Shown: positions 1 through 64,000 of the stretch, piece by piece
How positions within the stretch are numbered: the first letter of the stretch is position 1
Layout of the letters: the number at the start of each line of letters is the position of its first letter
From: Nitrospira sp. CR1.3
Lineage (GTDB): Bacteria > Nitrospirota > Nitrospiria > Nitrospirales > Nitrospiraceae
DNA: 64,000 nucleotides
Assembly: GCA_014055525.1 (NCBI GenBank)
Contig: WIAH01000016.1
Coordinates: 1-64,000, forward strand
Direction: 5' to 3'
Notes under the pieces: generated by a model
What the model saw: only the letters and a program-made list of their open reading frames with translations
Database searches by the model: none
What the model was told of the DNA's origin: nothing
Made by a program: the position numbers and the translations under genes

Positions 1-120
1 ACCGGTAAAGGGCATGACGACCTTGGCTGTCCCCCGGTCTCTGCGGACCTCGGCACCGTCGGCCTATCACGCCCGAGTTGATGATGCGCCGTATCATTGC
101 CGTACTCGGTCCAAGATACA

Positions 121-229
121 AGGCACCGGGCAAGGCCCGGAGCCAGTCCCTACCATTCTTTGGCCTGGAATAGAAGAACCGGGAAGGCACCGGGCAAGGC
201 CCGGAGCCAGTCCCTACTATTCTTTGGCC
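121..229. repeat. Tandem pair of 45-nt palindromic (REP-like) repeats
   Basis: Two near-identical copies, 121-165 and 185-229, differ at about one base and are separated by 19 nt. Each contains the hairpin core GGCaCCGGGC-aag-GCCCGGaGCC (lower case marks loop or unpaired bases). The same core, slightly shortened, occurs inside uvrA at about 35445-35470, so this is a dispersed family in this genome. The second copy supplies the last few codons and the stop of the M23 peptidase that ends at 217. Bases 1-120 show no gene I can support. Confidence 0.8.
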
Positions 230-1227
230 GGAACCGTTTGCGCAGCTGAGGTGGTTTCCTGAACGGGCGTGAGGATCGTACTGGCTGGCGATAAGCCGTT
301 CTTAAACGGTAAGTCGAGGAGCGCATAGGGGTTCACGCGGGCGCCGTTGAGTTTGACGCCCCAATGGAGGTGCGGGCCGGTGGCGCGGCCGGTGGCGCCG
401 ACTTTGCCGATGATCTGTCCCGCCTTCACCAGATCACCGTCCTTGACCAGAACTTCCGACAAATGAAAATACATGCTGTAAAAACCCAGCCCGTGATCGA
501 CGAATATGCCTTTGCCGGAGAAAAAGTGGTCGACCGTGAGCCGGACAACTCCATCGTTCGTCGCCGCCACATCGGTCCCTGCCGGTGCGCCGATGTCCTC
601 CCCATTGTGGGGATTACGCGGCTGGCCGTTCATGATCCGAACGCTGCCGAAGATGCCGCTGCGCTTCCCGCTGACCGGCTCCACGAAATTGCTGCGCCAT
701 AGGCGCAAGGCTGAATTCTCAGCCAGAGCCTGCTTGACCTGATCCTGCTCGGCTTTCCATCGCGCGAGCGTTTTGTCGTCCAAATCGACCTTGTCCTTGG
801 GCAGCTTGAGATGTTCGACCGCGAATTTTTCCTTTGCCACCAACACATTGAAACTGAGATGTCTGATCGCTTCGCCGTTTTTTATGTCGACCACCAGCTC
901 ATAGGTGCCAGGATCGTCCTGCATGTCGATCCCAAGCAACCCCACATAGCCCGCTGGCTCGCCCGGTCTGGACTCCCGAAAGAACGGAATCGTCCGGTTG
1001 AGGAACGTCCCTTTGACTTCTGCAATCTCCGTAGCCTCCGGCACCTTCACCACCAGCACCTGACCCTGCTTGCCGCTGTATTGCCCGTCGATCCCTTTGG
1101 GCGGAGGGGGCGCATTCGAAAACAGTTCGACCGGAAACACGCTCGTCAGCAATACGACGGCAGTGATGACCGAGCGGTCCAAGCCCGATATCCGCTGATG
1201 GGCATGTCTAAGCGCTGGAATGATCAT
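217..1227 (-). CDS. M23 (LytM) family metallopeptidase, coupled to pafA
   Basis: 336-residue exported or membrane-anchored protein with a hydrophobic stretch near residues 18-36, then a beta-rich region, then a C-terminal LytM/M23 domain. The zinc-site motifs are visible: HNGEDIG near residue 209 and HLHWG near residue 287, so the domain looks catalytically intact. The family cleaves peptidoglycan cross-links or activates amidases. The start codon overlaps the pafA stop as ATGA, which implies translational coupling as the last gene of the proteasome operon. The C-terminal residues VPAKE and the stop are encoded by a copy of the 45-nt repeat, so the tail may have been replaced. No functional link to pupylation is evident. 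Confidence 0.85.
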   Translation of the reverse strand: MIIPALRHAHQRISGLDRSVITAVVLLTSVFPVELFSNAPPPPKGIDGQYSGKQGQVLVVKVPEATEIAEVKGTFLNRTIPFFRESRPGEPAGYVGLLGIDMQDDPGTYELVVDIKNGEAIRHLSFNVLVAKEKFAVEHLKLPKDKVDLDDKTLARWKAEQDQVKQALAENSALRLWRSNFVEPVSGKRSGIFGSVRIMNGQPRNPHNGEDIGAPAGTDVAATNDGVVRLTVDHFFSGKGIFVDHGLGFYSMYFHLSEVLVKDGDLVKAGQIIGKVGATGRATGPHLHWGVKLNGARVNPYALLDLPFKNGLSPASTILTPVQETTSAAQTVPAKE

Positions 1228-2639
1228 CGATAGAAACGCAATCCGGAGACTTGCGCCACCAGTTCATCGACGCGGCGATTCACCGCGCTGAATGGGTCCA
1301 TGCAGAGAATGGTTTCTTCCCAATAGCCGTTGAGCTTCAAATAGGTCCAATCCACTGTATACGATCGGTTCTTCGCCCTCGCGAACCGGATGAAGTCCCC
1401 ACGGACTTTTGCGCGTGTGGTTTGAGGCGGCGTGGACATGGCGCGCTGAACGGCGTCTTCCTCCACCACCCGTTCGATCAACCCGCGGGACTCCATGAGA
1501 TAGTATAACCCCCTGGTCCGCTTGACGTCGTGGAATTGAAGATCGAGGAGAAACACCCTTGGATCGTCCCAACCGCAGCCCTTCTTGTCGATGTAGGATT
1601 GGATGAGGTGCCGTTTCGTCACCCAGTCGATTTCGCGCACCAGTTGCATGGGGTCCTCTTCGAGCTTGTCCAGGATTTCCGCCCAGCGCTCCCAGACGTC
1701 ATCCAGTACCGGATCGTGATCCTGCTGTGAGAGGTACTCCTGCGCTCGTTCGAGGTAGACGCGCTGGATCTCCACGGCGGTCATTTGCCGGCCGTCGTCC
1801 AGCTTGACCTTGCGCTTCACCGTGGGATCGCGGGAGATCTCCCTGATCGCTTTCACGGGATCTTCGAGCTCCATGCCGTGAACGGTATAGCCTTCTTCGA
1901 TCATGGACAGCACCAGCGTCGCCGTTCCGACTTTCAAGAAGGTCACGAGCTCCGACATGTTGGAGTCGCCGACGATGATATGCAGGCGGCGATAGCGCTC
2001 CGCGTCGGCGTGCGGCTCATCCCGCGTGTTGATGATGCTGCGTGACGACGTCGTCGAGGAGGAGGTCTTTTCGTGAATGTGCTGCGCGCGTTGTGAGATG
2101 AAGAATTGCGGTTTGCCCGAAACCTTCAATACCTTTCCCGCGCCGCTATACACCTGCCTGGTCACGAAGAACGGAATGAGCTGCTCGGTGACCTTCCAAA
2201 AATCGACGTCGCGCCGCATGAGAAAATTTTCATGGCAGCCGTAAGTGTTTCCCAGTGAGTCGGTGTTGTTCTTAAAAATGTAGATCTCTCCCGACAGCCC
2301 CTCTTCGCGCAACCGTTCTTCCGCCGCCGGCAGGCAGGCTTCAAGCAGTCGCTCGCCGGCCTTGTCATGCACCACGAGATCCAGAATATTGTCGCATTCC
2401 GGCGTGGAATATTCGGGATGGCAACCCGTGTCCTGATAGAAACGCGCTCCGTTGACGAGGAACGCGTTGGAAGGCCAGCTGTTGGGAATGAGCCCCTCGA
2501 AGATATACCCCAATACCTTTTCCATCGGCAGGTAGATGCGGCCGTTCGGAGAAAAGATGAGCCCGTACTCGTTCTCCAGGCCGAAGATCCGCTGCCTCAT
2601 AGGACCGGGGGACATCATGGTTGTAAACACAGAATACAC
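1224..2639 (-). CDS. pafA: Pup ligase PafA
   Basis: Carboxylate-amine ligase of the glutamine-synthetase fold. It activates the C-terminal Glu of Pup with ATP and joins it to a substrate lysine. The ATP/Mg motif FGLENEYG lies near residue 19, followed by HPEYSTPEC, FKNNTDSLGNTYG and NTRDEPHA, all typical of PafA/Dop. It lacks the extra N-terminal loop that marks Dop (compare the gene at 4206), which is why I call it the ligase. The start is uncertain: a GTG at 2639 opens the frame, but Met14 (2600) fits known PafA N-termini better and neither has a clear ribosome site. It follows prcA by 53 nt. Confidence 0.93.
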   Translation of the reverse strand: MYSVFTTMMSPGPMRQRIFGLENEYGLIFSPNGRIYLPMEKVLGYIFEGLIPNSWPSNAFLVNGARFYQDTGCHPEYSTPECDNILDLVVHDKAGERLLEACLPAAEERLREEGLSGEIYIFKNNTDSLGNTYGCHENFLMRRDVDFWKVTEQLIPFFVTRQVYSGAGKVLKVSGKPQFFISQRAQHIHEKTSSSTTSSRSIINTRDEPHADAERYRRLHIIVGDSNMSELVTFLKVGTATLVLSMIEEGYTVHGMELEDPVKAIREISRDPTVKRKVKLDDGRQMTAVEIQRVYLERAQEYLSQQDHDPVLDDVWERWAEILDKLEEDPMQLVREIDWVTKRHLIQSYIDKKGCGWDDPRVFLLDLQFHDVKRTRGLYYLMESRGLIERVVEEDAVQRAMSTPPQTTRAKVRGDFIRFARAKNRSYTVDWTYLKLNGYWEETILCMDPFSAVNRRVDELVAQVSGLRFYR

Positions 2640-2692
2640 GGCGTGGCGGCCTTCTTCAACAGAAGGGCAAGATCCGTCACGGTACGATGGAA

Positions 2693-3376
2693 CTACGACT
2701 GGAGTTGTTTCGTTTCGGTTGGAGAAAAGCGGCGGAATTTTCGGCTGTCTCTGGTGCGATCGAGGACGGCGACCTCCAGGCTTTCCAGAGACAACTTTTG
2801 ATTGCCCGTCTGTTCTAATGCGGCGATGCAGAGGTTGAGCGCCATCCTGAGGTCGGGAAGCTGTGTCGGCATCCTGTCCTTGAGGACAGCTTGGACCGCC
2901 TCTGATTTCCCGCCGATGACGGCATACTGACGCTCGTCGATGATGCTGCCGTCGAAGGAAATCCGATACATTTCGTTGGCGTGGCCGTTATTCCCGATCT
3001 GCACGACGAGAATTTCCACCTCAAGCGGCTTCAGCTCCTGGCTGAAGATGGTTCCGAGACTCTGGGAATATCCGTTGGCCAGCGAACGGGCCGTCACGTC
3101 CTCGCGGCTATACATGAACCCCTTGAGATCGGCATGCCGGATGCCGGCCTTGCGGAGGTTCTCGAATTCGCTGTACTTTCCCGCCCCGGCGAAGGCGATG
3201 TTGTCGTAAATTTCGGAGATTTTGTGGAGGGACGCGCTGGGATTCTCCGCCGCCAGAAGGATTCCGTTCACGTATTCCATGGCAATGATCGACCGCCCTC
3301 TTGCAATTCCCTTCTTGGCGTACTCCGCCTTGTCCTGCATCATCTGCTCGGGCGAGACGTAGTAGGGCATCGGCAT
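2693..3376 (-). CDS. prcA: Proteasome alpha subunit PrcA
   Basis: 227-residue alpha-type 20S subunit. The N-terminus MPMPYYVSPEQMMQDKAEYA is the alpha-type signature region that forms the gated outer ring, followed by a Ntn-fold core with the usual GRSIIAMEYVNGILLAAEN strand. There is no propeptide or catalytic Thr, as expected for alpha. It sits 2 nt downstream of prcB. With PrcB it forms the four-ring core that accepts unfolded pupylated substrates from Mpa in the cytoplasm. Confidence 0.95.
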   Translation of the reverse strand: MPMPYYVSPEQMMQDKAEYAKKGIARGRSIIAMEYVNGILLAAENPSASLHKISEIYDNIAFAGAGKYSEFENLRKAGIRHADLKGFMYSREDVTARSLANGYSQSLGTIFSQELKPLEVEILVVQIGNNGHANEMYRISFDGSIIDERQYAVIGGKSEAVQAVLKDRMPTQLPDLRMALNLCIAALEQTGNQKLSLESLEVAVLDRTRDSRKFRRFSPTETKQLQS

Positions 3377-3378
3377 GG

Positions 3379-4206
3379 TCAGCTCTCCTTCGAGCGGCGG
3401 GCGGCAATCATGCCGTCATAAATGCCGCGAATCTGCTGCTCGGACACGTCCGTAATTCCTGTCGCATTCACGATCTTGGCGGTCGGATAGATGCCGCGCA
3501 CAAGGTCGGGGCCCCCGGTGCCGACATCGTCGTCGGCGGCGTTGTATAACGCCAACAGCGCCAGTTTCAGCGCCTCCTGTTCGGCCATTCCCTTGCGGAA
3601 ATGCTCCCGCATGGTATTCCGCGCGTCCTTTCCGCCTGAGCCGATGGCATGATAATCCGATTCCTCATACCGACCGCCTGCCAGATCATACTTGAAAATC
3701 CGTCCCTCTGCCCGCTTCACGTCGTACCCGACATAGAGGGGCATCACGACCAGGCCTTGAAAGACCATGGGAAGATTGGCCTTGACCATCTGTCCGAGCT
3801 TGTTGGCCTTGCCATCGCAGGACAGTTGCACCCCTTCCAGTTTCTCGTAATGTTCCAGTTCCGTTTGGAAGAGTTTGGCCATTTCAACGCAGGGCCCCGC
3901 GGCCCCCGCGATCGCCATGGCGGAGTAATCGTCGATCTTGAACACTTTTTCGATACGGCGCTCGGCGATTTGAAAACCTTCCGTCGCGCGCCGGTCTCCG
4001 GCGATCACGACCCCGTCTTGATACTTGAGGCCGAGGACCGTCGTGGCCTGCGGAACCGTCACGGCTCCGGCGGCCCGCAACGGATCTCCCGCTGAAAGCC
4101 CCGGCATCGCGGCAGCCCGAATACCCGGCGTCAGGTCCGGATGCTGCGCGGTGAGGAAGTCGAAAAAGCTGGGATCGTCGTGGTTGGGAAGAAACGGCAG
4201 CTTCAT
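3379..4206 (-). CDS. prcB: Proteasome beta subunit PrcB (with propeptide)
   Basis: 275-residue beta-type 20S subunit. A 54-residue propeptide precedes the predicted mature N-terminus TTVLGLKY, where Thr55 would be the nucleophile freed by autoprocessing. Lys and Asp of the catalytic set are in KYQDGVVIAGDRRAT downstream. The residue before the Thr pair is Ala rather than the Gly usual in actinobacterial PrcB. The ATG overlaps the dop stop by one base (TAATG), so there is no room for pup between dop and prcB, where actinobacteria usually carry it. Confidence 0.95.
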   Translation of the reverse strand: MKLPFLPNHDDPSFFDFLTAQHPDLTPGIRAAAMPGLSAGDPLRAAGAVTVPQATTVLGLKYQDGVVIAGDRRATEGFQIAERRIEKVFKIDDYSAMAIAGAAGPCVEMAKLFQTELEHYEKLEGVQLSCDGKANKLGQMVKANLPMVFQGLVVMPLYVGYDVKRAEGRIFKYDLAGGRYEESDYHAIGSGGKDARNTMREHFRKGMAEQEALKLALLALYNAADDDVGTGGPDLVRGIYPTAKIVNATGITDVSEQQIRGIYDGMIAARRSKES

Positions 4207-5705
4207 TAGGCTTTCAATTTCGCCAGCAGCGCCTCTGCGGTATCGGATTGCTCCAACAGGTCGCCCGTCAGCGCTTCGGTGCCGCGGAGGGGATCCATCA
4301 AGGGGACCTTCTTGATCGTCGTATTTCCCACGTCAAAGAGCACGGAGGTCCAACTCGCTCCATAGATCGAGTTTGAGAATTTCCCGACGCAGCGTCCCCG
4401 AAAATATGCGCGAGTCCCCGGAGGCGGCATGAACTCGGCTCTGGTAACCTCGACCTCCTGCACAATGCGCTCGATCATGTGCCCCCGCTCGAGGGTATAG
4501 TACAGCCCCTTCTCCGGCCGGATGTCGTGGTACTGGAGATCCATTAGGCGGATGCGGGAATCGTCCCATCCACAACCCTTGCGCTCCATATAGGACTCCA
4601 TCATATGGCGCTTGGCTACCCAGTCCAACTCCCGCACGAGCAGGCGCGGATCCCGTTCGAGTTTTTCCAGGACTTCTTCCCACCGCACGAGCACATCCTT
4701 GGTCACTTGAGGCAGGTCGTGACAGGCATAAAAGTTCATGGCCGCCTTGAGGTAGGCGCGCTGAATCGCCAGGGCGGTCGTGGAACGTCCCCCGGAAAGC
4801 TTGAGGGTCTCCCTGATCGTCAGGTCCCGGGACACCTGCTTGATGGCGCGAACCGGATCCTCCAACTCGAACTGCGGCAGGTCCGCTCCCGCCTCCACAA
4901 GATCAAGGACGATGGCCAGGGTCCCGATCTTCAGGTAGGTCGACAACTCCGCCATGTTGGCGTCGCCGACGATCACGTGCAGCCTGCGGTACTTCGAGTA
5001 TTCCGAATGCGGCTCATCGCGTGAGTTGACGATCGGACGCTTCACCATCGTGTTCAGATCGACGAGACATTCGAAGAAATCCGCCCGTTGAGAGATCTGA
5101 TAGTCGGCCGGGCTCGTCTGGTTCTCGGCTCCGACCTTTCCCGCGCCCGCGAAGATGGGACGGGTCACGAAGAACGGGGCCAGCACCTGGACGAGACGGT
5201 CGAACGGCACGGCGCGCGACACCAGATAATTCTCGTGATAGCCGTAACTGTTTCCTTTGCCGTCGGAATTGTTCTTGTAGAGCACGAGCTGCTCCCGCCC
5301 CCTCGCCCGCGTCATCGCGTCAAGACATTGAGCGAGTATCTTCTCGGCGACCCGTTCGAAGGCCACGACCTCCCGCGGATTCGTACATTCAGGCGTGGAA
5401 TATTCGGGGTGGGCGCCGTCGACGTAGAGGCGGCCTCCGTTGGCGAGCACTTTGTTCAGCTGGCGATTATAATCGGGATTCGGCCGCTCGCGTTCTCCCT
5501 CGACTTCGAATCCCCTGGCGTCGAGCAGCGGATTCTCATTTTCGTAATCCCAGACGGCATGGGGAACCGACAGCCCCGGATAATGCCCGATGACGGCGAG
5601 TGAGTTCGTGATGGGATCCGCCATGGCGGCGTCACGCGAGGCGATGCCGAATTCCGTCTCCGTACCCAGCACGCGAGGAGTCGTAGGAGCGTTAGCGTCC
5701 GACAT
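4206..5705 (-). CDS. dop: Depupylase / Pup deamidase homologue Dop
   Basis: 499-residue paralogue of PafA. It has GTETEFGIASRDA at the N-terminus and the Dop-specific insert (about residues 40-85, including ENENPLLDARGFEVEGE) between the first strand and HPEYSTPEC. The family deamidates Pup-Gln and hydrolyses Pup from substrates. Because the Pup in this window ends in Glu (54779-54976), deamidation is not needed and Dop probably acts as depupylase only. It lies 11 nt after mpa and is coupled to prcB. Confidence 0.94.
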   Translation of the reverse strand: MSDANAPTTPRVLGTETEFGIASRDAAMADPITNSLAVIGHYPGLSVPHAVWDYENENPLLDARGFEVEGERERPNPDYNRQLNKVLANGGRLYVDGAHPEYSTPECTNPREVVAFERVAEKILAQCLDAMTRARGREQLVLYKNNSDGKGNSYGYHENYLVSRAVPFDRLVQVLAPFFVTRPIFAGAGKVGAENQTSPADYQISQRADFFECLVDLNTMVKRPIVNSRDEPHSEYSKYRRLHVIVGDANMAELSTYLKIGTLAIVLDLVEAGADLPQFELEDPVRAIKQVSRDLTIRETLKLSGGRSTTALAIQRAYLKAAMNFYACHDLPQVTKDVLVRWEEVLEKLERDPRLLVRELDWVAKRHMMESYMERKGCGWDDSRIRLMDLQYHDIRPEKGLYYTLERGHMIERIVQEVEVTRAEFMPPPGTRAYFRGRCVGKFSNSIYGASWTSVLFDVGNTTIKKVPLMDPLRGTEALTGDLLEQSDTAEALLAKLKA

Positions 5706-5716
5706 GGAGTGATGGA

Positions 5717-7486
5717 CTAGAGATAGTGACCAGTTGTGACGGTTTCAATCTGACGTGAGTCGGTCGGCCCGCCGCTGATCGTCCGGATGTGGACGATCTT
5801 CTCGCCTTTCTTCCCGGCCACCTTGGCCCAGTCGTCTGGGTTGGTCGTATTGGGCAGGTCCTCGTGCTCCTTGAACTCTTCCCGGATCGCCCGGATCAGG
5901 TCCTCGGATCTGAGCCCGCGGCCTTCTTGAGCGATCGCCCGCTTGACCGCATACTTCTTGGCGCGCGACACGATGCCTTCGATGAGGGCTCCGCTGGCGA
6001 AATCCTTGAAGTAGAGGATTTCCTTTTCGCCGTTGGCGTAGGTCACTTCGATGAATTTGTTCTCTTCCGACGTCGCGTACATCGCGTCGACCGTGATCTG
6101 GGTCAAATGCTCGACCAAGGCTTTCACATCGCCTCCGTGCCGCTTGACTTCTTCTTCCGCAAACGGGAGGTCCGCTCCGACATACTTGGAGAAGATGTCT
6201 CTGGCCGCCGCGGCATCGGGTCGGCCGACTTTCACCTTGACGTCCAGCCGACCGGCGCGCAGAACCGCGGGGTCGATCAGATCCTGGCGATTGCTGGCCC
6301 CGATCACAATCACGTTCCGCAGGCTCTCGACGCCGTCGATCTCGGAGAGAAACTGCGGCACAATTGTGGACTCGATGTCGGAGGAAATCCCCGTGCCGCG
6401 CGTGCGGAACAACGCATCCATTTCGTCGAAGAAGACGATCACAGGATTGCCGTCTGCGGCGCGTTCCTTTGCCTTCTTGAACACCTCGCGTACCTGCCGC
6501 TCCGATTCCCCCACATACTTGTTGAGCAATTCAGGTCCTTTGACGTGCAGGAAGTAACTCCGGACTTCTTTTCCCGTCAGGTGGCCGAGCTTCTTCGCAA
6601 TCGAGTTCGCCACGGCTTTGGCGATCAATGTCTTCCCGCAACCGGGCGGTCCGTACAGCAAGACGCCCTTGGGAGCGCTGAGCTGAAACTCGGCGAACAG
6701 TTCCGGATGCAGGAACGGCAACTCCACCGCATCCCGCACCTGCTCCAACTCGCGCTGGAGTCCGCCGATACGGGCATAGTCCACGTCCGGCACTTCCTCA
6801 AGCACCAACTCCTCGGCTTCCGACTTCGGCAGTTTTTCAATGACGCAGCCGGATCGAGGATCATAGAGGAGATGGTCGCCGACGCTGAGACGCTCAAGCA
6901 GCAGGGGATCACCCAGCTCCGCCACCTTCTCTTCGTCGAAGTGCAGCGTCACCAACGCCCGGTTCCCTTCCAGCAAGTCCTTCAGACGCACCACCTCGCC
7001 CTGGACGTCGAATCCTTTCGTCTCGATGACATTGAGCGCTTCGTTCAGGATCAGTTCCTGCCCCTTCCGCAATTCTTTCCCCTTGATGGAGGGATGGAGG
7101 CTCACCTTCATTTTCCGGCCCGAGACGTACACATTGCCGGTGCCGTCCGGATTGAGGCTCGAAAAGATGGCGTAGGTCGAAGGCGGGGCGGTCAGCTTTT
7201 CCACCTCGGCGCGCAAGGCTTCGATCTGGGCCTTCGCTTCCTGCAAGGTGACGACGAGCTTTTCGTTCTGTTTGGTGGCTTGATCGAGTTGATAGCGGGA
7301 TTGGTACAGCCGACGGATTTCTTCCTCCATCGACTGGATCTGCACACGAAGCTTCTCGGCTTCGCGGGCATGTTCATCGTTGCGATGCATCACATCCGCC
7401 TCTCCCTCGGACAACCGCTTGGTCATTCGCTTGACGGAATCCCGGAGGGACCGGAGCCGACTTGGACTTCCTTTCTTCTCGGCCAT
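5717..7486 (-). CDS. mpa: Proteasome-associated AAA ATPase Mpa/ARC
   Basis: 589-residue ring ATPase. Its order is: N-terminal coiled coil (about residues 15-95, rich in Glu/Lys heptads, the Pup docking site in known homologues), OB domains (about 95-230), then one AAA domain with Walker A GPPGCGKT near residue 280 and Walker B VIVFFDEMD near 348. It ends in GHYL, matching the short C-terminal tail that docks the ATPase on the 20S alpha ring. It is the first gene of the operon, behind the promoter at 7545-7573. It unfolds pupylated proteins and threads them into PrcAB. Confidence 0.95.
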   Translation of the reverse strand: MAEKKGSPSRLRSLRDSVKRMTKRLSEGEADVMHRNDEHAREAEKLRVQIQSMEEEIRRLYQSRYQLDQATKQNEKLVVTLQEAKAQIEALRAEVEKLTAPPSTYAIFSSLNPDGTGNVYVSGRKMKVSLHPSIKGKELRKGQELILNEALNVIETKGFDVQGEVVRLKDLLEGNRALVTLHFDEEKVAELGDPLLLERLSVGDHLLYDPRSGCVIEKLPKSEAEELVLEEVPDVDYARIGGLQRELEQVRDAVELPFLHPELFAEFQLSAPKGVLLYGPPGCGKTLIAKAVANSIAKKLGHLTGKEVRSYFLHVKGPELLNKYVGESERQVREVFKKAKERAADGNPVIVFFDEMDALFRTRGTGISSDIESTIVPQFLSEIDGVESLRNVIVIGASNRQDLIDPAVLRAGRLDVKVKVGRPDAAAARDIFSKYVGADLPFAEEEVKRHGGDVKALVEHLTQITVDAMYATSEENKFIEVTYANGEKEILYFKDFASGALIEGIVSRAKKYAVKRAIAQEGRGLRSEDLIRAIREEFKEHEDLPNTTNPDDWAKVAGKKGEKIVHIRTISGGPTDSRQIETVTTGHYL

Positions 7487-7544
7487 GGTGCCACCAACGG
7501 AAGGCGCAAACCCGTTCTAGATCACGAAGTCCAAGTCTGCGTGG

Positions 7545-7573
7545 ATTCTATCATCCGGTATTTTCATGGTCAA
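7545..7573 (-). promoter_or_regulatory. Sigma70-type promoter of the proteasome operon
   Basis: Read on the minus strand: -35 TTGACC (7568-7573), a 17-nt spacer, and -10 TAGAAT (7545-7550), each matching consensus at 5 of 6 positions. The predicted start of transcription is about 50 nt before the mpa ATG. It is the only good match in the 134-nt gap between thiE and mpa. Confidence 0.6.
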
Positions 7574-7620
7574 CAGGACGACAGGTTCTTGCGCGCGCAT
7601 TCACTTGCGCTCCATAATCA

Positions 7621-8253
7621 TCACAACGATGAAGCCAGCGCGTCGAGCATTTCACGCGTGGCGCGTTCAACGTCAGCGGCGGAGAGAATCGCCGTGATGA
7701 CCGCAACACCGAATGCGCCGGCTCGACGCACTTCCATTACACGCGCAGCGGTAATCCCGCCGATCCCGACGACCGGAATTCGCACGTTCCGGCAGACCGT
7801 TTCCAGTTCGCGCAGCCCCAGCGGCGGGCCGAACAGCTCTTTGGACGGCGTCGCATAGATCGGTCCGAACACGACATAGTCCGCTCCTTCCGATTCTGCC
7901 CGCACCACCTCTTCCATGGAATGCGCCGACACACCGAGGAGACGATCGGCGCCCAGCACACGACGCCCGGCGAAGACCGGCAGACTGTTGCTCCGCAAAT
8001 GCACGCCGACATCATTCAGCGTCAAGGCAAGGTCGATACGGTCGTTGATGACCAATGGACTTGCGCAACGTCTAGTTAATTGTTGTACGTCTCGGGCGAG
8101 CGACAACAACTCTCTTGAATAGAGATCGCGCTCGCGAAGCTGAACAGCGGGTGCGCCAACCCTGAGCACCTCTTCCAACAACGGAAGCATCGGGCGCCCG
8201 AGAGTCTGCTGTCGATCGGTGACGAGAAGTAGGCGAGATTCAAACCGCGGCAT
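7621..8253 (-). CDS. thiE: Thiamine phosphate synthase ThiE
   Basis: 210-residue TIM-barrel enzyme that couples HMP-pyrophosphate to thiazole phosphate to give thiamine monophosphate. Family landmarks are present: LLLVTDR at strand 1, VQLRERD, VINDRIDLAL, GVHLRS, GVSAHSMEE, DYVVFGPIYATPSK and the phosphate-binding VVGIGGIT. Length is normal. It is the last gene of thiS-thiG-thiE, 28 nt after thiG. Confidence 0.93.
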   Translation of the reverse strand: MPRFESRLLLVTDRQQTLGRPMLPLLEEVLRVGAPAVQLRERDLYSRELLSLARDVQQLTRRCASPLVINDRIDLALTLNDVGVHLRSNSLPVFAGRRVLGADRLLGVSAHSMEEVVRAESEGADYVVFGPIYATPSKELFGPPLGLRELETVCRNVRIPVVGIGGITAARVMEVRRAGAFGVAVITAILSAADVERATREMLDALASSL

Positions 8254-8281
8254 GAAGAACGGTTATTTCGTTCGAGAGAAC

Positions 8282-9055
8282 CTATAACATCCCTTCGATC
8301 GGGCTGCTGGCCGTGGCATACAGCTTTCGGGGAATCCGGCCGGCCTTATAGGCGAGTCGTCCGGCCTGCACGGCGTATTTCATCGCCTCCGCCATCGCGA
8401 TGGGATCTTGCGCGCCGGCGATCGCCGTGTTCATCAGAACTGCATCGGCCCCGTATTCCATCGCAAGGGCGGCATCCGACGCAGTCCCGACTCCGGCATC
8501 AACCACGATCGGTACCTTGACCGTTTCCATGATGATCTTCAAATTGTAGGGATTGCGGATGCCGAGGCCCGATCCGATGGGCGCGGCAAGGGGCATGACC
8601 GCGGGGCAGCCGATATCCACGAGCTTCTTCGCCACGATCGGATCGTCGTTCGTATAAGGCAGAACGATAAATCCTTCCTTAATAAGAATCTTGGCCGCTT
8701 CGATCAGACCGGCCGTATCGGGGAACAGGGTTTTTTCATCCCCCAACACCTCCAGTTTGACCAGATCGGATACGCCGGCGGCCCTGGCGAGTCTCGCGTA
8801 CCGCACCGCATCTTCGACCGTATAGCAGCCGGCTGTGTTCGGAAGGATGACGTATTTTTTCGGATCGATGTAGTCGAGCAGGTTCTCTTTCGATCGATCG
8901 GTGATGTTGACGCGCCGCACGGCCACCGTCACCACATCGGCCCCGGAAACTTCGATCGCTTTCTTGGTTTCGGCGAAGTCCTTGTATTTTCCCGTGCCCA
9001 CCCAGAGCCGAGACTTGAACTCCCGGCCGGCAATCACCAGGCGATCATCATACAT
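8282..9055 (-). CDS. thiG: Thiazole synthase ThiG
   Basis: 257-residue TIM-barrel enzyme that forms the thiazole phosphate of thiamine from DXP, dehydroglycine and ThiS thiocarboxylate. The Schiff-base lysine is Lys100 in [30 protein letters not shown] and [20 protein letters not shown] are the expected phosphate loops. It is 2 nt downstream of thiS. No dehydroglycine-forming thiO or thiH is in this window. Confidence 0.96.
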
Positions 9056-9057
9056 GG

Positions 9058-9303
9058 CTATCGACCTCTTCCTTTGTTCCGGATCGTCTTCGCGCCGCCG
9101 CCGATAAAGCTGAGGATTTCCACCCGATCCCCTTCCTGCAGGTTGCGCCGATCGAAGTCCTTCCGGTCCAGGATTTCCAGATTGAGCTCAACGGCCACCC
9201 GCTCGGTCGTGATGGCGAGTTCGCGCAGCAGATCCCCGATCGTTGTGCCGGTGCGAAGGCCCCGCGGCTCCCCGTTCACCTGAACCTGAATCGCATCGGC
9301 CAT
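9058..9303 (-). CDS. thiS: Sulfur carrier protein ThiS with C-terminal extension
   Basis: 81-residue beta-grasp carrier starting at [15 protein letters not shown] eight bases upstream supports this start over one 24 nt earlier. The usual end, FIGGG, is followed by 11 more residues ([11 protein letters not shown]). Known ThiS proteins end at the Gly pair, which is adenylated and then thiocarboxylated, so this tail would have to be trimmed first or the gene reads past a lost stop. Identity as ThiS is firm from position and fold motifs. Confidence 0.88.
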
Positions 9304-9399
9304 GGGCTTCATCCTAGGGAACCGCAAATCCGGTTGTCAACAAAGAGCCCGCGACATCCACTTGCCACCATGGAATAAGGCGCGGCACAATATCGTCCC

Positions 9400-9894
9400 A
9401 TGCCGATTCCTCAGAACAATCAGCGGATTGCCGCAATCTTTCGAGCCATGGCCAATCTGCTGGCCAGTCAACGGGCAAACCCTTACAGGGTCAGAGCATA
9501 TCGACGAGCGGCTGATTCGATCTCGGCCCTGGAGGAGGACCTTGCCGCAATCGGACAACGGCATGCCCTGGAAGGTATCGAGGGAATCGGCCGGGAGTTA
9601 TCGGAAAAGATCGAAGAATTTCTACGGACGGGAACCGTCCAGGCCTACGAAGCGTTAAAGACTCCTCTCCCCGATCATGTGAGAGACTGGTCCAGGCTCC
9701 CGGGACTGTCCGAGTCGCTGGTAGCCTATCTTTACGCTCGCCTGAGCATTACGACCTTGAACGACCTCGAACGGCTTGTCCGGTCCCATATGCTGCGAAC
9801 AGTCCCCGGGTTCACGGGATCGGAGGACCGCCTCCTGGAAGCGATCACGGACCTGCGGCAGCAGATCCGGACTACGAAGGACGGAGTTCCTTGA
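9400..9894 (+). CDS. Helix-hairpin-helix protein, PolX N-terminal-like
   Basis: 164 residues. Residues 1-80 match the N-terminal lyase-like domain of family X polymerases (QRIAAIFRAMANLLASQ, NPYRVRAYRRAADSI, HALEGIEGIGRELSEKIEEF), including a helix-hairpin-helix GIEGIG. A second HhH-like stretch (LRTVPGFTGSEDRLLEAI) is near the end. There is no polymerase or PHP domain, so it is probably a stand-alone DNA-binding protein. Its 3' end overlaps ctpA by 23 nt tail to tail. Confidence 0.75.
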   Translation: MPIPQNNQRIAAIFRAMANLLASQRANPYRVRAYRRAADSISALEEDLAAIGQRHALEGIEGIGRELSEKIEEFLRTGTVQAYEALKTPLPDHVRDWSRLPGLSESLVAYLYARLSITTLNDLERLVRSHMLRTVPGFTGSEDRLLEAITDLRQQIRTTKDGVP

Positions 9895-11242
9895 AGACCT
9901 TCCAGGTCTTGAGCATCTCCACGGCTTTCTGCAGCTGAACGTCCTGCTCGACCGATGAATCGCTCGACGCATCAGGCGGCGGACCGGACTGGCTGTTCCC
10001 GTTCTTGGGAGCCGCTTCCTCATGGCTCTTGCCGTTGGCGGAAGACTGCTCTTTGCCCGGCGGGGCGGCGATCGACGGCTTCGCGCCCTTCGCATCCGCT
10101 TCTTTCTCGCCCTGTTTGGTCTCGGCCTTTGCCACGGTCGTCGGTTGCTGCGGCTTCACGACGATATCGGGAGTAATCCCGGTTGATTGAATCGAGCGGC
10201 CTTTGGGCGTGTAGTACTTCGCCGTCGTCAGGCGCAGCCCCGACCCGTCGCCCAAAGGAAGAATCGTTTGGACCGATCCCTTGCCGAACGAGGTGGTTCC
10301 CACGATCACCGCGCGGCCGTAATCCTGCAGCGCGCCCGCGACAATCTCCGACGCGCTCGCTGACCCTTCATTGATCAGAATGATCATCGGCGCGTCCTCC
10401 ATCTGGTCCTTCCCTTTCGCGAACCATTCGTCCTTCTTGCCTTCTCGCCCCTTGGTGTACACCACGAGCTTGCCGTTCGGCAGGAATTGCTCCGACACTT
10501 CCACGGCAGCCGTCAGAAGCCCGCCCGGATCATTCCGGAGATCCAGAATGATCGACTGCATCTTCTGTTCTTTGAACTGCTTCAGCACGCGGCTGAGATC
10601 CCGCCCCGTAGCCTCCTGAAATTGCGTCAACTTGACATAGCCGATGTTATCCATCACCTTCGACTTCACGCTCTCGATCTTGATTGTGTCTCGCACCAGC
10701 GTAAACTGCAGCGGGTCGGCTGTGCCGTCGCGCTGAATCGTCAGATTCACCTTGGTTCCCTTAGGGCCGCGCATCTTCTGGACAGCGTCCATCAGGGTGA
10801 GATCTTTGGTCGTCTCGTCGTTCACTTTCGTGATGTAGTCTCCCGCCTTGATCCCCGCGCGATAGGCCGGCGTGCCCTCGATCGGCGCAATCACAGCCAG
10901 GCGGTTTTCTTTCACTCCGATCTGAATGCCGACGCCTCCGAACTCTCCCTTCGTTTCAACCTGCATCTCCTTGTACATCTCGGGTGTCATGTAGGCGGAA
11001 TGGGGATCGAGCGTCGAAAGCATCCCGCGGATCGCCCCTTGGACGAGATCTTTGACCTTCGTTTCGTCGACGTAATTTTTCTGAACCTGCGTCAGGACTT
11101 CGGAGAAGGTCTTCAGCTCCTCGTAGGTTTCCGTGGCATGGCCGGTCCGTTCCCATCCCTTGCCGATCACCACTCCGAATATCAGCGCGAGCCCGACCAC
11201 CGGGCCCAACATCCAGAATCGCCGCCGCGGATACTGTTCCAT
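9872..11242 (-). CDS. ctpA: S41 carboxy-terminal processing protease (CtpA/Prc family)
   Basis: 456 residues from the ATG at 11242, which I prefer to the in-frame TTG three codons earlier. Order: N-terminal membrane anchor (GPVVGLALIFGVVIGKG), helical region, PDZ domain (FGGVGIQIGVKENRLAVIAP), then the S41 domain with the catalytic Ser in NEGSASASEIVAGAL and Lys in TTSFGKGSVQ. A low-complexity linker rich in Lys, Pro and Ser (about 360-430) leads to a C-terminal helix. It cleaves periplasmic or cell-wall proteins after C-terminal recognition. Following ftsEX-envC suggests a wall or division role. Confidence 0.93.
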   Translation of the reverse strand: MEQYPRRRFWMLGPVVGLALIFGVVIGKGWERTGHATETYEELKTFSEVLTQVQKNYVDETKVKDLVQGAIRGMLSTLDPHSAYMTPEMYKEMQVETKGEFGGVGIQIGVKENRLAVIAPIEGTPAYRAGIKAGDYITKVNDETTKDLTLMDAVQKMRGPKGTKVNLTIQRDGTADPLQFTLVRDTIKIESVKSKVMDNIGYVKLTQFQEATGRDLSRVLKQFKEQKMQSIILDLRNDPGGLLTAAVEVSEQFLPNGKLVVYTKGREGKKDEWFAKGKDQMEDAPMIILINEGSASASEIVAGALQDYGRAVIVGTTSFGKGSVQTILPLGDGSGLRLTTAKYYTPKGRSIQSTGITPDIVVKPQQPTTVAKAETKQGEKEADAKGAKPSIAAPPGKEQSSANGKSHEEAAPKNGNSQSGPPPDASSDSSVEQDVQLQKAVEMLKTWKVFKELRPS

Positions 11243-11344
11243 AAGCCTCAATCCTTTCCTTCCTTACCGGACAGCCGAAGACCTGTTGGTTTCCTTCTCG
11301 TGAATGCAGGAGCCCCCGGCCTGTGGTGCTTTTGCATCATCCCG

Positions 11345-12532
11345 CTACCGTTTCGCCAACCATTGCAGCGGATCCACCGGTTCCGCTCCTTCGCGCAATT
11401 CAAAGTATAAGGTATTTTCGCCCGTCATGCCCGTATCGCCCGTTTCGCCGATGGCCTGGTTGGCTCCGACCTGCGCGCCCACGGTCGTCAGAATCTTCGA
11501 AGCATGGGCGTAGAGCGAGAAGAACCCGTTTGCATGATCAAGGATTATAACGAGTCCGTAGCCTTTCAACCAGTCCGCATAGACGACCGTCCCCGGCATG
11601 ACGGCATGGATCAGGCTTCCCTCGATGGTCCGAATCTCGATCCCTTTCCGCTGAACGTAGGTGTTGAACGTCGGATGCTTTTGGCGCCCGAAATATGAAA
11701 TGACGCTTCCGTCCGCCGGCCACGGCAAGGCTCCCTTCGATCCGCGGGGCAGATACCCGCCCGGCGGCGGTTTCGCCGCTGCCGCGCGGCGGCGCTGTTC
11801 CAATTCACGGAGCAGACTGTCGATTCGGGAAGCCGAGCGCTCGAGTTCCTGGAGCGCGCGTTCGGAGGATTCCTTTTCCTGAGTAATCTTCGTCAGGTAC
11901 AGTTTCTTCTCCTTCTTGACCGAATTCATTTCGTGCAGTTGTTTTTCCGTGCTCTGCTTATAGGACCGCATGCCGGCGCGGGCGGCTTCACGCTGCCGTT
12001 CCGCCTCCTCCATATGGTTGATATCGCTTCGATACGTCTCCATCAATCCGTAATCTCTTTCGGATACCGCGGAAAGATATTGGAGCCGGCGCTGAAAATC
12101 TCCATATGAACTCGAGGCCAGCAGCGTTTTCCAGTATCCGAATCGGCCCTCCATATATTGCACCCGCAACCGGGCCTTGATCGCATCCTGCCGCTGACGA
12201 ATGCTTTCCTCCAGCTTGGCGATCTGCAGGTTGATGGTCTCGATCTCCTGATCCTTCTTGCGCAGCTTCCGGCTGACTTCCTGATGGGCCTGCCGTACGT
12301 GGAGCACGCGCTCATCGAGCGTTTGAATACCCTGAAGAAGAGATTCCCGCTTCCTTCCAGCCTCGTCCGCTTGCCGGCGTTTCTCTTCGATCTGATCCTT
12401 CAGCTGCTCAAGCGCCTTGCGTTCCTTTTCGATCTTGTCGCTGATCGCATCGGCCGCCGCCCCGGACGGCATCGCAAAGCCGATTGCCAGGCAGCAGAAG
12501 AGTCCGGCCCGGATGACCGATGGACGCCTCAT
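11345..12532 (-). CDS. envC: EnvC-like murein hydrolase activator (coiled coil + M23)
   Basis: 395-residue exported protein: signal peptide (FCCLAIGFAMPSGAAADA), a long coiled coil of about 220 residues, then a C-terminal LytM domain. The metal-site positions look altered: RKGIEIRT replaces the HxGxD motif and YAHASKIL replaces the HxH region. That is the pattern of degenerate EnvC-type activators that switch on amidases rather than cutting. It overlaps ftsX by 4 nt, fitting the FtsEX-EnvC complex that couples cytoplasmic ATP hydrolysis to septal wall splitting. Confidence 0.88.
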   Translation of the reverse strand: MRRPSVIRAGLFCCLAIGFAMPSGAAADAISDKIEKERKALEQLKDQIEEKRRQADEAGRKRESLLQGIQTLDERVLHVRQAHQEVSRKLRKKDQEIETINLQIAKLEESIRQRQDAIKARLRVQYMEGRFGYWKTLLASSSYGDFQRRLQYLSAVSERDYGLMETYRSDINHMEEAERQREAARAGMRSYKQSTEKQLHEMNSVKKEKKLYLTKITQEKESSERALQELERSASRIDSLLRELEQRRRAAAAKPPPGGYLPRGSKGALPWPADGSVISYFGRQKHPTFNTYVQRKGIEIRTIEGSLIHAVMPGTVVYADWLKGYGLVIILDHANGFFSLYAHASKILTTVGAQVGANQAIGETGDTGMTGENTLYFELREGAEPVDPLQWLAKR

Positions 12533-13428
12533 GTCTTGGCCTCATCGAACCGGCGAAGCGAGACGAAGCTCCCCGCACAACCGAGGGCCATCCCCACGGC
12601 AACCAAGGCGAGACAGAGAGACAACGGGAAAAAGGCGACCAGATTATCCAGGCCGCTGAGTTTCCCGGTGGTGCGCATTTGCTGCCGGAACAGTTCGTAC
12701 AAGAACTTGAGCATGAGCAGTGAGAGGGCGCTCCCCAATCCCCCGAGCACGGCGCCCTCGAGGAGATAGGGGATGCGAATGAAGCCCGTGGTCGCCCCGA
12801 TCAAACGGAGAATGGCGATCTCGTCCCGGCGGGCAAAGAGGGTCAACCGGATGGTATTCGCGATGATCGTGACGGCCGCCGCCGACAGGATCACGCCGAT
12901 GCCGATGGCGACCAATTCGATGGAGCGAATCACCATAGCCAGAGCATCGATCCAGTCCTGATTATAATCGACTTTTGCGACGCCAGACAGGCGCTGCACC
13001 CGCTCCGACCAGCGCGTCACCGCGTCCGGAGAGCGAAAGGGAGGGCTGAGCGTCACAACAAACGACGCGGGCAAGGGATTCTGGCCGAGCCCCTCCAGCA
13101 AATGGGATTCTGAGGGAAACTGGGCTTTGAATTCTCCCAGCGCCTGCTCCTTCGAGACGAAATGCATTGCCGCAACGGCGCGGTCCCCGCGCAGCTGCTG
13201 TTCGATTGCGACCAGCGCGTCACCGGACGTTTGATCGTTGAGGTAGACCATGATCTTGATGTCGTCTTGCAGCCAACCGGCTGCCGCGCGCAGATTGACA
13301 TACAGCAGCAGGAAGATGCCGATGCAGGCGAGGGTGAAGGCTGTGGTGAGGATCGCCACCATGGTCGTCGTTCGATTCGTTCGCATGTTGGCCCAGGCTT
13401 CCCGCAGAAGATAATAAAGCGTTCTCAT
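12529..13428 (-). CDS. ftsX: Cell division protein FtsX
   Basis: 299 residues, four predicted membrane segments: one near residue 22-45, then about 165-190, 215-240 and 265-290. The extracellular loop after TM1 (residues 50-160) is the part that contacts EnvC-type activators. The FtsX domain motif RDEIAILRLIGATTGFIRIPYLLEG is clear. It overlaps ftsE by 4 nt and envC by 4 nt, so the three are almost certainly made together. Confidence 0.94.
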   Translation of the reverse strand: MRTLYYLLREAWANMRTNRTTTMVAILTTAFTLACIGIFLLLYVNLRAAAGWLQDDIKIMVYLNDQTSGDALVAIEQQLRGDRAVAAMHFVSKEQALGEFKAQFPSESHLLEGLGQNPLPASFVVTLSPPFRSPDAVTRWSERVQRLSGVAKVDYNQDWIDALAMVIRSIELVAIGIGVILSAAAVTIIANTIRLTLFARRDEIAILRLIGATTGFIRIPYLLEGAVLGGLGSALSLLMLKFLYELFRQQMRTTGKLSGLDNLVAFFPLSLCLALVAVGMALGCAGSFVSLRRFDEAKT

Positions 13429-14093
13429 GCCGACACCCGCTGTTCCGGCACCAGCACGCCCTGCGCGAGCGTGACAACCCGGCTATTGACTCTCCCCATC
13501 ACATGGGGATCATGCGTGGCCACCACCACGGTTGTTCCGCGCGCATTGATGAGCTTGAACAACTCGATGATTTCTCCCGTAAGCTCCGGGTCGAGGTTCC
13601 CGGTCGGCTCATCCGCCAGCAACACGACCGGACCATTGACGATCGCCCGGGCGATGCAGACCCGCTGCTGCTCGCCGGTAGACAGTCCGACGGGTAACTG
13701 ATCCCGTTTATGCTCGACCCCGACCGCGCGCAACGCCTCCGTCACTTTTCGCTTGATGTCGCCGGACGACACGCCCTGAACCAAGAGAGGGAGGGCGACA
13801 TTCTCGAAGACCGACTTCTTCGGCAGGAGGCGAAAGTCCTGGAACACCGTTCCCACTTTTCGCCGCAGATAGGGGATTTCCCGCTTCTTCAGCGACGTCA
13901 CGTTTCTCCCGTGCACAAAGACCTGCCCGTCGTCCGGCCGTTCCGCGCCGATCAGCATTCGCAGCAAGGTCGACTTCCCCGCGCCGCTTGGCCCCATCAG
14001 CAGGACGAACTCGCCCTTCTCGATCTCGAGCGTGACGTTCGACAGCGCGGGCCGCCGGTCGTAATGTTTTGAGACGTGAATCAGTTGAATCAT
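13425..14093 (-). CDS. ftsE: Cell division ATP-binding protein FtsE
   Basis: 222-residue ABC ATPase: Walker A GPSGAGKST at residues 34-42, signature LSTGEQQR and Walker B VVLLADEPTGNLDPE, all intact. Partner of FtsX at the septum. It begins 4 nt after yraN ends, so it may be cotranscribed with the trmD-rplS-rnhB genes upstream. Confidence 0.96.
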   Translation of the reverse strand: MIQLIHVSKHYDRRPALSNVTLEIEKGEFVLLMGPSGAGKSTLLRMLIGAERPDDGQVFVHGRNVTSLKKREIPYLRRKVGTVFQDFRLLPKKSVFENVALPLLVQGVSSGDIKRKVTEALRAVGVEHKRDQLPVGLSTGEQQRVCIARAIVNGPVVLLADEPTGNLDPELTGEIIELFKLINARGTTVVVATHDPHVMGRVNSRVVTLAQGVLVPEQRVSA

Positions 14094-14097
14094 GAGT

Positions 14098-14490
14098 CTA
14101 CCAGCGGAGGTCGTCTCCCGGCACCTCGAATGCGTTCCGGATATGTTCGATCTGCGCGGTCCTGGCTTCCGCGCCCTGCAGCAGTATGACGTCGAACCGG
14201 CAGAGTCGACCGCCGAGATGGTGCCGCGCCAGAAACAGGGACGCCAACTGAATCAATTTTTTCCGCTTGCGATGATGCACCGCCTCGATCGCTCCCCCGA
14301 ACTCCCCGGACCGGCGCGCTTTCACTTCGACAAACACGAGGACTCGTCCGTCTTCCGCGACCAGGTCAAGCTCCCCCATAGAGGATCGGAGATTTCTGGC
14401 GATAATGCGATAGCCTTTGCGGCTTAGATACGCCTCCGCCGCCGTTTCTCCTTCTTGCCCAAAGAGTCGCCGGGGGTCAAGGATTCTCAC
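14098..14490 (-). CDS. yraN: YraN/UPF0102 family putative endonuclease
   Basis: 130 residues from a GTG at 14490, four bases after the rnhB stop. A longer reading frame to 14661 would run through rnhB and is rejected. The restriction-endonuclease-like core is intact: RLFGQEGETAAEAYL, GYRIIARNLRSSMGELDLVAEDG and VFVEVKARR, i.e. the E-x-K of a PD-(D/E)xK site. The family is suspected in DNA uptake or processing of Holliday-type structures but is poorly characterised. It commonly follows rnhB. Confidence 0.88.
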   Translation of the reverse strand: MRILDPRRLFGQEGETAAEAYLSRKGYRIIARNLRSSMGELDLVAEDGRVLVFVEVKARRSGEFGGAIEAVHHRKRKKLIQLASLFLARHHLGGRLCRFDVILLQGAEARTAQIEHIRNAFEVPGDDLRW

Positions 14491-14494
14491 CGAA

Positions 14495-15184
14495 TCATCC
14501 GCTCCTGTCCATGAAGCGCATGCCGGTTTGCGCCCCGTCACCGGAAGCCAGGATCTGCGCGACCGGCGCAAAGGTGCGTCGATGAATCGCGCAAGGTCCG
14601 TGTTCAAGAAGTCGTCGCCGGTGCTCATCGGTTCCGTATCCTTTATGGGCCAGAAAGTCATACTCGGGATAGATCCGGTGATACTCCGCCATCAGTCGGT
14701 CCCGCGTGACCTTCGCAATAATGGAAGCGGCGGCGATCGACAGGGACAAGGCGTCGCCCTTGATAATCGAGCGGGCAGGGAGCCGGCAACCCGGAAGGGT
14801 GACGGCATCGATGAGCAGGCAGTCGGGCACGGGCATGACCGATGCGACAGCGCGGCCCATCGCCAGACGCGTGGCTTCCAGGATGTTCAGCCGGTCGACT
14901 TCTTCATGGCTCGCCGAACCGACCCCGATGCCGACGGCGCGTTCTTGAATAAGGGCGAAGAGCCGTTCTCGATCCGACTCAGTGAGTTGTTTGGAGTCGT
15001 CTACTCCGGCAAGACGACAACGGGCCGGCAGAATGACAGCGGCTGCGACGACGGGACCGGCCAAGGGCCCGCGTCCCGCCTCATCGAGACCGGCGATCCG
15101 GCGATAGCCGCACCGCCTGGCCTCCAGTTCAAATTCGTCGGTAGGTCCCACGAGTTGCCTACACCATCCAGGTTGACGGGGCAA
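14495..15184 (-). CDS. rnhB: Ribonuclease HII
   Basis: 229 residues. It removes ribonucleotides and RNA primers from DNA. The catalytic start motif IAGLDEAGRGPLAGPV and the later LIDAVTLPG and KVTRDRLMAEY with conserved Asp are present. The N-terminal 25 residues precede the usual start of the domain. It follows rplS by 32 nt, the common rplS-rnhB order. Confidence 0.95.
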   Translation of the reverse strand: MPRQPGWCRQLVGPTDEFELEARRCGYRRIAGLDEAGRGPLAGPVVAAAVILPARCRLAGVDDSKQLTESDRERLFALIQERAVGIGVGSASHEEVDRLNILEATRLAMGRAVASVMPVPDCLLIDAVTLPGCRLPARSIIKGDALSLSIAAASIIAKVTRDRLMAEYHRIYPEYDFLAHKGYGTDEHRRRLLEHGPCAIHRRTFAPVAQILASGDGAQTGMRFMDRSG

Positions 15185-15216
15185 CGGACCCTCGTGGTCG
15201 ACAGCAACGGGATGGC

Positions 15217-15648
15217 TTAGGCTTGCACCGGCGCAGCGGTCTCGACCGGCGTCTCCGCCGACTCCGCGGTACGCGAAGCAGCGGGCTGCGCCTTGCCCTC
15301 TCCCACGAATTCCCGGTCCTCTACCCTGGAGAATTTTCCCTTTTTCCCGCGGAGGTAGTAGAGCTTGGCCCGCCGGACCTTCCCCTGGCGCACCACATCG
15401 ATCTTGGTCACGATCGGCGAATGCAACGGGAAAATACGCTCGACGCCGACGCCGTACGACACCTTGCGCACGGTGAACATTTCCGTGTTCAGCGTCCCCT
15501 TGCGGGCAATGACCGCTCCTTCATAGACCTGGATGCGTTCCTTTTCCCCCTCGACCACTTTCACATGCACGCGCACCGTGTCCCCGATTTCAAAACGGGG
15601 AACCGATTTCTTCGTGAGTGAGCGTTGAACTCGTTCTAACTGATTCAT
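15217..15648 (-). CDS. rplS: 50S ribosomal protein L19
   Basis: 143 residues. The L19 core is clear ([59 protein letters not shown]). A low-complexity tail of about 25 residues rich in Ala and Glu extends past the usual length of about 115. It lies at the 30S/50S interface. It is 3 nt after trmD in the rpsP-rimM-trmD-rplS block. Confidence 0.97.
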
Positions 15649-15651
15649 GGC

Positions 15652-16434
15652 TTATCCCTCCTCCCCACATCGAACCGGCGTGGCAGACACGCCTTCGCGA
15701 ATAATGTCATCCAACAATTGTCGATCTTCTCGATTCAACACGCGATCTCTCAACAGATCCGGCCGGCGCTGATAGGTCATGCGCAAGGCTTCCTTGCGAC
15801 GCCAGATGCGGATCGCCTCGTGATGGCCGGACAGCAAGACCTCCGGGACCGCCATGCCTCGCACCTCCGCCGGTCTCGTGTAATGCGGATACTCCAGCAG
15901 CGATTCGCTGAACGATTCTTCGACGCTTGATTCGGGATCGCCCAGCACGCCGGGCACCAACCGCGCAGCGGCATCGATGAGGATCAACGCCGCAAGTTCC
16001 CCCCCGGTCAGGACGTAATCTCCGACCGAGATTTCTTCCGGCCGTAATGCCAGCCGGACCCGCTCATCGACCCCTTCGTAGTGGCCGCAGAGAATCACCA
16101 GCCGTCGCGAGTCTCCGGCGAGATTCCGGGCATCGTCTTGCGTGAAGGGACGCCCCTGCGGCGACGGAAACAGGAGACGGATCCGTTCGCCCTTCTGCTC
16201 ATAATTCGATTGAATCTCTTCAACTGCGCGCAGAATCGGCTCGGCCTTCATCACCATGCCGGCCCCCCCCCCGTACGGCACGTCGTCTGCGACCTTATGT
16301 TTGTCGAGCGCATACTCGCGGAGATCGTGCACCCGCACCTCCAGCAGGCCCTTGTCCTGGGCTCGCTTCAATATGCTGCTGCCGACGATCGGGGCGATCA
16401 TCTCAGGAAACAGCGTGATGACATCACAGCGCAT
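15652..16434 (-). CDS. trmD: tRNA (guanine-37-N1) methyltransferase TrmD
   Basis: 260 residues starting MRCDVITLFPEM; an upstream extension of the frame to 16491 is not used because it would lie inside rimM. SPOUT knot motifs are intact: DDVPYGGGAGMVMK, LCGHYEGVDERV and EISVGDYVLTGGELAAL. It methylates G37 of tRNAs reading CNN codons and prevents +1 slippage. It overlaps the rimM end by 11 nt. Confidence 0.97.
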   Translation of the reverse strand: MRCDVITLFPEMIAPIVGSSILKRAQDKGLLEVRVHDLREYALDKHKVADDVPYGGGAGMVMKAEPILRAVEEIQSNYEQKGERIRLLFPSPQGRPFTQDDARNLAGDSRRLVILCGHYEGVDERVRLALRPEEISVGDYVLTGGELAALILIDAAARLVPGVLGDPESSVEESFSESLLEYPHYTRPAEVRGMAVPEVLLSGHHEAIRIWRRKEALRMTYQRRPDLLRDRVLNREDRQLLDDIIREGVSATPVRCGEEG

Positions 16435-16960
16435 CGCGGTCCTCGACCATTCCCTCAATGACCCGCACGACCATCCGTCGTCGCGGCACATCGACGACCG
16501 TCACAAACTTCTTCGCGGCAGGGATCAGCACTTCGCGGGTTCCCTGGCGCACGACGAAAACATGGTGCCCGGGCAATTCCCACATGGCATCGATCAGACC
16601 CAGCTCATGACCTTCTTCATCCTCGACTTTCATCCCGATCAGATCGCATTCGTAAAATACGTCGCTCGGCTGCGCAGCGCTCTCACGGCGCGGGACTTGA
16701 ATCAGTCCTCCGCGGAGCGTGCCGGCTTCTTCCGGTGTCATGACTCCGGCGAATCGCATGATGTAACCTGAGCCGGCACGCCGCACATGCGTGACAGTCC
16801 GGTCACTCAACCGCCCCATCGGTCCCACAACGCTCACCGCGTCCAAATGGTCAAACCGGCCAGGCACATCGCTCAATGAACGGACCTTCACTTCCCCCTT
16901 CACGCCGAAGGGCCGCTCGATCCTGCCGATGGTGACGCGATCGTCCTGAGCAACCGCCAC
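16424..16960 (-). CDS. rimM: 16S rRNA maturation factor RimM
   Basis: 178 residues. The N-terminal RimM domain shows VTIGRIERPFGVKGEVKV; the C-terminal PRC-barrel shows FYECDLIGMKVEDEEGHELG and HHVFVVRQGTREVLIPA. It assists maturation of the 30S head with S19. It is 3 nt after rpsP; a KH-domain gene often placed between the two is absent. Confidence 0.96.
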   Translation of the reverse strand: MAVAQDDRVTIGRIERPFGVKGEVKVRSLSDVPGRFDHLDAVSVVGPMGRLSDRTVTHVRRAGSGYIMRFAGVMTPEEAGTLRGGLIQVPRRESAAQPSDVFYECDLIGMKVEDEEGHELGLIDAMWELPGHHVFVVRQGTREVLIPAAKKFVTVVDVPRRRMVVRVIEGMVEDRDAL

Positions 16961-16963
16961 AGA

Positions 16964-17248
16964 CTAGGCTCCCTTTTTCTTCGCCGCCTTCTCTGTTTCA
17001 AACTGCTTCCACAGTCCGGACCGGCGCAGCAACGTCTTGACCGTCACCGTGGGCTGCGCCCCCTGATGCAACCAGGTCAAGACCCGCTCCTGCTTCAGTT
17101 CTGGTAACCCCGCCTGCTTGAGCGGATCGAAGATCCCCAGGATTTCGAGAAACCGCCCGTCACGCGGTTTTCGCGAATCCGCCGCCACGACCCGGTAGAG
17201 CGGTCGCTTGTGTCGCCCTGTTCTCGTCAATCGTAAGTGAACGGCCAC
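16964..17248 (-). CDS. rpsP: 30S ribosomal protein S16
   Basis: 94 residues with typical S16 opening MAVHLRLTRTGRHKRPLYRVV and DSRKPRDGRFLEILGIFDP. Normal length with a short Lys-rich tail. First gene of the rpsP-rimM-trmD-rplS block. The palindromic repeat at 17268-17345 separates it from ffh. Confidence 0.97.
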   Translation of the reverse strand: MAVHLRLTRTGRHKRPLYRVVAADSRKPRDGRFLEILGIFDPLKQAGLPELKQERVLTWLHQGAQPTVTVKTLLRRSGLWKQFETEKAAKKKGA

Positions 17249-17267
17249 TGTGCTCCTCCTTAGTAAC

Positions 17268-17345
17268 TCAGGTTAAGGTTCAGGCTAAGGTTAAGGAAGA
17301 GCCCATTTTTTCTCTGAGCCTCAACCTCGACCTTGACCTTCTAGT
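17268..17345. repeat. AAGGTT-type imperfect palindrome between ffh and rpsP
   Basis: The left arm is built of repeated AGGTTAAGG/AGGCTAAGG units and the right arm of CCTCAACCT/CGACCTTGACC, so the element can fold into a long imperfect hairpin around a T-rich centre. A second member with the same composition is at 50621-50703. Here it fills the whole ffh-rpsP gap and may attenuate readthrough; that role is inference. Confidence 0.6.
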
Positions 17346-18692
17346 TCACATCGAACGCATGAGCTGAGCAAGCTGCCGGCGCCCACCTGCCCCGCTCATC
17401 GCCTTCATAAACTTTCTCGCGGAAAGAAACTGCTTGATCAATCGATTGACTTCCATGACGTTGGTTCCGCTGCCGCGCGCGATGCGCTTCTTACGGCTGC
17501 CGTTGATGACCGTGTGGTCGCGCCGTTCCCGCGCAGTCATCGAGTCGATAATGGCCGCAACCCGTTTCATCTCGCGCTCCGGCACCTGCCCGTCCATCGC
17601 CCCCTTCAGCTTCTGGCCTCCGGGAAGCATGCCCAGGATTTGATCCAACGACCCGAGTTTGTTGACCTGTCCCAGCTGAGCCCGGAAATCCTCCAGAGTG
17701 AACTGGTTGCTCGTGAGCCGCTTCTGGGCTTCGTCCGCCTGTTCGCGGGTGAAGGTCTCCTGCGCCTTTTCGATCAATGAGAGCACGTCACCCATGCCCA
17801 GAATGCGAGACGCCATGCGATCGGGATGGAATAATTCGAGCGCATCAAGCTTTTCGCCGACACCGAGAAACTTGATCGGCTTGCCGGTCACGGCCCGGAT
17901 CGAGAGCACAGCGCCCCCCCGCGCGTCGCCTTCAACCTTGGTCAGAACGATGCCCGTCAGCCCGACCTGCTGGTCGAACTGCATGGCCATATTGACCGCA
18001 TCCTGACCGGTCATCGCATCGGCCACCAGCAGAACTTCGTGCGGTTGAACCGCTGTCTTCACCGCAACGAGTTCGCCCATCAGCTCGTCGTCGATGTGGA
18101 GACGGCCCCCGGTATCCAGCAGGGCCACATCGAACCCTTGATCACGCGCCCGTTCGACGCCGGCCCGACAAATCCGGACCACGTCGGCCGGCGAGGCGCC
18201 GGCCTGATCCAGCCGATGCACGTCGATCCCGAGGTCGCTTCCCAAAGTCGCCAATTGATCGCCGGCCGCGGGGCGTCGAGGATCCGCGGCGACGAGAAGC
18301 ACCCTTTTGCCTTGACTCTTGAAGAGCTTGGCCAGCTTGCCGCAGGTCGTGGTTTTGCCGGCCCCCTGCAATCCGACCATCATGACAACGGTGGGAGGAA
18401 TTGGCGCGAGAGCGAGACCGGCCTTCTCGCCGCCCATCATCGAGCTCAGTTCGTCCCACACGACCTTCACGACCTGATGCCCGGGCGTCAGACTCTGCAA
18501 GACCTCCTGCCCAACGGCTTTTTGACGCACTCGCTCGATGAAGTCTTTGACGATCTTGAAATTGACGTCCGCCTCCAGCAAGGCAAGACGGACTTCCTTC
18601 AGAGCTTCCGCAATGTTCTGCTCGGTGAGCACACCGGAACCGCGAAGCTTCTTCAGTATCCTTTCGAACTTTTCGCTGAGCGCGTCGAGCAT
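17346..18692 (-). CDS. ffh: Signal recognition particle GTPase Ffh
   Basis: 448 residues: N domain, G domain with GLQGAGKTTTCGK, VAADPRRPAAGDQL, then a methionine-rich M domain that binds 4.5S RNA (RRKKIARGSGT motif region near residue 390). It targets nascent inner-membrane proteins to FtsY. Two G motifs deviate: DTGGR where DTAGR is usual, and TKVEGD where TKxDGD is usual, i.e. Glu in the guanine-specificity position. Length and everything else are normal, so I call it functional. Confidence 0.95.
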   Translation of the reverse strand: MLDALSEKFERILKKLRGSGVLTEQNIAEALKEVRLALLEADVNFKIVKDFIERVRQKAVGQEVLQSLTPGHQVVKVVWDELSSMMGGEKAGLALAPIPPTVVMMVGLQGAGKTTTCGKLAKLFKSQGKRVLLVAADPRRPAAGDQLATLGSDLGIDVHRLDQAGASPADVVRICRAGVERARDQGFDVALLDTGGRLHIDDELMGELVAVKTAVQPHEVLLVADAMTGQDAVNMAMQFDQQVGLTGIVLTKVEGDARGGAVLSIRAVTGKPIKFLGVGEKLDALELFHPDRMASRILGMGDVLSLIEKAQETFTREQADEAQKRLTSNQFTLEDFRAQLGQVNKLGSLDQILGMLPGGQKLKGAMDGQVPEREMKRVAAIIDSMTARERRDHTVINGSRKKRIARGSGTNVMEVNRLIKQFLSARKFMKAMSGAGGRRQLAQLMRSM

Positions 18693-18826
18693 GAGGGTCC
18701 CAAAGAAAAAGGCAATCGAAGCTGCTGCATCCAGATCTCCGATCGCCTCGAAAAATCTACGAAAAGAGCATCGGGTACTCTAAAGGACGACCAACGCGAA
18801 GTCAAGGGAGACGACGCAGCATTTTA

Positions 18827-18855
18827 TTGACATGCCGCAGACCTTTCGATAAGGT
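18827..18855 (+). promoter_or_regulatory. Candidate promoter for the DUF4321-like gene
   Basis: TTGACA (18827-18832), 17-nt spacer, TAAGGT (18850-18855). The -35 is perfect and the -10 is weak. The same TTGACA-N17-TAAGGT combination precedes smbP (42075-42103). The 212-nt gap around it (18693-18904) holds nothing else I recognise. Confidence 0.4.
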
Positions 18856-18904
18856 CCTCACGATGAATCGGTGAGGCTACTCAACAGGTTATGAGGACGT
18901 TTTT

Positions 18905-19161
18905 GTGAGAAAATCGCCCTGGCTTCTGTTGATCTTTCTCCTGATCGGCGGTCTACTGGGAGGGGTTTTGGGAGAGATCCTCCGGGTCATGGCCCCGCAA
19001 GGCACCATTCAGACGATCTTTGCCACCAACTTCACCCCCGGAATCAGCCCCCCGCTCACGATCGATCTGATTCTGATCAAACTCACGCTGGGATTCAGCT
19101 TGAAGATCAGTCTGTTGAGTTTGTTGGGGATGTTTGTGGGCGTCTATCTCTACAAAAACGT

Positions 19162-19165
<4 letters not shown>
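18905..19165 (+). CDS. Small membrane protein, DUF4321-like
   Basis: 86 residues from a GTG with GAGGA upstream. Two hydrophobic segments ([20 protein letters not shown] and the last 30 residues ending [10 protein letters not shown]) flank a loop with [23 protein letters not shown], the pattern of the DUF4321 family. Function unknown; likely inner membrane. The 3' end overlaps uvrB by 4 nt tail to tail. Confidence 0.75.
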
Positions 19166-21165
<2,000 letters not shown>

Positions 21166-21293
21166 GAGGTCCCTATGGCCCGTTACTCTACCACGTCGGC
21201 GGGCAGGCCTTCATATCGAAGCCGAAGGGAATCACGACCGACAGCCTGCCGGCGCGGTCGTGACTCTCTCCGTTATGGGCTGGGAGCAACCGG

Positions 21294-22601
21294 TCAGCGC
21301 CCGATTCGCCTCGACCGTCCGGCCTGGGCCCCGCGACGATGAAACGACTCGCCGGTGCCGCTCTCGTGGAATCGACCGGGCGCCGCGCTTCCGTGGCGGT
21401 GCGGCCTCTGGTGGCGCGCCTGCGGCTCGCCGGGAGCGGCGGAGGCTGCAGGCGGTAACGTTGCGAAGGGCGGCAGCGGAAGCTTTTTCGTCTCGATCCG
21501 TAGCTGCCTCACCATGCGAAGGTACTCTCGTTCCTCCGCCTGCGACAGAATCAGATAGGTGGACCCTTCTTTCTCGGCGCGGCCAGTCCGGCCGGCCCGG
21601 TGCACATAGGAATTGGGATTCGTCGGCAATTCGTAATGGATGACCTGCGCGACATCAGGAATGTCCAACCCCCGCGCGGCGACATCGGTCGCCACAAGCG
21701 AGCGAATCCGGCCGGCGCGAAAGGCTCCCAATGTCCGCTCGCGTTGCGCCTGGCTGTGGTTACCGGTGATCGAGCCGACCGAAGCCGGTTCACCGCCCAA
21801 TTTGGAGGCAAGACGCCGCACCTTATACTTCTGATCGCAAAAGACCATCGACCGCTCTCCGGATTTCACGGTCTGCAGCAACGTATGCACCAGTTGCGTG
21901 CGTGACTGCTCGGCCGGCACGACATAGTAGGCATGCGTGATCGACGCAGGGCTGCTGATTCCGGGATCAACCGAAATTCGGGCCGGGTTGCGCAGCATGC
22001 CCTGCGCGAGCTGCTGAATCTCCGGCGAAAAGGTGGCCGAAAAGAGCAGCGTTTGTCGCTCATGCGGCAACAGGCTCAAAATTCGCTGGATATCCCGCAA
22101 GAACCCTCGATCCAGCATCTGGTCCGCCTCATCCATGACCAGCCACGTCACTTCCCTCAGCTGGAGGTGTCCGGAGCCGGCCAAATCGAGCAACCGCCCC
22201 GGCGTTCCGACCACGACCAACGGCGGCCGCTTCAACGCGCGATAATGACGTTCGATCGGCGTGCCGCCGTAGACGGCCAGCGACGTGACCGTCGGCGGAG
22301 CATACTTGCGCAGTTCCATTTCGATCTGCAGGGCAAGTTCCCTCGTAGGCGCCAAAATCAGAAATTGCGGGTTTCTTTCGCTTCCCGATCCCGACACCCC
22401 AAGCCGCAAGGCCCGCTCGATCAATGGCAAAAGAAACGCCAAAGTTTTTCCGCTCCCGGTCTTGGCTTGCGCCATCACGTCGCGGCCGTCCAACGCGGGC
22501 CGAATGGCGGCCTGTTGGATCGGTGTCGGCGCGGTAATCCCGGCCTGTTGCAGGCGCTGGGCAAGAAACGGGGGCAGACTCATCTCAGCAAACATAGACA
22601 T
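21294..22601 (-). CDS. DEAD-box RNA helicase (RhlE-type)
   Basis: 435 residues. Q motif PTPIQQAAI, motif I AKTGSGKT, motif II DEAD, motif III SAT and motif VI HRAGRTGR are all intact. The C-terminal 60 residues are basic and rich in Arg, His and Gly (QARHQRPHRHG), a typical RNA-binding tail. AAGGAGAG precedes the ATG. It lies downstream of the RRM gene, with a terminator at 22691-22724 between them, which suggests a cold-response or RNA-remodelling pair. Confidence 0.92.
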   Translation of the reverse strand: MSMFAEMSLPPFLAQRLQQAGITAPTPIQQAAIRPALDGRDVMAQAKTGSGKTLAFLLPLIERALRLGVSGSGSERNPQFLILAPTRELALQIEMELRKYAPPTVTSLAVYGGTPIERHYRALKRPPLVVVGTPGRLLDLAGSGHLQLREVTWLVMDEADQMLDRGFLRDIQRILSLLPHERQTLLFSATFSPEIQQLAQGMLRNPARISVDPGISSPASITHAYYVVPAEQSRTQLVHTLLQTVKSGERSMVFCDQKYKVRRLASKLGGEPASVGSITGNHSQAQRERTLGAFRAGRIRSLVATDVAARGLDIPDVAQVIHYELPTNPNSYVHRAGRTGRAEKEGSTYLILSQAEEREYLRMVRQLRIETKKLPLPPFATLPPAASAAPGEPQARHQRPHRHGSAAPGRFHESGTGESFHRRGAQAGRSRRIGR

Positions 22602-22690
22602 AACTCTCCTTGTATGGACTAACTTCCCGGGACTGCAAATCGGCCGATTATTCGGCCGAGAAACGCATCGTGAGGATGGGCAATTCTAGG

Positions 22691-22724
22691 AAGGAAAAGC
22701 GGGGCTGTCGTGTCGACAGCCCCG
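22691..22724 (-). terminator. Intrinsic terminator after the RRM gene
   Basis: A perfect 10-bp stem (arms 22700-22709 and 22715-22724, GGGGCTGTC/GACAGCCCC plus one closing pair) with a 5-nt loop is followed on the minus strand by CTTTTCCTT. It lies between the RRM stop and the helicase start. Confidence 0.65.
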
Positions 22725-22747
22725 ACATGAACTGAAAACGACTCGGC

Positions 22748-23047
22748 TCAGTGCCGGCCGCCACCGAACCCGCCGCGGCCTCCGCCGCCTGAGCGTGGTT
22801 CTTGCGGACGCGCTTCGTTGACCGTCAACGTGCGGCCGCCCAGTTGGGTACCGTTCAACGCGGTGATCGCAGCCTGAGCTTCCGAATCGCTGGACATCTC
22901 CACAAAGCCGAAGCCTCGGGACTGACCAGTGAACTTATCGGTGATGATTCGGGCTGATGCCACCGCCCCATGCGCAGCAAAGAGATCGCTCAACTGCTGC
23001 TCGGTTGTGGAATACGGCAAACCCCCAACATAAATCTTCGAACCCAT
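22748..23047 (-). CDS. RRM-domain RNA-binding protein
   Basis: 99 residues starting MGSKIYVGGLPYSTTE; a perfect AAAGGAGG sits 6 nt upstream, so the longer frame to 23122 is rejected. One RRM with RNP2 KIYVGGLP and RNP1 RGFGFVEM, then a Gly/Arg-rich tail (RSGGGGRGGFGGGRH) like cyanobacterial and plant glycine-rich RNA-binding proteins that respond to cold. It probably has a leader of about 190 nt (see 23248-23276). Confidence 0.93.
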   Translation of the reverse strand: MGSKIYVGGLPYSTTEQQLSDLFAAHGAVASARIITDKFTGQSRGFGFVEMSSDSEAQAAITALNGTQLGGRTLTVNEARPQEPRSGGGGRGGFGGGRH

Positions 23048-23247
23048 TGGGTTCCTCCTTTGAGAAATTGGTGTTGTCTTGGACTCGAGAAGAGGTGAGG
23101 AAGGAATGGGCCGAAGACGCAAACACGATGGCGACTCAGGTCTGGCTTCCGATCAGATCCCCGGGCAGAACCAAAACAACATCAGTATCAGGCCTTGTCA
23201 CTCTCCACTGTCGCACCACCAGGCCTTTCGCGGTGCTACACGGGTGG

Positions 23248-23276
23248 ACTGTACCGTACCGCGATGCCAAATGCAA
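23248..23276 (-). promoter_or_regulatory. Weak candidate promoter for the RRM gene
   Basis: Minus strand TTGCAT (23271-23276), 17-nt spacer, TACAGT (23248-23253). Both boxes are partial matches. If real it gives a 5' leader near 190 nt, in line with cold-shock mRNAs. The remainder of the 264-nt gap 23048-23311 shows no gene. Confidence 0.3.
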
Positions 23277-23311
23277 GCAGTGAGTGAGAATAGCCGACCG
23301 TACCGCCCTGC

Positions 23312-24115
23312 TCAGTACGCGGCCGGAGCGGAAAGAGGGCGCTGAGAGAACAACGGAACTGCGTGCAAGCTGTCGAAATGCAAGGACGAATTCCCGCCTA
23401 CGACCAGCCCCACCTGACCAAGCCCGAGCGATTGGTCTTGAATGGAGAGAAGGAGTTCGCCATCGAAGAACGTCTCGATGAAATCCTTGCTGATGATCGT
23501 GTTGCGCTGGATCCGAAGCGAATGCCAGTCCACGACCTTTGGAGTGATCGCAGTTTGGCCAAGTACCGCCACCTGACCGTCGAGAACGCGGATGACTTTG
23601 AGGTGTTTCGCCGCGAGATCGACGACTGCGGCGTAAAATTGCTTTGCGCCCGTGAGTCCGATCACAATCCCGCCCTGCCCGACTCCTCCCTCAGTCGGAA
23701 AACGCAGCCGGACCGACACATCAGGATACTCATACTGCAACTTGTTCGCGACGAGCATGCGATAGCAGGATCCGTTCCGACAGGATGAGGCCGCTTTCAG
23801 CATGTTGGGCGGGGAGGGAGCGGCGGCATCGGACCCGATCACCCAGACTCCCGTTGACTCTTCTCCGATACTCAATTGAGAGAAATCGATCGGAAACTCA
23901 TCGGCATTCTGCTGATCAAACGTCCAACGATTGAACAGGCCTCCAAAAATCTGGCCCTTGAGGTTAGCCTCTTTCTCCGCCTGGTTTTCGTTCTGGATGG
24001 CCGCAGTAGGGCCGAGAAGCAGGCCCCCTTGAATAATCATCGCGCCGACAACCACCGCCAGCCGGCATGCCCGATTCCGCTGTCTATTCACGACGGGGAG
24101 AGCTTGGTTCATCAC
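23312..24115 (-). CDS. Exported concanavalin-like (LamG/DUF1080-type) protein
   Basis: 267 residues with an N-terminal hydrophobic signal (LAVVVGAMIIQGGLLLGPTAA). The rest is a beta-sandwich pattern: WTFDQQNADEFP opening, YEYPDVSVRLRFPTEGG, GGIVIGLTGAKQFYAAVVDL, DWHSLRIQRN, FFDGELLLSIQDQSLGLGQVGLVV. This matches families that bind or act on glycans, but I see no catalytic motif. It overlaps the small gene upstream by 4 nt. Confidence 0.65.
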   Translation of the reverse strand: MMNQALPVVNRQRNRACRLAVVVGAMIIQGGLLLGPTAAIQNENQAEKEANLKGQIFGGLFNRWTFDQQNADEFPIDFSQLSIGEESTGVWVIGSDAAAPSPPNMLKAASSCRNGSCYRMLVANKLQYEYPDVSVRLRFPTEGGVGQGGIVIGLTGAKQFYAAVVDLAAKHLKVIRVLDGQVAVLGQTAITPKVVDWHSLRIQRNTIISKDFIETFFDGELLLSIQDQSLGLGQVGLVVGGNSSLHFDSLHAVPLFSQRPLSAPAAY

Positions 24116-24366
24116 GGCTTCTTCGATACGCGCTGCGTGAGTTCAATGATTTCCTGTTGCCGACGGTCTCGTTCGTGGAGAATCTGCTTTCTCCGCTGCC
24201 AACGGTTCCATGTCCACCATCGCAATTTATCGCGAAAGGTTACGACAGGGGGGCGGATGCTGCCGCCGGGCGCATGCTGAAAATCGTATCCCTCATGACT
24301 ATCCCGCCGTTCGAAGAACCGTCGATACAGATGATCGTAAATGCCTTTCCCCGCTTCGCCTGCCAC
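24112..24366 (-). CDS. Small hypothetical protein
   Basis: 84 residues, strongly charged and aromatic (DKLRWWTWNRWQRRKQILHERDRRQQEI). No signal peptide or membrane segment. The middle part is rich in Arg and Trp and the C-terminus is helical. It sits 11 nt after the YyaL-type gene and overlaps the next gene by 4 nt, so it belongs to that operon. Not recognised. Confidence 0.6.
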   Translation of the reverse strand: MAGEAGKGIYDHLYRRFFERRDSHEGYDFQHAPGGSIRPPVVTFRDKLRWWTWNRWQRRKQILHERDRRQQEIIELTQRVSKKP

Positions 24367-24377
24367 TGCGCTTCTCC

Positions 24378-26438
24378 TTATAATAGCAATGTGTCAAGCT
24401 GCCGCGGCTCCGTGACGGGCGCCGAACAAGTTCTGCCGTGGCAAACGTAGGCCGCGGGACTCCCTTTGACCGTTGTTTTCCCGGCGGCAAGCAGCAGCTC
24501 GGATTCCCCGGCTCGTCTCGGTTCTTCTACCGTAAGAACCGTACGATTCGGAAGATACCGCTGATGCACCATTGTCAGCAGGGCTTCGGTCAACGGATTG
24601 CCTCGGCTTCCGATGATTACGATCTCCTTCGGCTGAGAGAGGTACCAGTCCAACGCACACAGCATGGAAGATGCCCCGTAAGGATTGTGCTTCATCAGGC
24701 TGTGAAACAGCATCAATATCTGTCCGGCCCTGTCATAATACCGCTCCTCTCCGGTGAAAGAGAAGAGCCTCAGCAAGAGCGCGGCAAAGATCGCGTTTCC
24801 CGAGGGAATGGCGCTATCGGCGCCGGATTTCATCCGTTGCAACAAGGGTTCGTGATCATGACTGGTGAAAAAGCAGCCGCTCCCCGCATCATCCCAGAAA
24901 TGTGCCAATATCCCGTCCGCGACTTCGCGCGCCCGATCGAGATACCACCGGTGCGACGTCGCTTCGAATGCATCGAGCAGGGCCGTCCCCAGCCAGGTTG
25001 CGTCATCGAGGTAACCGTTCAAACGTCCCCGCCCTGCGGTAATCGATCGGCGCACTCGGCCGTCGGCGTAGGCATAATCCACCAAGAAGGTCAGCGCTTT
25101 CTCGGCAACCGCGAGGTAGGCCGACGTGCCGAACGCGTGGTAGGCATCCAGAAACGCGGATGCCATCATGGCGTTCCAGGCGGTCAAAATGTTCTTATCG
25201 CGCAACGGCTTCACCCGTCGATCGCGAACAGCCAGTACCTTCTCCCGCGCGGGCCGTAGCACCGCTTCTGCCAGCTCCAGCTCTTCCGGGGACGATCTGA
25301 GCCCATCCAACCGGTGCAACACATTCTTCCCTTCAAAATTCCCCCCGTCCGTTACCCCGTACGCGCGGCAAAATTCCCCGCCCAAGTCTGCTCCGAGAAT
25401 GGCCGTCAGCTCCGCCGGATCCCATGTGAAGAACTTCCCCTCATGTCCTTCGCTGTCGGCGTCTTGCGCGGCGAAGAACGCTCCATCCTGGTGTGTCAGT
25501 TCCCGGCGAACGTAATCCAATGTGTCTTCGACGACGCGACGAAACCGTTCCTCCTTGCTCAATCGCCACCCATCAAGGTAAATCCGCACCAGCTGGGCGT
25601 TGTCATACAGCATTTTCTCGAAATGAGGCACCATCCATCGGCTATCCACCGAATAGCGGTGAAACCCGCCGCCGAGATGGTCGTAAATTCCCCCGGCTGC
25701 CATGACCCGCAGCTGAAACAAGGCCTTCTGCCGAAGCGATTCATCGCCGGTGCGTGCGGAATGCCGCAGCATAAGATTCAGCGGGGGCACCGTGGGGAAT
25801 TTCGGCCCTTCGCCGAAGCCGCCGTGGACGTCGTCAAAGAGTTGTTCCAGTTCCTTCGCCGCATCCTCGAGCAGTCGGTTTGTCAACGGTTCATCAGAAC
25901 GATTCGGCGCTCCGACTCGGCGCAGCCCCGCCCTGACTCGTTCCACATTTCTCGTCACTTCGTCGCGATGATCTCGATAGGCCTCGATGACGCCGCGCAA
26001 CACCTCAAGAAATCCAGGCAGGTTGTAGCGTGGAACAGGGGGGAAATATGTCCCGCCGTAGAACGGTTCTTGATCGGGCGTCAGAAACATCGTGAGCGGC
26101 CATCCGCCGCCGCGTCCTGTAAATACCTGAACGGATTTCTGATAGATCTCGTCGAGATCCGGGCGTTCCTCGCGATCCACCTTGATGTTGACGAAATGCT
26201 CATTCATGACCTTGGCGATCTCGGCGTCCTCGAATGATTCATGCGCCATGACGTGACACCAGTGGCAGGCCGAGTACCCGACCGATAAGAGGATCGGTTT
26301 ATTCTCGGCTTTCGCCTTCGACAGCGCCTCCCCTCCCCAGGGATGCCAATCCACCGGATTTTCCGCATGCTGCCGGAGATATGGACTCGGCTCGGACGAG
26401 AGACGATTGGGAGAACGACGCGCAGATGGTTGTGTCAC
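24378..26438 (-). CDS. YyaL/DUF255 thioredoxin-fold + glycosidase-like protein
   Basis: 686 residues from a GTG at 26438 with GAGGAA eight bases upstream; a longer frame to 26495 lacks such a site. The N-terminal thioredoxin-like DUF255 domain shows [27 protein letters not shown] (CxxC) and [14 protein letters not shown]. The rest is an alpha/alpha-toroid like N-acylglucosamine epimerases ([43 protein letters not shown]). The family is widespread and its function is unsettled. Complete length. Confidence 0.88.
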
Positions 26439-26466
26439 AGAATATTTCCTCGACGAGCAGTTGGAC

Positions 26467-26495
26467 ATCGTACCGTGGCTTCCAGTACTCTGCAA
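26467..26495 (-). promoter_or_regulatory. Weak candidate promoter for the YyaL-type gene
   Basis: Minus strand TTGCAG (26490-26495), 17-nt spacer, TACGAT (26467-26472), about 25 nt before the GTG start. Partial matches only; it lies in the 90-nt divergent gap with the M28 peptidase gene. Confidence 0.25.
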
Positions 26496-26528
26496 TGAAA
26501 CTCACCTTGTCTACGCACGTATCGGCAT

Positions 26529-28055
26529 ATGACGCGCAAGATTGCTCGTGTCGTCACTTTTTCTCTGTTGATCGGATTGCCTCGATTCGCCTCCGCGGGC
26601 TCCGAGCTTGACGCTTTCCTCTCAGGGCGCGACTCACTCGAAGCAGCGCTGGATCAGATTTCCGCCGAACGCATGTTGGCGGATATTAGAACCCTGAGCG
26701 GGCCGCTCTTTCGAGGTCGGCAGGCCGGCAGCGCCCAAGATGAGGAATCGGCTTCGTTCGTTGCCACTCGATTCAGCGAGCTCAGGCTTCACCGTTCTCC
26801 TGCTTCTCCCCCCCAGAATCAGACCAACCCCTTGCCCCGGCAGGAATGGAAACAGACCAGTCCGGTTCCGACACGAACTATTGACGACGACGTGCTGGTT
26901 GAACTGACCCTTCCCGATCGTCGCCTCCCCCTCCGCGTTGGCTCGGACCTGCTTCCCGTGCTCGACTCTCCTTCCGCCGACGTCGCGGGACCGATCATCT
27001 TTGTCGGTTACGGGATCTCGGACCCGGCGCAGGGCATCGACGACTACGCCGGCCTCGATGTGCGCGACAAGATCGTGCTCTTCCTGCGGGGAAAACCGGA
27101 GAAGTATGCAGGTTCCGCCTCTCACGCCGGCAAAGAACGCCTCGCCAAACAGAAGGGCGCGGTCGCGTACCTGACCGTCACAGGGCCGATCTTAAACGCA
27201 TATGAACAGAGACGCGGCGTCACCGGGAATCCCAGCGCCTTCTATTCCGCCACGGAAGTCGATCATCAGTTGCCGGGAGCCTGGATCAGTTCCGACACAG
27301 CCGACACCATCATCCGCGAAGGGAGCGGCGGCAACATCTCGCTGCGCACCCTGCAGGAAGAGCTTAATCGTGCCGGCACGTCGCGGTCGAGAGCCACGGG
27401 CACGTCGGCCGTCCTCTCATGGACAAGCCGCCTCACGACCGGCACTCTCTTCAACGTCATTTCTCTCATTCGAGGTGACACGACCGGCGACGAGACCGTC
27501 CTGATCGGGGCTCATCGCGACCATTTCGGGCGACAGGCCGGCCTGCTATTCGCCGGCGCGGACGACAACGCCTCAGGCACGGCCGTGCTGTTGGAGGTGG
27601 CCCGAGTGTTTGCCGCCGCGCCGGTCGCGCCGAAACGATCTATCCTCTTTGTGTCGTTCAGCGGCGAGGAGCAGGGACTGTTGGGATCAAAGTTGTACGT
27701 CTCTCAACCGATCACTCCCCTTGCAAAGACGATGGGGATGATCAATGTGGACCATGCAGGGATAGGAAACGGGCGCCTGACGGTTGGCGTCACAGGACTT
27801 GAGAAGACCGTCGCTCAGCAGGCCGGGCAATCGAGCGGGATCTCAGATAAGTTGGACCTGTTCGGATTTTTTCCCGGAGGCGACCATGTGCCGTTTAAGG
27901 AAGCCGGTGTGCCGACCATCACGGTCGTCAGCGGAGGCATTCATCCTCACTTTCACCAGCCGACTGATACGGCGGATACCATCGACCCGAAGATCCTAGA
28001 ATCCGTTGCGCGCTACGTCTTCGCCCTCGCATGGCAATTGGCCAATGCCCCGTGA
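26529..28055 (+). CDS. Exported M28 family aminopeptidase with PA domain
   Basis: 508 residues: signal peptide (VVTFSLLIGLPRFASAG), a protease-associated domain (about 150-250, FVGYGISDPAQGIDDYAGLD), then the M28 catalytic domain. Two-zinc ligands are visible in GAHRDHFG, GADDNASGT, SGEEQGLLGS, INVDHAG and HPHFHQPTDT, so it should be active. It is expected to release N-terminal amino acids in the periplasm or outside. No clear ribosome site precedes the ATG. Confidence 0.9.
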   Translation: MTRKIARVVTFSLLIGLPRFASAGSELDAFLSGRDSLEAALDQISAERMLADIRTLSGPLFRGRQAGSAQDEESASFVATRFSELRLHRSPASPPQNQTNPLPRQEWKQTSPVPTRTIDDDVLVELTLPDRRLPLRVGSDLLPVLDSPSADVAGPIIFVGYGISDPAQGIDDYAGLDVRDKIVLFLRGKPEKYAGSASHAGKERLAKQKGAVAYLTVTGPILNAYEQRRGVTGNPSAFYSATEVDHQLPGAWISSDTADTIIREGSGGNISLRTLQEELNRAGTSRSRATGTSAVLSWTSRLTTGTLFNVISLIRGDTTGDETVLIGAHRDHFGRQAGLLFAGADDNASGTAVLLEVARVFAAAPVAPKRSILFVSFSGEEQGLLGSKLYVSQPITPLAKTMGMINVDHAGIGNGRLTVGVTGLEKTVAQQAGQSSGISDKLDLFGFFPGGDHVPFKEAGVPTITVVSGGIHPHFHQPTDTADTIDPKILESVARYVFALAWQLANAP

Positions 28056-28160
28056 TTCAGGCGCGTGGAAAGAGGCCCGAGGCTGGAATAAGACGGTCGA
28101 GCGCGAGACTCCACGACCGCGCGTTTACCGCTGGCCTTTCGCCTGGCGCCTCTAGCCTGC

Positions 28161-28589
28161 CTATGGGATTTCGTCGATGAGTGTCGATTCGATGGGCGGT
28201 AATGGCGATGTACGCCGGGGAGGGCCAGGAAGCACGAGGGGGGTTCCCACCTGGTTGGCTCCCTGAATCAGACCGATCGAGAGCTGCGGACCCAAGGTCA
28301 TGACTGCGCCGCTCCAAGCTTGACTGCTTGTCGGGTTGCGGAAGCTGAATGATTGGAAATTGTTTCCGAAATTATACAGAAATCCTTGAGTCCCCTGATT
28401 GTCGAGATAGAGATTGCCCGGCCCGGTCAGATTGAAGAGCGGGGCGACTCCCCCGTCAAACCCGCGAACACCGGAGACCGTTTGCCCCCAGGCCGGCGAA
28501 CTTATTGAGCTACAGAGAATGAGAGCGAGCCACAAGAACGACGGGATCTTGCGCTGCTTGCTCGCAGGAAGTCCATGACAGGTTCTCAT
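28161..28589 (-). CDS. Exported hypothetical protein
   Basis: 142 residues from the ATG at 28589; the longer frame to 28913 would run antisense inside tolC and is rejected. Signal peptide FLWLALILCSSISSPAWGQ, then a Gly/Asn/Phe-rich segment (LYLDNQGTQGFLYNFGNNFQ) and a Pro-rich C-terminus. No known family. Convergent with the M28 gene; the 105-nt gap 28056-28160 has imperfect inverted repeats that could end transcription from both sides. Confidence 0.6.
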   Translation of the reverse strand: MRTCHGLPASKQRKIPSFLWLALILCSSISSPAWGQTVSGVRGFDGGVAPLFNLTGPGNLYLDNQGTQGFLYNFGNNFQSFSFRNPTSSQAWSGAVMTLGPQLSIGLIQGANQVGTPLVLPGPPRRTSPLPPIESTLIDEIP

Positions 28590-28603
28590 AAACTCATTAT
28601 AGT
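28575..28603 (+). promoter_or_regulatory. Candidate promoter for the tolC-like gene
   Basis: ATGACA (28575-28580), 17-nt spacer, TATAGT (28598-28603); each box matches 5 of 6. It overlaps the start codon of the divergent gene at 28589. GGGGGGA stands just before the tolC ATG. Confidence 0.45.
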
Positions 28604-28640
28604 ATGGGAGACATTTCCCTGTCGACCATAAGGGGGGATC

Positions 28641-30203
28641 ATGGAACACAGACCTATCGCACATACGACAAGGGGGGCGCTGCTGACCATCGGCATCAGC
28701 CTGGCCTGGACCGCCGGAATCTCTTGGGCTGCTGAAGAGATAAAGGCTCAGGCGGGAGAACGGCGAGAAATTATCTCGTTGTCCGATGCCGCGCTCCGCG
28801 CCTTGAAGAGCAACCTGGATATCAGCATCAGCCGCCAGACGAAACAGAGTCGGCTGGCTGATATCACCGTTGAGCAAGCCAAGTTCGACCCGACGCTCAG
28901 CGTGAACGGACAATATAACCGGGCGGCCAGCCCGCTCAATCGCCCGGTGTTCGGCGGCACCGGTGGCAACCTAACGGATATACAGGTCTTCGACCAGCGC
29001 ACGTCCTCCGTCACGGTCGACGCCGTAACCAACCTCATCACCGGCGGCAACGTCGATTTGAACTACGCTCCAGCGCGAACCAATGTGAATCAGGATGTTG
29101 CCCAGGGGTTTTTGTACAATCCCGCCTACACCAGCAGCTTGGCGCTGACCTTAACCCAACCCCTGCTCCGGAACGCCGGTATTGATATCACCAAGACCTT
29201 CATCAAAGTGGCCCAAAACAACGCCGACGTGGAACAGCATGTCTTTCGCGATCGAGTCCTGACCGTGATCGCCACCGTAGAACAGACCTATTGGGAACTC
29301 GTCTTCGCGAACGAGAATTTGAAAGTCGCCGAAGCGGCGTTGAAAGCCGCGCAGGAACTGTTGGCCAGCAATCGAGCCAAGGCGAAGGCCGGCGTCATGT
29401 CCATCGTGGATGTCCTGCAGGCCGAAGCAGCCGTCGCATCACGCGTGGAGCAGGTGCTTGTGGCGGAAAAAGCCATTCGCGACCAGGAAGATCAACTCCG
29501 TCGCCTGCTTAACCCGGGTGAGGAGGATCTGAGACTGGACATTCGCCTCACCCCGACCGATCCACCGGTGACCGCGCTGGAACCCCTCAGCCTTCAAGAG
29601 GCTATCGACATCGCGATTGAACATCGACCGGAAATCGTGCAGGCAAAGAAGAATGTGGAATCCGGCGAGCTCAACAAACAATTCGCCAAGAATCAACTAC
29701 TCCCCACCTTGTCATTTCAGGGGACAATGGGACTGTTGGGACTCGGCGGAGATTACAAAGGCACCAGCCAACGAAACTTTACCGGCGATTTCTACAACTA
29801 TGGGGCCGGACTTGTCCTCAGTTATCCGCTCGGCAATCGATCGGCGATCAGCACCTACAATAAGCGACAATTGGAAGCCCAGAATGCGGAGGCCGCTCTC
29901 GTGAGTGTGCGGCAGCAGATCATCGTTGGCGTGCGAGAAGCAGTTCGCCGGGTCCAAACCGATTTCAAACGCATTGAAACGACCCGGTCGGCGCGCATCA
30001 TGGCGGAGAAGCAGCTTCAAGCGGAGCAGGAACGTTTGAAGGTCGGCCTCAGCACGACGCGTTTTGTGCTCGATTTCCAGCGGGACCTCGCGACGGCCCA
30101 AGGCAATGAGCTGCGCGCCACCGTCGATTACAACAAGTCGCTTTCCAACCTCGCTCGGCACAAGGCGACCACATTGGACCGATATAATCTCGAATTGCAG
30201 TAG
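28641..30203 (+). CDS. TolC family outer membrane efflux protein
   Basis: 520 residues: signal peptide (ISLAWTAGISWAAEE), then the duplicated OEP pattern of long helices and barrel strands (ALRALKSNLDISISRQ near the N-terminus, ATVEQTYWELVFANENLKVAE, EAIDIAIEHRPEIVQAKKNVE, VREAVRRVQTDFKRIE). It would form a trimeric channel for a type I or RND exporter, but no inner-membrane or adaptor gene is adjacent. The next gene starts 11 nt downstream. Confidence 0.88.
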   Translation: MEHRPIAHTTRGALLTIGISLAWTAGISWAAEEIKAQAGERREIISLSDAALRALKSNLDISISRQTKQSRLADITVEQAKFDPTLSVNGQYNRAASPLNRPVFGGTGGNLTDIQVFDQRTSSVTVDAVTNLITGGNVDLNYAPARTNVNQDVAQGFLYNPAYTSSLALTLTQPLLRNAGIDITKTFIKVAQNNADVEQHVFRDRVLTVIATVEQTYWELVFANENLKVAEAALKAAQELLASNRAKAKAGVMSIVDVLQAEAAVASRVEQVLVAEKAIRDQEDQLRRLLNPGEEDLRLDIRLTPTDPPVTALEPLSLQEAIDIAIEHRPEIVQAKKNVESGELNKQFAKNQLLPTLSFQGTMGLLGLGGDYKGTSQRNFTGDFYNYGAGLVLSYPLGNRSAISTYNKRQLEAQNAEAALVSVRQQIIVGVREAVRRVQTDFKRIETTRSARIMAEKQLQAEQERLKVGLSTTRFVLDFQRDLATAQGNELRATVDYNKSLSNLARHKATTLDRYNLELQ

Positions 30204-30214
30204 AGCCGCCCGCG

Positions 30215-30922
30215 ATGGCGCCTGAGCCAGATCGGTCCGTCCAGGCTCAGGCCGCAGAACGGGGAGCCGCCTTAGCGCTGCTCCCCATTGCTGCAACGCT
30301 TGACTATTACATCCTCCCCGCCTCGCTTCAAGAACAGGTGCTGGTGCAGTTCGCACCGCAGATCATCGCGTATCTCGCCTGCGCGCTCTGGGCTGCTCAT
30401 AACCCCGGTTTCATCTCCCGCTTCGGGTTGGAGAACCGGAAACTCTACATCGGCCTTCGTTGGGGGCTACTTACCGGGCTCGCGCTCGGTTGCCTCAATT
30501 CACTGATCATTCTCGAGCTACTTCCCTTTCTGGGCTATGACGTCACCTTTCTCAAGCGGACGCCGCACGCTCAATTGCCGGTTTTCGTCATGGTCCCCTG
30601 GGTCATTTGCGCAGTCGCGCTCTTCGTCGAATTCAATTTCCGCGGTTTCTTGCTGGGCCGACTGCTCGCGATGGGAAAAGCAGCCGTCGGGATCGGCAGG
30701 CCTCAAGCGGCTTCGGTTCTTGCTATTGGCATCAGCGCTCTCACCTTTTCTTTCGACCCCTTCATGACGCAGACGTTCCGCGACCTCCATTGGATCGCTC
30801 TGTGGGACGGAATCATATGGGGAGCCATCTGGGTGACGATGCGCAATCTTTACATTCCGATTGTCGCCCATGCAGTCGAAGTCATCGTCATGTATAGTGT
30901 CGTACGATCCGCGCTTCTGTGA
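30215..30922 (+). CDS. CPBP-like intramembrane protein
   Basis: 235 residues with about seven hydrophobic segments. The pattern fits the CPBP/Abi family of intramembrane proteases: motif 1 reads VEFNFRGFLLGRL and motif 3 reads YIPIVAHAVEVI. In motif 1 the first of the two usual Glu residues is Val, and the Asn usual four residues after His is not seen, so activity is doubtful. It follows the tolC-like gene by 11 nt. Confidence 0.65.
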   Translation: MAPEPDRSVQAQAAERGAALALLPIAATLDYYILPASLQEQVLVQFAPQIIAYLACALWAAHNPGFISRFGLENRKLYIGLRWGLLTGLALGCLNSLIILELLPFLGYDVTFLKRTPHAQLPVFVMVPWVICAVALFVEFNFRGFLLGRLLAMGKAAVGIGRPQAASVLAIGISALTFSFDPFMTQTFRDLHWIALWDGIIWGAIWVTMRNLYIPIVAHAVEVIVMYSVVRSALL

Positions 30923-30996
30923 TAGACCGGACATGAATCCGCCGTTTTCCGGTCGCCTCATGAGCGATGGCGACGAAACTCCAGGGGAGAAATGAC

Positions 30997-31335
30997 GTGA
31001 ATGAGCTAGTCAAATACAGCACCTATTTTCTGCTGGGAGGTACGATCGTCAGCCTCTCGACTTATTTAGGCTCACAAGGGCGACCGTTTCTCGCCGCCTT
31101 CGCCAGTACGTTCCCGGCCATCACCGGAGCAACGTTTGTGTTGATCTATCTAAATGGCGGGGCCGACTCTCTGGTCGGATATGCGAAAAACCTCTTGTGG
31201 TTTGTCTCGCCCTGGATCGTCTACGTCGTCACCATGATTGTCGGAGTTCCCCGGCTCGGTTTCTGGGCGGCAACCGCCATCTCATTGACGCTCTATATGG
31301 CCTGTATCGGCATAATCAGGCTGACCTTGCGGTAG
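30997..31335 (+). CDS. Small membrane protein, possibly GlpM/DUF3147-like
   Basis: 112 residues from a GTG at 30997; GGGGAGA eight bases upstream favours it over the ATG at 30967. Four hydrophobic segments nearly fill it (YSTYFLLGGTIVSLSTYLG, FPAITGATFVLIYL, LLWFVSPWIVYVVTMIVGV, AISLTLYMACIGIIRL). The layout resembles GlpM/DUF3147 proteins, but that is a loose match. Function unknown. Confidence 0.6.
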   Translation: MNELVKYSTYFLLGGTIVSLSTYLGSQGRPFLAAFASTFPAITGATFVLIYLNGGADSLVGYAKNLLWFVSPWIVYVVTMIVGVPRLGFWAATAISLTLYMACIGIIRLTLR

Positions 31336-31534
31336 TCTCCCCCTCCCGTAGGGAAGGGAGCCAGCATGATCAGGAAGATCCTCACCGCTCTGTGAGCGCC
31401 GATTCGCGGCATCCCCTTCCTTGGGGTTAGTCTCTTCGAGGACCTACCGCCTCCGCCGACCGGGCGATACAGTTGGAGCATGCTGAATGATCACCCGCAA
31501 GGATCCGGCGGTTCTAGCGACAGGGAGGCCAGCC

Positions 31535-32059
31535 ATGATTAGCCTGGTGGAATTCTTCATCATCGCGTCGCTGGGGACATTGACAGCGGCAGGAGCGTCC
31601 CACGGATACCAACTCTTGCGGCAACCCAGAGGCAGGCGGGCCGCAGTCCCATCCCTCGTCGGTCAGGATGAAGAGTCCGGCCAGCCCTCCGCCGGAGCTT
31701 GGCACACACCACGACGAGGTCCGCGATATCGGATGACGTGCCGGATCGAATATGTCCATGACGAAACGTACATGATCGGAACGCTCGTCGACATTTCAAT
31801 AGCAGGTTGGCGGGCCAGCGGCCCCCGACCGGTCGCGCGGGGAACGGTGATGTCGGTCAACGTGTTTCTTCCCGACCAGCCGATGCCGATCATGGTCGAT
31901 GAAGCCGTCGTGCGCTGGACCAGTGGGTTGGAATTCGGTCTCGAACTTACGCAGATGAAACCTGGCGAGGCCTCTCGACTCAGTGACTACCTGACGGCGC
32001 ATTTCCCGACCGGGCAGCCGGAATCCGTGTCGGCATTCTCCCCGTTTTCTTATAACTGA
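31535..32059 (+). CDS. PilZ-domain protein with N-terminal membrane anchor
   Basis: 174 residues from the ATG at 31535 (GGGAGG six bases upstream). One N-terminal membrane segment (LVEFFIIASLGTLTAAGA), a linker, then a PilZ-like domain: RYRMTCRIEY, the DISIAGWRASGPRP strand pair, and GTVMSVNVFLPDQ. The canonical c-di-GMP motifs are RxxxR and (D/N)xSxxG: DISIAGW fits the second and the first is only approximate (RGPRYR). Probably a membrane-tethered c-di-GMP responder. The 199 nt upstream hold a GC-rich hairpin at about 31340-31362. Confidence 0.7.
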   Translation: MISLVEFFIIASLGTLTAAGASHGYQLLRQPRGRRAAVPSLVGQDEESGQPSAGAWHTPRRGPRYRMTCRIEYVHDETYMIGTLVDISIAGWRASGPRPVARGTVMSVNVFLPDQPMPIMVDEAVVRWTSGLEFGLELTQMKPGEASRLSDYLTAHFPTGQPESVSAFSPFSYN

Positions 32060-32060
32060 A

Positions 32061-32648
32061 CTACTGAACGGGATCAGGCGCGCCGAAGTGGAGACGGCTC
32101 ATCTCGCTCATCGCCGACACCAGTTGCTCGATCGTTTCGGTGACCGTCGCGCTGGCCTTGTGTGAGGGACCTTTCCCGCCCGCCCAAATGTCCGGTGGAT
32201 TCTCAATCTCGAGCACGTTCTGACAAAAACGGGTCAGCGATTGTTTCCAATAGGTCCCGTCGCCGCCTTCGCTCAGAAAGTGTTCCCTGTCCTCCGTAAA
32301 CGGCCTGTCGAATTGCTTGGCCCGCATCTGCCACATCTGCTCCATCGCATGCTGTCGCTCCGGGCTGAACTCCAGCCTCGTGGCCTTTTCGTTCAAGGCC
32401 GCGAAGAGCCCGCCGATGACGCGTTCGACTTGCGACTCAGGGAACATGCCGACACAGGACTGGACGATGAGATACTTGTGGAATAGAAATACCTCCGCGC
32501 TGATGCGGGCTTCATTCGCGGAGGGGTGATAGGCGCGCGCCAATTCCTTGAGCGCTTCTCCCGACGGACCCTCGAGACTTGAGCCGAGCAACACCGCGAG
32601 CTGCCGTCCGATGCCCATATAGTCGGTGGGGGTGGAGGACTGGGTCAT
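32061..32648 (-). CDS. Hypothetical cytoplasmic protein
   Basis: 195 residues, mostly helical, no signal or membrane segment. Features: EVFLFHKYLIVQSCVGMFPES, FAALNEKATRLEFSPERQHAMEQM, and a small C-terminal extension with Ser/Met. It ends one base after the PilZ gene, tail to tail. I do not recognise the family. Confidence 0.6.
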   Translation of the reverse strand: MTQSSTPTDYMGIGRQLAVLLGSSLEGPSGEALKELARAYHPSANEARISAEVFLFHKYLIVQSCVGMFPESQVERVIGGLFAALNEKATRLEFSPERQHAMEQMWQMRAKQFDRPFTEDREHFLSEGGDGTYWKQSLTRFCQNVLEIENPPDIWAGGKGPSHKASATVTETIEQLVSAMSEMSRLHFGAPDPVQ

Positions 32649-32819
32649 AGATGGGTCTTTCTTCTGCCGTTGTAAATGGTAATGGTGAGAACAGTCCGAC
32701 GCGTCGAAATATTCCCGCGGCGCATCACGCCATCATACTCTCATTCACCGCGAGAATCCCCAAGACAAAGCGTGATTCTCTCCCGACCTCGCGCGGCACA
32801 GCGACTGGAAGTCCTCTCA

Positions 32820-32848
32820 TTGAAGACCGCTCCCGGCCTTGCTAGGAT
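32820..32848 (+). promoter_or_regulatory. Candidate uvrA promoter
   Basis: TTGAAG (32820-32825), 17-nt spacer, TAGGAT (32843-32848); predicted transcript start is about 24 nt before the GTG start. GGGAGGAG lies before the GTG. No LexA-type box was recognised in the 230-nt gap 32649-32878. Confidence 0.45.
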
Positions 32849-32878
32849 GACCGGTCTTGCCATCCTTGGGAGGAGCGC

Positions 32879-35767
32879 GTGCCGCAGCCTACGGAATCTG
32901 GATCAGCTTCAAACGATCTGATCGTCGAGGGGGCGCGGCAGAACAATCTCAAGAACGTCTCGCTCCGGATTCCGCACAATAAGGTGACCGCCGTCACCGG
33001 CTTGTCCGGATCGGGCAAGTCCTCGCTGGCGTTTGATACGCTGTTCGCCGAAGGACAATGGCGGTATGTCGAATCGCTCTCGACCTACGCCAGGATGTTT
33101 CTGGAAAAAGTCGCCCGTCCCGATGTCGACCGGATTCTGAACGTCCGTCCCGCCATCGCCATCGAGCAGAAGAATCAGGTGCGCACGGCGCGCTCGACCG
33201 TAGGCACGACCACGGAGATCGCCGATTTGCTGCGCCTGCTCTTCGCCAAAATCGGCAAACCGATCTGCCCGGACTGCCATCAGGAAGCCCGCGCGTTTCA
33301 TCCGGACGACGTCGCAAACGATCTCCTCACGAGATTTCCCGACGCTCGGGCGATGGTGCTCTTTCCGATTCCCGCTCCAGCCGCCAAGCAGGAGCATGGC
33401 TTCCTGCAGTCATTGCTGACACGCGGGTTCACCAGGCTCAAAGCAGGCGACGACATCCTCGACCTGCATGAGATTCAACAACCGTCGCTTCGCCAATATC
33501 GATCTCTCTACGTCCTTCTCGATCGCCTCGTCGTCAGAGGAGACAACCGATCGCGTCTGGTCGAAGCGGTCGAAACCGCCTTCCGTGAGGGAGACGGCCG
33601 TTGTGTCGTGGACCTGATCGGGCACGAAAGCCAGACCTATAGCGCCAGTTTCCTCTGCCAGCGCTGTGGTCGAACCTTTGAGCCGCTGCGCCCCGTTCTC
33701 TTCTCGTTCAATCACCCGCTCGGCGCCTGTCCGGAATGCAAAGGCTTCGGGAACGTGTTGCGATACGATCCGGGCCTGGTCATACCAGATCACAATAAGT
33801 CGTTGGCCCAAGGCGCTGTCGAACCCTGGAGTAAGCCGGGAACCGACTGGTGGCAGAAGCAGCTGCTCACGGCCATGAAACGGCAGGGTGTCGACATCTC
33901 GACCCCTTTCAAGAGCCTGCCAAAAGCCACTCAGGAGCTGATCTGGCGGGGCGATAAGACGTTCGATGGGATCAACGACTTTTTCGAGTACATGGAAGGC
34001 AAGCGATATAAGCTGCATGTGCGGGTGTTGCTCAGCCGCTACCGCACGCCCTTCGACTGCCCCGGCTGCCATGGGAGCCGGCTAAAGCCGGACGCCCGCT
34101 TCGTGAAGATCGCGGGTAAAGACATTCACGAAATCGCGGAGCTCACGATCGAAGCCGTCGTTTCCTGGCTTAACTCGCTGGCCTTGCGGCGGTTCGAGCA
34201 AGACCTCGCTGCCGACATCCTTCGGCAATTACAGGCCAAGCTCGGCTTCCTTCTCCGGGTCGGACTGGGCTACCTCACCTTGGCCCGGCAGACCAAAACA
34301 CTTTCCGGCGGCGAGGCGCAACGCGTTTCGCTGGCGAATCAACTCGGCGCCCGACTCGTCGGCACGCTTTACGTCCTCGATGAGCCCACCATCGGACTCC
34401 ACGCTCGCGACACGGATCTCCTTGCCGGTATTCTCAAGGACCTCGCGACAGTCGGCAACACCGTCGTGGTGGTGGAGCACGATCGCCGGATGATCGAATC
34501 GGCCGACCATATCGTGGAACTCGGGCCTCATTCCGGTGAAAAAGGAGGCGAGATTGTCTGCGCTGCGCCGGCAAGCGCGTTTCTGCAGGACCGCCGGTCC
34601 ATCACGGCTCGCTACATCAGCGGCGAAGAGAAGATTCCTCTGCCGACGTCTCGCCGCCCTGGAAGCGGAAAGGTATTGGTGATCGCCGGCGCGAGCGAAC
34701 ACAACTTGAAAGACCTCGTCGTGCGGATTCCCCTCGGCATGTTGATCTGTGTCACCGGGGTATCAGGATCCGGCAAGAGCACGTTGGTTGAAGGCATCCT
34801 GTATCGGGCCCTCGCCCGCGCATTCCGTCTGGCATCGCTGCCGATGGGTCGCTTCACAGCCATCAGAGGTATCGAGCATGTGAACGGCGTCCGCTTGATC
34901 GACCAGCAGCCGATCGGGCGGACGCCGCGATCCAACCCCGTTACCTATTTGAAGGCCTTCGACGAAATCCGGCGGCTCTTCGCCTCGGAACGGGATGCCC
35001 TGCGTCAGGGATTCACGCCGGGGCATTTTTCGTTCAATGCGGACGGCGGGCGGTGCGAACGCTGTGAAGGAAGCGGCGTGGAAAAACTGGAAATGTACTT
35101 CTTCGAAGACATCTATGCGCCATGCGAGATCTGCGAAGGGCGGCGCTTCAAGCCGGAAGTCCTGGGCATTCGCTATCGCGGTAAGACCATCTCGGATGTC
35201 CTCGCGATGACGGCGGAGGAAGCACTGTCGTTCTTCACCGGGACACCGCGATTGCAAGAGCGACTGCACCTCCTGTCTTCCATCGGCCTTGGGTACATAC
35301 GTCTTGGGCAATCGGCTACGACTCTCTCAGGCGGCGAAGCTCAGCGGTTGAAGATCGCCGCGGAATTGACCATGAACGGAGATAGGCACCGGCAAGGGAC
35401 TGTCCCCACAGGGGACTGTCCCCCTGTCCGTCGGAAGGACGGGGACAGGCACCGGCAAGGCCGGAGCCTGTCCCCTAACATGCTCTACATCATGGACGAG
35501 CCGACGACCGGCCTGCACATGGACGACGTGAAGAAACTGCTCGCCGTGCTGCACAGGCTCGTGAACGCCGGCAACACGCTCGTCGTCGTCGAACACAACC
35601 TAGACGTGATCAAATCAGCCGACTGGATTATCGACCTCGGTCCCGAAGGCGGCGAGGCGGGTGGACAGATTGTGGCGGAAGGACGACCGGAGCAGGTCGC
35701 GAAGGTGGCGGCGTCTCATACGGGGCGATTTCTTACCCATGTCCTGGCCCCGCTGCCAGGATCGTAG
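32879..35767 (+). CDS. uvrA: Excinuclease subunit UvrA (possibly a second UvrA) with repeat insert
   Basis: 962 residues from a GTG with GGGAGGAG upstream. Two ABC modules: Walker A GLSGSGKSS near residue 45, first signature LSGGEAQRVSLANQL, Walker B LYVLDEPTIGLH; second Walker A GVSGSGKST near 627, signature LSGGEAQRLKIAAEL, Walker B LYIMDEPTTGLH. Zinc Cys pairs CPDC, CQRC/CPEC, CPGC and CERC/CEIC are present. Between the second signature and Walker B lie 38 residues where E. coli UvrA has 8; the extra part is a translated palindromic repeat. Some sequence details (ARMFLEKVARPDVD) differ from housekeeping UvrA, so this may be a paralogue. Confidence 0.9.
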   Translation: MPQPTESGSASNDLIVEGARQNNLKNVSLRIPHNKVTAVTGLSGSGKSSLAFDTLFAEGQWRYVESLSTYARMFLEKVARPDVDRILNVRPAIAIEQKNQVRTARSTVGTTTEIADLLRLLFAKIGKPICPDCHQEARAFHPDDVANDLLTRFPDARAMVLFPIPAPAAKQEHGFLQSLLTRGFTRLKAGDDILDLHEIQQPSLRQYRSLYVLLDRLVVRGDNRSRLVEAVETAFREGDGRCVVDLIGHESQTYSASFLCQRCGRTFEPLRPVLFSFNHPLGACPECKGFGNVLRYDPGLVIPDHNKSLAQGAVEPWSKPGTDWWQKQLLTAMKRQGVDISTPFKSLPKATQELIWRGDKTFDGINDFFEYMEGKRYKLHVRVLLSRYRTPFDCPGCHGSRLKPDARFVKIAGKDIHEIAELTIEAVVSWLNSLALRRFEQDLAADILRQLQAKLGFLLRVGLGYLTLARQTKTLSGGEAQRVSLANQLGARLVGTLYVLDEPTIGLHARDTDLLAGILKDLATVGNTVVVVEHDRRMIESADHIVELGPHSGEKGGEIVCAAPASAFLQDRRSITARYISGEEKIPLPTSRRPGSGKVLVIAGASEHNLKDLVVRIPLGMLICVTGVSGSGKSTLVEGILYRALARAFRLASLPMGRFTAIRGIEHVNGVRLIDQQPIGRTPRSNPVTYLKAFDEIRRLFASERDALRQGFTPGHFSFNADGGRCERCEGSGVEKLEMYFFEDIYAPCEICEGRRFKPEVLGIRYRGKTISDVLAMTAEEALSFFTGTPRLQERLHLLSSIGLGYIRLGQSATTLSGGEAQRLKIAAELTMNGDRHRQGTVPTGDCPPVRRKDGDRHRQGRSLSPNMLYIMDEPTTGLHMDDVKKLLAVLHRLVNAGNTLVVVEHNLDVIKSADWIIDLGPEGGEAGGQIVAEGRPEQVAKVAASHTGRFLTHVLAPLPGS
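35381..35478 (+). repeat. REP-like palindromic element inserted in frame in uvrA
   Basis: Contains GGCACCGGCAAGG twice (from 35385 and from 35448). A perfect long hairpin is at 35441-35475 (outer arms GGGGACAGGC/GCCTGTCCCC, inner CCGGC/GCCGG), and a second inverted segment precedes it around CTGTCCCC/GGGGAC. The core matches the repeats at 121-229. Length keeps frame and has no stop; it translates to two copies of GDRHRQG. Confidence 0.85.
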
Positions 35768-35871
35768 CCAAACCACAACACTTCGTCCTCGCCGGCCTTG
35801 CATTCCACGCACATGGTCCAATCACCACAGGCGTTGCATATAGTGACACCAAACGCTAAACTACATGCCAT

Positions 35872-37020
35872 ATGGTACTGAGAGAGTGGTGGCAAGAAAA
35901 GCTAGAGAGCGCCTGGGAAGAGCGGTCTATCGTGTGGCTCTCGGGCGTCCGCAGGGCCGGCAAGACGCTCCTCTGTCAGTCACTCTCCGACACGGATTAT
36001 TTCGACTGCGAGCTCCCACGCACTAGACGGCTGCTCGATGACCCCGAAGATTTTCTGAGCCAGCATCGTGGACGGCGAGTGATTCTCGATGAAATCCATC
36101 GACTATCCAACCCTTCTCAGCTCCTCAAGATTGCGGCCGACCATTATCGAGACACCAAGATCATTGCGACCGGTTCCTCCACGCTGGGAGCCTCGAGGAA
36201 ATTTCGTGACACCTTGGCTGGACGAAAGGCCGAACTCTGGCTAACTCCGATGATCGGAGAAGATCTGTCGGCGTTTCAGACGCCGGATCTCCGGCACCGT
36301 ATGCTCCACGGAGGGCTCCCGCCGTTTTTTCTGGCCGCATCGATTCCAGAACCTGCCTTTCAGGAATGGATGGATGCGTACTGGGCGAAAGACATCCAGA
36401 CCCTCTTTCGGCTGGAGCGGCGGCACTCGTTCGAACAGTTTGCCGAGCTTCTCTTCGCCCAAAGCGGTGGGCTCTTTGAAGCCACACGATTCACTCGCGC
36501 CTGCGAAGTCAGCCGCCAAACCATCATGAACTATCTCGCCGTCTTGGAAAGCACCTATCTAGCACACGTGATACGGCCCTTCTCCACCCATCGAACGAGC
36601 GAGATTGTCGCCGCGCCAAAAATTTATGCCTTCGACACCGGATTCGCCTGTTACTACCGCGGCTGGACCAGTCTTAGACAAGAAGATCTCGGGCTGTTAT
36701 GGGAACATCTGGTCCTCAACGAATTACAGGCGCACCTCCAGACTCGACGGATCGGATATTGGCGTGACAAGCGTGGTCACGAAATCGATTTCGTACTGGC
36801 ACGCCGGGGCCAGGCCCCGCTTGCGCTGGAGTGCAAATGGTCGGCTGACGATGTCGATCTGACCAATCTCAAAGCGTTCGCCCTTCGCTACCCCAAGGCA
36901 GACCTCCGTGTGGTCGCGCACGACGTGGATCGATCCTACCAACGTCGCACCGACGCATTCACCGTGACCTTCTGCGGGCTGAAAGCCTTGCTCGCTTCGC
37001 TCATTGGACAATCCCACTAG
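35872..37020 (+). CDS. AAA (AAA_14) + DUF4143 family ATPase
   Basis: 382 residues. N-terminal P-loop: Walker A GVRRAGKT near residue 25, Walker B RVILDEIHRL near 65, sensor IIATGSS. The C-terminal DUF4143 nuclease-like domain shows WEHLVLNELQAHL, YWRDKRGHEIDFVL and ALECKWS, i.e. a D...ExK pattern. Such proteins are common, horizontally mobile and of uncertain function. It is wedged between uvrA and a scrap of a uvrA 3' end, with an IS-like end beyond. No clear ribosome site; TTGCAT-N17-TAAACT at 35834-35862 is a weak promoter candidate. Confidence 0.85.
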   Translation: MVLREWWQEKLESAWEERSIVWLSGVRRAGKTLLCQSLSDTDYFDCELPRTRRLLDDPEDFLSQHRGRRVILDEIHRLSNPSQLLKIAADHYRDTKIIATGSSTLGASRKFRDTLAGRKAELWLTPMIGEDLSAFQTPDLRHRMLHGGLPPFFLAASIPEPAFQEWMDAYWAKDIQTLFRLERRHSFEQFAELLFAQSGGLFEATRFTRACEVSRQTIMNYLAVLESTYLAHVIRPFSTHRTSEIVAAPKIYAFDTGFACYYRGWTSLRQEDLGLLWEHLVLNELQAHLQTRRIGYWRDKRGHEIDFVLARRGQAPLALECKWSADDVDLTNLKAFALRYPKADLRVVAHDVDRSYQRRTDAFTVTFCGLKALLASLIGQSH

Positions 37021-37032
37021 CAGGCCGCCGGC

Positions 37033-37092
37033 CTGCACAAGTTGGTTAACCACGGCAACACGCTCGTCGTCGTCGAACACAACCTAGACGTT
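37033..37092 (+). pseudogene. uvrA 3' fragment (remnant)
   Basis: Reads LHKLVNHGNTLVVVEHNLDV, matching uvrA LHRLVNAGNTLVVVEHNLDV at 35549-35607. The last 39 bases (37053-37091) are identical to 35569-35607; the 20 bases before them differ at several positions. After this the frame leaves uvrA and stops. The rest of the 301-nt gap 37021-37321 holds an IS-like end and no gene I can support. Confidence 0.75.
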
Positions 37093-37117
37093 GACCTTCC
37101 CCCCGAAAACTAGACCA
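37091..37117. mobile_element. Possible IS3-type terminal sequence (single end)
   Basis: The run TTGACCTTCCCCCCGAAAAC followed by TAGACCA resembles the ends of some IS3-family elements (TGACC-tgCCCCCCgAAAA-ctgGACC). It abuts the uvrA remnant at once. No transposase and no matching second end were found here. Confidence 0.35.
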
Positions 37118-37321
37118 TTGGCTTGGAAGTTCATCTGTGCTGTTGACCCGCCCCGATACTGATTTCAGGGCACCAAGCCGAAATACCGCGGGTGGCATGG
37201 CGAACGGGGCGCCCCTCCGCGCGCAACGAAAGGGACCCACTGGGGGATGGGTGGAGTGAGCACGGTGGGGCTGTTCGCCAAGACAGGACCCGCGAAGGAG
37301 ACTACTATTTTCGGATTAAGG

Positions 37322-38701
37322 CTAAGCCTGTGGTTTGTTCAGTTCTTGAGGCGACTGCTCTCCCGACCATTTCTTATGCAGATATTTCTTGCTGGCCGTC
37401 GTGATCACAAAGGCGAGACCGATGGCGATGGGCACGAACACGGCCGAGGCGATATTGGCGTTCTTGATCCATCCGGCTTCGTGCAGGCCTTTGAGGACAT
37501 AGGTAGCCAGCCCCGCCAGGTAGTAGGCGATCACGATGACCGACAGACCTTCGACCGTATGTTGAAGGATGACCTGACTCTTTGTCGTCTTATCCACACT
37601 TTGAAGCAGCGTGAGGTTCTGGGCTTCCAGAATCAGATCGACCCGCGCCCTGATAATCGAAATTATTCCTTCAAATCCGCCTCGCAAGGTCTCGATTCTA
37701 CGCAACAGTTGCTGATAGCCATCCGCCACTCCCGTGATGCCGCTGAGCACATAGTCGGACACCGGTCGGTACGAGTCCATGGGTCGTTCAGCCAGCGAAG
37801 CCAGTGTGGCATGGACAATCTTGTCGTAGGGAAGCGAGGCGGACAGCTCGAAGTGAAGCTTGCCCGCAATGCGATTGGTCTTGAGTAGATCCTGCGTGAG
37901 GCTGTTGAGCCAGCGCTGGAGGGTCTGAGAATCGGCGTGGCCGATATGGCCGCTGATGACCTCGCGCTGCTTCAGATGAACCTGTTCGAACTTATACACT
38001 TGATCAATGGCGGCGGAAAACAACGGCTTCTGCATCAAGAGCAAGTGATAGTAGGTCTCGATCCGCACGATGGCATCGACAATATCCTTGAGGCGCGAGG
38101 CCTGGGCCTGCGGTTGGCCCAGACCGACCCAGTAGCGCTCCCGCCCCTGCTCGTCCGGCGTGAAACTCGTCGCCACGCTCGTCTGTTCATCGAGAATCCG
38201 GCTGCCATAAATGACCGGCCCCGGCAACAACGATTTCAGTCGTTCGCGTGACGGTAACGCTTCCGCGGCGAGCACAATGTCCAATCGACAGACTTCCGTT
38301 CCCAGTGGCGTAACGGGAAACTTGTAGCCTGGAAAGCTCAGCGGTCCGAATGCCGCCTCAGCCCATGTCGGCAAAGGCAGATGCCAGAGTTGGTAGTTGT
38401 AGTATTCCGTGTGGGCCTGCCACACCACGATCAACCTCTCGCCATTCGCCGTTTCTTTGACGCCGTACCCGAACGTTTCTCGAAGAACGGTCTGCTCCTC
38501 CGGTACGGAAAAGGCGGCGAGGAGCGACTGAAACTCCTCCCGACTGGCTTTCCGCTGCGCCGGCGGATCCGACATACGGAACGCCTTGTAGTGGACATGA
38601 GCGGGAGCACGGAGCCAGTCGGCCAGCGGCATGTGCGGCCGCTCATGCAATTTCTTCAGTAACGCCTCGGTTCCGGATTGCGGCACGTCTTGATGAGCCA
38701 T
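37322..38701 (-). CDS. DUF3422 family membrane protein
   Basis: 459 residues. The N-terminal part opens with LHERPHMPL and contains RLIVVWQAHTEYYNYQLWHLPLP, landmarks of DUF3422. A helical middle (about 200-390) leads to two C-terminal membrane segments (VEGLSVIVIAYYLAGLATYV and SAVFVPIAIGLAFVIT). Length is normal. Function is unknown. It follows the lipoprotein gene by 30 nt on the same strand. Confidence 0.85.
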   Translation of the reverse strand: MAHQDVPQSGTEALLKKLHERPHMPLADWLRAPAHVHYKAFRMSDPPAQRKASREEFQSLLAAFSVPEEQTVLRETFGYGVKETANGERLIVVWQAHTEYYNYQLWHLPLPTWAEAAFGPLSFPGYKFPVTPLGTEVCRLDIVLAAEALPSRERLKSLLPGPVIYGSRILDEQTSVATSFTPDEQGRERYWVGLGQPQAQASRLKDIVDAIVRIETYYHLLLMQKPLFSAAIDQVYKFEQVHLKQREVISGHIGHADSQTLQRWLNSLTQDLLKTNRIAGKLHFELSASLPYDKIVHATLASLAERPMDSYRPVSDYVLSGITGVADGYQQLLRRIETLRGGFEGIISIIRARVDLILEAQNLTLLQSVDKTTKSQVILQHTVEGLSVIVIAYYLAGLATYVLKGLHEAGWIKNANIASAVFVPIAIGLAFVITTASKKYLHKKWSGEQSPQELNKPQA

Positions 38702-38731
38702 GCTTCTCCTTGCTTCCGTGTAGACAACTCG

Positions 38732-39988
38732 CTAGAGCCCAGGCCGCTTGTCTGCGGTAACGGACAGATGCAACGGACCATCGGCCCGCCGCACATCGAG
38801 TTGCAGGGTCTCTCCGGCTTCGACTTGGCAGAGGCGTTTGGCGTCACGCTCGCTCTTCGCCGTGGTCAGCGAAGCGCCCTTGCAGGCCACGACCCGGTCG
38901 CCGACTTTGAGTCCCGCCTTTTCCGCCGGTAGTCCGCTGCGAAGTTCGCGAACCAGATAGAAACGCCCGCCCTGCTCCTCCTGTAATTCCCAGTTCACTC
39001 CTATTCGCCCCGATCCCAGCAAACCCGTCTGCGAGCCGAATCGCGCCAGGATGCGTTGGACGATGAGCCTCGCGGAGCCTTCCGGATCGTCGGTGGTCGG
39101 ATCCGTCAGATGCCCTTCACCGTTGAACAGCAGCAGGCCGGTTTCGACGTCGATCATTCGCAATGCCAGCGAGACGCTATGCATCCGTTCCTGCTGATGG
39201 CGTTCCCACTGTTGCACCTCTCCGACGATGATGGCTTGCGCCCCCACCAGCTTTCCGACTTTCAAGACATTGGCATCATCGGCATGCGTGAGCTGGATGA
39301 CCTGTTCCTTCAACACTTCGTCCAGCTTCGCCCGTTCCACCATATGCACATCCAGATCGAGCAGGAGCGTCGTGACGATCCCGGCGACACGCGAGCCGGA
39401 TCCTTGCGCTCCGGCGGCATCTTCGAACAACATGACGGCCATCGTTCGATAACGATCGATGGTCTCGCGATTGATCGGCCCATTGCCTGAAACTACGGGC
39501 TCGGGGCGGCCTGAGCCGTTTCCGGCCTGCAGAGAGGACACACCGGTCGACGCACAGGTTTTCCGCCGCTGCAGGATGGCGGCCGGAGGTCCCCACGCGC
39601 AGAGTTCGTCGCTTACCAACACCACATGCTGCGGATATTCCCTCTGATGATCCGCCACGATATTCGTAAAGGGGTAGAACAGACAGCCGCCGATCCAGAT
39701 CGAGACGGGGCAGAGCGCCAGCTCGTACAACCACTGTTTACGAGCCGTGAGCGAATATTCCCAGACAAGCAGGCGGCCGTCGTCTCGCAGCACTCGATCC
39801 GGCCGGCCGATCTCATCGACTACTTGCGCTTTGGTCATCGGGACCGAGAGCTTGTCGAGCTTCGACTCGGACTTGACGATCGTATAGGCCACGCCGCAAG
39901 CCGACAATCCTCCGGCAAAACCCGCGGCTATCATCGAGATGATGAAAACGGAAAATCGGCTTCGAGGAGCGGCCTCAGGAGGCAACAT
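38732..39988 (-). CDS. Lipoprotein fusing BamE-like, CsgG-like and PDZ domains
   Basis: 418 residues from MLPPEAAPRSRF. A lipobox (GGLSAC) follows a hydrophobic signal. Next come a BamE/OmlA-like stretch (SVPMTKAQVVDEIGRPDRVL, then WEYSLTARKQWLYEL), a CsgG-like alpha/beta domain (MAVMLFEDAAGA, VERAKLDEVLKEQ, VGKLVGAQAIIVGEVQQW, IDVETGLLLFNGEG), and a C-terminal PDZ domain (VRELRSGLPAEKAGLKVGDRVV). Probably outer-membrane or periplasmic. The combination is unusual; a structural or assembly role is inference. Confidence 0.75.
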   Translation of the reverse strand: MLPPEAAPRSRFSVFIISMIAAGFAGGLSACGVAYTIVKSESKLDKLSVPMTKAQVVDEIGRPDRVLRDDGRLLVWEYSLTARKQWLYELALCPVSIWIGGCLFYPFTNIVADHQREYPQHVVLVSDELCAWGPPAAILQRRKTCASTGVSSLQAGNGSGRPEPVVSGNGPINRETIDRYRTMAVMLFEDAAGAQGSGSRVAGIVTTLLLDLDVHMVERAKLDEVLKEQVIQLTHADDANVLKVGKLVGAQAIIVGEVQQWERHQQERMHSVSLALRMIDVETGLLLFNGEGHLTDPTTDDPEGSARLIVQRILARFGSQTGLLGSGRIGVNWELQEEQGGRFYLVRELRSGLPAEKAGLKVGDRVVACKGASLTTAKSERDAKRLCQVEAGETLQLDVRRADGPLHLSVTADKRPGL

Positions 39989-40128
39989 CGGCGGCAGCGT
40001 AGCATTCAGTCCGAGCCCTCCGCAATGGAACGATCGAGAAGTCACGGCGCAGGGTGTGGGCACATGGTGATGGGAGGAGCAAGAAGGACTTTCGACCTCT
40101 AGCCTCGAACTTCTCGCCCTGAGCCTGG

Positions 40129-40689
40129 CTAGTTGAGGGAGGGATCAAGGGGCATGTCCGCATAGTGCCGATAGTCGTCTCCCAAGGTACTGACGATATC
40201 TGGCCAGATCCGCAACGGGTCCTTCTCAAAGACGATGACGGGGTCGGCCGGGATCGTAATCCAGGAACCGGTTTTCATCTCGGACTCGAGTTGCCCAGGC
40301 CCCCAACCGGAGTACCCGACGTAGGCGCGAAACGCCTCGCGTCCTTGGTTCGTCATCAAGATCCGGTCGACCAATTCCATGTCTCCTCCTAGACACACGC
40401 CGTCGAAGACATGATGGGAATTCTCCGGCAGCTGGGTCAACCGGTAGAGCAACATGACCTGATTCGGCTGCACAGGGCCTCCGGAGAACAGCACATGGCG
40501 CTGGCCTTCCAACACGGGGACGTGAGGCAACGCTTCTGATACGGACATCGCGGTCGGACGATTCACAACAACACCCAACGCGCCTTCCGCCCCATGCTCA
40601 CAGAGCAGCACGACGGTTTGCCGGAAGTTCGGGTCACGAAGGCTGGGAGCGGCGATGAGGAAGATGCCTTTGCCGAGCGGAAGGTGCAT
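40129..40689 (-). CDS. YqgE/AlgH family protein
   Basis: 186 residues starting MHLPLGKGIFLIAAPSL; AGGA eight bases upstream favours this Met over two earlier ones. Family motifs: DPNFRQTVVLLCEHGAEGALGVVVNRP, FSGGPVQPNQVMLLY, YVGYSGWGPGQLESE. Conserved in many bacteria with no proven biochemical role. The 5' neighbour on the same strand is the nitrilase gene at 40759. Confidence 0.93.
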   Translation of the reverse strand: MHLPLGKGIFLIAAPSLRDPNFRQTVVLLCEHGAEGALGVVVNRPTAMSVSEALPHVPVLEGQRHVLFSGGPVQPNQVMLLYRLTQLPENSHHVFDGVCLGGDMELVDRILMTNQGREAFRAYVGYSGWGPGQLESEMKTGSWITIPADPVIVFEKDPLRIWPDIVSTLGDDYRHYADMPLDPSLN

Positions 40690-40758
40690 ACGAATCATCC
40701 TATCGCGCCGGCCCGTCACGCGCAAGCCGGGCCACGAAGCCGGAATGGGGTCACAAGG

Positions 40759-41547
40759 TTACTTGTACAAAGATTCGCGGCGATCGCGAAGCAGGTCATT
40801 GTAGGGCGTAAGCGCCTTGTCGCGGGCCTCGGCAGGATCGATCTCGACGATACACAGCTCTTCCTGATCCCGCGGGGCTCGATGGAGAATCCCGCCTCGC
40901 GGGTCGACGACCTCACTGTTGCCGATGTAGGTCAGCTGATTCTTTCCTCCACGGGCTTCGTTGCCGGTCCGATTGCAGGTCACGGCGAAGACGCGGTTCT
41001 CCAGGCAACGCACCGGCATAGAATCCGGGCAGTTCGGCAGCACCAGATTCGAAGGATGGCAAATGATGTCGGCGCCTTTCAACGTGAGCGTGCGCGCCGA
41101 TTCCGGATAATACCAGTCGAAACAGATCATCACACCGATCTTGGCCGGACCGATATCCCACACGTGAAAACCCGTGTCGCCGGGAGCGAAAAAGAGGGTC
41201 TCTTCAAAAAACAAGTGTGTTTTTCGATAGGAACCGATGAAACCCTTGGGCCCCACCACGACCGCGGAGTTATAGAGAACGGATCCGGCCTGCTCTGCAA
41301 CACCGGCCACGATGACGACCTGTTTCCGCTTCGCGATCTCCATCAGCCGTTTGGTCGTCGCGCCATCCGGAACGGGCTCCGCCAGCTTACGCGCCTCATC
41401 CTGAGATACAAACTGATAGCCGGTTGCGCAGAGTTCAGGCAATACGATCAAATCCGTCTCGGCCTCGTCGAGCCTGGCGGAAATTCGCTCCAGGTTCTCA
41501 GCGACGTTCCCGAATTCAGGATTGTTTTGGTAAAAACCGACACGCAT
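40759..41547 (-). CDS. Carbon-nitrogen hydrolase (nitrilase superfamily)
   Basis: 262 residues with the Glu-Lys-Cys triad in visible motifs: LPELCATGYQF, SYRKTHLFFEE and VMICFDWYYPESAR. Such enzymes hydrolyse omega-amides or carbamoyl compounds; the substrate cannot be set from sequence. Complete length. Confidence 0.92.
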   Translation of the reverse strand: MRVGFYQNNPEFGNVAENLERISARLDEAETDLIVLPELCATGYQFVSQDEARKLAEPVPDGATTKRLMEIAKRKQVVIVAGVAEQAGSVLYNSAVVVGPKGFIGSYRKTHLFFEETLFFAPGDTGFHVWDIGPAKIGVMICFDWYYPESARTLTLKGADIICHPSNLVLPNCPDSMPVRCLENRVFAVTCNRTGNEARGGKNQLTYIGNSEVVDPRGGILHRAPRDQEELCIVEIDPAEARDKALTPYNDLLRDRRESLYK

Positions 41548-41601
41548 GGAAACCAGGCTAGAGGGACGAGGTGAGAGGCATGTGGTGGAAACAAAGGACA
41601 G

Positions 41602-41637
41602 GAGGCGAGGGGCTTGTCACCTCTCGCCCCTCGCCTC
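41602..41637 (-). terminator. Stem-loop after smbP
   Basis: Perfect 12-bp inverted repeat, GAGGCGAGGGGC (41602-41613) and its complement (41626-41637), with a 12-nt loop. On the minus strand it follows the smbP stop by about 20 nt and precedes CTGTCCTTTGTTT. Likely terminator, though the T-run is poor. Confidence 0.5.
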
Positions 41638-41656
41638 TTGCCCTCCGTCAGTACGA

Positions 41657-41998
41657 TTACTTCACTTCGGAGAGATGCGTCACGGCTCCTTCCGCATGTT
41701 TCGTGGCCACGTCGGCATGGCCGGCCTTTCCATGTTCGACGGCTTCCTGGAGATGCTTGACACCCTCATCCAGGTGGGGATTCTTCATGTCCTTCTGCGC
41801 CGCCTGTGCATGCTTGAGAGCGCCTTCGGCATGCTTAGTCAAAGCATCCGCATGGCCTTGCTTCCCGTGCTCCACCGCTTCCTTGGCATGTTCGACAGCC
41901 TCGCTGACATGCTTGTTGTCCGCTTGCGCGACAAGCGGCAATCCGAGTAATGCCGCTGCTGCCAACGCCAACACTCCGCGCTGGATACTCACTCTCAT
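41657..41998 (-). CDS. smbP: Periplasmic small metal-binding protein SmbP
   Basis: 113 residues; GAGGAGGTGCC stands just before the ATG at 41998, so the much longer frame to 42388 is rejected. Signal peptide ends VAQA/DNKH. The mature part is a helical bundle made of two near-copies (EAVEHGKQGHADALTKHAEGA and EAVEHGKAGHADVATKHAEGA), with a His every few residues. This matches SmbP of ammonia oxidisers, which binds copper and other divalent metals in the periplasm. It has its own promoter (42075-42103). Confidence 0.9.
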   Translation of the reverse strand: MRVSIQRGVLALAAAALLGLPLVAQADNKHVSEAVEHAKEAVEHGKQGHADALTKHAEGALKHAQAAQKDMKNPHLDEGVKHLQEAVEHGKAGHADVATKHAEGAVTHLSEVK

Positions 41999-42074
41999 AG
42001 GCACCTCCTCCATGGTTAGAATTCGTTCGGTACGCGAAACCGTCTGAGTATGGATAATGACCGGTAATGCATTC

Positions 42075-42103
42075 ACCTTACACAGCCGTTTTTTGACTGT
42101 CAA
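42075..42103 (-). promoter_or_regulatory. smbP promoter
   Basis: Minus strand TTGACA (42098-42103), 17-nt spacer, TAAGGT (42075-42080). The -35 is perfect and overlaps the last codon of the upstream rhodanese gene. Leader length would be about 70 nt. Confidence 0.6.
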
Positions 42104-42978
42104 GACGGGCGCGCCGGCGCGTCGACGCCCAACACTTTCTGAAGCCCCTGAAAATCCTTTTCCACCGGGCAGGCGAAATCCCGACTCCATTCCCACCAGG
42201 ATCCTGCATAGTTTCGCACCTTCTGAAAGCCCGCCAGTTTGAGTACGACATAGAGCCACGCTGATCGCACGCCGCCCGTGCAATAGCAAATGATCTCCTG
42301 CTCCGGTCGCAATCCCTTTTCTTCGAGGTCGGCTTGAATCGTGCTGAGATCCTTGACCGTCGCGTCCTTGTTCAGAAACCCGTTCCACGCGACGTGGAGA
42401 GCCGAGGGGATATGGCCGGCCCGCGGGATCCCGGATATCTCCTTGCCTAAATATTCCTCCAAACTTCTGGCATCCACGATCACAGCATTCGGATGCGGCT
42501 GTTTGACCATCGCTTTCAACTCGTCCTTCGTGATGGCCGTCAGTTTGGCCACCTGGACGGTAAAGTTTCCCGGCTTGGGAGTCACCCGCCCATGCTCGAA
42601 CGGGCGCCGCTCATCAGTCCATTTCACCCACCCCCCGTCGAGAATCCGCAGGTTCTTGTGGCCGAAGTATTCGAGCATCCAATACATGCGGCCTTCATCT
42701 CCCCAGTTATCGAAGGGATTGGAATAGATCACGACCTCGCTGCCGCTGCTGATTCCCAATGTCCTTATTTTTTGTTCCATCCGTCCCATATCGGGATCGA
42801 GCAAGCCCTTCGCCACGGCCTTGGGATCGCTATACTCATGCCACGTGGAATTGACGGCGCCGGGAATATGGCCGCCGAACTCGTAGGCCGCCCTTCCACG
42901 CACGTCGATGACGACCAGTCCCTCTTGCCCCAATCTGCTCTGCAGGGTTTCAGTATCGATGAGTAACGGGTGTGTCAT
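42100..42978 (-). CDS. Two-domain sulfurtransferase (rhodanese)
   Basis: 292 residues: N-terminal rhodanese domain (VVIDVRGRAAYEFGGHIPGAV) and C-terminal domain with the catalytic Cys in ICYCTGGVRSAWLYVVL near residue 245. The loop sequence CTGGVRS is closer to thiosulfate than to mercaptopyruvate enzymes, but substrate is uncertain. Cytoplasmic (no signal). It lies 29 nt after the pentaheme cytochrome gene. Confidence 0.9.
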   Translation of the reverse strand: MTHPLLIDTETLQSRLGQEGLVVIDVRGRAAYEFGGHIPGAVNSTWHEYSDPKAVAKGLLDPDMGRMEQKIRTLGISSGSEVVIYSNPFDNWGDEGRMYWMLEYFGHKNLRILDGGWVKWTDERRPFEHGRVTPKPGNFTVQVAKLTAITKDELKAMVKQPHPNAVIVDARSLEEYLGKEISGIPRAGHIPSALHVAWNGFLNKDATVKDLSTIQADLEEKGLRPEQEIICYCTGGVRSAWLYVVLKLAGFQKVRNYAGSWWEWSRDFACPVEKDFQGLQKVLGVDAPARPS

Positions 42979-43007
42979 GATGCTCCTTCAGACCTCGCTG
43001 ACAATTC

Positions 43008-44288
43008 TCAACCTTGAGCCGTACAGTTTCCTCCATGCGACTGAGAGCCTGACACGACGAGCCGATTGCTCTCCTGCACCGCGGCGGCCAGCCCACTGGA
43101 GAGCGGAAACTCCCTCTCATAGACAATAAACCGGTATGGTTCGTTCCCCGTCAGCCCGTACTTCGTTCGCAGCATCGCATGCTGTGTATCGGTCAGGATG
43201 TGGTACTGCACGCGGGTCTTCACTTTCAAGCTTCCCGCCTTGTCCGGTATCCGATAGTCGAACTGATACTCGCGGCTGGCGAGGGGCAGCAGGCGATTAT
43301 CATACAATTCTACGATTGCCGGCTGCCACATGATCCAGCGTCCCATCGTCGAATTCTGCTGATCCAGCACATGCCCATGTTGGTCCTCCACAGAAAATTC
43401 GACGGTGAAATGGCGATCGGGATCGCCGGTGGGAATCTTATGGCCGGCGCCGGCATTGACAAGGGTGAGCGTAAACACGATTCGATCGCCCGGTTTCGGC
43501 GAGATTGCATCCACCTTCACTTGAACGGCCACGGCCCGCTTCACCATGTCCGGGTCGTGTCCGCCGCGCCAGAGGTGTTGTCGACCCCGCCTGATCGGGC
43601 TGTTGAGCGCCACCGGTCGATCGATCTCGGGCATGTGGCAACTCTGACAGATAAACCCCCGCTCCTGCATGAAAAACTTGCCTTCGTATTCGGCGTAGGT
43701 CCCGCACGGCCCGACATTATAGAACTGCGCCGGCCCCGACTCAACGTTGTGGCAGCGATAGCAGATCTGGGCGGTGCGGAAATTCGGATCGAATTTCGTC
43801 GGATGCGGTGCAGCAGAATCTTCGAAAGGACCATAAATCACGCCGTCGCGCACATGGCAGACCGCGCAGGTGATCGATTCCTTCTGATATTCGGGATCGT
43901 AATGGGGATTCGGCTCCTGTGCCGCTTTTTCGACCCGTCCCCGCGGAATGTCCTTGATGAGGGTCGGCTGTTGATTCTCCAACGGCGTATGGCAGTTCAG
44001 GCAGACCCAGATGTTCTTGTCCTTTTTCCAATAGGCCTGGAAGAAGGGATCCTCGTAGGCACGGGCATGGATGCTCGTTTTCCATTCTTCGTAGATTTCC
44101 CGATGACATTGCCCGCATGACTCTGCCTTCAGACTGGTCAGCCCATCTGGAACTTTTTGAAAGGGGATCGCATGGGCATAGTCCGAGCGCAAGCCGAAAA
44201 TGACGACCGGTTTGACCTCAGTGTAGTAGAGGTATATCGCTGCGCCGGCGAGAGCCGTGCCGAGGCCAATTTTGAATCCACGAGTCAT
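43008..44288 (-). CDS. Membrane-anchored pentaheme c-type cytochrome
   Basis: 426 residues: N-terminal anchor (KIGLGTALAGAAIYLYY), then five CxxCH haem sites (CGQCH, CLNCH, CAVCH, CYRCH, CQSCH) in residues 50-230, then a C-terminal beta-sandwich (GHKIPTGDPDRHFTVEFSV and following). The segment after the first haem (REIYEEWKTSIHARAYEDPFF) is the cytochrome c554-type pattern. Likely a periplasmic electron carrier or small-molecule reductase. The ATG overlaps the deacetylase stop as ATGA. Confidence 0.9.
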   Translation of the reverse strand: MTRGFKIGLGTALAGAAIYLYYTEVKPVVIFGLRSDYAHAIPFQKVPDGLTSLKAESCGQCHREIYEEWKTSIHARAYEDPFFQAYWKKDKNIWVCLNCHTPLENQQPTLIKDIPRGRVEKAAQEPNPHYDPEYQKESITCAVCHVRDGVIYGPFEDSAAPHPTKFDPNFRTAQICYRCHNVESGPAQFYNVGPCGTYAEYEGKFFMQERGFICQSCHMPEIDRPVALNSPIRRGRQHLWRGGHDPDMVKRAVAVQVKVDAISPKPGDRIVFTLTLVNAGAGHKIPTGDPDRHFTVEFSVEDQHGHVLDQQNSTMGRWIMWQPAIVELYDNRLLPLASREYQFDYRIPDKAGSLKVKTRVQYHILTDTQHAMLRTKYGLTGNEPYRFIVYEREFPLSSGLAAAVQESNRLVVSGSQSHGGNCTAQG

Positions 44289-45229
44289 GCGTTCAACAGC
44301 GCTGTGATGTGAGAATCAACCGATCCGGCCAATGCCGCAAGATTATAACCACCTTCAAGTGAGGAGAGGATGCGTCCGCTCGCATGCCGCTTGGCGATGC
44401 CGGCGACGATCTCGGTCAAATCTGCGTAACCAGATTCGGTCAATCCCATGCCGGCCAACGGATCGTCTCTGTGCGCATCAAACCCGGCGGAGATAATGAC
44501 GAAGTCCGGTCTGAACTCATCGGCCGCAGGAACCAGCGTCTTGTGGAAGACTGCGCGATACTCGTCGTCGCCCTGGCCTGACTCCATCGGCACGTTGATG
44601 GTGAATCCCTCGCCGACACCGCGACCTCGCTCCGTCGCACGGCCGGTACCCGGGTAATGGGGATACTGGTGCGTGCTGAAAAATAGAACGCTGGGATCAT
44701 CCTCGAAACTATGTTGCGTGCCGTTGCCGTGATGGACATCCCAATCCACAATCAGCACTCGCTTGATCCCGTATCGCTTCTGGACATAACGCGCGGCGAT
44801 CGCCACGTTGTTGAAGAGACAAAACCCCATCGCCCGACCAGTCTCGGCATGATGTCCGGGAGGCCGTACGGCGCAGAACACGTGGTCGGCCTGCCTGGAC
44901 AGGATGGCATCAACCGCGGCCAAGGCTCCCCCGGCTGCCAGATAGGCCGCGGTCAGCGAGCCCGGCGACATCGAGGTATCGGGATCGAGCGACACTCGAC
45001 CGCTCGACGGAGCATGCTGATTCAGCGCCGCTACATAGCGTTGATCGTGGATCTCCGTCACCCATTCGGCTTCGGCCTTCCGCGGTTCAATCATGACGAG
45101 CCTGGCGGCAGTGCCGCTGCGCTCCAACTGCTGCATGATCGCCCGCAATCGGTTGGGAGACTCGGGATGACCCGCTCCCATGTCATGTTCGAGATACGCC
45201 GGATGATAAACGAGACCGGTCTTTCCCAT
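44285..45229 (-). CDS. Histone deacetylase / AcuC family amidohydrolase
   Basis: 314 residues. Zinc deacetylase motifs are intact: CAVRPPGHHAETGRAMGFC, LIVDWDVHHGNGTQ, SAGFDAHRDDPLAGM and LEGGYN. Bacterial members deacetylate small polyamine-like molecules or acetyl-lysine proteins; the target here is unknown. Coupled by overlap to the cytochrome gene. Confidence 0.93.
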   Translation of the reverse strand: MGKTGLVYHPAYLEHDMGAGHPESPNRLRAIMQQLERSGTAARLVMIEPRKAEAEWVTEIHDQRYVAALNQHAPSSGRVSLDPDTSMSPGSLTAAYLAAGGALAAVDAILSRQADHVFCAVRPPGHHAETGRAMGFCLFNNVAIAARYVQKRYGIKRVLIVDWDVHHGNGTQHSFEDDPSVLFFSTHQYPHYPGTGRATERGRGVGEGFTINVPMESGQGDDEYRAVFHKTLVPAADEFRPDFVIISAGFDAHRDDPLAGMGLTESGYADLTEIVAGIAKRHASGRILSSLEGGYNLAALAGSVDSHITALLNA

Positions 45230-45240
45230 AATGGAATCCG

Positions 45241-45300
45241 TGAAGCGTCAAGCGTCGCTCGCAATCTACGAGATACGTTTCACGAGAGACGAACGACGTC
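45241..45300. repeat. GAGATACG intergenic repeat, copy 1
   Basis: Bases 45270-45299 (GAGATACGTTTCACGAG then AGACGAACGACGT) match 59320-59349 with about two mismatches. The part before it begins GTGAAGCGTC, also shared (59270 region). Found in the divergent gap before the TPR gene. Confidence 0.65.
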
Positions 45301-45326
45301 ATCAGACTATCACGCAGGAAACGGCA

Positions 45327-45355
45327 TAGACAATGCGCTGCCGCGCTGCTATCGT
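45327..45355 (+). promoter_or_regulatory. Candidate promoter for the TPR gene
   Basis: TAGACA (45327-45332), 17-nt spacer, TATCGT (45350-45355), about 20 nt before the ATG; AGGGAGGAA provides the ribosome site. Confidence 0.4.
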
Positions 45356-45375
45356 CTAGGCAAAGGGAGGAAACG

Positions 45376-45693
45376 ATGCCGAATCCGAGGATCGAACCGT
45401 TGAAAAAAGTGTTGGCGATGGACCCACACGACGACGTGGCATGGTTCGGCCTGGGCAAAGCCTATATGGACGACGGGAATTTCGACGAAGCGGCGAAGGC
45501 TCTGCGACAATGCGTGACCGTCAAGCCCGGCTATTCGGCCGCCTACTATGCCCTTGCACAATCATTGCACAAGCTGGGGCGAATCGATGAGTGTCGTGAA
45601 GTTTCCACCAGAGGCATCGAGGTCTCGACTAAGAACGGCGATGCGATGGTCACGAAGAATTTAGAGATGCTCAAGAGTTCGCTTCCAGCTTGA
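45376..45693 (+). CDS. Small TPR-repeat protein
   Basis: 105 residues, no signal peptide. Two to three TPR units: DPHDDVAWFGLGKAYMDDGN, FDEAAKALRQCVTVKPGYS and AAYYALAQSLHKLGRIDECRE. A protein-interaction adaptor; partner unknown. Strong AGGGAGG site. Convergent with the gene ending at 45711. Confidence 0.85.
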   Translation: MPNPRIEPLKKVLAMDPHDDVAWFGLGKAYMDDGNFDEAAKALRQCVTVKPGYSAAYYALAQSLHKLGRIDECREVSTRGIEVSTKNGDAMVTKNLEMLKSSLPA

Positions 45694-45710
45694 CTGATTC
45701 CCGCCTCTCA

Positions 45711-46556
45711 TCAGACGATCTGTTCAAAGGAATAGCGTTGGCGCTCAGTCAGTGGTGATGACGCTTGAGGGTTTTGTATCAGCAATCGGACCCGCGGATG
45801 ACCCCGTTGTTGCCGAGGCCGCTCGACCAGTTCCACGTTCGCTAATCGTGTCGCCGATTTTGAGGGCAGCGGTTCCACATCCCAGAAGGCGATCAGCACC
45901 GCGCCGAGGTGCCTGAGTTTTGTCAGTAGCAGGGTTACCGCGCCTGCCAGAGCCTTGACATCCAACCTGATGCCCTCGCGCCTGGCCGTCCTGTTCCCCC
46001 GCAGATCAGCCCGTGGAATGGAGATGCTCAGCACGACAGGATCGCGATAGTCGGTGAGTTGCTTGGCCTTCTGTTGGATGCGCGCCAGAATCCGGTGAAT
46101 CAGGACGGTTCCCCGATCGGTCTTGTCTTCACTCTCTTCATCGGAGATCAGACTTCGCAGCGGCAACCGTCTCCATTCTGTTGAGCCCACCATAGCCGTG
46201 ACTTCCACGAAGAAACGCTCTCGACCGACATGGCACTCGAGATCGGCGGTCCTCGCTTGCGACTCGGGCAGGAACGAAACCAGCGCGCCCGCGTGGATCA
46301 ACTGCGTGGCAAGTTCCAATTCAGCGAGCGCGGACTCGCGAACACCATAGTCATCATGGGTGAGCCGATGGATGAGCCTCCCCAGCCGCAAATAGCTTGA
46401 TCGGTCTGGGCAATGTCGATGGAGAGCGGTCCATCGCTCTCGGAGATCGCGAGAAAGGCCTTCCTCCTGTCGCTTCCAGGCGGGCAATGCAGCGCGATGC
46501 CCCTCCAGAAGATGGCTGATCAGCCTGAACGTTCTCCTCGGACGAAAACGCGCCAT
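45711..46556 (-). CDS. Hypothetical protein with nuclease-like core
   Basis: 281 residues. The stretch SQARTADLECHVGRERFFVEVTAMVG resembles the D...(D/E)xK strand pair of restriction-endonuclease-like folds, but Thr replaces the catalytic Lys. Around it are helical regions (LRLGRLIHRLTHDDYGVRE before; IHRILARIQQKAKQL after). No signal peptide. It follows the 109-residue gene by 3 nt. Not matched to a named family. Confidence 0.55.
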   Translation of the reverse strand: MARFRPRRTFRLISHLLEGHRAALPAWKRQEEGLSRDLRERWTALHRHCPDRSSYLRLGRLIHRLTHDDYGVRESALAELELATQLIHAGALVSFLPESQARTADLECHVGRERFFVEVTAMVGSTEWRRLPLRSLISDEESEDKTDRGTVLIHRILARIQQKAKQLTDYRDPVVLSISIPRADLRGNRTARREGIRLDVKALAGAVTLLLTKLRHLGAVLIAFWDVEPLPSKSATRLANVELVERPRQQRGHPRVRLLIQNPQASSPLTERQRYSFEQIV

Positions 46557-46559
46557 CCA

Positions 46560-46889
46560 TCACACCGGCTCGGAATCTTCATCATCGTTCGACGCCAGGC
46601 CGAGGGATTCGGGCCGGCGCTTGGCGGCTTCCTCACACACTTCATTCAGCCAACGGCCTGCGCACCCCAAGACTTCCCGGACCAGCGGCTCCGGCTGTCC
46701 TGTGCGCTTGATGGTCCACTGAGAAATATACTCCAGAAGCGCCTCCCGCTCGAAACAGCGCACCGACTGTAGGGCCAGTTCGGTCAATTCTCCCAATCCA
46801 GTCTTGAGAATGGACTCGACTGTCTCCCGCCCATACGAAGTGCTGGCCGTGACATATTGCACGGCACGATTCAGTTCTTGATCCGTCAT
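46560..46889 (-). CDS. Small hypothetical protein
   Basis: 109 residues from MTDQELNRAVQYV at 46889 (the frame upstream to 47057 would lie under pepF). Helical, acidic C-terminus (SNDDEDSEPV). Cytoplasmic. Probably cotranscribed with the next gene, 3 nt away. Unrecognised. Confidence 0.6.
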   Translation of the reverse strand: MTDQELNRAVQYVTASTSYGRETVESILKTGLGELTELALQSVRCFEREALLEYISQWTIKRTGQPEPLVREVLGCAGRWLNEVCEEAAKRRPESLGLASNDDEDSEPV

Positions 46890-47041
46890 GGGCGGCTCCG
46901 ATTGCCGGATTCTCACACTGAGCTGGATGGCTGTCAATGCACGCGCGTCGCCGGCGATCCGTGGACGATTTTTCTTCTCGGCTCGAAGAGCCGGGATGAT
47001 ATGATCGGACCTCCGACGGAACCACAATGGAGGAGATCGGC

Positions 47042-48841
47042 ATGCCTGGCACGACATCCCGACAGAAGAAAGGGTTTCACTCCACTGTACCGGAACGATG
47101 GGACCTGACGGAGCTCGTGAAGGATCCCGTCGAACGGCTCGATCACCATTTGGCCGAACTCGACAGTCTTGTCACCCGGATCGAATCTACGCGCCCGACG
47201 CTTTCTCCCGCGATGCCCAGCGACGCCTTTCGATCGATTCTGCAACAGACCGAATCCGTGGCACAAGGCTCCTCGCGGCTCGGTGCCTATGCCTACCTAT
47301 GGTTCTCGGAGAATACCAAGGACTCAGAAGCTCGATCGTTCAAGACGCGCGTCGAAGAGCGTCTCACCGCTCTCAATAATCGCCTGCTGTTTCTTGACCT
47401 CTGGTGGCAGGAGGTGGGCCAGGCCGACGCGGAGCGACTGATGGCCGATTCCGGTGACCTCCGTTATCACCTGGAAACGATTCGCCGGTACAAGCCCCAT
47501 ACGCTGTCGGAACCGGAAGAAAAAATCATCAACGTGAAGAACGTGACCGGTCGAAGCGCGATGAACACTCTCTACGACGTCGTCACGAACGGGTTCAGTT
47601 TCACGATACGAGAAAGCGGGAGGAAGAAGACTCTCAATCGTGAAGGATTGATGGCCTATGTCCGTAGTCCAAAGGCCTCAGTCCGCCAAGCTGCATACGC
47701 GGAACTCTACCGCGTATTTTCAGCCCAGCGGGACCTTCTGGGAGAAATCTACAAGACGCTGGCCAGCGATTGGAAATCGGAGAATATCGGGCTGCGGCAG
47801 TTCTCCTCTCCGATCGCCGCCCGCAATCTCGGAAACGATGTACCGGACGGAGCCGTCGACGTGCTGCTCTCGGTCTGCGCCAAGAACGCCGATGTCTTCC
47901 AGGCCTATTTCAAGCTGAAAGCGAGGATATGCAAGATCAAGCCGATGAGCCGCTACCATCTCTACGCGCCCCATCGGACCGAGTCCAAAAAGTACACATA
48001 TGCTGACGCCGTTTCCATGGTGCTGGAGGCCTACCGGGGGTTTTCACCGCGCCTGGCTGACCTTGCCGATCAAGTATTCAAGGAACGGCACATTGATGCG
48101 CCGACGAGACCGGGGAAGATCGGCGGAGCTTACTGCTATAGTGTCGCGCCGGGACTGACTCCCTATGTCCTGCTGAACTACACCGGAGACGCGAGAGACA
48201 TTGCGACAATGGCCCATGAACTGGGCCATGCGGTCCATGGCATGCTCGCAAGGCATCACTCCGTGTTTACCTTTCATTCGACGTTGCCGCTTGCGGAAAC
48301 GGCTTCCGTCTTCGGTGAGCGTATTCTGTCCGATGCGTTGATGAGCCAGGAAACGAGCAGGCAAGTCCGGCAGGGGCTGCTCCTCAGCCAGCTGGACGAT
48401 ATCTATGCCACGGTCCTGCGGCAGGCCTATTTCGTTCGGTTCGAGAAAACCGCTCATCAGATGATCGCCGAAGGAGCAACGGGCGACCAGCTCGCCGAGA
48501 CATATCTGGCCGAACTACGCCAACAGTTCGGGAACGCGGTCAAGGTTCCCGATGAATTTCGTTGGGAGTGGCTCACGATCCCTCACATTTTCGCCAGCCC
48601 TTTTTATTGCTATGCCTACAGCTTCGGCAATCTGCTCGTGCTGGCGCTCTATAGGACGTACAAGGAAGAAGGGGCGACCTTCGTTCCAAAATATCTTGAA
48701 CTGCTGGGTACGGGAGGTTCTCAGCCACCGGACCAGATCCTGAGAAGGATCGGCGTGGACATGACATCGGAACGCTTTTGGCAAGCCGGCTTCCGCACAA
48801 TTCGAGAGATGGTCGTTCAGCTTGAAACCACCCTTGCTTAG
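47042..48841 (+). CDS. pepF: Oligoendopeptidase F (M3 family)
   Basis: 599 residues from the ATG at 47042 with GGAGGAG seven bases before; an in-frame ATG at 47027 has no such site. The zinc motif is ATMAHELGHAVHGML (HExxH) near residue 390, with the downstream Glu in LAETASVFGE. Digests cytoplasmic oligopeptides; it could act downstream of the proteasome, which is inference only. Normal length. Confidence 0.94.
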   Translation: MPGTTSRQKKGFHSTVPERWDLTELVKDPVERLDHHLAELDSLVTRIESTRPTLSPAMPSDAFRSILQQTESVAQGSSRLGAYAYLWFSENTKDSEARSFKTRVEERLTALNNRLLFLDLWWQEVGQADAERLMADSGDLRYHLETIRRYKPHTLSEPEEKIINVKNVTGRSAMNTLYDVVTNGFSFTIRESGRKKTLNREGLMAYVRSPKASVRQAAYAELYRVFSAQRDLLGEIYKTLASDWKSENIGLRQFSSPIAARNLGNDVPDGAVDVLLSVCAKNADVFQAYFKLKARICKIKPMSRYHLYAPHRTESKKYTYADAVSMVLEAYRGFSPRLADLADQVFKERHIDAPTRPGKIGGAYCYSVAPGLTPYVLLNYTGDARDIATMAHELGHAVHGMLARHHSVFTFHSTLPLAETASVFGERILSDALMSQETSRQVRQGLLLSQLDDIYATVLRQAYFVRFEKTAHQMIAEGATGDQLAETYLAELRQQFGNAVKVPDEFRWEWLTIPHIFASPFYCYAYSFGNLLVLALYRTYKEEGATFVPKYLELLGTGGSQPPDQILRRIGVDMTSERFWQAGFRTIREMVVQLETTLA

Positions 48842-48880
48842 CTGCCTCAAAGCGTCGCTTTTACGCCGGTTTCGCAGGGC

Positions 48881-48923
48881 TTGACAAGGAAGGCTTTCGA
48901 TGGCATACTGAGAACGCTTCTCA
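48881..48923 (+). promoter_or_regulatory. Promoter with Fur-like operator before the BFD gene
   Basis: TTGACA (48881-48886), 17-nt spacer, CATACT (48904-48909). The 6-3-6 palindrome TGAGAACGCTTCTCA (48909-48923) overlaps the end of the -10 and the start site, and CATAATCGTTA continues the AT-rich Fur-type pattern. Position suits repression by Fur under iron-rich conditions. Confidence 0.5.
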
Positions 48924-48950
48924 TAATCGTTACTTCTCAAAGAGGCATTC

Positions 48951-49157
48951 ATGTTCGTCTGTCTCTGCAAGGGGATCACTGAATCGGATGTGCGCGAAGC
49001 CGGTCGCGCCGGCCTGGTAATGGCCTGTCAGTTGAGAGCCAGGTTCGGCTTAAAAGAAGCCGGCTGCTGCGGTCGCTGTTCCAAGAACATCCAGGAACTT
49101 GTCGAGTTGGCCGCAAGCGAACACCGCCTCCCCGCCCCGAACGCGGTACGAACCTAA
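48951..49157 (+). CDS. Bacterioferritin-associated ferredoxin-like (BFD) [2Fe-2S] protein
   Basis: 68 residues. Four Cys of the BFD cluster: CLC at 4 and 6, then CGRC at 40 and 43, with DVREAGRAG between. BFD reduces bacterioferritin to release iron; no ferritin gene is adjacent. A Fur-like site in front supports an iron-starvation role. Confidence 0.88.
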   Translation: MFVCLCKGITESDVREAGRAGLVMACQLRARFGLKEAGCCGRCSKNIQELVELAASEHRLPAPNAVRT

Positions 49158-49208
49158 CGCCTTTCACCCATCACAGCACCGCCATGCTTTGTGAAGCGTT
49201 GTCGATCT

Positions 49209-49814
49209 CTACTTGGCAGGCATCTGCTTCATCATCGCTGCAACTTCCGCCACTCGTCTGCCGAGGGCCTGAGCATCGGTCAATTCCTTGTTGTCGATGC
49301 CGGGACTGTCACCCTCGGTCGTCGCGGACGCGCCGAACGCTCCGCCTGCGCTGACGACGATCATCTGGTTGCCCAGCATGGCGGCAAGAATCGTCAGCAT
49401 CGTCAACTCCTTCCCGCTTGAGATCTGGCCCCCGGTCGCGAAGGCCGCGCCGACCTTGTTCTTCATCTTGAAATCGGGGAACACCCCGAACTTGAACTGC
49501 CAATCGTCAAAAAACGTTTTCACCTCTCCCGACATGTTCGACCAATAGACCGGTGAGCCGACAACGATCGCGTCCGACAAGAACAGGTCATCGGCGGTCA
49601 CCTGTCCCACCCGCTTCAACACAACTTGTGTTCCCGGAATTTCTTTCGCCCCGGAGGCAACGGCCTCAGCCATGCGCTCCGTATTGCCCGACAGGGAATG
49701 ATAGGTGACGAGCAGTCTGATGAGCGGCGCGGGAGGTTCTTCAGCGGAAGCCGCCGGGACAAGACTGCATCCTGAAAGCAGAAAGGCGAGCGCAAAAACA
49801 GTTGTCCTTGTCAT
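49209..49814 (-). CDS. Flavodoxin-fold (WrbA-like) lipoprotein
   Basis: 201 residues. The N-terminus has a lipobox (LAFLLSGC), then a flavodoxin fold: LVTYHSLSGNTERMAEAVASG is the FMN phosphate loop, VVGSPVYWSNMSGEVKTFFD and FATGGQISSGKE match WrbA-type quinone reductases. Flavodoxins are normally cytoplasmic; here the protein should be tethered outside the inner membrane. Convergent with the BFD gene. Confidence 0.8.
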   Translation of the reverse strand: MTRTTVFALAFLLSGCSLVPAASAEEPPAPLIRLLVTYHSLSGNTERMAEAVASGAKEIPGTQVVLKRVGQVTADDLFLSDAIVVGSPVYWSNMSGEVKTFFDDWQFKFGVFPDFKMKNKVGAAFATGGQISSGKELTMLTILAAMLGNQMIVVSAGGAFGASATTEGDSPGIDNKELTDAQALGRRVAEVAAMMKQMPAK

Positions 49815-49862
49815 GGAAGGCCTGAGTCTGAAGCAGAAAAGACTCGGAAGAGATGGCCGCGA

Positions 49863-50048
49863 CTAGCGACGAAAGACTTCTTCTTCCATGCGCTCTTCGA
49901 CGGAAACGTCCGTGAGGGCGCCGCGATAATCGCACTTGTGGCAGCGGACCCGCCACGATTCGATCCATTTCTCCTGGACATAGGACTGGCGGCACTTCGG
50001 GCAGACGAACACGCCCTTGACGTAGTGGACCTTGCGAACTTCTTTCAT
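49863..50048 (-). CDS. Small zinc-ribbon protein
   Basis: 61 residues starting MKEVRKVHYVKGVF. Two CxxC knuckles (CPKC and CHKC) 20 residues apart form a zinc ribbon. Acidic tail EERMEEEVF. No family assigned; nucleic-acid or protein binding is possible. Confidence 0.7.
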   Translation of the reverse strand: MKEVRKVHYVKGVFVCPKCRQSYVQEKWIESWRVRCHKCDYRGALTDVSVEERMEEEVFRR

Positions 50049-50129
50049 ACGGGCCTCCAGGCTGCTGCGAGAGAATCGCACAGCCCTGCTCGAAATATCA
50101 AGGCACCGTTTCTTGGCTCACGAGCGATG

Positions 50130-50158
50130 TTGACTGCCCCGGCGACCCTGGATAGGAT
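50130..50158 (+). promoter_or_regulatory. Promoter candidate for the DUF192 gene
   Basis: TTGACT (50130-50135), 17-nt spacer, TAGGAT (50153-50158). The expected transcript start is near 50165, the A of the ATG, so the mRNA may be leaderless. The AGGA inside the -10 could otherwise be taken for a ribosome site. Confidence 0.4.
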
Positions 50159-50164
50159 GCCCCC

Positions 50165-50617
50165 ATGCGCACGCGCTGGGCTATGGGTTTCCTCATTCTG
50201 AACCTTGTCTCCTTTCCATCTCACAGCCTGGCCGACGACCACACAATACCGGTGCAACTGCCCGGCGGGATTGTGATTTTTGCCGAAATCGCGGACACTC
50301 CGAAAAAACGGGCCGAAGGGTTGATGTTCCGGGACCATCTTCCCAAGGACCGCGGGATGCTCTTCACCTTCGGCCAGGCGCAACCCTGGACATTCTGGAT
50401 GAAGAATACAAAGATTCCGCTCGACATCATCTGGATGAACGACAAGAAGCAAGTCATCTATATCGCGCACAAGGTCCCGATCTGCACGAGGACGGACGAC
50501 AGTTGCCCGCAATATCAGCCCAACGATCCGGCCCTCTATGTCTTGGAACTTGGTAGCGGTGAGGCGGAGCGCCTGAAGATTGAGAAGGGATCGAAGCTGC
50601 AGTTCCGGACGCCGTAG
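50165..50617 (+). CDS. Exported DUF192 protein
   Basis: 150 residues: signal peptide (ILNLVSFPSHSLADD), then the DUF192 beta-barrel with ADTPKKRAEGLMFRDHLPKDRGMLF and PWTFWMKNTKIPLDIIWM. Conserved in many bacteria, function unknown. The C-terminus has YVLELGSGEAERLKIEKG, typical. Confidence 0.92.
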   Translation: MRTRWAMGFLILNLVSFPSHSLADDHTIPVQLPGGIVIFAEIADTPKKRAEGLMFRDHLPKDRGMLFTFGQAQPWTFWMKNTKIPLDIIWMNDKKQVIYIAHKVPICTRTDDSCPQYQPNDPALYVLELGSGEAERLKIEKGSKLQFRTP

Positions 50618-50620
50618 AAC

Positions 50621-50703
50621 TAGGTCAAGGTTGAGTCTCAGGTTGAGATCGAAACAGATTGATCGTTTCTGTGCTTAACCTTGACCTTAACCTCAGCCTG
50701 TGG
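50621..50703. repeat. AAGGTT-type imperfect palindrome (second copy)
   Basis: AGGTCAAGGTTGAG and CTCAGGTTGAG on one side pair loosely with CTTAACCTTGACCTTAACC and CTCAGCCT on the other. Same composition as 17268-17345. It lies between the convergent DUF192 and rsh genes and could end transcription from both. Confidence 0.6.
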
Positions 50704-50707
50704 GTCT

Positions 50708-52888
50708 CTATGACTTTTCCTGCCAGGCCCGTACCCGCCTCGCCGTAATCACCCCGTCGACTCGTTCGATAGCTTTCAACACCTGATCCAAGTGCTGCGT
50801 ACCGGACACCTCGACGATAAAGTCGAGAACCGCCTTCCGATCTTCCCGAGTCGCGATCTCCGCTCGACTGATATTCGCGTGGCATTCCGCGATCGCCGAC
50901 GACACATTCGCCAGCACTCCGGTTTTGTCCACAGCCATGACCGACACCTTGACGGCGTGCGTGCCGGGGGTGGCCGAGTCCCATTCCACCTCAACCAGTC
51001 GCTCCCGATCATAGTCCAACGCTTCAAGGTTGGGACAATCGATCGCGTGGATCGTCAGGCCTCTTCCACGCGTGATGTATCCGAGAATCCGGTCTCCGGG
51101 AACCGGATTGCAACAGCGGGATAACTGCATCAACAAATCCCGGGCTCCTTTGACCTTTACCCCTTTGTCGTCCGCTCTACCGGTCAGCGGCTTGTGGGCG
51201 GCAGGCTTCTCCTGGACAGCCGTCTCGGCTCCGGTCTGCAAAGCCGTGAGCTTGCCGACCACTTGAGATGTCGGCACATGACCGAACCCGACCGCAGCAG
51301 CCAGATCATCGGTCGTATCGAATCCCGCCTGCTGAGCGACATCCAGCAAATCGGACGACTTCAGCATCTGAGCCGGCGCCATCCCGTGACGCCGGAACTC
51401 CGACTCCAATAATCGGCGTCCGATCTCGATGCTGCGTTTCTGCTCCTCAACCTTGATCCAATGTTTGATCTTGGTCTTGGCTCGCGACGTGCGGACGAAC
51501 TTCAACCAGTCCTTATGGGGCGTCTGAGTGGGTGAAGTGAGGATTTCCACCGTATCTCCGCTCTCCAACTGGTGCTTGAGAGGGACGATTTTTCCGTTCA
51601 CCTTCGCGCCCACGCAGTGATCGCCGACTTCCGTATGGATCGCAAAGGCAAAGTCGACCGGCGTCGAGCCTTTGGGCAGCTCCTTGACGATCCCTTTAGG
51701 CGTAAACACATACACGACGTCATGAAACAGGTCCAGCCTGACCGAATCCATGAACTGACGGTTATCGGTCAGATCCTTCTGCCATTCGACGAATTGATGC
51801 AACCAGCCGAACGCCTTGCTGTCCCGATCTGTGACCCGGCCCTGCTCTTTGTACTTCCAGTGAGCCGCAATACCGTACTCGGCCACCCGGTGCATGTCTT
51901 CCGTTCGAATCTGAAACTCGACATGCTCGCCTTTCGGACCGACCACTGTCGTATGCAGCGACTGATAGAGATTGGATTTGGGAATGGCGATGTAATCCTT
52001 GAAACGCCCGGGAACCGGCCGCCAGAGGGAATGGATCACTCCCACCAAGGCATAGCAACTCATCTTCGTATCGGTCACGATGCGCAGCGCCGTCAGGTCG
52101 TAGACTTCCTCAAAGGAGATCGACTGCTTGTTCATCTTCTGATAGATGCCGTACAGGTGCTTGGGGCGGCCGTAGACCTGTCCGAACAGCCCGTTCTCCC
52201 GCATCGCCTGATTGACCAGCTGGATCACCTCACGGATGTACTGCTGGCGATCCTCATCCCGCTTCGCAACACGAACCCGTAACAACTCATGGACATCGGG
52301 CTTCAGGTGCTTCAGGCACAAATCTTCCAGCTCATTCTTGATCCATCCGATCCCCAGCCGATTGGCCAGCGGAGCATAGATTTCCAAGGTTTCCTGCGCG
52401 ATGGCCTGTCGCTTTGCCTGGCTGAGATGCTCCAGTGTCCGCATGTTGTGGAGGCGATCCGCCAGTTTGATGAGGACGACCCGAATGTCGTCCGCCATCG
52501 ACAGCACCATCTTCCGGAAGTTCTCCGCCTGCTTTTCCTCGTAACTCTTGAACGTAATCTTGCCGATCTTCGTGACTCCATCAACAAGATGCACGACATC
52601 CTTGCCGAATTCCTTCTCCAATTCCTCGGGCGTGGCCACGGTATCTTCCAGCGTGTCGTGGAGCAATCCTGCCACGATGGCGGTCACGTCCGTCTTCAAT
52701 GAGGTCAGGACCCCGGCAACGGCGATCGGATGCTGCAGGTATGGTTCGCCGGAACGGCGGACCTGACCCTTGTGCGCCTTGGCAGAGAACTCGTAGGCCT
52801 TGCGCACAACGCCCAAATCGGCGTCCGCGTGATAGCTTTTGACCCGATCCAGCAGCTGGTCGAGATCTGTCACGGTTTCGTAAACCAT
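50708..52888 (-). CDS. RelA/SpoT-type (p)ppGpp synthetase/hydrolase
   Basis: 726 residues. Order: HD hydrolase domain (AGLLHDTLEDTVAT, intact HDxxED), synthetase domain (EEVYDLTALRIVTDT, RFKDYIAIPKSNLYQSLHTT), TGS domain near residue 400 (VYVFTPKGIVKELPKGSTPVDFA), and a C-terminal ACT domain. Intact HD and synthetase motifs point to a bifunctional Rsh controlling the stringent response. It begins 4 nt after recJ ends. Confidence 0.95.
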   Translation of the reverse strand: MVYETVTDLDQLLDRVKSYHADADLGVVRKAYEFSAKAHKGQVRRSGEPYLQHPIAVAGVLTSLKTDVTAIVAGLLHDTLEDTVATPEELEKEFGKDVVHLVDGVTKIGKITFKSYEEKQAENFRKMVLSMADDIRVVLIKLADRLHNMRTLEHLSQAKRQAIAQETLEIYAPLANRLGIGWIKNELEDLCLKHLKPDVHELLRVRVAKRDEDRQQYIREVIQLVNQAMRENGLFGQVYGRPKHLYGIYQKMNKQSISFEEVYDLTALRIVTDTKMSCYALVGVIHSLWRPVPGRFKDYIAIPKSNLYQSLHTTVVGPKGEHVEFQIRTEDMHRVAEYGIAAHWKYKEQGRVTDRDSKAFGWLHQFVEWQKDLTDNRQFMDSVRLDLFHDVVYVFTPKGIVKELPKGSTPVDFAFAIHTEVGDHCVGAKVNGKIVPLKHQLESGDTVEILTSPTQTPHKDWLKFVRTSRAKTKIKHWIKVEEQKRSIEIGRRLLESEFRRHGMAPAQMLKSSDLLDVAQQAGFDTTDDLAAAVGFGHVPTSQVVGKLTALQTGAETAVQEKPAAHKPLTGRADDKGVKVKGARDLLMQLSRCCNPVPGDRILGYITRGRGLTIHAIDCPNLEALDYDRERLVEVEWDSATPGTHAVKVSVMAVDKTGVLANVSSAIAECHANISRAEIATREDRKAVLDFIVEVSGTQHLDQVLKAIERVDGVITARRVRAWQEKS

Positions 52889-52892
52889 CGCC

Positions 52893-54596
52893 TCACTCAG
52901 TCATCGTCGGTCGCACGTCACGGATGCGGAGCTGGATCCGGTCGTACCCGTTCCAGCTGTTGAGTTCGGGAATAAAGGCCAAATCGACCGGCACACGGGG
53001 AGGAATCCCTCGTTCCTGTAATGATCTCATCCCGAAACCAATACTATCAAACGGCAGGGAGCGGCCCTGCCGTACCGTCATTTTCAAGTGTTTCTCCCCG
53101 ACGGTGCGGGACTCCATTACTTCCAGGCCCTTAACAGCAAACGTCGGCTCTGGATTGCCCGCGCCGAAGGGATGCAGCGCGCCGATTTCCTGAATCAACC
53201 TGGCGGTCACCTCGGCAAGCTGTAACTCCACATCGACGTGCAACGTCGGCACCATTGTACGACCGCTTGCCCAGGCGGCGGCGACTCCGGTAAACCGCTC
53301 CCGAAACTTCTCGAGCCCGCTCTCGCGCAGAGTGACGCCAGCCGCGCTCGGATGTCCGCCGAAGGCCTCCACCAGATCCCGGCAGGCAGCCAACCCCTGA
53401 TAGAGGTCGAAGCCTCCGACCGTGCGCGCCGACCCCTTTCCCACCCCCTGTTCATCAACGGCAATGACAATCGTCGGACGGTGGAACCGTTCGACCAGCC
53501 TGGCCGCGGCAATGCCGACGACTCCCACATGCCAGCGGCGGGAAGCCAGCACGAGCGCAGCGGGCAATTCCTGTTCTTGCGCCTTCACTATGGCCACCGC
53601 CTCCGACATCATGTCGGCTTCGATCCGTTGACGTTCGCGATTGAGTTGCTCGAGCCGCTCGGCCAGCCGCTGCGCTTCAGCCGGCGACTCCGTCGTCAAG
53701 AGTTGCACTCCCAGCAGAGCGTGGTCCAATCGGCCGGCCGCATTGAGCCTCGGAGCCAACTTGAAGGCAATGGTTTCGGCCGTGCAGTCCTTCGTCACGC
53801 CCGCAACCTGCTTTAACGCGCGGATGCCGCAACGAGACCCGCGCGACAGCTGCGCCAGGCCTTCACGGACAAACCCCCGGTTTTCATCATGGAGCGGAAC
53901 CACATCGGCAATCGTGGCCAAGGCGACCAGGTCCATCAGTGACTCCAGCGGAATACCGGCATCCCCATAACGAGACTGGTAGGCCTCAACCACCTTGTAA
54001 GCCAGAGCGGCGGAGCAGAGCCCGCGGAACGGATACTGAGCGCCCGCTCGATGCGGATTCATCAGCGCCAGCGCCGGAGGCAGCTGCTCATTCGTCTGGT
54101 GATGGTCCGTGACGATGACGTCCATGCCCAGTTCGTTGGCCAGCGCCACCTCACGATGAGAGGTTGTGCCGCAATCGGAGGTGACCAGGAGCGAGATGCC
54201 TTCGCCGTGCAGCAGCCGGACAGCTGCCAGATTGAGCCCATACCCTTCTCGTTGACGATGGGGGACATAGGCGCGCACGGAAGCCCCCAAGGCGCCGAAG
54301 AACGAGAGATACAGGCTGGTCGCGGTCATGCCGTCCACATCGTAGTCGCCGTAGAAACAAACCGGCTCATGATCGACTACGGCTCGGCGTAAGCGTTCGA
54401 CCGCCTGCTCCATATCCGGAATGAGGTAGGGATTATGCGGGGGCTGATGGGACATCCAGGAAGCGGCCTCGTTCGGCGTGGTCACGCCGCGCGCGACGAG
54501 CAGCGAGGCTGTGGCGGAAGAGATGGATAGGGCCTGCGCCAGAGCCGCACGATGGGTGGGATCGATATCGCGGAAGACCCAGAGCTTGGACCTCAT
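52893..54596 (-). CDS. recJ: Single-strand DNA exonuclease RecJ
   Basis: 567 residues starting MRSKLWVFRDIDP. DHH-family motifs: FYGDYDVDGMTATSLY, LVTSDCGTTSHREV and DVIVTDHHQTNE; DHHA1 region with GGHPSAAGVTL, and the C-terminal OB fold. A 5'-3' exonuclease in recombination and mismatch repair. It is the 5' neighbour of rsh in one operon. The 182-nt gap 54597-54778 has a small hairpin near 54695 but no gene. Confidence 0.94.
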   Translation of the reverse strand: MRSKLWVFRDIDPTHRAALAQALSISSATASLLVARGVTTPNEAASWMSHQPPHNPYLIPDMEQAVERLRRAVVDHEPVCFYGDYDVDGMTATSLYLSFFGALGASVRAYVPHRQREGYGLNLAAVRLLHGEGISLLVTSDCGTTSHREVALANELGMDVIVTDHHQTNEQLPPALALMNPHRAGAQYPFRGLCSAALAYKVVEAYQSRYGDAGIPLESLMDLVALATIADVVPLHDENRGFVREGLAQLSRGSRCGIRALKQVAGVTKDCTAETIAFKLAPRLNAAGRLDHALLGVQLLTTESPAEAQRLAERLEQLNRERQRIEADMMSEAVAIVKAQEQELPAALVLASRRWHVGVVGIAAARLVERFHRPTIVIAVDEQGVGKGSARTVGGFDLYQGLAACRDLVEAFGGHPSAAGVTLRESGLEKFRERFTGVAAAWASGRTMVPTLHVDVELQLAEVTARLIQEIGALHPFGAGNPEPTFAVKGLEVMESRTVGEKHLKMTVRQGRSLPFDSIGFGMRSLQERGIPPRVPVDLAFIPELNSWNGYDRIQLRIRDVRPTMTE

Positions 54597-54763
54597 GACG
54601 CCCTCGCAAGGAAGCCTGAGCCTCGGAGACACGTAACCGGCGGTAAATTAAGGCGATACTATAAGTTCATTCCTGCTTTGTCAAACCGGTTCCTCAAGGA
54701 CCGGTGGGTGAAGACTGTGTGGGTAAGCGGAGCAGGTGGAAAGAGGAATGGAGGAAGAGTCAG

Positions 54764-54779
54764 GCGGTCGAGCGACCGC
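54764..54779 (-). terminator. Short hairpin at the pup stop
   Basis: GCGGTCG (54764-54770) and CGACCGC (54773-54779) form a perfect 7-bp stem with a 2-nt loop, overlapping the last base of the pup stop. No T-run follows on the minus strand, so it may protect the 3' end rather than stop transcription. Confidence 0.3.
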
Positions 54780-54976
54780 TACTCTCCCCCTTTCTGCACG
54801 TAGTTCTTGACGAATTCTTCCGCGTTTTTTTCGAGGACGTCATCGATTTCGTCGACCAGCTTGTCGATGTCTTCCTTCAACTTCTTGCCGGCCTCGACGA
54901 CCTTGGGATTGGCCTTGACCTCTTCCTTCCCCTGCGGGTCTCTTCTCGGCTCCTGCTTGCGCTCCTGTTTTTCCAT
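54779..54976 (-). CDS. pup: Prokaryotic ubiquitin-like protein Pup
   Basis: 65 residues, starting MEKQERKQEPRRDPQG; GGGAGGTG precedes the ATG, so an N-terminal extension to 55066 is rejected. The C-terminal half closely matches known Pup: KLVDEIDDVLEKNAEEFV, then NYVQKGGE. It ends in Gly-Gly-Glu, the ready-to-ligate form that needs no Dop deamidation. The Mpa-binding coiled-coil region is residues 25-55. It stands alone between recJ and hppA, about 47 kb from mpa-dop-prcBA-pafA, with its own candidate promoter at 55037-55066. Confidence 0.95.
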   Translation of the reverse strand: MEKQERKQEPRRDPQGKEEVKANPKVVEAGKKLKEDIDKLVDEIDDVLEKNAEEFVKNYVQKGGE

Positions 54977-55036
54977 TCGAGCACCTCCCGTGAGACTGGG
55001 ACCGCCTCGTGGATCTGCGCGTGACCCCGTGCAATC

Positions 55037-55066
55037 ACCATACTCCAGGAAATGGAAACCCGTCAA
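55037..55066 (-). promoter_or_regulatory. Candidate pup promoter
   Basis: Minus strand TTGACG (55061-55066), 18-nt spacer, TATGGT (55037-55042). The -35 matches 5 of 6 and the -10 4 of 6. Leader of about 55 nt to the pup ATG. Confidence 0.4.
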
Positions 55067-55144
55067 GACAAGCAGCAGAACGTGAAGCGCCGTTCCAGAG
55101 AATACTTTAGGAACAGCGCTTCATGAGCGAGTGGGATCGCTTAC

Positions 55145-55265
55145 AGGATGTTCAAAATGGTCTTTCAGCAAGGCCGCAGCAAGCGAGGACCCGAGGCGTA
55201 CTCTTTTCGTACGTTGAGGGTCTAAGCGCTGCGAGAACGAAGCTGGAAGCCATTTTCAACATCCT
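55145..55265. repeat. Long (about 120-bp) imperfect palindrome ending at the hppA stop
   Basis: Outer arms AGGATGTTCAAAATGG (55145-55160) and CCATTTTCAACATCCT (55250-55265) pair with one mismatch. Inside are GCAAGGCCGCAGCAAGCGAG, GAGGCGTACTCTTTTCGTACG and CGCTGCGAGAACGAAGC. The right arm overlaps the hppA stop. Looks like an intergenic repeat unit; I see only this copy here. Confidence 0.7.
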
Positions 55266-57318
55266 ATTTCACGATCAGCGACACAATGAGCAGAGCCACA
55301 ATATTAATGACCTTGATCATCGGATTAATGGCCGGCCCGGCGGTGTCCTTGTACGGATCTCCCACCGTATCGCCCGTGACCGCCGCCTTATGTGTATCGG
55401 TGCCTTTCTTCCCCTGCTCCTCGATAAACTTCTTGGCATTGTCCCAGGCGCCGCCGCCGCTGGTCATGGAGATCGCCACGAAGAGACCAGTTACGATGCT
55501 GCCGACGAGCACGCCGCCGAGCGCCTGCGGACCCAGAATCACGCCGACAAGGATGGGGGACACAACCGGAATCAATCCCGGCACCATCATTTTCTTGATC
55601 GCCGCCTGTGTCACGATATCCACGCAGGTGCCGTATTCCGGTTTGCCGGTGCCTTCCATGATTCCTTTGATCGTTCTGAACTGCCGGCGAACCTCCTCCA
55701 CCACCAGACCAGCAGCCTGCCCGACGGCCTTCATGCAGAGCGCGCCGAAGATAAACGGTAGCATCCCGCCTAGGAACAATCCGACCAGGACGGAAGGATT
55801 GGAGAGGTCGAAGGTGCTCGCCCCGCTTCCTTTTCCCACTTCGCGCGCGTATTCGGCAAAGAGGACCACTGCTGCGAGACCGGCCGACCCAATCGCGTAG
55901 CCCTTCGTAACCGCCTTCGTCGTGTTGCCGACCGCGTCCAATGGATCGGTGATGTTCCGCACTTCCTTACCGAGATGGGCCATTTCCGCGATCCCGCCCG
56001 CATTGTCGGTGATCGGACCGAACGCGTCGATCGCCACGACGATCCCCGCCATCGACAGCATCGATACGGCAGCCACAGCGACGCCGTACAACCCTCCCGA
56101 GGCAGCGCCGCCACAAACCCAGTAGCTGCCCAAAATCGCCGCGCCGATGACGACGACGGGCCAGGCTGTGGCCTGCATCCCGACGGCGAGCCCCGCGATG
56201 ATGTTCGTCGCGTGGCCTGTTTCGCTGGCCTTCGCAATGGACTTCACAGGCTCATAGCTCTTTGAGGTGTAGTAATCGGTGATGAACACGAGTGCCAGCG
56301 TGACAGCCAGCCCCATCAAGGCCGCGAGGTAATAGCTCATGCCGCTGACGCCGCCGACGCCTTCCATAATTTTCGACGTGATGGGATAAAACGCCACGCC
56401 GGCGATGCCGCCCGCAACGAACAGCCCTTTGTAGAGGGCGGGCATGATCTCGCCACCCGGACTTACTTTGACGAAGAGAATGCCGATGATGGTCGCGAAG
56501 ATGGTCACGCCGCCCAGCGCCAGGGGATACAGAATCGGCGCGCTGGCTCCCTTGAATAAGGTGAACGCGAGCACCATGGCGGCCACCGTCGTGACGGCAT
56601 AGGTTTCGAAGAGGTCTGCCGCCATGCCGGCGCAGTCCCCGACATTATCCCCCACGTTGTCCGCGATCACCGCGGGATTGCGCGGATCGTCTTCCGGAAT
56701 ACCCGCTTCGACTTTGCCGACGAGATCGGCGCCTACGTCCGCCGCTTTCGTATAAATTCCTCCGCCGACACGCGCGAAGACGGAAATCAAGCTGCCGCCG
56801 AACCCAAGACTCAACAAAGCATGGATCGCTTTTTCCTGACCGGCAATCGATTGCGCGATGGTATAGAACCCGGTGATCGCCAGGAGACCCAGGCCGATCA
56901 GCAACAATCCCGTCACGGCGCCGCCACGAAAGGCCACAGTCAAGGCAGTGTTCATGCCGTCGTGCGCCGCCTGTGCCGTCCGGACGTTCGCCCGCACCGC
57001 GATGATCATGCCGACATAGCCGGCCAGCGCCGAGGCGCTTGCGCCGACGAGGAATCCGACCGCCGTCAGCAGACCGAACTTATCTGAGACTGCGCCGGCC
57101 CCTGCCAGCACGACAAACAACACGGCCGCCACGACGCCGACCGTCTTGTACTGCCGGTTCATGTAGGCGCCGGCCCCCTCCTGGATGGCCTTGGAAATTT
57201 CCTGCATCTTCGCGTTGCCGGCATTCAGCTTGAACACCCACATCGCGAGATAGAGGCCATAGGCGATGCCGGCCACTGCCGCGATCAATGCAAAGGCGAT
57301 TATCTCTGAGTCGCTCAC
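55264..57318 (-). CDS. hppA: Membrane-bound proton-pumping pyrophosphatase (K+-independent type)
   Basis: 684 residues from a GTG with AGGAGGG upstream, about 16 membrane segments. Substrate-site motifs are intact: [40 protein letters not shown] and the C-terminal [14 protein letters not shown]. The diagnostic loop reads [10 protein letters not shown]; Lys at this place marks K+-independent enzymes. It pumps protons using pyrophosphate, saving ATP, useful for a slow-growing chemolithotroph. Not in an operon with pup, which lies 287 nt downstream. Confidence 0.95.
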
Positions 57319-57529
57319 GGGATGCCCTCCTGGTGGTTAAACGAGTCCCTTATGTCACACGGCTCCCTGAGGCTTCAACCCAACAAAAGTACAGAAATCA
57401 GAAGGGGGAAACCGCAGGGTGGTGCAGGTTCAATCGTGAAGCTAACTGCCTGAAAAGTTGGGTCATTCTATACAGATGATGGGACGGGATCAAGGTGAAA
57501 ATCCAATGTGTTTGTCTGTGTCCCAATGG

Positions 57530-58441
57530 TCAGCGTCCGTGCTTTTGCACATCGAAGGCGTAACGCAATTGCACGGCCCAATATTCCTGAATCAGGCCGC
57601 CGCGGTCCAGCGGGAGGTCCTGTTCGCGGTAGAAACTGATCTCGTAGTCGCGCCAGCGCACGGCAATGCCGAGGATCCAGTCCAGCTCAGAGGGACGAAC
57701 AACGTTTGACGCGGTCCGATCGGTGAACATGTTGAAATCGCCGTAGAACACAACTTTCTGTCGATACAGGTCCAGATCGAAGTGCCCGACATACCGGAAC
57801 AGGGCTCGTCCGGTGTTATCCGGCCTGGCGAAATAGTTATGGTTGTGGAAGAGCCCGCCGAGCCCGGCGTAGGCGGTCAGCGTATTTTTCGGAAACATTT
57901 TTTGCCACCAGGACCAGTCCTCATGGCTGCGGATGCGATAGTTCGCCAACGCGTCCGCGTAAATCTGCTTGAGCCCGCTTCGATCGAGCGGCGCATCGCG
58001 TTCGTACTGTGTGCGCCAGCTCCAATGGCCGACCGTGCCGGTAAGGCCGTAGGTTTGGTCCCATTCGGTCAAAATGATCCATCCCTTTTCCCGGTCGGAA
58101 AAGAAGTTCTGATCGGAATAGGCGGTGAGATACTTCTTATACATGTCGGTCTCCAAATGCATCATGTATCGCATTCCGACCAGGCCGGTGTTGTCCGGAC
58201 GCGCGGCGAAGGTGGGATTGGAAACGAATGCCGCCGCAAGGAAATATCCGGCGATCAGGGACTCATCGAACGCCTGGTCCCCCTGTTCTCCCTTGGTCTT
58301 CTCGAATTCGGGAAGAGGCCTGCCGTATTTCTCAAGCGCGCAGGCCTGGCCCGCAAATGCCCACAGTTCAGCGAAGAACAGACAGGCGGTCAGGAGGCCG
58401 GTCGGAAATCGGCGCACAGTCAAGGTGGCCAGGCGATTCAT
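57530..58441 (-). CDS. Exported protein with duplicated module, likely beta-rich outer membrane protein
   Basis: 303 residues with a signal peptide (LLTACLFFAELWAFAGQACA). Two homologous halves of about 100 residues: the first runs from FAARPDNTGLVGMRYMMHLE to PLDRSGLKQIYADALANYRI, the second from YFARPDNTGRALFRYVGHFD to PLDRGGLIQEYWAVQLRYAF. Shared landmarks are ARPDNTG, (Y/F)xDxNxF(S/T)DR, LDR.GL and Q.Y. Alternating aromatic and polar residues suggest beta strands of a barrel. No family is recognised. It stands alone on the minus strand. Confidence 0.7.
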   Translation of the reverse strand: MNRLATLTVRRFPTGLLTACLFFAELWAFAGQACALEKYGRPLPEFEKTKGEQGDQAFDESLIAGYFLAAAFVSNPTFAARPDNTGLVGMRYMMHLETDMYKKYLTAYSDQNFFSDREKGWIILTEWDQTYGLTGTVGHWSWRTQYERDAPLDRSGLKQIYADALANYRIRSHEDWSWWQKMFPKNTLTAYAGLGGLFHNHNYFARPDNTGRALFRYVGHFDLDLYRQKVVFYGDFNMFTDRTASNVVRPSELDWILGIAVRWRDYEISFYREQDLPLDRGGLIQEYWAVQLRYAFDVQKHGR

Positions 58442-58480
58442 GGCGGCTATAGGGGCGTTCGTAGGGAGTGGTACCGCTAG

Positions 58481-58885
58481 TTATGGATTTACACAGGGCG
58501 CGAATATCTCCTCGCAAAGGTCTTCATCCTGATAGGAACTCGGCTCGCTTTCGTATCGCGCTTCGCTGACCTGGTCCTGCCGCAGGACGATCGTCGCGCG
58601 ACAGCCGTGATGCACCCTAGCGAAACTGCTCTTCGAGCCGGGAAACGATTCTTCCAGCTGCGACGCTTCCTTATAGTAGATGGCCACGGCTTGTTCGTCA
58701 CCGACGTGCTCGCTGACCGGCGTTCCGGCGCATGCGATCAGCTGCCGTTTGCTCTTTCCGATCAACGCGCTCCGCGCAGGATAGTCGGCGGAGCCGTCGG
58801 CTGCGACGGTCGCGCAGCCCATAGCAGAAACCAGCGCAGCGGACAGGACCGGAGCCAACATCAGCCAGACATTCCGCGGTTTCAT
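58481..58885 (-). CDS. Small lipoprotein, BamE/OmlA-like
   Basis: 134 residues. Lipobox SAMGC after a hydrophobic signal (LMLAPVLSAALVSAMGC). The mature part opens with SALIGKSKRQLIACAGTP, the helix-helix pattern of BamE-like folds, and continues with beta strands and several Cys (HHGCRATIVL, EDLCEEIFAPC). Likely outer-membrane lipoprotein of unknown role. Confidence 0.65.
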   Translation of the reverse strand: MKPRNVWLMLAPVLSAALVSAMGCATVAADGSADYPARSALIGKSKRQLIACAGTPVSEHVGDEQAVAIYYKEASQLEESFPGSKSSFARVHHGCRATIVLRQDQVSEARYESEPSSYQDEDLCEEIFAPCVNP

Positions 58886-58949
58886 GATCGGCTCGCAGAA
58901 TACTCCAGACGTTTCGGAAAGGAAAGGCGCCTGCGGCGCGATTGCGCGT

Positions 58950-58978
58950 TTGCCGGAACGGAAGGAGTTTGTTATAGT
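58950..58978 (+). promoter_or_regulatory. Candidate promoter for the 84-residue gene
   Basis: TTGCCG (58950-58955), 17-nt spacer, TATAGT (58973-58978); AGGAAGG lies before the ATG at 58999. Confidence 0.4.
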
Positions 58979-58998
58979 CCTCGCCCAGGAAGGAACCG

Positions 58999-59253
58999 AT
59001 GGGGCTGGAACCTAATTACATCGTGGTGGACGGGCAGACTTTCAGTAAGACCAAACTGGGCCTGGACAATCACGTGTATAAGAACTGCCAGATCGACGAC
59101 TGCGATCTGTATTACAGCGGCGGGCAGTACGAACTGATCGACACCCACATCACCAATTCACGTCTCATCTTGAACCATCCGGCAAAGGGCATGTATGCCG
59201 CGCTGCAGATCTTCAAGATGAAGTCGCCCGGGTCCCGTATCATCTTCGAATAA
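58999..59253 (+). CDS. Small hypothetical protein
   Basis: 84 residues, no signal. Repeating short strands (VYKNCQIDDCDLYYSGGQYELIDTHITNS) suggest a small beta-helix or sheet protein. Two Cys near the middle. Strong promoter and ribosome-site candidates indicate it is a real gene. Family unknown. Confidence 0.65.
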   Translation: MGLEPNYIVVDGQTFSKTKLGLDNHVYKNCQIDDCDLYYSGGQYELIDTHITNSRLILNHPAKGMYAALQIFKMKSPGSRIIFE

Positions 59254-59265
59254 ATTTCTCTTGTC

Positions 59266-59349
59266 GCGCGTGAAGCGTCCTTCGTATCTCGCAAAACAAG
59301 GATACCCTTGGACTCCATCGAGATACGTTTTACGAGCGACGAACGACGT
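59266..59349. repeat. GAGATACG intergenic repeat, copy 2
   Basis: 59320-59349 matches 45270-45299. A left half (CGTATCTCG at about 59283) is the reverse complement of CGAGATACG, so this copy can form a hairpin. It fills the convergent gap between the 84-residue gene and the cytochrome gene and ends at the latter's stop. Confidence 0.65.
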
Positions 59350-60602
59350 TACTTGTTGATGGGTATATTGTCCGTCCGTTTGACGATTTCGATCGGCTGG
59401 AAGACGGGATCCTGCGATCCCTTCGAGGATTCGGCTTCAATGCGCTGGAGGAAGGGAGCCGGCCCCGTCACCGGGGCGTAACTCAGCGTCGCTTCGACAT
59501 CGAACGTCTTGGTTTCCTTGGGCGTCGGGAACGTAAAGGTTTCGACGCGCAGTTCTTCCGGTTTCAAGACCGTATCCTCTAACACCTTGACCGCGTCGAA
59601 ATCGAAGTTCGTTTTCTGACCCTTGACGTCCTGATACAGCCTGCCGTACACGCGCTTTTCCGAAAATACGGTCTTGAGGTTTTTTCCCCTGATTTCGAGA
59701 TCGAGGACCACGCTGGCCCAGGCCGGATGGGTCGTCGGAAGATTATGCGGCACGAGACTCTGCACCTTGACGATCACGGTCGTCTTGTCACCCTCGACTT
59801 TCGTCTCCACATCGAGCTTTGCCGCTTCCTGGCGCAGCTTGCCGATGCGGCCGGGAAAGGTATGGTTCGCGACGGTCCGCTTTTTCTCTCCATTGGCCGA
59901 TTCTCCGGTCTGTTCTGGCATATGGCAGGTCTGGCATTCCTTGCCTGATTTGACGGCTTTGCTTTGATCCCAATTGCCGAGCAGATCGTTGGTCTTACCG
60001 AGATTGGCCGCGGAGGGCACGGACTGATGACAGTTCAGGCATAAATCGGACTTTCTGAAGAGGCCCAACTCCATCGATTGATGGGCGAGATTCGTCGCAA
60101 AGTCCTTGTACGGGCCGTAGAGGATTTTGCTCCCGGGAGGCTCGTATTTCGGCTCGGGAGGCTGCTTCGTCCGATCCACCTGTTTGATCAAGTGACATTG
60201 CGCGCAGGCGACACCGTCGATCTGAGGATCGCCCGATTTCGCCTGGTCGATGAAGAGCTGCGCCTGGTCCTGAAACTCGCGCACGTGCGGAGCATGGCAA
60301 CGGAAACAGAGCGCCTTGTCCTTTCCCGCCGGGGAGGCGAGAAAAGCATCGAGCGCCGCGCGGAAGGCCGGCGAGTGAATCGACCTGGACAGCGGCGAGG
60401 TTTCCCATTCTTCGAACACGCGCTCGTGGCAACGCTTGCACTTATTGGAATTCGGAAAGGTCTTCTCGATCGCGGCCTGGGATTTGGCATCCTGGGCAAA
60501 GATGCGGCCATCGAGCAGGTGCGACCACGCCGCCGCCGTCACAATGAGCGAGACCCCCAGTATCGTCTTCACACCCGTTGAGCTGAGCATGATCATTCGC
60601 AT
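59349..60602 (-). CDS. Periplasmic pentaheme c-type cytochrome (tandem copy b)
   Basis: 417 residues with a signal peptide (TILGVSLIVTAAAWSHLLDG). Five CxxCH sites: CKRCH, CFRCH, CAQCH, CLNCH and CQTCH, all before residue 235. The first is followed by ERVFEEWETSPLSRSIHSPAF, as in c554-type proteins. The C-terminal 170 residues are a beta-sandwich (PHNLPTTHPAWASVVLDLEI). Downstream of a homologous gene by 16 nt; last gene of the cluster. Confidence 0.9.
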   Translation of the reverse strand: MRMIMLSSTGVKTILGVSLIVTAAAWSHLLDGRIFAQDAKSQAAIEKTFPNSNKCKRCHERVFEEWETSPLSRSIHSPAFRAALDAFLASPAGKDKALCFRCHAPHVREFQDQAQLFIDQAKSGDPQIDGVACAQCHLIKQVDRTKQPPEPKYEPPGSKILYGPYKDFATNLAHQSMELGLFRKSDLCLNCHQSVPSAANLGKTNDLLGNWDQSKAVKSGKECQTCHMPEQTGESANGEKKRTVANHTFPGRIGKLRQEAAKLDVETKVEGDKTTVIVKVQSLVPHNLPTTHPAWASVVLDLEIRGKNLKTVFSEKRVYGRLYQDVKGQKTNFDFDAVKVLEDTVLKPEELRVETFTFPTPKETKTFDVEATLSYAPVTGPAPFLQRIEAESSKGSQDPVFQPIEIVKRTDNIPINK

Positions 60603-60618
60603 CCGTCGTTCGACATTC

Positions 60619-61914
60619 CTAAAGGTTCTTCGCCCGGTAGGTCAGCATGCGGGGTTGCGTGTATTCGTCGAGAATCTTCTTCGCGCTCTCCCGTTCTTTA
60701 TCATTCTCCAGGCTGGCCAGATACTTGTCCTTCAAGGCCCGGTCGGGAGTCGGAATCAATCCATAGCTCAAAACGGCTTCGACCAATGCCGGGACGGACC
60801 CCGCAGGAACCGCCAGCGAAAACGGCACCTTCCTCGTATTTCCGCCTTTAATGAATGGGTCGGGGATGGGGCCCCGAAGAATCTTGTCGTACGGCAATCC
60901 GAACTGCTTCGTCTCTTGAGCCAAGAGCTTTCCCTTCGCATCCTTCACGGTCAGCGCAAGAAAGAACTGCTTGAGGACCGGATCGCCGTCCGGAAAGCTG
61001 TGCGGAAGACTGCCCACTTTCACCAGCGCCGTTCCTTCCACTCCGGCCGAGGATTTGGTGGCCTCGATATCCACACGCGGCATCCATTCGGCCTGCAAAT
61101 TGCGATTCTTGAGCAAAGTGCCGGGAATAACGACGCCTCGGAACCAATGCCGGCCGATCGAGCGTGTCATCGCTCCGCGCTTCGACGTTGAACTCCCTGT
61201 GGACGGCTCCATGTGGCAATCCTGACAAATCGTGCCCTGCAGGATTTCTCCGGGCAGATTCTTCTGCGTCACGTCCTTCACCTTGTCGAAATGACAGGAG
61301 GCGCAATAGTTGGCCCCTCGATATAGCTCCGATTGCTCAGCCGGATGAACCAGATTCTCCTCCGGATCGGCGTAGGGACCGTGCATCGTCTTCCCCGGCT
61401 CGATCTTGAATGTCGGCGGCGGAGCTATGGTGGCTTCGACCGATTTGATCAAGTGACAGGACGCGCATCCGATCCCTTCGATCTGGGGCTTGCCGGAGAG
61501 GACCTGCGACACGATCTTCTCCGCATGCTGTGGAAATACGGTGGTCGAGGGCACATGGCAGGAGAGACACCGCCGGCGTTCATCGGCGGTCGGATTCGTC
61601 TGCATCCAGATCCCGAGCACGGTGCGAAATACCGGCGATTCCAGCGAGGTGCCGTGCAAGAGCGCCGCGTCGACGCGTCCGAATGTCTTAAGATCCGGCG
61701 TTTGCTCGCGGGCGCCCTTCCACTCTTCATAATGACGATCGTGACACTGCTTGCAATCCTCCGACCGGATAAAGATCTTCTCGATCTCGGATATCCAATC
61801 CCCCGCGGCCTGACCGTCCGCCTTCTGCGCGATGGCCCGATCATGAAAGAGGCAGTTGACGCCGACGACCAGAAGGAGGAATCCAGCTGTAGCTATGCGT
61901 GGTCCGATTTGCAT
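60619..61914 (-). CDS. Periplasmic pentaheme c-type cytochrome (tandem copy a)
   Basis: 431 residues with signal peptide (AGFLLLVVGVNCLFHDRAIA). Five CxxCH sites: CKQCH, CLSCH, CASCH, CASCH and CQDCH. Same plan as the genes at 59349 and 43008: haem domain, then beta-sandwich with LPHSFPDGDPVLKQFFLAL. In the N-terminal haem segment HYEEWKG is kept but the following residues differ. Likely passes electrons in the periplasm; 7 nt after the PDZ gene. Confidence 0.9.
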   Translation of the reverse strand: MQIGPRIATAGFLLLVVGVNCLFHDRAIAQKADGQAAGDWISEIEKIFIRSEDCKQCHDRHYEEWKGAREQTPDLKTFGRVDAALLHGTSLESPVFRTVLGIWMQTNPTADERRRCLSCHVPSTTVFPQHAEKIVSQVLSGKPQIEGIGCASCHLIKSVEATIAPPPTFKIEPGKTMHGPYADPEENLVHPAEQSELYRGANYCASCHFDKVKDVTQKNLPGEILQGTICQDCHMEPSTGSSTSKRGAMTRSIGRHWFRGVVIPGTLLKNRNLQAEWMPRVDIEATKSSAGVEGTALVKVGSLPHSFPDGDPVLKQFFLALTVKDAKGKLLAQETKQFGLPYDKILRGPIPDPFIKGGNTRKVPFSLAVPAGSVPALVEAVLSYGLIPTPDRALKDKYLASLENDKERESAKKILDEYTQPRMLTYRAKNL

Positions 61915-61921
61915 GACGCGG

Positions 61922-62383
61922 CTAATCCCGCTTGCATCCGACGAAATGAAAGTTCACTCCCCACCCGACCGGATCGCCGGGGTCCGCCGGTTCGTAGGTG
62001 CCGACGGTAAAGTTGCACTCTCTCATCGCCTTCTTGATCGCCCGCCCGAATTCCATCATGTTCTTGATTTCGGTCTTGTCGATTTCCTTGATGACGGACC
62101 GCACCTTGATTCCCGCGTAGTCGGCCCGTGAATTCCCGATCACCTCGAACACCGCCACACCCTGCGGCCGCTGCAACTTCAGTTCTTTCTGAATCTCTTC
62201 ATCGACATCGCCGACGACGACACCGAACTCCTCGCCGAGCTTGGCCGCCTCCTCCACCGTCATCGGCGTCTGATCGAGGGCAATGACAGGGGAAACGACC
62301 GCCCCCACGAGCGCGCCGGCCCACAATCCGGCACACAGAAAAAAGGCCCTCCCGGAACGAAGGGCCTTTGTGCTCTCTCTCAT
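61922..62383 (-). CDS. Exported PDZ-domain protein
   Basis: 153 residues from the ATG at 62383; the frame upstream to 62851 is antisense to nothing real and overlaps the neighbour, so it is rejected. Signal peptide AFFLCAGLWAGALVGAVVSPVIA, then a single PDZ domain (GVAVFEVIGNSRADYAGIKVRSVIKEIDKTEI) and two Cys near the C-terminus. No protease domain. It lies between the gamma-subunit-like gene and the cytochromes, so it may dock partners. Its first codons contain a terminator-like hairpin (62339-62369). No strong ribosome site. Confidence 0.75.
   Translation of the reverse strand: MRESTKALRSGRAFFLCAGLWAGALVGAVVSPVIALDQTPMTVEEAAKLGEEFGVVVGDVDEEIQKELKLQRPQGVAVFEVIGNSRADYAGIKVRSVIKEIDKTEIKNMMEFGRAIKKAMRECNFTVGTYEPADPGDPVGWGVNFHFVGCKRD
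62339..62369 (-). terminator. Intrinsic terminator/attenuator inside a signal-peptide coding region
   Basis: Minus strand: AAAGGCCCT (62361-62369), a 10-nt loop, AGGGCCTTT (62342-62350) and a run of six T in total at 62339-62344. The shape is a textbook intrinsic terminator. It falls at codons 5-15 of the PDZ gene rather than after a gene. Confidence 0.6.
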
Positions 62384-62466
62384 ACCGTTGCGGTTTCTCC
62401 CCTCAACAGCTGTTCGTAGGTGACCTGCCGACCTTGCTTCTACCCCCGATGCGCTCCGATCAGCGT

Positions 62467-63297
62467 TCAGAGGTTCGCAACGGGATCGATCGATAACTGA
62501 AACCAGGGGGCCACCGCCTTTTGCCCGTTTCGCTCTTTGTTCTCGCCGTTCCACACCGCGAACGACACCGTCTGGACCCGTCCCGGAATCAGCTTGGCTT
62601 CGTTTTCTTGCTCTTCGCTCACCAGCGGTCTCCGCATTAGGACGCGCCACACGCCGTCCTTCCACGTCGCCTTGCCTTGCACGCGGCCCTGTTTTTCTTT
62701 TGTGGTGAGAGTGCTGAAGCCGCCGCCGATGAGATCTTCCACCGAGGAGACACGGCGCGGAATCACTTCGAACGTCCTCACGCCTTCGCGCTGCTTGTCC
62801 GTGTTTCTCGCGGCACGGCGGTCGATGTCGCTCTGCCAATCCGCCTTCCAATGCCAGATATTGATGTAGTGGTCGAGCTGACCCATGCAGAAAAAGGCTG
62901 GAGCATCGCCGAGCGGAAGACCGATCGCCACACCGTCCCGAAACGTTCCCGGCGTGAGTCGATCATTCTTCGTGTTGTCCTGCCATTCCAGCAAGAATGC
63001 CAGCTCGGTTCCGTTGTGGAGCGCGCGCACCATCAATGCACGGGCGGTCGGCTCCGGCCAGACGGGCCTGGTGATGATCTGGCCGCTGAGCGGGAGCGTC
63101 ATGGGGGGGACCTTCGCCCAGGCGGGATCTTCAGGATTCGAAGGCAGTTCCCCCTGCGCATAATGGGCGCGGATCATCATGCCTTCGGAGCTGACCAGCG
63201 GAATACCCAGGCCTCCGAGCACGCCGGCGACCACGAGGAGCAGCAAGAAGAGTGTCAGGAGGGGACGGGAAGCCGCCTTCGTCGTCATGCGTGCCAT
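62467..63297 (-). CDS. Haem-b gamma-subunit-like protein (ethylbenzene dehydrogenase / NxrC type)
   Basis: 276 residues with an N-terminal export signal or anchor (LLTLFLLLLVVAGVLGGLG). The body is a beta-rich domain typical of gamma subunits of type II DMSO-reductase-family enzymes: LMVRALHNGTELAFLLEWQDNTKN, then FFCMGQLDHYINIWHWKADW, where Met would be an axial haem ligand by analogy with ethylbenzene dehydrogenase, and WRVLMRRPL later. Nitrospira nitrite oxidoreductase candidates for NxrC belong here. No alpha or beta subunit gene is in this window. Confidence 0.8.
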   Translation of the reverse strand: MARMTTKAASRPLLTLFLLLLVVAGVLGGLGIPLVSSEGMMIRAHYAQGELPSNPEDPAWAKVPPMTLPLSGQIITRPVWPEPTARALMVRALHNGTELAFLLEWQDNTKNDRLTPGTFRDGVAIGLPLGDAPAFFCMGQLDHYINIWHWKADWQSDIDRRAARNTDKQREGVRTFEVIPRRVSSVEDLIGGGFSTLTTKEKQGRVQGKATWKDGVWRVLMRRPLVSEEQENEAKLIPGRVQTVSFAVWNGENKERNGQKAVAPWFQLSIDPVANL

Positions 63298-63388
63298 GCA
63301 AGGTCCTCAGCTGACCGACGCAACCGGGCTCAACGAAATCACAATACCACACTTCTCCGGCGAACCCAATCCGGACGCGTTCAGAACA

Positions 63389-64000
63389 CTACCGAAGGCG
63401 CACGCGGCGGATTTTGTTCTCTCCACGTTCGCAGATATAGAGGTGCCCCTGAGAATCGAGCGCCAGTCCGACCGGAGAGTTGACGACCGCTTCAACCCCC
63501 AGCAGCCCGTCGCCGTGTTTCACCCCTCCGGCCGATTCCTTCGCGACGAACCGCGCGGCGCCGCATCCGCCCATGTTCTTATCTTCATAGCCGCTGTCTC
63601 CGTTCCCTGCGACGGTGCTGATGACACCAGTGACGGCGTCCACTCTGCGGACACGATGATTCATTGTGTCGGAGACGTACAAATTATCCTGTTCATCGAA
63701 CACGACCGCCTCCGGCGCATGAAGCATCGCGCGAACGGCCGGCTTGTCGTCACCGTCGTAGCCGTAGCGGCAGACGCCGGCGACGGTGGAAATGACCCCG
63801 GTCCGGCCGTCGATCCTGCGCACCCGATTGCTGCCTTTGTCGACGACGACCACGTGACCTTTGCCGTCGACGGCGATGCCGACGACGTCGTAGAGACGCG
63901 CTTCCAGCGCCGGCTTGCCGTCGTCCAGATACATGGACATATCCAGTCCGTCTGAACAGACGGGCATCAGCCACCCGTGATCGTCGCTGAAATCAATGCC
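63389..64000 (-). CDS. NHL-repeat protein (5' end beyond window)
   Basis: At least 203 residues; the frame is open to the window edge (GIDFSDDHGWL precedes MPVCSDG), so the N-terminus is missing. NHL blades are visible: VGIAVDGKGHVVVVDKGSNR, VRRIDGRTGVISTVAGVC, NLYVSDTMNHRVRRVD and VGLALDSQGHLYICERGENK. Beta-propeller, probably exported. It is the most upstream gene seen of the cluster that continues with the gamma-subunit-like gene. Confidence 0.85.
   Translation of the reverse strand, partial: GIDFSDDHGWLMPVCSDGLDMSMYLDDGKPALEARLYDVVGIAVDGKGHVVVVDKGSNRVRRIDGRTGVISTVAGVCRYGYDGDDKPAVRAMLHAPEAVVFDEQDNLYVSDTMNHRVRRVDAVTGVISTVAGNGDSGYEDKNMGGCGAARFVAKESAGGVKHGDGLLGVEAVVNSPVGLALDSQGHLYICERGENKIRRVRLR

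Follow-up and report, generated by a model that had tools for sequence, protein, structure and literature searches.

An early survey stated that pup invariably adjoins a ligase gene (PMC2588565). In Nitrospira sp. CR1.3 an apparent pup stands by itself, and this raises the question of whether it is a real gene and, if so, how a protein tag came to be encoded apart from its enzymes. The gene lies at 54779..54976 on the minus strand of the stretch of DNA that we analysed (64,000 nucleotides, hereafter the window), has an ATG start and encodes 65 residues with the C-terminus NYVQKGGE. A previous reading of the window from sequence only (the sequence-only reading) had assigned this product to Pup, and profile searches bear out the assignment. 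Pfam PF05639 matched along the C-terminal half with 76.7 bits (cut-off 27) and TIGR03687 with 61.6 bits (cut-off 41.45), so that both curated cut-offs are passed, and the C-terminal G-G-E/Q signature of the Pup family is present as KGGE. The product falls outside the UBact family (NF033388 / PF20513), the Pup profiles alone giving a match. Comparison with 14 relatives gave pN/pS values of 0.015-0.11 with 18-33 synonymous changes per comparison. Such low values with so many synonymous changes argue that the frame is translated and under constraint and is not a chance open reading frame. We thus take 54779..54976 to be a real Pup gene under purifying selection.

The genes with which Pup would work are found near the other end of the window, in an operon on the minus strand that consists of the proteasome ATPase gene ARC/mpa (5717..7486), dop (4206..5705), prcB (3379..4206), prcA (2693..3376) and pafA (1224..2639). 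Each of the five products scored above its own NCBIfam equivalog cut-off, which completes the Pup-proteasome gene set. The operon is preceded by a promoter, GTTGACC-N17-TAGAAT (7545..7574, minus strand), of a conserved type (TTGACC-N17-TAGAAT). We infer by analogy with Actinobacteria that PafA joins Pup to proteins and that Dop removes it. The ARC start and the pup stop are 47.3 kb apart, in agreement with the earlier estimate of about 47 kb, and dop shares a single base with prcB (TAATG at 4206), which leaves no room for pup between them, again as first described. A single Pup match, the one at 54779-54976, was found in the genome (assembly of 3.46 Mb, 92.65% complete), with no second pup near dop. 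A pup remnant between dop and prcB was also considered and rejected; three relatives carry 230-410 bp of extra DNA at this place that resembles a dispersed repeat.

The sequence-only reading took the detachment of pup as a feature of one genome. It is real here, but the comparison of gene order across Nitrospirota that the same reading had proposed showed that it is fixed throughout the order (Nitrospirales). We placed pup relative to PrcB in a sample of 246 Nitrospirota genomes, 115 of which carry Pup, each with exactly one copy. The gene was detached in all 84 Pup-bearing genomes of the order as against none of the 31 outside it. The latter (12 of the same class and 19 of the same phylum) all have the order dop-pup-prcB, in which prcB immediately follows pup on the same strand, with a profile gap between the two of 116-185 bp (31/31). 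The canonical arrangement, in which pup lies beside both a PafA-family gene and prcB, is absent here and across the order. Among the detached genes 38 were on the same contig as PrcB, at distances of 41 kb to 1.4 Mb, 44 were on another contig and 2 came from genomes without a strong PrcB match; since several genomes of the order are single contigs, assembly fragmentation does not account for the detachment. The family of CR1.3 takes in Nitrospira and comammox genomes, for example CG24E and CG24C. Two of its members, G162 and G244, gave no Pup match, and true loss of pup was rejected for both because an intact recJ region is absent as well (missing or cut by a contig end), making an assembly gap likely. 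Among named genomes sampled more widely, pup adjoins proteasome genes in almost every other phylum, except in two records from Methylomirabilota (NC10) and one from Rokubacteria. The genomes concerned hold two or three pups; some of the copies at these loci (L178, L179 and L183) lie apart from proteasome genes, and in the two NC10 records one copy follows a molybdopterin-binding-like gene.

Throughout the order (84/84) the gene that immediately follows pup, on the same strand, is recJ, or rel in genomes that have lost recJ. In the window these neighbours are recJ (52893..54632, minus strand, with its start at GTG 54632 or ATG 54596) and, downstream of it, rel of the RelA/SpoT family (50708..52888, minus strand). 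In the outgroups recJ and rel are adjacent without pup, and the gap between dop and prcB measures 185-272 bp and contains pup; in most members of the order this gap is -1 to about 110 bp. The Dop sequences of the order grouped as a single clade (100/100), and so did its Pups (98/87), the Pup tree being built on an alignment of few columns. Since both trees agree on this point, a single relocation in the ancestor of the order would be the simplest history. No intermediate genome with two pup copies was seen among the 115 Pup-bearing Nitrospirota. On its upstream side pup borders hppA, encoding a membrane pyrophosphatase (55264..57318, minus strand), and an inverted repeat between the two genes (55084..55122, minus strand) is a possible hppA terminator. 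The same intergenic region holds a REP-like inverted repeat (55140-55262), whose 28-base core occurs only twice in the genome; similar elements (L077, L141-L143) follow pup in one other genome and lie in the dop-prcB gap in three. Upstream of hppA, a pair of adjacent multihaem cytochrome-like genes (59349-61914) is conserved in many members of the family.

The detached gene appears to carry its own expression signals, and the putative promoter identified by sequence footprinting was located where the sequence-only reading had placed its candidate. It lies at 55037..55067 on the minus strand and consists of CTTGAC (-35) and TATGGT (-10) with a spacer of 18 (hexamers TTGACG at 55066-55061 and TATGGT at 55042-55037), with transcription expected to start near 55030. 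The pattern CTTGAC-N16-19-TANNNT preceded pup throughout the family (67/67 distinct upstream regions), in 13/17 of the sister family and in 0/22 of the outgroups, with a chance rate of 0.1% or less in dinucleotide shuffles. The ribosome site noted in the same reading, GGGAGGTG (54982..54989, minus strand), is a very strong Shine-Dalgarno sequence with a duplex energy of -16.4 kcal/mol, compared with -1.2 to -10.3 kcal/mol for the genes of the operon, and is the strongest among the pathway genes of the genome; mean energies were -15.7 kcal/mol in the family and -10.0 kcal/mol in the outgroups. We rejected the idea of a riboswitch or other leader structure ahead of pup: Rfam gave a sub-threshold microRNA match alone, and no conserved leader structure was found by RNAalifold (consensus of -0.45 kcal/mol). 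At the 3' end a terminator-like hairpin of -21.5 kcal/mol spans the pup stop codon (54753..54788, minus strand). Its tail in the window is pyrimidine-rich without a clean T run, and a pattern scan called no terminator on the minus strand there. In the shuffle test (p<=0.05) such a hairpin was significant for 43% of family members, 29% of the sister family and 0% of the outgroups, and thus fell short of significance in over half of members. The KGGE codons supply the 5' arm of the hairpin (AAAAGGGAGGGGAATAGTCCCCTCCCTTTT is an example), and at many loci (e.g. L074, L078 and L108) coding and termination signals overlap through these codons. Judged by sequence, pup is a single-gene transcription unit; the one copy, the lack of a remnant, the footprinted promoter, and the hairpin and separate recJ promoter on its 3' side all support the view of a stand-alone gene that had been put forward.

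We propose, with a probability of roughly 0.7, that pup is the sole functional Pup gene of a complete system, that it moved once, in an ancestor, to the recJ-rel pair, that it has been kept there as a one-gene unit and that Pup is supplied under separate control, and in larger amounts, than the enzymes and core are. In the ancestor of the order pup would have given up its slot in the dop-prcB gap for a site upstream of the already old recJ-rel pair. It would then have been maintained under a promoter of its own, with a strong ribosome site and with a terminator-like hairpin at its end, ARC-dop-prcB-prcA-pafA meanwhile retaining the promoter of the operon. A separate and higher supply of Pup would fit the role of a tag, of which more is consumed than of its catalysts. 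The sequence-only reading had suggested that Pup supply may be set apart, and the architecture is indeed separate, but conservation of the promoter is no proof of different regulation, because a detached gene needs a promoter anyway.

For the same reason, that any free gene needs a promoter, the strongest rival explanation is a neutral relocation without regulatory meaning, in which pup kept the promoter required for its survival in a region that rearranges slowly. Adjacency of recJ and rel is itself old and stable across the phylum, the distances between pup and prcB cluster at 41-63 kb in many genomes of the order much as in ordinary synteny, and a small diffusible protein need not be encoded near its enzymes. 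Neutrality is at odds with a ribosome site far stronger than in the outgroups, and with the fact that pup stayed in place despite loss of recJ or hppA in several lineages and at distances from prcB of up to 1.4 Mb. We consider the neutral account possible, though doubtful.

It is unlikely that pup heads an operon with recJ and rel and shares the regulation of the stringent response or of DNA repair. The constancy of neighbours, strand and order in 84/84 genomes, with pup beside rel even where recJ is lacking, would suit such an operon, but the hairpin spans the pup stop codon, and recJ has a promoter of its own, TTGACA-N17-TAGTAT (54656..54684, minus strand), conserved downstream of pup (64/67 in the family, 6/17 in the sister family). 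Still less probable is that the detached pup is a foreign copy (a xenologue) or a duplicate that took the place of the one in the operon. The multiple pups of Methylomirabilota and Rokubacteria, some of them away from proteasome genes, provide a precedent, and the few columns behind the Pup tree leave such a history some room; against it, each of the 115 Nitrospirota has one copy, and in the Pup tree the single clade of the order excludes the NC10 copies.

A second Pup-type system, overlooked in the sequence-only reading, coexists with the first in the genome of CR1.3. A full UBact operon is present on another contig (C21; locus L036, G000:C21:230000-242918, 2592-9324) with ARC-like, Dop-like, UBact, PrcB-like, PrcA-like and PafA-like genes. 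The modifier, of 64 residues, matched NF033388 with 79 bits and PF20513 with 74.8 bits; its gene overlaps its own Dop-like gene, and a DegP/HtrA-like gene lies just upstream. Detachment of pup as an adaptation to having UBact is very improbable, since despite this operon and the four Pup-ligase homologues of most family members the distribution, judged from ligase homologue counts, contradicts it: members of the family and sister family with only two homologues also have a detached pup, and several outgroups of the class with four keep pup in place. More tentatively, we may speculate that the order runs two tag-and-degrade systems in which the Pup branch is controlled by tuning the Pup pool alone from the dedicated promoter and UBact remains tied to its enzymes, and that the level of Pup rather than that of the ligase sets pupylation.

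All six components and the C-terminal signature of Pup are common to the Nitrospira system and that of Actinobacteria (in Mycobacterium dop-pup-prcB-prcA, and pafA). Unlike in Mycobacterium, pup is here its own unit 47 kb away and not between dop and prcB, and its product ends in GGE and not GGQ. The other Pup systems of Nitrospirota have a homologous operon and a closely related Pup, but their pup is upstream of prcB. The UBact system of Gram-negative bacteria shares this gene set except for its small modifier, which belongs to a separate family and is still encoded within the operon. Within the searchable literature, which takes in only a minority of subscription papers, we found no earlier description of a detached pup in Nitrospira. 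The rule of the early survey (PMC2588565) is broken by an entire order, with Nitrospira and comammox genomes among its members, apparently through one event. The order thereby offers a natural experiment in which a protein tag is uncoupled from its enzymes, and cultured Nitrospira could be used to test whether tag supply limits bacterial protein tagging. There is also a practical warning in that pup can be missed if the proteasome operon alone is inspected.

The terminal Glu, which the sequence-only reading took to spare Dop the deamidation of Pup, was correctly read but is ordinary. Among Nitrospirota Pups GGE and GGQ endings alternate, GGE being commoner and GGQ scattered inside and outside the order, and Dop is kept throughout. 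Corynebacterium glutamicum likewise has a Pup ending in Glu and yet retains Dop, which serves as depupylase (PMC3511204); it differs in being without proteasome core genes and in having pup directly before pafA. Two Pups in our sample contain internal duplications, one at L104 (KVVEAGKKLKVVEAGKKLK) and one at L054, where an ENA segment is repeated.
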